DNA from: a virus
DNA: 21,503 bases
Direction: 5' to 3' (one strand)
Virus record (IMG/VR): IMGVR_UViG_3300006916_000472
Coordinates: 1-21,503 of that record
The notes beneath the pieces were generated by a model. The model was not told where the DNA came from and did not search any database. It saw nothing but the letters and a program-made list of their open reading frames with translations. Shown here one piece after another: positions 1 through 21,503 of the stretch; position 1 is the first letter of the stretch, and each line of letters begins with the position of its first letter. The position numbers and the translations under genes are program-made.

Positions 1-108
1 ATTAGTTACATGAATACCAACAACAGTATCATAAGAGTTAGCTGTAAATAAAGTAGCCGCACTTGTGCCTACATTGTTTGCTGTATAAGCTCTAAAATTT
101 TGTGCCAT
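1..108 (-). CDS. Small phage protein, N-terminal part (cut by window edge)
   Basis: An open frame starts at the ATG complementary to 106-108 and runs off the left edge, so only 36 residues are seen, starting MAQNFRAYTANNVGTSAATL. A strong ribosome binding site (GGAAAGG, complementary to 114-120) precedes it, which makes the start convincing. It lies 12 bases downstream of the tail fibre stop in the same direction, so it is probably co-transcribed with the fibre. Small proteins with this kind of N-terminus (AQN-R-YTANNVGTSAA) occur in marine phages as presumed virion or fibre-associated proteins; that is recollection, and its function is unknown. The C-terminal part is outside the window. Confidence 0.75.
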   Translation of the reverse strand, partial: MAQNFRAYTANNVGTSAATLFTANSYDTVVGIHVTN

Positions 109-120
109 TTTTACCTTTCC

Positions 121-1500
121 TTAAAGAGCAACAGACATGGCTATACTAAAACCATTTGTTGCAAAACTTGATGCATCCACAGCAGCTGTCTGCCAGGATG
201 AACCATTATAAACTTTCAAAACATTTGAACTGGTATTAAAATATAAATCACCAGATGATAAAGCATCACCATCATTATCAGTTGATGGGTCGCTTGATTT
301 AGCTCCTAGATAAGTATCATCAAAATTATCAGCCGCAGTTTCAGCCGCAGATTGTGCAGCTTGTGCAGCTGTCGCTGAATTTGAAGCCGTTGTTGCGGAT
401 GAAGCAGCATTCGTTGCTGATGTACTTGCTTCTGATGCTTTTGTTGTTGCCGTGCTTGCATGACCAGATGCGGTGGAAGCTGACGAAGCAGCATTCGTTG
501 CAGATGTCGATGCTTCGCTGGCTTTAGTCGTAGCAGTAGAAGCGGAAGAAGAAGCTGACGTTGCACTAGAAGCGGCATTGGTCGCACTGGTGCTAGCTTC
601 ACTTGCTTTTGTTGTAGCCGTGCTTGCCGAACTTGCAGCCGAGGTTGCTGACGATGCAGCATTAGTTGCCTGGGTGCTTGATGTAGAAGCAGAAGTGGCG
701 GCATTCGTTTCTGATGTAGCAGCGTTACTTGCTGACGTTGATGCTTCACTAGCTTTTGTAGTTGCAGTTGTTGCATGACCAGAAGCAGTTGAAGCAGAAC
801 TAGCAGCCGCAGAAGCTGATGTTGTTGCCGAAGCAGCATCTACTATTAAATCATATTTTGCAGAATTAGTATTTGTTGTTAGTGGCTGGGAACCAGAAGA
901 TGTATGTGCAGCATTAACAATAAAAATATTATTGGTAGAAGTATCTTTAACTAAATCACGCACAGCATAAGTTGTACTTGCTGACCAGTTACCTTGAAAT
1001 GTTCCTAACTCCTGGGTAACAGAAATTTCTCCTGACCCATCAAAAGCCAAAATTTTATCAGCTCTATCAGTTGCTCCAACAGTAAACTCTGTTGAAGTCA
1101 TGGTATTTGTTCTTGATAGTTTTATAGATCTATCTAATTCTTCTTGAAGCTCTTGTGTTTGTAACGTTAATTTATCTAATGCACTTTCATGGCTCTCAGC
1201 TGGAAAAGGATCATTCTCCACATAGTCAGTTGCCTGTGTTAAATTTGTGTCACGAATGAGAACAACTGTTTCACCTGAAGCTGGTATATTACCAGAAGTA
1301 AAAGTAACTGTGCCTGATCCAGCACTATCACTAACATTATAATGCGTACCAATACTTTTAACTGTTTCTGCTCCAGTGCTATTAGTACGAATAATAACTT
1401 TTAATTCAGCTGTTGAATTTATTAAAAACGAATAAGTAAAAGCAGACGTACTTCCGTTTCCTGAATACGATTGTTTTACTGTTGTGCTGCTAACTGTCAT
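121..1500 (-). CDS. Tail fibre protein with T7 gp17-type N-terminus and Ala/Ser/Thr heptad-repeat shaft
   Basis: A 459-residue virion protein expected to bind the host surface. Residues about 5-130 match the T7 tail fibre N-terminal domain, which fixes the fibre to the tail: an SYSGNGSTSAFTYSF-like start, then a DYVENDPFPAESHESALDKL-like segment and a short coiled coil (QTQELQEELDRS). Residues 225-390 are an Ala/Ser/Thr-rich shaft in strict seven-residue periodicity, with three near-identical 28-residue units at 292-319, 320-347 and 348-375. The end (residues 395-440) is a small module, YLGAKSSDPSTDNDGDALSS then LYFNTSSNVLKVYNGSSWQ, seen in many phage fibres. There is no large receptor-binding head, so another protein may supply the tip. 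The start overlaps the stop of the 997-aa ejection protein by four bases (ATGA), suggesting coupled translation. Confidence 0.9.
   Translation of the reverse strand: MTVSSTTVKQSYSGNGSTSAFTYSFLINSTAELKVIIRTNSTGAETVKSIGTHYNVSDSAGSGTVTFTSGNIPASGETVVLIRDTNLTQATDYVENDPFPAESHESALDKLTLQTQELQEELDRSIKLSRTNTMTSTEFTVGATDRADKILAFDGSGEISVTQELGTFQGNWSASTTYAVRDLVKDTSTNNIFIVNAAHTSSGSQPLTTNTNSAKYDLIVDAASATTSASAAASSASTASGHATTATTKASEASTSASNAATSETNAATSASTSSTQATNAASSATSAASSASTATTKASEASTSATNAASSATSASSSASTATTKASEASTSATNAASSASTASGHASTATTKASEASTSATNAASSATTASNSATAAQAAQSAAETAADNFDDTYLGAKSSDPSTDNDGDALSSGDLYFNTSSNVLKVYNGSSWQTAAVDASSFATNGFSIAMSVAL
376..627 (-). repeat. Three tandem 84-bp (28-codon) repeats in the fibre shaft
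   Basis: Each unit encodes four heptads beginning ASTATTKASEASTSATNAAS; the three copies differ mainly in the last seven residues. A more diverged 28-residue copy lies upstream (residues 243-270), followed by a 21-residue version (271-291), so copy number seems to change in whole heptads. The DNA copies differ at synonymous positions, so they are old enough to have diverged and are under selection at the protein level. Confidence 0.85.
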
Positions 1501-4490
1501 TCTATTATATTAACTCCTTGATTAGGTTTTAACCCTTGGTCTATTAATTCTTTATTCATATCTATTGCTTGGGATAAATCATTATATGCTGGCATCATTA
1601 ATAATACTTCAAATCCATTTTCTAATGCGTTACGATTTATTTTTTGTATTGCAGCATATCTTTCATTATCATTCATTTCGTATAAATAATCTGATTGATT
1701 CATTTTCCAAATTATTTGTTCTTCAAAAGTACGACCATCAAAATCTCTAAAAGCTGTTTTTTTAGAAAATTTTATCCAGTCGTGATATTCTTGTGGTTTT
1801 AATTTAATTCCAAACTTCATTGGTTCTGGATTAGTAATTGGAGAACCAAGTCTTACATTTTCATAAACATGTTTTCCTTTAAGCTCTGCATTAACAATAT
1901 TAAAAGGAGAAAAATATTTATTACTTATTTCGTTTAATAATCCTCTACTTGCATCAACTCGTATATCTTCACCAAAAATATCTAAAGCTAATGGTAAATC
2001 TTTACCAGTTGTAGTTTTACCCCAAACTTTTTCACCAAGCATAATGCCTTCATCGTAAGGCATTTGGTATAACATCGTATTAAATTCTTCAATTAAAGGA
2101 TTAAAAAAGTTTGTATTAACTTGATTGCCATAATTTAAGTTTGGTTTACCATCTACAAACAATCGCATATCTCTTTCAAAATTTGCATCTGTATTTCTTT
2201 TGTAAATAGAAAATTCACCATCAACAGTTTCACCTTGTATTATACCACCAGCAGCTTTGATAGGAGCAAGCGGTGCAATAGGTGCAACTAAAAGATTAGA
2301 AAGTATATCAGCACCAATCTTATCAATTCTTCCTTCTTTAATAACACCAAGTACATCAGACATACTTTGTACCATTGGCATTTCAGCAACATATTTTTGC
2401 ATTGCTAAAGTAAAAGCAGCTGCAATATTATCTCTTACTCTTGGATTTGGTGAACGATGCATCAACTCCATTGTATGTGCTGTTACACCAAGTAAAGCTC
2501 CAACTGGTTCTAAGCCATTGTAACTAACATACGTTAAATTACCATTTGGCATTAATTGATCATTATCATTAAATAATGGTTTACCTTCTGGAAAACCTTC
2601 ACCACGAAAAACTAAACTATAAGGTTTCCAACCAATCGCATCTAAAGCAGCTTTCTGCTTCATGTCAATAAAACCATTAGCTGTTACAGGATACCCTCCA
2701 GTAATGTTACCTGATTGATAATAGTCAGCAACTGTCATAGCAAAATAACTCATCATGGTTATTCTTGCCATTGTTCTTGCTCTTACTTTTGGATTTGTAA
2801 AAAATTCACCAGTAACAACATTAGTCATCGCACCACCAGTAGACATGTCTAAAAATCGTCTTGTGACATTCACTGGTGTTTTTGCAAACGGCAATAAGAT
2901 CGTACCAACAAAAGGTGTGTCTTGTATAGCTCTTGATGCATTCTCTAAAAACTTTGGCATTTGATCTTGGAAGGTGTAATACCTTGCAGCATCATCAATC
3001 GTTTTTTTATACTTTTGCGGATTGCTCATTACATCCGTTAAAGTTTCTTCAAATGCTTCTTTGTATGGCTTGCCAGTAGCTCTACTTAATTTAGTAGCGT
3101 TCTCCATGACAATGGTATGCATTTCCATAGACCTTGCCATCTCTTTAAAAAATTCATCACCACCAGTTAATCCTTTATAGGGTAGGCGGTAAACCTTACC
3201 CATGAAATCAACCATGCCAGCAAGATTAGAATTTTCTAAGCCTAGATTTTTTGCCGTAATATAATCGTTAGTAGCACCTTCATACTTTGTAATGCTATCA
3301 CTAACCTCACCTTTAAAACCTTTGTAACCCATGTACATAGCATCTTTGAAACCATGTACTGCACCATATAACCTAGCAACTCCCATTTCATAAGTCATAC
3401 CATTGTTGTAACCACCCCAATGTTTTCCACGCAATACTTTTCCACCACCATTAATAATGGCACTTTCAAGATTACCCCATGCACCAGCTAAAATATATTC
3501 TGGGATTGAGTATCCTATGTAGAAAGCATTACCGACAATATTTCTCAGTTGTGTTTTGGGTGAAAAAAGTAATCCACCTCTGTATGCTTCTGACCAGGCT
3601 TTTGCTGATCGTTTAAAATAATTATCACCAACAAATTTATTTGTTGCTGGCATTCCATTTTTATCAAATAATGTTTTTGTTTTTTCAGCAATCTTAACAA
3701 TACTATCTTGACCACCAAACTGATTTAACATTTCTGTTATGGCATTTGCTTGATCAGGAGCATCAGCCATTGTTGGTAAACTAAAAGCTCGTAAGGCTCT
3801 ACCAACATCAGCTCTGCCTTGTTTAAAGTTTGTTACAAACAAACCATGCAGTGTTAAATGTTTTCTAAATTGTAAAGCTAAATCACCATTTGTCGGATCA
3901 GCAATTAATTCATCAGCTAAATTTATTAATTTATTATTACTATTAGCTAAAAAACTTCTAGCAGCATAAACTTGTTTTGCATCTTTAAAACCTTTTCCAA
4001 ATAAAAGATTAGGTCGTATATCTAAATCTTTTGCTAATCTAAAAACTTCTTGATTAGTTTCTGTGCCAGGATCAGGCGTTCTTTTTACAACAGTATCTAT
4101 AACAGCTGCAAAGTCTTCTAAACTATTAATACTATTAAAATCAATATCAAGAGAGCTTATAACTTTATCATAGTCACCAAAATTAACAGCTGTCTTTTCA
4201 TCTATAACACCATCTTTAACTAACAATGATGATCCATCTTCACCTATAGTTGATGTAGGTGGTTTAATAGGTGGCTTCTTAGGAGTGCTGAAAATACTTG
4301 TTAATTTACCTCCAAACGCAACATCTACCTCTGGTGGTAGATTTTCATTGACTTGTATATTGGGTAATAAACTTGCATTATCTTCATTAATACTAGGTGT
4401 ACTATCTGCTGCTTCTGTTACTCCTAATGTAGATCCTTGCTTAATACCATCTAATACAGAATTGCTCTGTTCATCCGTTTGTATAGCCAT
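1497..4490 (-). CDS. Very large internal virion (DNA ejection) protein, 997 aa
   Basis: In T7-type phages proteins of this size and place are packed in the head and ejected into the cell ahead of the DNA; that role is inferred from gene position and family resemblance. The N-terminal 100 residues are low-complexity and acidic/Pro-rich. Around residues 310-330 is the LLFSPKTQLRNIVGN segment, typical of large phage virion proteins, followed by hydrophobic, Gly-rich stretches that could contact membrane. I see no lytic transglycosylase motif. The open frame extends to a GTG at 4511, but those codons are the T-tract of a terminator-like hairpin, so I chose the ATG at 4488-4490 (MAIQTDEQ). No good Shine-Dalgarno precedes it; a short ORF overlapping the start (4451-4528) has one and could couple translation. 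It ends in a four-base overlap with the tail fibre. Confidence 0.8.
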   Translation of the reverse strand: MAIQTDEQSNSVLDGIKQGSTLGVTEAADSTPSINEDNASLLPNIQVNENLPPEVDVAFGGKLTSIFSTPKKPPIKPPTSTIGEDGSSLLVKDGVIDEKTAVNFGDYDKVISSLDIDFNSINSLEDFAAVIDTVVKRTPDPGTETNQEVFRLAKDLDIRPNLLFGKGFKDAKQVYAARSFLANSNNKLINLADELIADPTNGDLALQFRKHLTLHGLFVTNFKQGRADVGRALRAFSLPTMADAPDQANAITEMLNQFGGQDSIVKIAEKTKTLFDKNGMPATNKFVGDNYFKRSAKAWSEAYRGGLLFSPKTQLRNIVGNAFYIGYSIPEYILAGAWGNLESAIINGGGKVLRGKHWGGYNNGMTYEMGVARLYGAVHGFKDAMYMGYKGFKGEVSDSITKYEGATNDYITAKNLGLENSNLAGMVDFMGKVYRLPYKGLTGGDEFFKEMARSMEMHTIVMENATKLSRATGKPYKEAFEETLTDVMSNPQKYKKTIDDAARYYTFQDQMPKFLENASRAIQDTPFVGTILLPFAKTPVNVTRRFLDMSTGGAMTNVVTGEFFTNPKVRARTMARITMMSYFAMTVADYYQSGNITGGYPVTANGFIDMKQKAALDAIGWKPYSLVFRGEGFPEGKPLFNDNDQLMPNGNLTYVSYNGLEPVGALLGVTAHTMELMHRSPNPRVRDNIAAAFTLAMQKYVAEMPMVQSMSDVLGVIKEGRIDKIGADILSNLLVAPIAPLAPIKAAGGIIQGETVDGEFSIYKRNTDANFERDMRLFVDGKPNLNYGNQVNTNFFNPLIEEFNTMLYQMPYDEGIMLGEKVWGKTTTGKDLPLALDIFGEDIRVDASRGLLNEISNKYFSPFNIVNAELKGKHVYENVRLGSPITNPEPMKFGIKLKPQEYHDWIKFSKKTAFRDFDGRTFEEQIIWKMNQSDYLYEMNDNERYAAIQKINRNALENGFEVLLMMPAYNDLSQAIDMNKELIDQGLKPNQGVNIIE

Positions 4491-4528
4491 GTTATGAAAT
4501 AAAAAAAGCACTCACAAAGGAGTGCCAT
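4451..4528 (-). CDS. Possible 25-aa leader peptide overlapping the start of the ejection gene
   Basis: A short frame begins at an ATG (complementary to 4526-4528) five bases after an AGAGAGG ribosome-binding-like sequence. It encodes a hydrophobic 25-residue peptide starting MALLCECFFYFITWLYKQMN and stops inside the ejection gene, 38 bases past that gene's ATG. Its first codons form the terminator-like stem at 4508-4525, so ribosomes on it would open that stem. It could be a translated leader or pure coincidence; no homology is claimed. Confidence 0.25.
   Translation of the reverse strand: MALLCECFFYFITWLYKRMNRAILY
4501..4525 (-). terminator. Rho-independent-terminator-like hairpin upstream of the ejection gene
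   Basis: On the minus strand a six-pair stem (GCACTC/GAGTGC, arms complementary to 4520-4525 and 4508-4513) with a six-base loop is followed directly by seven T's. A G-T pair can extend it to seven. It lies between the 746-aa gene and the ATG of the 997-aa gene, so it would reduce rather than separate transcription of the ejection protein, fibre and downstream genes. The sequence shows the structure; its activity is inferred. Confidence 0.6.
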
Positions 4529-4535
4529 CTTATCC

Positions 4536-4592
4536 TCTCTTATAATAAATTTTGTTGTTTGTGTAGTTTTTTTTAAGAGATTTTGTTCTCTT
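4536..4592 (-). promoter_or_regulatory. Leader with two mutually exclusive AAGAGA/TCTCTT pairings
   Basis: Between the 746-aa gene and the ejection gene, the minus strand reads AAGAGA (complement of 4587-4592), TCTCTT (complement of 4575-4580), then AAGAGA again (complement of 4536-4541). The middle element can pair with the first (six-base loop) or with the third, which is part of the AAGAGAGG ribosome-binding-like sequence. Pairing with the third would hide that site. Together with the terminator hairpin just downstream, the arrangement looks like an attenuator. This is a structural reading only. Confidence 0.35.
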
Positions 4593-4594
4593 TA

Positions 4595-6835
4595 TTATCT
4601 TGTCCAACCATATTTGGTTTCGTATTTTTTGTAGACTTCTTCGATTCTTGGTTCGATTTCACTGAGTATGCTTGATACTTTGCTGAATAAATCGGATGGT
4701 TTTTCGGAGCCACTTTTAAATTTTTCAAGTTTATAGTCATCTATGTCTACATAACCTGAATTTGTACTGAATGCAATAACATCCTTATCTTCAACATTAA
4801 TTGTTTTATTTATTGCATTGTATGCTTTTGTTTGAAAATCAGGAATAGAATACCCTGTAACATCTGGATTTATTATTAATCTAAATCCATCTTGTGAAGC
4901 AATAGGAACTACAAAGCCAGGAAAGTCAGAAAATTCTTCGTTTAAAGCTGTTGTTAAATTTTTTAATTCATCATTTGATAAATCATATTTTATTTCTAAA
5001 CCATTTGATAATTGTTTTTGTGCTTTATAAACAGGTCGATGGTAAGCAACAGCTTCTTGTTTTAATAATTTACCTTTAATATAAGCATATGCTTCCACTA
5101 TATTTTGTGCTGATTGATCTAAGGCACTCCTTGCTTCGAAACCACCTTTTAATGTTACATTTCCAGATCCAGTAGCTGCTGGAGCAACAAATTCTGTTTG
5201 TGTTCCAGGATTAAATTCTAACTCACCTAAACTATTTTGATAAACTCCAGGAGCATCAAATTGACCTGGTGTTATTAATCCTAATCTTTTTGCAATAAGA
5301 TCTACACCATCATCATCACTTATAGCTTTTGTTAAATCAAAATGATATTCTGTTTTTATTAATGGATCAGCCGATTGATATTGTGGGAAGAAATTGTATT
5401 TAGCACCTGGTGCAGTTTCCCAAGAAATCTGTCCAACATTTTTATTTATTGCTAGTTCAAAATCATCACCAGCTAACTCTGCTATTTTTTTAGGATCACG
5501 ACCAGCTCTGATACTAGCCCAAATAGCAGCTTGTACTTGATATGGCGTCATGTTTCTTCGTTCAGCTATTTCACTAATAGTTGTTTCTATAAAATTTATT
5601 TGTGGCTGTGTTGGATTACCAGTAGTTTCATAATCAAAAGCTCTTAGTATCCATCGATCAGTTGTTATCGCTTCTTTATTAACTTTAGATGGATCAACCT
5701 CCATCATTAAATTATTATAAAAATTATTAACTTTATAACCTGGAAAATCTTTACCTTCAAATAACAGTGCTGTTGCTTTTTTATCTAAATCTGGCATTCC
5801 AGCATTTATAGGTTTACCATCTAAAAATTGATAATATGCTTTTAAAGCAGCAGCTGTATTTGGAGTAGGTGCAGCATTAGAAGAATACAAAGCAATTAAT
5901 TTAATAATTTTTTCTGCTTCATCTTTATCGCCTTGTACAGCTTGTAAAATTTTTTGACCAGATTTTTCATACCAAAATTTACCAGCATCACCTTCTACTG
6001 TTAATGTATCAACTTGATTTTTCAAATTTAATAAATCTTCTTTTGTTTTTACACTTGATGGTAAACCTTGTTGTAATTTAAATTCATCTGTTTCAGGATT
6101 AACTTTAAATCCTTGATAAGTATAATTTCCTTTTAATGCTTCAGGTGTTGCAGCTGCACCAGCATCTTTGTATTCACTTTGTACTTCTTGTAATTTATCA
6201 GGATTTTTTTTGAAGTATTTAAGCATACTAAACAAACCACCAAATAAAATACCAAGAGGTGCATCCGCAGTTACATTTTTTATTCTTGCTTCTACTTCAC
6301 TATCATCTGCATCAACTGATAAACCATCAAGAATTATTTTTGCTACTTCATTATTCTGTGCAAAGTTAGGAGCCATTTCTTTTATGGCAGATGCTAGGTT
6401 GCCATCATTTTTACCTGAGAATAAACCTACTGTAACAACTTCCGCAGCAATAATATTAGGAATGTATTTATAAACAAAAGCACCAGGGATAATATATTGA
6501 CCAGTTATTTCACCACCCATTGTGCCAATAGTATTGGCTTCAGGTTTTAAACTGTCGATTGGAATTTTAACATCCACATCCAATAAATCTTTTCCTGATT
6601 GATTTACAAAATTTTCAAACTGTTGTAGCTTGCCACCAGATGCTTCATTTAAAATTATCTTTGTATTATTATAGGCTTTGGCTAAACCAAAAACTGTGCC
6701 TTCACTAAAATTTTTTATTCCTTGACCAACTTCTTGCATCGCTTTGGTTTTTGTTTCCGCAGCTTCTATTTGATTTTGACCAAATCGTTCTAATAATCCT
6801 CTACCAAAAAAAACCTTTTTGATCGACAATAACAC
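4595..6835 (-). CDS. Large internal virion protein, probably missing its N-terminus through a frameshift
   Basis: A 746-residue frame opening at GTG 6833-6835. Position between other internal virion proteins and the 997-aa ejection protein suggests a structural or ejection role. Residues about 100-140 hold a Gly-rich hydrophobic stretch (ITGQYIIPGAFVYKYIPNII then AAEVVTVGLF) and another lies near 190-205; both could be membrane-active. Near residue 425 is an amphipathic ISEIAERRNMTPYQVQAAIW segment. I see no peptidoglycan-hydrolase motif. The start is weak: GTG, little Shine-Dalgarno, and the first ATG is not until residue 34. The preceding 76-residue frame overlaps it by 35 bases; dropping one T from the T8 run at 6806-6813 would fuse them into one protein of about 810 residues, reading QKGFFGRGLLERFGQN across the join. 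The function is not firmly recognised. Confidence 0.75.
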   Translation of the reverse strand: MLLSIKKVFFGRGLLERFGQNQIEAAETKTKAMQEVGQGIKNFSEGTVFGLAKAYNNTKIILNEASGGKLQQFENFVNQSGKDLLDVDVKIPIDSLKPEANTIGTMGGEITGQYIIPGAFVYKYIPNIIAAEVVTVGLFSGKNDGNLASAIKEMAPNFAQNNEVAKIILDGLSVDADDSEVEARIKNVTADAPLGILFGGLFSMLKYFKKNPDKLQEVQSEYKDAGAAATPEALKGNYTYQGFKVNPETDEFKLQQGLPSSVKTKEDLLNLKNQVDTLTVEGDAGKFWYEKSGQKILQAVQGDKDEAEKIIKLIALYSSNAAPTPNTAAALKAYYQFLDGKPINAGMPDLDKKATALLFEGKDFPGYKVNNFYNNLMMEVDPSKVNKEAITTDRWILRAFDYETTGNPTQPQINFIETTISEIAERRNMTPYQVQAAIWASIRAGRDPKKIAELAGDDFELAINKNVGQISWETAPGAKYNFFPQYQSADPLIKTEYHFDLTKAISDDDGVDLIAKRLGLITPGQFDAPGVYQNSLGELEFNPGTQTEFVAPAATGSGNVTLKGGFEARSALDQSAQNIVEAYAYIKGKLLKQEAVAYHRPVYKAQKQLSNGLEIKYDLSNDELKNLTTALNEEFSDFPGFVVPIASQDGFRLIINPDVTGYSIPDFQTKAYNAINKTINVEDKDVIAFSTNSGYVDIDDYKLEKFKSGSEKPSDLFSKVSSILSEIEPRIEEVYKKYETKYGWTR

Positions 6836-7031
6836 TCACACCATCTTTTGTTCCAATGGTATAATCATAATCACCATCTTTTTGTGTATCTATTTCATCA
6901 AATTTATCTTGCGGTAAATTTTTTAAAGATTCACGATGTAAATTATTATTATACAAATTATCGTAGTAATCTAAAATATCGTCTTGGGTGTAATCACCAC
7001 TCTCTATTTGTTCTTTAGTTATAGCTGTCAT
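6801..7031 (-). CDS. 76-aa frame, probable N-terminal part of the large virion protein
   Basis: It begins at the ATG complementary to 7029-7031, overlapping the end of the 548-aa gene by 17 bases, with no clear Shine-Dalgarno. The sequence (ITKEQIESGDYTQDDILDYY) is acidic and resembles the short 'E-GYs-eeIl-yl' helix pair that often opens large phage virion proteins; this is a recollection of style, not a named family. Its last residues, DQKGFFW, end at a stop one codon after the eight-base T run at 6806-6813. The next frame continues in the +1 phase at that very point. It could be a real small gene with translational coupling, the first part of a programmed +1 frameshift product, or the result of a one-base insertion or assembly error. 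Confidence 0.6.
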   Translation of the reverse strand: MTAITKEQIESGDYTQDDILDYYDNLYNNNLHRESLKNLPQDKFDEIDTQKDGDYDYTIGTKDGVSVIVDQKGFFW

Positions 7032-8661
7032 ATAATTGTATTATGTCTTTGTATTGATTGTATTGTATTTGTAAGTTGAATGCTTTTGTTTGACTTTCAT
7101 CTGTGCCTTCAGCAATTAACTCACTATACGTTTTTTGAAAATTAGATGTAAAATTTTCAGGCGTTGTATCTTCAGGTAATAAACTTTTAAAAGTACCATT
7201 AGTGTTAAGAAAACCTTGTACTGTATTTCTAATACCTTCTTTATATTCTAACTTAGCTGCTTTAATTAATTTAGGTACTTCTACTGCAAAGTTTGCATTA
7301 GGATTTGTTGTAACAAGATCATTAAACAAATCAATTGCCAGGGAAGTAACACCTGATATTATTGCTTTTGTTTCATCTTCTTTTTGACCTATAACAATAA
7401 TACCATCTCCAACACCTAAACCAAAAGCGGATCTAACTTTATTTCTAAAGTCACCTTTTAATTCTTTTCGTTTTCCATGCCATTCACCCATTACTTCATC
7501 TTGTTGAGATTTACTTAACTCTGGCATAAATTGTTGCAGCTGACTAAAGGTAACTTTAAATTCATTAATGTGACTTTTTAGTTGAGCTGTTAATGATTCA
7601 TCACCTAGAGGATTAACAAAAGGTTTAAATCCTTCTCCTGTTATAGAGCTGTCAAACCAGTTAATGTATTGATTTTTTTCTCCATCTTCAAAAACAGAGT
7701 AGGGTAATTTTTGTAGCTTATCAAATGCACCATTTCTTTCAGCTGGATCTTTTGTTGTAAATAATGTGTACAGCAATTCATCTTTCATGGCTTTATTATC
7801 TTCCATAATTTCGCTGCTTAATCTGTCTTGCAATTTAAAAGTTTCAAATTCATTATCAGAAAATTTTTCTAATACAGCTCTTGCATCTGTATCATCTAAC
7901 ATTTTTATTATTTCTTTTAAGTTAGACATACCAACAATATCTTCATCATCTAACTTTTCAATTAATTCTAATGTGAGTTGTGAATTATGACTTGCTGAAT
8001 TGCCAGAAAATACTCTTTCTAATCCAATACGAAAAGCATTTTTGTACGCATCAACTGATAATTTTAATGATTGATCTGCACCACCATAGGTTGCATAGTC
8101 TGCCAAACTTTCTGTTAAACTTAATTGTTCTGCATCAAAATCTTCACCATTTAATAACACAGCTTCACCCAGTGAATTAGACTTAACCATTGAACTTTGC
8201 TCAAACGTAATAAGATTTAATGTTTTTGTTTTTGTTAAAAAATTATTAAACAATCCATTACGCAGTGGTAAGAAATCTAAATTAACATTATTGGTGACAG
8301 ACTTTTTAATAAAATCATATTTGTAATCTTTTGTTTGTATTTCATTTAAAAGACTTACTTTTACTTTTTCATACTCATCCATCCACTTATCAGGTTCATT
8401 TTTGTATAGTTGTTGTATATTTTTTTGTGCTGTATCTAATTGCGTTTTGTAATTAATTTGTTCTTGTGCAACAATACGTTTACTTTCATTTTCAATAATA
8501 ACATTTCCAAATTTTGCAATATCCGATAATGATTTTGCTGTGGTATCTGCAATACTTGCAATAGCACCTGATGTTGATGATTGTGGTATTTGCACAACAT
8601 TTGTTGATCCAGCTTGACCAGTGACTTGTGCTTGAAAATTATAAATAGGTATTCTTGCCAT
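7015..8661 (-). CDS. Internal virion protein, 548 aa (gp15-like position)
   Basis: A mostly helical, charged protein of 548 residues with long predicted helices and no signal peptide or obvious enzymatic motif. It opens MARIPIYNFQAQVTGQAGST, the kind of extended N-terminus seen on phage internal core proteins. By order it follows the gp13-like and gp14-like genes exactly as gp15 does in T7, and it is about 200 residues shorter than T7 gp15. The expected role is a component of the internal core or ejection tunnel through the periplasm; this comes from synteny and size, since I see no diagnostic motif. The start lies two bases after the gp14-like stop, so translation is probably coupled. Confidence 0.7.
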   Translation of the reverse strand: MARIPIYNFQAQVTGQAGSTNVVQIPQSSTSGAIASIADTTAKSLSDIAKFGNVIIENESKRIVAQEQINYKTQLDTAQKNIQQLYKNEPDKWMDEYEKVKVSLLNEIQTKDYKYDFIKKSVTNNVNLDFLPLRNGLFNNFLTKTKTLNLITFEQSSMVKSNSLGEAVLLNGEDFDAEQLSLTESLADYATYGGADQSLKLSVDAYKNAFRIGLERVFSGNSASHNSQLTLELIEKLDDEDIVGMSNLKEIIKMLDDTDARAVLEKFSDNEFETFKLQDRLSSEIMEDNKAMKDELLYTLFTTKDPAERNGAFDKLQKLPYSVFEDGEKNQYINWFDSSITGEGFKPFVNPLGDESLTAQLKSHINEFKVTFSQLQQFMPELSKSQQDEVMGEWHGKRKELKGDFRNKVRSAFGLGVGDGIIVIGQKEDETKAIISGVTSLAIDLFNDLVTTNPNANFAVEVPKLIKAAKLEYKEGIRNTVQGFLNTNGTFKSLLPEDTTPENFTSNFQKTYSELIAEGTDESQTKAFNLQIQYNQYKDIIQLYDSYN

Positions 8662-8663
8662 AA

Positions 8664-9170
8664 TTATTGTCCGTAATATTGTTTGTACGATCCAGCAGCT
8701 GACGATGCTCCAGATAGTAGTGATGAGTAAGCCTTATATCTATAAGATGTTGCTAAATTTTTGCCTTGCATAATTGCTACTTCACCTTTGTATCGTTGCA
8801 TAGCAGCTTGATCATCTAAATTTTTTTTACTTATAGATGCGTTGTATTCTAAAATATTTTTTTCTCTTTGTGCTAGTCTTGCATTTTCAGCCAATACATC
8901 TTCTGGTGTACCATCAGACGTTACACCTGATTTTAAATAATTAACTCTTGTAATAGCATCACGCATTAGATTGTTACGATTTAAGATAAAAAGATTATTC
9001 GATAATGATGCATCAACAATTTCTTTATTTTGTTCTATAACACTTGCTGATCTATTAAATCCTTGTGCATTAGCATTACCAGTTGCTTCCGCTGCTTTAG
9101 CAGCAGACACAGCACCAGCAGCACCAACAACACCAGCAGCTGCACCAGCAGCAATTACGACAGGAGCCAT
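8664..9170 (-). CDS. Internal virion protein B (T7 gp14-like)
   Basis: A 168-residue protein. Residues 1-30 are almost all Ala, Gly, Val and Ile (MAPVVIAAGAAAGVVGAAGA), a potential membrane-inserting helix, followed by a helical central part (residues 35-140) and a Ser/Ala/Tyr-rich end (YKAYSSLLSGASSAAGSYKQ). That layout matches T7 gp14-type ejection proteins, which enter the host outer membrane at the start of infection. The neighbours agree: a gp13-like gene just upstream and a gp15-position gene just downstream. The assignment rests on architecture and order more than on conserved motifs. Confidence 0.75.
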   Translation of the reverse strand: MAPVVIAAGAAAGVVGAAGAVSAAKAAEATGNANAQGFNRSASVIEQNKEIVDASLSNNLFILNRNNLMRDAITRVNYLKSGVTSDGTPEDVLAENARLAQREKNILEYNASISKKNLDDQAAMQRYKGEVAIMQGKNLATSYRYKAYSSLLSGASSAAGSYKQYYGQ

Positions 9171-9602
9171 TTAGATAACCCTCGCATATCTTTTGTAATC
9201 TTGTTGCATGTAATCATATTTTTTCATTAATCCTTCGTCTTTCATTCCTAAAAATTCTGCAAATCTATAACCTTGTAAATAGCCAACTAAGACCGCTGTT
9301 TGCAAACGATGCATTTTATTTTTAATAATAAGATCATCAACATATCGTTTAATTAATTTTGCAACTTGCAAAGGGTATTTGTTTGCATACTGTGAAGTAA
9401 TAACCCATCCTTCGTAACATCCTTCCCATAGTTGTATAACACCACCACAAATAATTGGTCTGTTATCTTTAACAGCAGTAAAACAATCGCCAGCTTCTAA
9501 GGTATCAATAAAAGATAAATCTCTTTGATGACCTATTAACTGATTATTTATTTCACTAAAAACAACGTAGCCATGTTCTTTTAAAAATGGTCTAACTTCC
9601 AT
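9171..9602 (-). CDS. Internal virion protein A (T7 gp13-like, GNAT-like fold)
   Basis: 143 residues. The segment GDCFTAVKDNRPIICGGVIQ, then WEGCYEGWVITS at residues about 38-70, and the later KMHRLQTAVLVGYLQGYRFA-FLGMKDEG part are characteristic of the gp13-like phage family. That family looks like a degenerate GNAT acyltransferase fold: a beta-strand pair, a helix, and the RLQ-V...A-FLGF-E end. In T7 gp13 is needed for making infectious particles but is not known as an enzyme. The gene overlaps the tail tube protein B stop by one base and is followed directly by the gp14-like gene, the T7 order. Confidence 0.8.
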   Translation of the reverse strand: MEVRPFLKEHGYVVFSEINNQLIGHQRDLSFIDTLEAGDCFTAVKDNRPIICGGVIQLWEGCYEGWVITSQYANKYPLQVAKLIKRYVDDLIIKNKMHRLQTAVLVGYLQGYRFAEFLGMKDEGLMKKYDYMQQDYKRYARVI

Positions 9603-11377
9603 TAACCATCATAAGTATTAAGCTGCGGATACATTGCTGTGATTGTCATTGGCAGCGGTTGTTGTTGTTGAATATAAATAAAACCATCTGTTTCATAATC
9701 ACCATTAAATTCTATTTGTTTATCTCCTGTAAATAATTCAACTGCTGTATCCATATCCATTGAGCTATCACGAAAAGGAATAAGATCTGTCTGTGTAGAA
9801 CTCGATCCTATTTCAGCACCAACTGTTTGAAAAAACCTTGCAGTAATTTCTTGTATTCTTTTTACTTTACCTTGAGCAGATCCATCCGCTGATCCACTTT
9901 CAATACGCATTGTTTGTAATGCCGAAGTATATTTTAATCCGACAATAGCTTTTGTGACAGAACGATCTAATGTTACTGCACCACTTGATACAACTTTATC
10001 AGGGTGTGTAGATCCATTCGCTAAGATAGTAACAGTTTGTCCTTCTAAGTGTGATAAGCCAGACAAAGAAGTTGTTGCTCCACCAGAATATTGTAAAGCA
10101 CTATCCAGGAACCACGCATCTTCAATATTATCAGCAAAGTCAAATGGCTGCATAACTTCCACATATCTTTTTGTACCACCATTAATTGTTCGTTTAACAA
10201 TCATGTACAAACTATCTTCACCTTTTGCGGTGGAGAGGGAATTACTTATTGCTGCCACACTTTCAACAACAGCATTACCAGAACTAAAAGTTCCACCAAG
10301 AATATGTCGATGCCAGGCAACAACATTTTCACCTCGTTGATATGTCATGCCTGTTAAAACACCATCAGAACGTACCACCCAAACAATACTGTCTGGTTCT
10401 TGTTGATATGTCCAATTTGTAAATCCTGTTCCTACACCTGAACCAGCAATATGTTCTGCTAGTAAAGTTAGATCTGGTGCAATGTAACCATCTGTATCAA
10501 AATCAAAAACTAATTCTCTTATTTTTTTTCCAGCTCGTTGTACAAATAGTATGCGGTTTCCAGCAAGTAATGCATCTACATCTGACGTTCCATACCCAGC
10601 TTGTCTTTTTATCTGTATGTTTGTCGGAGTAATTGGTTCAGCCGAAGTAGAAGCTGTTGCCACAAACTCACCACCTACTGTACCAATAAGCAGTGTTCGT
10701 AATCCTTTTAAATATTTTATTGCATTTACCTGGTCAGAGCCAATAGTAAAATTCATACCATCATCAGCATTTGTTCCAGATGTCATGTCTTCAAAGTCAC
10801 CAGCTTTAGAAAAAAATATTTTTTGTGGATCATTATTTGTTCCAGCAAAAACCAATCTTTCTTCAAAGAAAGTCACACAACTAGGAAAATTATTGGAGCT
10901 GCCAAAAGGATTATTTGTTGGAGCATATAAACTTAAAGTCCAACTTGTATGTGAAGTTCTTGAAAGTTTTCTTGGTTGATGTGATGGATGCACAATGTAC
11001 AACACATCAGCTGATTGTGTAAATTTTAATTCATTAGCTTCAGCAGCAGAGTAGGGTGTTGATATTTCAACAGCTGAACCACTATCTAAAACTTGTCCGC
11101 CATCTTTATACACTCGCATATAAGTGTTACCAAATTCTAACACATATGTTTGTGTTGTAGAAAACTCAAAAGGTATTAATCTTGCTTCACCATTACTTTT
11201 TGTTTCCGCAATAAATTTTGTACCAGGTCTTCTTGTAGCTCCTCCATGAGGATGCACCACCATATTTTGCAATGTCTTACAACCTTGAAAATATTTTTGT
11301 AAATCTGATCTTCCATCCAAGCGTGGTGATAGTTCACCAGCTGTGAAATTCGTATAAGCAAATGTGCTTCTTGGCAT
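9602..11377 (-). CDS. Tail tubular protein B / tail nozzle (T7 gp12-like)
   Basis: 591 residues. The N-terminal signature FTAGELSPRLDGRSDLQKYF ... CKTLQNMVVHPHGGATRRPG (residues about 11-53) is typical of phage nozzle proteins that form the distal part of the short tail tube. The rest is beta-rich, as in propeller-type nozzle proteins, including a repeated 'V-A-iS' style strand pattern. At 591 residues it is shorter than T7 gp12 (about 790). A GAGG ribosome binding site precedes the ATG, which overlaps the tail tube A stop as TAATG. It should sit between the adaptor ring (tail tubular protein A) and the fibres. Confidence 0.85.
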   Translation of the reverse strand: MPRSTFAYTNFTAGELSPRLDGRSDLQKYFQGCKTLQNMVVHPHGGATRRPGTKFIAETKSNGEARLIPFEFSTTQTYVLEFGNTYMRVYKDGGQVLDSGSAVEISTPYSAAEANELKFTQSADVLYIVHPSHQPRKLSRTSHTSWTLSLYAPTNNPFGSSNNFPSCVTFFEERLVFAGTNNDPQKIFFSKAGDFEDMTSGTNADDGMNFTIGSDQVNAIKYLKGLRTLLIGTVGGEFVATASTSAEPITPTNIQIKRQAGYGTSDVDALLAGNRILFVQRAGKKIRELVFDFDTDGYIAPDLTLLAEHIAGSGVGTGFTNWTYQQEPDSIVWVVRSDGVLTGMTYQRGENVVAWHRHILGGTFSSGNAVVESVAAISNSLSTAKGEDSLYMIVKRTINGGTKRYVEVMQPFDFADNIEDAWFLDSALQYSGGATTSLSGLSHLEGQTVTILANGSTHPDKVVSSGAVTLDRSVTKAIVGLKYTSALQTMRIESGSADGSAQGKVKRIQEITARFFQTVGAEIGSSSTQTDLIPFRDSSMDMDTAVELFTGDKQIEFNGDYETDGFIYIQQQQPLPMTITAMYPQLNTYDG

Positions 11378-11955
11378 TATAACCTCGAGTTAATAAAATC
11401 ACCTGACTGAATACTTACATCTAAGTCAGCTGTTCCTTCTGTTGCATCTGTAAATCTTGCTTCTTTTAATTTGCTTTCATACAAAGCAAACATTCTATCC
11501 ATCAAAGTTGATGATTGCGTTATTGGATAACATAATTCTGCTGCTAACTTTGCTGATAATGTTTCCATTAATAATGTATCGTATTGTGTACTGTCTGTAA
11601 TTTTAGCTACATACAATATTTTAATTGTGTCTTCGTCAGTTAAAAGTTTTTTACCTTCTATTCTAAATTTTTCATTGTTTGATAAATTACTATTTTCAGA
11701 ACGAAGTATTCTTAAATTATCCGCTGGTAATGTGTAAGAGTTAGAAAACTCAAATACTGGTGCATCAGTATCTTTTGCAAGCTCTACTCTTTTTTGTAAA
11801 CAGTTCCAGGGATGTGAACGGAAGACGGCATCTCTTACTGGTTCATACCGCTGATTACACAATCGTGCATTCTTCGAATTTTCCGTAAGGCTAATAATTG
11901 TAGAAGCTCCTAACATATTAAGAGCTGAGTTACATATATCTACTACAGATGCCAT
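11377..11955 (-). CDS. Tail tubular protein A / head-tail adaptor (T7 gp11-like)
   Basis: 192 residues beginning MASVVDICNSALNMLGA, the standard opening of gp11-type adaptor proteins. It is followed by the conserved CNQRYEPVRDAVFRSHPWNC segment (residues about 33-52) and YTLPADNLRILR (residues about 74-85). The gp11 family forms a ring under the portal and links it to the nozzle and fibres. A strong AAGGAG site at 11961-11966 supports the start. It is followed by tail tubular protein B with a one-base overlap, as in T7-like phages. Confidence 0.92.
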   Translation of the reverse strand: MASVVDICNSALNMLGASTIISLTENSKNARLCNQRYEPVRDAVFRSHPWNCLQKRVELAKDTDAPVFEFSNSYTLPADNLRILRSENSNLSNNEKFRIEGKKLLTDEDTIKILYVAKITDSTQYDTLLMETLSAKLAAELCYPITQSSTLMDRMFALYESKLKEARFTDATEGTADLDVSIQSGDFINSRL

Positions 11956-11969
11956 CTTCTCTCCTTTAT

Positions 11970-12419
11970 TTATTCAGTTGTATAGTACACCCAACAGAAG
12001 ATAGTACCAGTTGCTGACGCACCGCCAGTTGTAATTAGTATATCTTTTTCTGCTGTTGTTCTATGACCTAATCCAGTTACCGCAGCAATCGGAGCACCAG
12101 TTGATGATCCAGCTTGCATTGACTGAGATTGTCCAGCTACATTCCATGTTGAAGTAGCACCGATGAATCTATCATCATCATCACTGTCACCAACTTTTAA
12201 AGTTACAGACGATCCAAGAGCATCGCACTTTAGTACGACATCATGAATAGTTGCATCTTTTGGTATTCTTGCGATTGTAATGTCAGATCCAGATGCTAGG
12301 GAAGATGCTTCGTATGTATCATGAAAGATACGCATTTTTCCGCCAGCATTTTCGCTGTCTACTTTTACGATAGGAGTAGCATCCATATTGGTGATATTAG
12401 CACCTTTTACACTTGCCAT
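11970..12419 (-). CDS. Probable capsid decoration / head structural protein
   Basis: 149 residues, beta-rich, with many Gly, Ser, Thr and Asp, no enzymatic motif and no signal peptide. Phrases such as ITIARIPKDATIHDVVLKCD and VTLKVGDSDDDDRFIGATST (residues about 47-90) are like a family of small beta-sandwich proteins often found straight after the major capsid gene in marine phages and thought to be head decoration or virion structural proteins. The role is inferred from position. It has the best ribosome binding site in the window (AGGAGGT, 12425-12431), which overlaps the capsid gene stop, so high expression is expected. Confidence 0.6.
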   Translation of the reverse strand: MASVKGANITNMDATPIVKVDSENAGGKMRIFHDTYEASSLASGSDITIARIPKDATIHDVVLKCDALGSSVTLKVGDSDDDDRFIGATSTWNVAGQSQSMQAGSSTGAPIAAVTGLGHRTTAEKDILITTGGASATGTIFCWVYYTTE

Positions 12420-12424
12420 AATTT

Positions 12425-12431
12425 ACCTCCT
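12425..12431 (-). promoter_or_regulatory. Full-consensus Shine-Dalgarno for the decoration gene
   Basis: The minus strand reads AGGAGGT five bases before the ATG at 12417-12419 and runs into the major capsid stop codon (12430-12432). It is the strongest such site seen here, in line with a protein needed in high copy. Confidence 0.8.
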
Positions 12432-13293
12432 ACGCTTCGTGTGCCTGAATAGAAACAACTTTTTCTTCTTCTATTCTTGTAGCTCCAAATGATGCACAGT
12501 AATAAATTTGAGTGCTGTAACCTTTGTCAGCTCTCTCATCTATTCTTGACATTACATCTTTACCAACTGCCAGTTTAATTCCGTCAGCTGCGTAAGCGAA
12601 GCATAGTCTTTTAGAAGATGCTATTGATAATCTGTTTGATACGATAAACTCAAATCCCATAAAGGTATTGACTTCACCAGTTACCAAAGCTCTGACTGTA
12701 TTAAAGTCAGCACTTGTTACAGATGTTGTTCCTAATAGGTCATCTATTTGTCGTGGTGATACAACCATGTATCTTTTGATAGATGGATCTACTGAATTAA
12801 GATCGAAAGTTCTTTTCGCAGTTCTTAATTTTGCAATAGTCAATCCGTCAGTACCACTTTCAGTTATTGCTTGTCCTCCAGGAAGTGCAGTGGAAGTTCC
12901 ACCAGACACGCCTGTAAAAGCTGTTCCTGTTGCTGCTGAGATGATTTCATCATCCATAGCTCTACCCATTGCATAAGCTGCTGCTAATGCATACGATGAA
13001 GTTGGATCAATCAGTGTTCTGATTTTATCCTGGTCATCAATTAGATCAGCATACTCATAATCTACTAAAGACACTCTACGTCTTGCGTGAGGTGTATCTA
13101 GTTGAGGAGTGTCACCATGTCGAGATGTTCTCTTTACGGCAGCGACAGAACCAATTTGTTCAAAGAAAGCATTTTTTCCCTGTACAGTTTCGCTATCAAC
13201 TTTATCTCTAAGCATTGAGCCTTTTTGTTGAGATAACATTGTAACGTTGTTACTGTACTGTTCAACAAATGCTGTAGTTATTTGTGAACTCAT
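12430..13293 (-). CDS. Major capsid protein (HK97-type fold expected)
   Basis: 287 residues. The pattern fits the phage capsid family with an N-terminal helix (SSQITTAFVEQYSNNVTMLS), the VSLVDYEYADLIDDQDKIRT segment (residues about 74-93), SYALAAAYAMGRAMDDEIIS (about 99-118), and the C-terminal domain with RYMVVSPRQIDDLL (about 172-185) and a GFEFIVSNRL strand. It lies after the scaffold gene and a small ORF, before the decoration-like and adaptor genes, as expected. A strong AAGGAG site at 13300-13305, six bases from the ATG, and a 73-base gap before the gene point to high expression. The HK97 fold is established for the family; the detailed match is my reading. Confidence 0.9.
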   Translation of the reverse strand: MSSQITTAFVEQYSNNVTMLSQQKGSMLRDKVDSETVQGKNAFFEQIGSVAAVKRTSRHGDTPQLDTPHARRRVSLVDYEYADLIDDQDKIRTLIDPTSSYALAAAYAMGRAMDDEIISAATGTAFTGVSGGTSTALPGGQAITESGTDGLTIAKLRTAKRTFDLNSVDPSIKRYMVVSPRQIDDLLGTTSVTSADFNTVRALVTGEVNTFMGFEFIVSNRLSIASSKRLCFAYAADGIKLAVGKDVMSRIDERADKGYSTQIYYCASFGATRIEEEKVVSIQAHEA

Positions 13294-13366
13294 TACGTTC
13301 TCCTTATTAAAGTTATTTAAATTTTTACCAATCAGTCAAGCTACCCTTGCGGACTTGTCTTGGATT

Positions 13367-13564
13367 TTAAGACTTTTGGTCTGCTTTCTTTCTAGCTGTC
13401 TTTGAAGACCGAGGATCGGCTACCTTCGTGACCCACCCAAAAATTTCTTCTGCGTGGGAAACCCAATTATTTTTTTGATTTTCTGAACCAGTATCAAAAA
13501 TTATTCTAACACATTCTAAACGAAGTTCTTCTGTTGTAAATAATTTATCATCACTCTGTGTCAT
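13367..13564 (-). CDS. Small protein of unknown function between scaffold and capsid
   Basis: 65 residues, hydrophilic, with an acidic N-terminal helix (TTEELRLECVRIIFDTGS) and a basic C-terminal tail (RSSKTARKKADQKS). It is not recognised. It overlaps the scaffold stop by 14 bases and is followed by the 73-base leader of the capsid gene. Small proteins in this slot occur in related phages and may assist assembly, but no function can be claimed. Confidence 0.65.
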   Translation of the reverse strand: MTQSDDKLFTTEELRLECVRIIFDTGSENQKNNWVSHAEEIFGWVTKVADPRSSKTARKKADQKS

Positions 13565-14354
13565 TTGCTATCTCTCGAAGTTTTAACACATCATCAATAG
13601 CTTTTAGATGATTAGGATGTGATTTATTCCAATAGGGTGAACCAGGTTCCATAAATGATGCAATTTTTTCTCTTGCAGCATCTGGTGTCATAATATTTTC
13701 TTGCGGATTTGGTAAAGGTCTATCTTCACCTAATTGATCTGCAAGTTTTGCAAAACCTTTTATAAGATCAACATTGTTTCCTAAAGTTGAACCATCAGCT
13801 AATTTTGTATTATCTAATTGGTCTTTTGTAAAAACAGTTTGTGCTAATCGCATTGCAGAACTAATCTTATGAGGAAAAGCTCTACCAAATTCTTTTCTAA
13901 GATTTGCTTCCGCTTCTGCTTTATGTGCTTCAGCATCAATGACTTGATCATTACTTGCTTGTTCTTGCACACCATTATAAAATTCTACTAGCTTTTGTAC
14001 CTGGTTATTATTTAATCCAAGATCATGTGCAACTGGTTTAAAGTTATTAATTAAATCAGATGCTTCACCTTCAATTTTATATTCTTCCGCAGACGCTGGT
14101 CTACCTAGTTTATTGAAAACATCATCCCAATCTTGTTTGGTTGCATGTTCATTTGGTAAAACAATTTTATCTTTACCAATCATTTTCTGTGAATGGATAT
14201 AACTCTTTGCTAATCCAGGAACATCCTGAATAGTTTTTAAAGAGGGATCTTCTCTCAAATCTTCTGGAAGATCATTCCTCCAATCAACAGTCGTAGTTTC
14301 GACAGGCTCAGACGGAGTTTGTTGTTGTTCCGCTACCTGGTTTTCTTCTGCCAT
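13551..14354 (-). CDS. Capsid assembly scaffolding protein
   Basis: 267 residues, strongly charged and helical, as scaffolds are. It has an acidic/Gln-rich start, then WRNDLPEDLREDPSLKTIQD (residues about 25-44) and AKSYIHSQKMIGKDKIVLPN (about 49-68). These are hallmark sequences of the T7-like/podovirus scaffold family, followed by W..VF.KLGRP....EYK. The C-terminal part includes AREKIASFMEPGSPYWNKSH, a feature shared by such scaffolds near their capsid-binding end. It sits between the portal and capsid genes. Its first 47 bases overlap the Bbp19-like gene in another frame. Confidence 0.88.
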   Translation of the reverse strand: MAEENQVAEQQQTPSEPVETTTVDWRNDLPEDLREDPSLKTIQDVPGLAKSYIHSQKMIGKDKIVLPNEHATKQDWDDVFNKLGRPASAEEYKIEGEASDLINNFKPVAHDLGLNNNQVQKLVEFYNGVQEQASNDQVIDAEAHKAEAEANLRKEFGRAFPHKISSAMRLAQTVFTKDQLDNTKLADGSTLGNNVDLIKGFAKLADQLGEDRPLPNPQENIMTPDAAREKIASFMEPGSPYWNKSHPNHLKAIDDVLKLREIANDTE

Positions 14355-14562
14355 GTTTATCTCCTTTTAACATTTTTTTTATAAATAGAATGACACTACG
14401 CTGACCTTCTAGGAAAGCTAAATTATTATTACTGTCATCCATTGTTGAAGAATGAATATGAAATCTATTCTCCAAATCCTCTAATATTTTTTTTCCGTTA
14501 TCGCTTTGAAAAGTAATTGCATACATTTCAATCAGCTGTTTTATTTCTTTAGGTATATCCAT
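14308..14562 (-). CDS. Bbp19-like small phage protein
   Basis: 84 residues. The core GKKILEDLENRFHIHSSTMD ... LAFLEGQRSVILFIKKML (residues about 23-66) agrees with the Bbp19 family, small phage proteins with the pattern 'GR-VL-DL-----h------------f-eGqR-v---i' encoded beside the portal. Function is not established; a head-assembly role is assumed from position. The start overlaps the portal stop by one base. The last 16 residues overlap the scaffold start in another frame and are probably not conserved. Confidence 0.7.
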   Translation of the reverse strand: MDIPKEIKQLIEMYAITFQSDNGKKILEDLENRFHIHSSTMDDSNNNLAFLEGQRSVILFIKKMLKGDKHGRRKPGSGTTTNSV

Positions 14563-16145
14563 TATTGTTTTAACGCTTTTAATGCTGGAGCAGCAGCACC
14601 AGCAGCTTCCGCTTGTTGGAGTTGTGCCTGGGCTTCCATCATTGCTTGTTGTTCTGCTTGTCGTTGTTGACGAAGCTGTGCAACTTCTTGATCACTACGC
14701 ATAATTTTTGCTGGCACACCTAAAACTTCTTGTGTGTGTTTTACAAATTTATCTACATCAACATAATCGAATACTGGTGCAAGTTGTTGTAAAGGAGCCA
14801 ACATCTCAATCATTCGTACTGATGCATTGATGTCACCACTTCTTTGTGATCTTGCAAGAGGAGAAGTATATTCGATGTCAATGATTTGACCTTGCAGCGG
14901 TTCAGGAGCTGGGGGAAACATATTTAATCTTAACATAATATTAAAACATCTTGTGATAAGAGGTTGTAACATTTCACCCTGGAGCCTTCCTAAGACTGGT
15001 GCAAGCATTCGCATCTTTTCTTCGTTACGTTGTAAAACTTCTGTTGCTGTCATATTAACTCGTTGAGCTAATAATAATTGATCAACATAAAATGCTTTAC
15101 GGATTGCATCTCTGCGTTGTTCTTCATACTGAACACCTAATCCAATATTTGCATTTGTATTAAGTGGTTCAATTCTATCTCTTGATCCTGAACGATAAAA
15201 ATTTAAACCTCCAGGAACAGTTCGTATTGGTAATATAAAACCATCATCAGGAACTAGGAGAGGGGGGTCAATAGTTTTCTGTGCAGCTTTAATTATTGTT
15301 TCTGACATTTTATTAATCATTTTAATATCTGCCAGAGCAACCATGGCTGGTGATCTTCCATACATTTCTACCGATGATTTTAAAAATCTTGGCACAACAT
15401 AAGGGAACTCATCATAGCCACCTTCACCCAATACGAAGTTTGTTTCTGGATCGCAGTAAATAGATGCAAAAGGTTTATTCAATGCATCTTGTTTTCTTGG
15501 ATCATAAATATCTCTTGGTAAAACAATATGTAATAATTCTACATCACTGTATGGATTGTTTTCATTTAACTTTGCAATCTTTTCATACTCTGTGCCAAAC
15601 ATATTGACAGCTGATCGTGCTGACATTTTAAATAAACGATACACTGTATCCACTCTACCAAATTCATTTTCCTGAATATATATTTCAGAAATATGCCTGG
15701 TTGAAAATCGTAATCCAGCTTCTTCATCTTTTTCAATTATCATTCCAGCTGTGCCAAATGTAATTAAATCTTGGTACAGTTCATGTATCTCTTGTTGAAA
15801 ATTTGATCTGTTTAGAACAATGTACATTTGGTTTGTACAATCTTCTAACCATTCCATACTTGCATCATCTAAATTTAATGCTCTGTCTTTATAGGACATT
15901 GAGAACCAGGGAGATGCAGCATTGGTAAGCATACCATGTAAGGAGGATGCTAATAGTTCCGCAGCATTAATAGCTGTGCTATCAAAAATTTTTTCTGTTC
16001 GTTTATCTCCTCTAGCTCTTTTAACAGTCACATCAGCTCTACGAGGTAAAACATAATCAGCAATCTCTTGCCAATGACTATCCCAAGTTCCTCTCTGTGA
16101 TTTTAATTGAGAAAATCTTTTTATTAATTCTTTTACATCAATCAC
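14562..16145 (-). CDS. Portal / head-to-tail connector protein (T7 gp8-like)
   Basis: 527 residues, the usual size for T7-type connectors (T7 gp8 is 536). The family signature is plain: WDSHWQEIADYVLPRR (residues 21-36), GDKRTEKIFDSTAINAAELL then ASSLHGMLTNAASPWFSM (residues about 46-84), and later VNMTATEVLQRNEEKMRMLA and LGRLQGEMLQPLITRCF. The C-terminus is Gln/Ala-rich, as usual. The protein forms the dodecameric ring at the portal vertex, through which TerL drives DNA and to which the adaptor binds. The start overlaps the stop of the glycine-rich protein by eight bases. Confidence 0.95.
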   Translation of the reverse strand: MIDVKELIKRFSQLKSQRGTWDSHWQEIADYVLPRRADVTVKRARGDKRTEKIFDSTAINAAELLASSLHGMLTNAASPWFSMSYKDRALNLDDASMEWLEDCTNQMYIVLNRSNFQQEIHELYQDLITFGTAGMIIEKDEEAGLRFSTRHISEIYIQENEFGRVDTVYRLFKMSARSAVNMFGTEYEKIAKLNENNPYSDVELLHIVLPRDIYDPRKQDALNKPFASIYCDPETNFVLGEGGYDEFPYVVPRFLKSSVEMYGRSPAMVALADIKMINKMSETIIKAAQKTIDPPLLVPDDGFILPIRTVPGGLNFYRSGSRDRIEPLNTNANIGLGVQYEEQRRDAIRKAFYVDQLLLAQRVNMTATEVLQRNEEKMRMLAPVLGRLQGEMLQPLITRCFNIMLRLNMFPPAPEPLQGQIIDIEYTSPLARSQRSGDINASVRMIEMLAPLQQLAPVFDYVDVDKFVKHTQEVLGVPAKIMRSDQEVAQLRQQRQAEQQAMMEAQAQLQQAEAAGAAAPALKALKQ

Positions 16146-16791
16146 CTAATTTACTCCCATCTCCACCTAATATGGTTGTTTTAATATTTTCTATAACTTT
16201 GCCAGCAAATGATTGTGCTGATCTTTTCTTTGTATATTTCTTACCTTGCATTTTAGCTTCAAAGCCATCCATGTAATCTTCGTATGCTGCTTCTGGATTA
16301 GCGTAATCGGCTGCTGATTCCGCAGCTGATATTCGCATTGCTGTTGCTCCTATACCTGGCATACCAAATGATAATGCACCAGTCATAATAGCTTTAGCTT
16401 TATTTTGTGATCGTAACATTTCTTTTGATATAGCAGTTGATGTTAATACACCTTTAGAATTTCCAGTTCCCATTGCCACTCCATCTTGTGCTTGTCCTGG
16501 TGTATATTGTCCATATTTCATTTTATACCCTTCAGGAGTAAGCATAGTTCCATCACCGCCAGTTTTTTTTCCGTATCCTCGTTCTACTAATTTTTCATTA
16601 ATAGCTTTTGATACAGCACCACCATACATATTGTTTCCTGATGCAATTTCTTTTTTCTTAGCAGTATCCGCAGCTTTTGTAACTGCCACTTTATCAACTA
16701 CTCTTTGTTGTTGTTTTCTATCTCTTTCTCCACCACCATAACTTCCACCGCTACTCTTGCTGCTGTTTCTTCTGGCTGTACTTCCACCCAT
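16138..16791 (-). CDS. Gly/Ser/Lys-rich protein of unknown function, 217 aa
   Basis: It opens with a low-complexity basic region (GGSTARRNSSKSSGGSYGGG, then ERDRKQQQ), probably disordered. A central part follows with ITPEGYKMKYGQYTPGQAQDG-like sequence and a short hydrophobic stretch (AIMTGALSFGMPGIGATAMR, residues about 135-154). It ends NIKTTILGGDGSKLGD, faintly echoing the TILT/LGG ends of the two preceding small proteins. It overlaps those genes as TAATG and lies just before the portal. No family is recognised with confidence; a minor virion or assembly role is possible. Confidence 0.6.
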   Translation of the reverse strand: MGGSTARRNSSKSSGGSYGGGERDRKQQQRVVDKVAVTKAADTAKKKEIASGNNMYGGAVSKAINEKLVERGYGKKTGGDGTMLTPEGYKMKYGQYTPGQAQDGVAMGTGNSKGVLTSTAISKEMLRSQNKAKAIMTGALSFGMPGIGATAMRISAAESAADYANPEAAYEDYMDGFEAKMQGKKYTKKRSAQSFAGKVIENIKTTILGGDGSKLGD

Positions 16792-17045
16792 TAATAACCA
16801 CCCATTAATGTTGGATTAGAAATTTCTGCATCATCCGTAACCCCAGCTACAGATGTTAAGATAGTTCCTTTGTCTTTCTTTTTTTTCTTTGACATTTTAC
16901 CTTCATCATTTGGTTGTGTTGATGTTGGTTTAAGCATATTTATAGTTTTAGTTCTTGTATTGTTTGGAGCTGCTTTTAATGCTTCCATCTCATCTGTGCT
17001 TTCACCTTGATTACCAGGTATCGCTTTCATGACTGTTGCACCCAT
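16791..17045 (-). CDS. Small 'TILT' motif protein, copy 2
   Basis: 84 residues, hydrophilic, probably mostly disordered, with a Lys-rich run (SKKKKKDKG). The C-terminus GTILTSVAGVTDDAEISNPT then LMGGY is the diagnostic part: phage genomes commonly carry a small protein with a TILTg--Gltg---------TLLGg end between the terminase and portal genes. The function is unknown to me. It is a diverged tandem paralogue of the next gene upstream (17045-17269), with which it shares this end but not the N-terminal half, and it overlaps its neighbours on both sides by one base (TAATG). Confidence 0.7.
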   Translation of the reverse strand: MGATVMKAIPGNQGESTDEMEALKAAPNNTRTKTINMLKPTSTQPNDEGKMSKKKKKDKGTILTSVAGVTDDAEISNPTLMGGY

Positions 17046-17269
17046 TAGTTACCTCCTAGTAAAGTTGGTGTATTTAATTCTGCTAACGTCAGATCACCTG
17101 AGTTACCAGTTAGAATTGTAGATTTTCTACCCTTCTTTTTTTTTTCATTATTCTTTGCTTCTTCACCAGCTGCATCAATATTAGGATCATCATCAGACGG
17201 AGCTTCAGGGAGATCACTGATAGGTGGCAATGGCGGTGGCATTTCTATTTTAGGTTTTAAAAATGACAT
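17045..17269 (-). CDS. Small 'TILT' motif protein, copy 1
   Basis: 74 residues: a Pro-rich, acidic start (IEMPPPLPPISDLPEAPSDD), a Lys-rich run (NEKKKKGRK) and the C-terminal motif STILTGNSGDLTLAELNTPT then LLGGN. The motif is shared with the following gene and with a widespread family of small phage proteins found between terminase and portal. Role unknown. A GGAAAG site just after the TerL stop (near 17273-17278) supports the start; the gap to TerL is eight bases. Confidence 0.7.
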   Translation of the reverse strand: MSFLKPKIEMPPPLPPISDLPEAPSDDDPNIDAAGEEAKNNEKKKKGRKSTILTGNSGDLTLAELNTPTLLGGN

Positions 17270-17277
17270 TTTCTTTC

Positions 17278-18564
17278 CTATGCAAATACTGTGTATTCGT
17301 TTTGTGCCATCTGTTGTGGCGGTTGTTTTCCGCTTGTACCTTCTTTTAAGGAAACGGATGCAGTTCGTGCAGCATCACAAAAATGTGAACTCCAATCGTG
17401 TACTGGTTTAGAAAAAAATTTATTATTCACTGACCACTTGCGATGGTAGTGTCTAAGTGCATCTATTAATAATTCGCATTTCTTTGCATCAAAGTAAGCT
17501 CGTTGCAACATCATGCTTGTCATATGAATGCCTTCTTCTACTGGCAGCTTGGGAGCAACTTTAAAACGTACTCCTAATTGATAAGCTACCTCTCTCCTGG
17601 ATAAACCATTAGAGAAATCTCGTTGTTCGATGTCATGGGGTGCATAGTGATTGCCATACACATAATCTTTTTCATCTTTTATATATTTTATAAACCAGGG
17701 TAATCCTTCTCCAGATTTAGATAGACAATCAACAAAGTATAATTGCCTTCCGATTTCTTGAAAAAATATAATCGTGGTACTGTCACTTATTCCTAGATCC
17801 CAGGCTGTATGTACTGGGTAGCCAGGGTCTACATTTATATCTTTTATTCTGTTTTCTCCATCCAGCTTATCCATGATCTTTCCATAGATCGAACCATTAA
17901 TGGCTGCGGAGAAGTCACATTCTAGCTCTTGCCGATATTCCTCATCGGTCATGTTGTTCTTTAGCTGCTTGAGTTCTATTGGCTCTATAATATTTGTTTC
18001 ACTGGCTTTAAAAACTTTACAAAACCAGGAGGGGTCAGCTTTGGCTTTTTTATATAATTCATAGAGATAGTTCCTCGTTGATCGTGGCGTTCCAATAAAT
18101 AAACATTTTCCTTTTCTATCTGCCAAACTTGGCAATATTACTTTAGGAAAGATAGTTTCGTCTATTAGCTGCACCTCATCCATAACACAGAAATCAAAGT
18201 AGTTTCCACGCAGTGCATCAGGATTACTATCAACACCATATAAGGTTAATCTAGCTCCATTAGGAAAGTCACAACGAAGCTCAGTTTCGTTATATTTCAT
18301 TCCTGGTATTTCTTTTGTAAATTGTTTTACATAATCCCAGGCAATAGACTTAGCTTGTTTAAACTGTGGTGCTACATAAGCCATTCTTACATTTGGTAAA
18401 GTATGTGTAAAAGCAAACTTTATTAAATGTAGGATCGCACTCAGACTTTTTCCTAGTCTTCGATGTGCAATGATTACAGCGAACCTATAATCATCAAGAG
18501 CTTCATGTATTTGTCTTTGTGGTTCTCTTGGATGATATGGTATTATTATTTTTTTTTCTGACAT
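17278..18564 (-). CDS. terL: Terminase large subunit (packaging ATPase and nuclease)
   Basis: 428 residues. N-terminal ATPase: Walker A HRRLGKS (residues 34-40), Walker B with catalytic acid FDFCVMDE (123-130) and the coupling motif FIGTP (156-160). C-terminal RNase H-like nuclease: acidic residues in AWDLGISDST (Asp256), APHD (Asp311) and HDWSSHFCDAAR (Asp390/Asp397). The enzyme docks on the portal and pumps and cuts phage DNA. A GGAAAA ribosome binding site precedes the ATG at 18562-18564; the gene starts inside the end of the preceding 60-aa gene (62-base overlap). The protein is complete, with no missing motif. Its subfamily, and so its end-cutting mode, cannot be told by eye. Confidence 0.95.
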   Translation of the reverse strand: MSEKKIIIPYHPREPQRQIHEALDDYRFAVIIAHRRLGKSLSAILHLIKFAFTHTLPNVRMAYVAPQFKQAKSIAWDYVKQFTKEIPGMKYNETELRCDFPNGARLTLYGVDSNPDALRGNYFDFCVMDEVQLIDETIFPKVILPSLADRKGKCLFIGTPRSTRNYLYELYKKAKADPSWFCKVFKASETNIIEPIELKQLKNNMTDEEYRQELECDFSAAINGSIYGKIMDKLDGENRIKDINVDPGYPVHTAWDLGISDSTTIIFFQEIGRQLYFVDCLSKSGEGLPWFIKYIKDEKDYVYGNHYAPHDIEQRDFSNGLSRREVAYQLGVRFKVAPKLPVEEGIHMTSMMLQRAYFDAKKCELLIDALRHYHRKWSVNNKFFSKPVHDWSSHFCDAARTASVSLKEGTSGKQPPQQMAQNEYTVFA

Positions 18565-18685
18565 TTATTTTCCAGACTGTCTTGTCTTCTCCAATAGTGA
18601 AACCTTCTGATAAGAAATCTGCTATTCCTTTTAATTTTTTATAATCTTCTTTTGGTATCTCAGTGGATTGTTTGATTTTTGACAT
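18503..18685 (-). CDS. Small protein of unknown function before TerL, 60 aa
   Basis: I take the ATG at 18683-18685 (MSKIKQSTEIPKEDYKKLKG); the frame is open further upstream, but that part overlaps another gene and reads poorly. The core DYKKLKGIADFLSEGFTIGE then DKTVWKIN looks like a real small soluble domain. The last 20 residues (KKNNNTISSKRTTKTN) overlap the TerL start and are low-complexity. It is not recognised. Placed between the TerS-TerL gap and TerL, it may be linked to packaging, but this is position only. Confidence 0.55.
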   Translation of the reverse strand: MSKIKQSTEIPKEDYKKLKGIADFLSEGFTIGEDKTVWKINVRKKNNNTISSKRTTKTNT

Positions 18686-18857
18686 GATGATTAATACTGC
18701 TGAATGAAAAAAACTGTGCAAGATCTCTGACGAACTCCTCACATTCTTGGGTGGTATCAAAACCAGAAAATTCTATTATAATTTTTTTTTCTTTTTCGTT
18801 TATGTCTATGGTTGAATATAATTGTTCGTACATGGCTGTAGCTTCAAGATGGGACAT
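18660..18857 (-). CDS. Small protein of unknown function, up to 65 aa
   Basis: An acidic, beta/alpha-looking small protein: YSTIDINEKEKKIIIEFSGF, DTTQECEEFVRDLAQFF. Two ATG starts are possible, at 18855-18857 and 18831-18833 (MYEQL). Neither has a strong Shine-Dalgarno, and the first is directly preceded by an AT-rich stretch that looks like a -10 element (TATTATAGTATAT on the minus strand), so translation may begin at the second. It overlaps the next small gene by 26 bases. It is the first gene after the 214-base non-coding gap. No family recognised. Confidence 0.5.
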   Translation of the reverse strand: MSHLEATAMYEQLYSTIDINEKEKKIIIEFSGFDTTQECEEFVRDLAQFFSFSSINHHVKNQTIH

Positions 18858-19071
18858 ATATACTATAATACCCAGCCAGGTGTTTTTGGGGGGTACTACG
18901 CACCTAGATCTGAAAAAAAATGGCAGTAACGCTAGGCAAAATAAATATTTATCCTGGCAACGCTATACCCTTCTGGTTTCAAACACCGACATGATCCGCA
19001 GAAAACAAACAAAAAAATAAATTGCTATGGATATGCTAAGGTTTTGTTATGAGAACCTCATGATGCGTGCA
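18858..19071. other. 214-base non-coding gap between TerS and the TerL cluster
   Basis: The longest gene-free stretch here. It holds a 12-base perfect palindrome ATAAATATTTAT (18941-18952), arms GCTAGG (18931-18936) and CCTGGC (18953-18958) that pair around it with one G-T pair, two copies of AACGCTA (18928-18934 and 18959-18965), a run of six G's near 18888-18893, and an imperfect hairpin AGGTT...AACCT just after the TerS stop (about 19039-19058). Two CCWGG sites lie in it. Position and structure make it a candidate packaging (cos/pac) or regulatory site; nothing in the sequence proves either. Confidence 0.5.
18928..18965. repeat. Palindrome flanked by paired arms and direct repeats
   Basis: From outside to inside: AACGCTA direct repeats at 18928-18934 and 18959-18965, inverted arms GCTAGG/CCTGGC, and the palindrome ATAAATATTTAT at 18941-18952. 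The nesting is more ordered than the surrounding AT-rich sequence. It may bind a protein dimer, for instance TerS at a packaging start or a transcription regulator. Confidence 0.55.
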
Positions 19072-19536
19072 TTATAGTTTTTTTGGCTGGTTCAGTAATG
19101 GGTCTTTTCCATCATCCCATCCAATCTTAAAACTTATATCTCCTTTATGTTCATTCACCATCTTGTCATTGAACTGCGGTATAATCTTAGAAGCAACCCA
19201 ACGTAGATGATACAGTTTAGTATTCAACAAAGTCACATCGACATGACTTAAATTCTTATTCTTTGATAACTCTTGCATCTCTTCAAAACCTTCTTCAAGG
19301 TTCGTCAATGCACCATTCATTCTTGCTGTCTTAACCTGTGTTGCAAAGTCTTCATCATTACTCATCCAGGAGTAAACCTTCGTTACACTTGGTAAGTTAT
19401 CATCCTTACAAATCTTTGTGAGAGGTGTTCCCTCCATCAACTTGATCAAGATACTTTCCTTCAATGTACTGTCTGATTTGATCAACTGACCAGTGTCTGA
19501 AGTACTTGAGGTTTTTATATGCTTTGACTTTGCCAT
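19072..19536 (-). CDS. terS: Terminase small subunit (Sf6-type)
   Basis: 154 residues. Residues about 24-58 form the DNA-binding helix-turn-helix (TLKESILIKLMEGTPLTKIC, DDNLPSVTKVYSW), residues about 60-100 an oligomerisation region (DEDFATQVKTARMNGALTNL EEG split over this part), and residues 104-122 the family's LNTKLYHLRWVASKIIPQF segment. This is the layout of Sf6 gp1-like small terminases ('G-sl--ic-d--mPs--tvy-Wl----eF---y--Ar' then 'r---D-rkW-asKl-P----'). It recognises the packaging site and loads TerL. The ATG at 19534-19536 is needed to keep the full HTH, which means its first 131 bases overlap the HGG-motif gene in another frame. Confidence 0.85.
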   Translation of the reverse strand: MAKSKHIKTSSTSDTGQLIKSDSTLKESILIKLMEGTPLTKICKDDNLPSVTKVYSWMSNDEDFATQVKTARMNGALTNLEEGFEEMQELSKNKNLSHVDVTLLNTKLYHLRWVASKIIPQFNDKMVNEHKGDISFKIGWDDGKDPLLNQPKKL

Positions 19537-19672
19537 CTAATGTTATCTGACCTTTACTCATTCCTCCATGCAATTTACATTTACCATTCGGCATTGCTTT
19601 TGCACGGCAAGGTTGACCATCATACTTGCGTCTTGCATTGCAAAACACTTTGCGTAATGGTCGACCTACCAT
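19406..19672 (-). CDS. HGG-motif zinc-binding-like phage protein
   Basis: 88 residues from the ATG at 19670-19672 (MVGRPLRKVFCNARRKYDGQ); the frame is open to 19708, but those codons cover two hairpins and are probably untranslated. Cys11, Cys22, Cys32 and His35 (C-N..GQPC..NGKCKLH) look like a CCCH zinc site running into the HGGMSKG motif, followed by a GKVKAYKNLKYFRHW region. Phage and bacterial proteins with C-x-T--G--C---a---G-C--HGG-s-Gp are widespread, often beside terminases, and of unknown function. It should not be called an HNH nuclease: no HNH residues are present. Its C-terminal 43 codons overlap TerS out of frame. Confidence 0.7.
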   Translation of the reverse strand: MVGRPLRKVFCNARRKYDGQPCRAKAMPNGKCKLHGGMSKGQITLDGKVKAYKNLKYFRHWSVDQIRQYIEGKYLDQVDGGNTSHKDL

Positions 19673-19690
19673 GCTAAGAGAAAAGAAAGA

Positions 19691-19728
19691 TGTACTAAGT
19701 AAGTACAAAACTCAGAACTATTCTGAGT
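19691..19728. promoter_or_regulatory. Two adjacent perfect hairpins upstream of the packaging genes
   Basis: The first is TGTACT-aagta-AGTACA at 19691-19707, a six-pair stem. The second is ACTCAGAA-CTA-TTCTGAGT at 19710-19728, an eight-pair stem with a three-base loop. They lie in the 66-base gap between the DUF6362-like gene and the HGG-motif gene. On the minus strand the second is followed only by TTTTG, so it is at best a weak terminator. They could be a terminator, an RNA-processing site, or operator/packaging sites for the HTH proteins encoded on either side. Confidence 0.55.
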
Positions 19729-19738
19729 ATATCTTTCC

Positions 19739-20152
19739 TTACAACAAATTTCGTAGTTTTTGTAGTGTTTTTTTTTCATCATGTATAACAAATACTAATC
19801 GCATCAATTCATAATGTAATTTCTTGTGCATTGTTGTTCGGTGCATACCAAATTCTTTAGACAATAACTTCCAAGGATAGTTCGAAGCTCTCATCCATAT
19901 GAGCTTTCTCATCTCTACATCAGGCACATGCTGCATGATCTCTAAAATGAAATCAACTCTGGAAATACTTCTACTGTCTGGTGGTGGTAATTTTACTTTA
20001 ACATCGTGATATCCATAAGTTGTCCAGTACTCATCAGGAAAATCAACCCATGAACTCATCTTTTGTTTTCTTTGACCAGGTAATCGTTTTAATATCCTTA
20101 TACTGTCCTGAAACCATTTCCACAGCTGTGCTGTACCAATTTCTACTTGCAT
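19739..20152 (-). CDS. DUF6362-like phage protein with sigma-like HTH
   Basis: 137 residues. The pattern matches what I know of DUF6362: an N-terminal helix ending RILKRLPGQRKQKMSSWVDF (residues about 18-37), then Y-D-V--KL-PPDSRSISRVDF (residues about 50-68), and a C-terminal HTH, LIWMRASNYPWKLLSKEFGM then HRTTMHKKLHYELMRLV (residues about 83-119). The family is common in alphaproteobacterial genomes and phages near terminase genes, and its HTH resembles sigma-70 region 4-like folds. Its function is not known; a transcription or packaging-control role is plausible. The start overlaps the replication-initiator-like stop by ten bases. Confidence 0.7.
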   Translation of the reverse strand: MQVEIGTAQLWKWFQDSIRILKRLPGQRKQKMSSWVDFPDEYWTTYGYHDVKVKLPPPDSRSISRVDFILEIMQHVPDVEMRKLIWMRASNYPWKLLSKEFGMHRTTMHKKLHYELMRLVFVIHDEKKTLQKLRNLL

Positions 20153-20709
20153 AACATCTCTGCATATCTCAGTGCATTCTCTCTTGTTGTTTCTTCTTCA
20201 TAAACCAAGATCCACTGCGAAAACTGATGTCGTGATAGTTTATGCTGCATCTGTTTAATTATCTTGTTGTGTGCATTCTGTTTGTACGTCAAACCATTGT
20301 TTACTACAGCACGATAATTAGGATTACTTTTCTTTGCTAAATTCTTAACTAAAGAAGTTATCTTATATTTACTATTAGATATAGTTAGTTGAGTAGGGGG
20401 TGACGGCGGTGTCCTACTTTTTAGGACAGCTGTGTCATACTTTGTATCAATGATGTGGAAATTCGGTGTATAAAAGTTTTTACCTTTTTGTTTTACCTTA
20501 CGAATTAAATCTAAATCATTTAATCTTTTTGTACTCCGATTAATCTGTCTATCTGACAATCCTGTAATCAGCTGCAATCTTTTGTTGCTGGGGAATATTT
20601 TGCCAGTTGTTCCCATGTGATCTAACAAAGCGAAGCAAATCATTTTATCAGCTTCCGTTAAATCTTTTTTGAATATAATTATTTTGTATAGTTTCCACTT
20701 TTCAAGCAT
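20143..20709 (-). CDS. Winged-helix replication-initiator-like protein
   Basis: 188 residues. Residues about 15-80 form a winged HTH: DLTEADKMICFALLDHMGTT, IFPSNKRLQLITGLSDRQIN, RSTKRLNDLDLIRKV. This is the 'fPS---La---G-s-rtv-r-i--L---glI' pattern of HTH_36-type phage and plasmid replication proteins. A Pro-rich linker (SRTPPSPPTQ) leads to a basic C-terminal region with HKLSRHQFSQWILVYEEETT that may bind a partner such as a helicase or loader. The neighbours (early-type small genes on one side, packaging on the other) fit an early replication or regulatory gene. A transcription factor is the main alternative. It overlaps the preceding gene by 31 bases. Confidence 0.6.
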   Translation of the reverse strand: MLEKWKLYKIIIFKKDLTEADKMICFALLDHMGTTGKIFPSNKRLQLITGLSDRQINRSTKRLNDLDLIRKVKQKGKNFYTPNFHIIDTKYDTAVLKSRTPPSPPTQLTISNSKYKITSLVKNLAKKSNPNYRAVVNNGLTYKQNAHNKIIKQMQHKLSRHQFSQWILVYEEETTRENALRYAEMLCK

Positions 20710-20873
20710 GTTTTCTCAGCTGAAACTAAACAATCTCTTTCATAGCCAAACCAAGTAACTCCAACTTCTTGACAAATCATCATGTACCTAGTGGCAATAG
20801 TATAAACAAATGCATCAGATACCTGTTGTGGTTTGATCTCAGTTGGTTTTTCTAATTGTTGTTGTTGTTTCAA
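20679..20873 (-). CDS. Small protein of unknown function, 64 aa
   Basis: It starts with a Gln-rich stretch (MKQQQQLEKPTEIKPQQVSD) followed by a helical part containing AFVYTIATRYMMICQEVGVT then WFGYERDCLV. A strong GGAGAAGGAGAG ribosome binding site (complement of about 20881-20892) makes it very likely to be translated. It lies between an unknown gene and the replication-initiator-like gene, overlapping each by about 31-35 bases, so it belongs to the early leftward operon. It is not recognised. Confidence 0.65.
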   Translation of the reverse strand: MKQQQQLEKPTEIKPQQVSDAFVYTIATRYMMICQEVGVTWFGYERDCLVSAEKTCLKSGNYTK

Positions 20874-21177
20874 ATCTCTCTCCTTCTCCGTGTAAAGTCA
20901 GCCTGTACCTCTCTACAATACAGCCTTTAGGTATGTAGATTTCACTACCTTTTTCAGCTTCATCAATGACAATGCTGCGGCTACGAAACAAAACATACTC
21001 ATCAGGATCATTAGGATTATCTAGCATCCAGCCTACATCTACGTTGACCGATGCTTTCCCATCAAACTCAGTCTTCCAGGAACGATCACCCTCTGTTGGA
21101 TCTTTCCAAACTACTAACCAACAGTCTTCAGCTAATAATTTGGCAATACCCAAGTTATCCATAACTTTTACTACCAT
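20839..21177 (-). CDS. First leftward gene after the control region; unknown function, 112 aa
   Basis: I choose the ATG at 21175-21177 (MVVKVMDNLG); another at 21160-21162 (MDNLG) is possible. The frame is open to 21294, but those codons run through the control region and read as low-complexity. The protein is acidic with a Trp-rich, beta-looking core: DCWLVVWKDPTEGDRSWKTE, VGWMLDNPNDPDEYVLFRSR, GCIVERYRLTLHGEGERFET. No family recognised. It would be the first gene expressed from the leftward promoter opposite the XRE regulator, the place where lambdoid phages keep Cro or anti-repressor-like proteins, but it has no visible HTH. No Shine-Dalgarno precedes it. Confidence 0.6.
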   Translation of the reverse strand: MVVKVMDNLGIAKLLAEDCWLVVWKDPTEGDRSWKTEFDGKASVNVDVGWMLDNPNDPDEYVLFRSRSIVIDEAEKGSEIYIPKGCIVERYRLTLHGEGERFETTTTIRKTN

Positions 21178-21261
21178 TTGTGTAGAAATATGAATAGACA
21201 GAAACTTTAGGATAGTAATAGTGTACAAATAGTGTCTATTGTGTATAAAAATAAATAAATT
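21178..21261. promoter_or_regulatory. Divergent control region with repeated GTGT operators
   Basis: The 84 bases between the two divergent genes hold an inverted pair AATAGACA (21193-21200) and TGTCTATT (21233-21240), exactly 40 bases apart. They also hold three direct GTGT elements (GTGTAC 21221-21226, GTGTCT 21232-21237, GTGTAT 21241-21246). A rightward promoter can be proposed as TGTACA (21222-21227), 16 bases, TATAAA (21244-21249). It would start transcription only a few bases before the regulator's ATG. This looks like an operator region for the XRE protein; binding is inferred. Confidence 0.5.
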
Positions 21262-21503
21262 ATGAGTATGTTCAAAAAAAGATACAACATGCATAACTTA
21301 GCAGCAATTTTTAAAAGAGAAAAAATTAACGGCAAATCCCAAAAGGGAGCTGCTGAATATTTAGGAATAGATCATCGTTCTGTTAGTAGGCACATGAAAC
21401 AAAAAAGTATTGGCTTAGATGTTTTGCATAAGTATGCAGAATATTTAGAATGCAGAGTTGAAGATTTCCTTGCGATAAAAGTTACAAGGCAGATAAATGG
21501 TTA
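21262..21503 (+). CDS. XRE/Cro-CI-type HTH regulator, N-terminal part (cut by window edge)
   Basis: The only rightward gene. From the ATG at 21262 it is open to the window end (80 residues). The HTH is clear: KSQKGAAEYLGIDHRSVSRH (residues about 25-44), then LHKYAEYLECRVEDFLAI, the 'L-kia--L-v---dLl' end of HTH_3-type domains. Alternative in-frame ATGs are at 21268 and 21289. None has a Shine-Dalgarno; with the proposed promoter the mRNA would be nearly leaderless, as for lambda cI from PRM. Divergent placement opposite the leftward phage genes suggests a repressor or early-late switch. Whether a C-terminal cleavage domain exists cannot be seen. Confidence 0.75.
   Translation, partial: MSMFKKRYNMHNLAAIFKREKINGKSQKGAAEYLGIDHRSVSRHMKQKSIGLDVLHKYAEYLECRVEDFLAIKVTRQING

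Follow-up and report, generated by a model that had tools for sequence, protein, structure and literature searches.

At the right-hand end of a viral contig, a single rightward gene encoding a helix-turn-helix (HTH) protein faces a leftward phage operon, which raises the question of whether a lysogeny switch is encoded there and, if so, which DNA the regulator recognises. The window, meaning the whole 21,503-base stretch analysed, is identical to the complete record, and because the record itself is no longer than this, the HTH gene is truncated by the contig end. The reading that we consider probable is that a temperate podovirus has its immunity region here, the left half of which falls within the window, and that in this region a CI-like repressor gene lies between two operators, each formed by a dyad and a phased array. 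The structural genes resemble those of HTVC010P-type pelagiphages, with a large terminase subunit (TerL) 52-53% identical to its counterparts, co-linear head and tail genes ordered as in HTVC034P and HTVC010P, and the same divergent early operons. Few marine viruses are as abundant as phages of this type, and the frequency with which they adopt a temperate life is debated (PMC11094077).

The locus was compared across 25 contigs, comprising the window and 24 relatives recovered in two scans (14, then 10 more). One of these, L002, is 99.97% identical to window positions 14255-21503 and extends the sequence by 2.3 kb, supplying the full 207-residue regulator, followed by a nuclease homologue and one further protein; judged by its position, the last may be an annealing protein, although its match to the annealing protein of HTVC035P is not significant. 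The closest long relative, L005, has 97.5% nucleotide identity to the window over 6.9 kb and a TerL with an identical amino acid sequence.

Within the window, the N-terminal part of the regulator gene occupies 21262..21503 on the plus strand (HTH_26, E 3.5e-6, with further matches to PHROG repressor families), starting from the ATG at 21262 and open at the contig end, which confirms the rightward HTH gene of the first-pass annotation. The 84-base gap reported there does exist, measuring 85 bases from the ATG at 21176, but becomes 99 bases when taken from the leftward start conserved among relatives, an ATG or GTG followed by GAT at 21160-21162. It had also been observed that the regulator lacks a Shine-Dalgarno sequence, which holds in the window for both candidate starts (21262 and 21289), and suggested that the gene may be leaderless. 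The latter is doubtful, because translation may begin at the in-frame Met-His ATG at 21289, which is invariant in all 18 loci examined and is preceded by a Shine-Dalgarno-like AGG or GGA in 11 of them, whereas the first ATG has such a sequence in five of 18; a leaderless start at 21262 is possible, but is not the favoured option.

The HTH_26 match scores 27.6 bits in the window's regulator (cut-off 22) and 29.2 bits in that of L009, identifying an N-terminal domain of the Cro/C1 type, and the complete protein read in L002 adds a C-terminal domain to this. Across the alignment, the other 15 regulators are 37-85% identical to that of L002, and many HTH residues, including most of the motif HRSVSRH, are invariant even though overall identity drops to 37%, a pattern that fits a single operator common to the relatives. 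Among phage records, an 80-residue HTH query returned four at E<=1 (best 3e-3) and the 207-residue query two at E<=0.1 (best 0.07), and a sequence profile searched against the PDB reached E 0.03 at best. An AlphaFold2 model built from 16 sequences (pLDDT 85.7) assigns the HTH helices to residues 13-62, followed by an all-beta domain, and the best solved structures matched by the whole model in Foldseek are a lambda-186 hybrid repressor (E 4.7e-6) and coliphage 186 CI (E 2e-4). When the C-terminal domain was modelled alone (pLDDT 91), the top match was the C-terminal domain of 186 CI (2fkd; Z 8.3, rmsd 3.5, 105 of 110 residues), ahead of LexA (Z 6-7) and of lambda CI, which together span Z 5-7, with a Z near 8 being not far above background; Foldseek found nothing for this domain at E<=0.001, with 186 entries leading the list at a best E of 0.010. 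By profile and predicted fold, the regulator is CI-like.

These properties bear on whether the HTH gene might control a toxin-antitoxin or restriction-modification system rather than immunity. The HTH alone does match C.AhdI and a putative antitoxin (3omt) in the PDB. The full-length protein, however, ends in a C-terminal domain of the repressor type, the regulator is flanked in the relatives by early phage operons, and no toxin, methylase or restriction-enzyme partner was matched among the scanned proteins next to the regulator, such that this alternative is barely credible. Self-cleaving S24 repressors, such as lambda CI and LexA, are defined by a catalytic Ser and Lys; when the C-terminal domains of 15 proteins were aligned, neither residue was among the invariant and nearly invariant columns. 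RecA-assisted self-cleavage is consequently unlikely, and some other inducer is to be expected.

The operator of this repressor had been sought in the gap by the first-pass annotation, which described a perfect 8 bp inverted repeat at 40 bp spacing and proposed that four helical turns set both halves on the same face of the DNA. The arms are present as described, AATAGACA at 21193-21200 and TGTCTATT at 21233-21240. However, some perfect 8 bp pair, at any offset, occurs in 7.0% of 3,000 versions of the gap shuffled by dinucleotide and in 6.0% of 3,000 real 85-mers from the window, and just five of the 25 contigs (the window and L002-L005) have the exact left arm next to the regulator, these also being the only ones to keep both arms. 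The inverted repeat alone is therefore no signal; it was rejected as the main operator element, although it may add a half-site, and the helical-turn geometry is not supported as the key. The three GTGT direct repeats noted at 11 and 9 base spacing fared better, being present at 21221, 21232 and 21241, with a fourth at 21180. Four such motifs in the gap are rarer than the 8 bp pair (0.7% of shuffles and none of 3,000 real 85-mers), and two of the three noted previously belong to a conserved 11 bp array. Aligning the gap among relatives thus uncovered two stronger features that had been overlooked, namely a dyad at 21170-21186 and this phased array, both of which are conserved where the inverted repeat is not. 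On comparative sequence grounds, two dyad-plus-array sites are more likely to be the operators than the inverted repeat.

The dyad has the 17 bp form TCTAC-N7-GTAGA. The copy before the leftward operon (site 1), which in the window reads ACTACCATTTGTGTAGA at 21170..21186 with one mismatch, is conserved in relatives and is probably a pair of operator half-sites; a second copy (site 2) is located just past the regulator gene and ahead of the nuclease operon, beyond the end of the window's contig. Site 1 is perfect in 12 of the 25 contigs, has one mismatch in six and is altered in seven, while of the 22 contigs that extend to site 2 (three do not), 15 have a perfect copy and seven a copy with one mismatch. 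Among 13 whole regulator-bearing records, all 16 perfect copies adjoin the regulator, with two of the records, G001 and G002 from the window's clade, having no perfect dyad; none is found in four isolated pelagiphages without the regulator (HTVC035P, Lederberg, HTVC034P and HTVC010P), and a reversed control pattern occurs once across 17 records. When one mismatch is allowed, 32 copies in 19 loci adjoin the gene and two lie elsewhere. The site 1 dyad starts 91-92 bases ahead of the first ATG in nine of these 19 loci. A variant, TCTAC-N7-GAGTA, is present in nine of the 17 loci searched, either at site 1 (L007, L012 and L034) or near the nuclease start (L006, L011, L015, L028, L029 and L033).

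Each dyad is located upstream of the first gene of an early operon and downstream of that operon's predicted promoter region, so the dyads might instead form RNA hairpins in the early-operon leaders, with a 5 bp stem and a 7-base loop, and act in antitermination or termination. We regard this as very improbable. It is the ends of the dyad that are conserved, whereas the spacer that would form the loop varies, for which reason DNA half-sites are a better fit; the stem would also be short and A+T-rich. Furthermore, in L009, L012 and L034, site 2 overlaps the -35-like hexamer of a TTTACA or CTTACA, N16, TATAAT arrangement, and so would be left out of any transcript that this promoter starts.

On its operon side, each array ends in the dyad. 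Upstream of the regulator, the sequences of 14 loci have a marked rhythm at lags of 11 (z 7.4) and 22 (z 5.8), with negative values at lags 10, 12 and 21, and downstream the same rhythm recurs in 12 loci (lag 11, z 7.0); relatedness among the loci means that these z values exaggerate their independence. Relative to a conserved upstream anchor, TG is found at -11, -22 and -33 in 12, nine and six of 14 loci, with no other offset exceeding four. In the window, the units AGGATAGTAAT, AGTGTACAAAT and AGTGTCTATTG (21209..21241) are degenerate, this clade having a site 1 array worn down to two clear units where other clades retain three or four. The most conserved DNA upstream of the regulator is TGTCTATTGTG (21233..21243), which contains a leftward -35-like TAGACA and is exact in 23 of the 25 contigs, being replaced by TGTCTATTGAT in the other two. 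The downstream array is illustrated by L030, where ACTCACAGGAA, ACTACATAAAA, ACTACGAAAAT and TCTACTTATAA are followed by AGTAGA; in this contig, L015 and L028, CTAC is repeated at 11 bp, such that the array leads into the dyad half-site.

Two promoters are predicted within this region: a putative repressor promoter, TGTACA-N16-TATAAA, at 21222..21249 on the plus strand, which is inferred from conservation and absent from the results of a sigma-70 scan, and a putative leftward early promoter, TAGACA-N18-TATCCT, at 21209..21238 on the minus strand, which the scan detected weakly. As the scan returned three promoter-like sites against 2.8 expected by chance, both predictions rest on conservation. 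The boxes bound by PhoB, OmpR and CtrA are direct repeats one helical turn apart near a promoter, and the repeats here, similarly spaced and ending near the -10-like TATAAA, resemble them. The arrays might accordingly be sites for a host response regulator of this kind acting on the repressor promoter, leaving only the dyads to the phage repressor, an arrangement compatible with the immunity-region reading; the control of alphaproteobacterial phages by CtrA is the subject of PMC9437464. This is nevertheless rather unlikely, given that the same rhythm recurs past the end of the gene, leading into the dyad half-site in L030, L015 and L028.

The leftward operon, all on the minus strand, opens with a 107-residue protein without a family match (20839..21162), followed by a 188-residue protein resembling O-like or HTH_36 replication initiators (20143..20709; PHROG 270, E 5.5e-9; HTH_36, E 1.3e-7), for which phage records gave no match at E 0.01, and a 137-residue DUF6362 protein (19739..20152; Pfam, E 1.5e-20); the small terminase subunit (19072..19536; PHROG 1482, E 1.7e-15; Sf6_terminase, E 3.8e-14) ends the early leftward genes. 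Under the immunity-region reading, the repressor would bind site 1 over the promoter region of this operon, with its O-like replication protein and small terminase, and site 2 over that of the rightward nuclease operon, binding at both sites probably being cooperative through the C-terminal domain. It would thereby silence the two lytic operons and regulate its own expression from the repressor promoter, with induction expected to occur by something other than RecA-assisted self-cleavage. Against this stand the mismatch in the window's own dyad and the altered site 1 in seven of the 25 contigs.

Such an arrangement has parallels in several known systems. In the lambda immunity region, OL-rexAB-cI-OR, the repressor gene is flanked by 17 bp operators. 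Here too, a repressor gene is situated between two candidate operator regions facing divergent early operons with O-like replication and recombination functions, and the operator length is the same, but each site has one dyad with direct repeats rather than three dyads, the C-terminal domain is unlikely to cleave itself, and no Cro or CII homologue was identified. Like P2 C, the regulator is associated with direct repeats in helical phase at an early promoter. The P2 operator consists of two 8 bp direct repeats 22 bp apart, and P2 C is described as a 99-residue protein without such a C-terminal domain (PMC4752584); by contrast, the arrays described here have 11 bp spacing, more units and a dyad. 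Coliphage 186 offers the best solved match to the fold of the C-terminal domain, again with no self-cleavage residues conserved in the present family, and similarly has several operators on both sides of its early promoters, its CI being a high-order multimer that binds five distinct operators (PMC7708051) and has been described as a wheel-like 14-mer (PMC8053113). The two differ in that sequence identity to 186 CI is about 8%, the half-sites are TCTAC with 11 bp direct-repeat arrays, and the genome is that of a podovirus; no Tum-like antirepressor was identified.

Whether such a switch serves lysogeny depends on genes beyond the contig end. The first-pass annotation was correct that the window has no integrase: it stops inside the regulator gene, before the position at which an integrase would lie, and for the same reason lacks site 2. 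L002 extends it rightward by 2.3 kb. L005 carries a tyrosine integrase, a tRNA-Ser and an att-like core. Such an integrase is encoded in seven of 13 records of the relatives, and a complete tRNA-Ser(TGA) is present in six of 14 loci. In all six tRNA-bearing loci, 11 bp of the tRNA-Ser anticodon arm recurs upstream of int; no other exact match between the tRNA gene and the rest of the locus is longer (in L009 and L012, one other is equally long), which makes it a likely candidate for the attP core, and the integrase would insert the phage at the anticodon arm of tRNA-Ser. A comparable strategy is described for HTVC019P-group phages, with an 11 bp core at tRNA-Leu and a phage-borne tRNA replacing the broken host gene (PMC6811365). 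Many HTVC010P-type phages are stated to encode an integrase, for example the prophage PNP1 (PMC11094077), whereas PMC6811365 reports that none is present in HTVC010P-related genomes from freshwater. Searches of phage records with the integrase found only distant matches covering less than half of the query, and scans of bacterial genomes by regulator and integrase alignments returned 33 and 74 pattern stretches, none of which was confirmed as a prophage. The temperate-type switch originally proposed is nonetheless supported as the best reading, given the CI-like regulator and the contents of L005.

The core and int block is inverted relative to tRNA-Ser between the clade of L003, L005 and L014 and that of L007, L009 and L012, which carry two different tRNA-Ser sequences (L005 13604-15167; L009 14412-16028). 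In the L036 record (G013), the integrase is read as two adjoining pieces (E 6e-78 and 1e-51) in different stretches at 5933-7193, the pattern that a frameshift or sequencing error would leave.

The four isolated relatives, lacking both regulator and perfect dyads, differ in this respect from the window's group. In the HTVC035P genome, which has no annotated integrase, an interval of approximately 70 bp devoid of any regulator separates the same two early operons, and their proteins include matches to the 100-residue protein (gp14, E 3e-11), the small terminase subunit (gp13, E 1e-4) and the nuclease (gp19, E 3e-19); Lederberg likewise has no homologue of the regulator. We infer that the switch was gained or lost at an operon junction of the HTVC035P type. 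These isolates, together with the missing integrase of the window, could be taken to mean that the repressor and its sites are a remnant in a phage no longer temperate. Yet the regulator is intact in L002, L005 has the integrase, tRNA and core alongside an identical TerL, and the window simply stops too early, making this explanation quite improbable.

The repressor gene itself appears to be mosaic. On either side of it, L002 and L005 are 88-100% identical, falling to 64-79% within L002 7156-7630 (window 21410 onward); over this same segment L002 shares 80-95% identity with L009, although elsewhere the two differ by at least 37%. The window's phage therefore probably received the greater part of its repressor gene, and above all the C-terminal domain, from a different lineage, while keeping its own operators. 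It is possible, if somewhat doubtful, that a multimer of a 186-like, non-cleaved repressor reads tandem 11 bp half-sites on both sides of the gene, wrapping or bridging arrays some 0.75 kb apart to silence both early operons, and that the group swaps C-terminal domains while retaining the HTH and operators. If so, such swaps would alter the immunity type or the inducer to which the phage responds, while the DNA sites recognised would stay the same.

The role proposed for the regulator, that of a lysogeny repressor, is an ordinary one, but the family is incompletely described and its layout of operators on both sides of the gene is distinctive. Repressor, two operator regions, integrase and att-like core can all be read from sequence in one lineage, in a group of which four isolated members lack the regulator, such that the gene may serve as a metagenomic marker for temperate members and the repressor-operator pair is directly testable. 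The 11 bp arrays and the C-terminal swap in turn pose questions about how this repressor fold reads DNA and how immunity types originate.

Some further features of these genomes were observed. In L009, a small protein at 12854-13105 has a LexA-type DNA-binding domain (Pfam, E 4e-11) with no space for the LexA catalytic part, and is a possible second regulator. A gene for a 119-residue protein has changed sides of the switch (L009 13976-14335, compared with L040 4842-5234), being located in the rightward operon in L009 and represented by a relative, gp16 (E 7e-27), in the leftward operon of HTVC035P. At the opposite end of the window, the tail-fibre gene (121-1500, minus strand) contains Ala/Ser/Thr-rich repeats and has long open frames on overlapping frames too (306-839), which are most likely by-products of those repeats.
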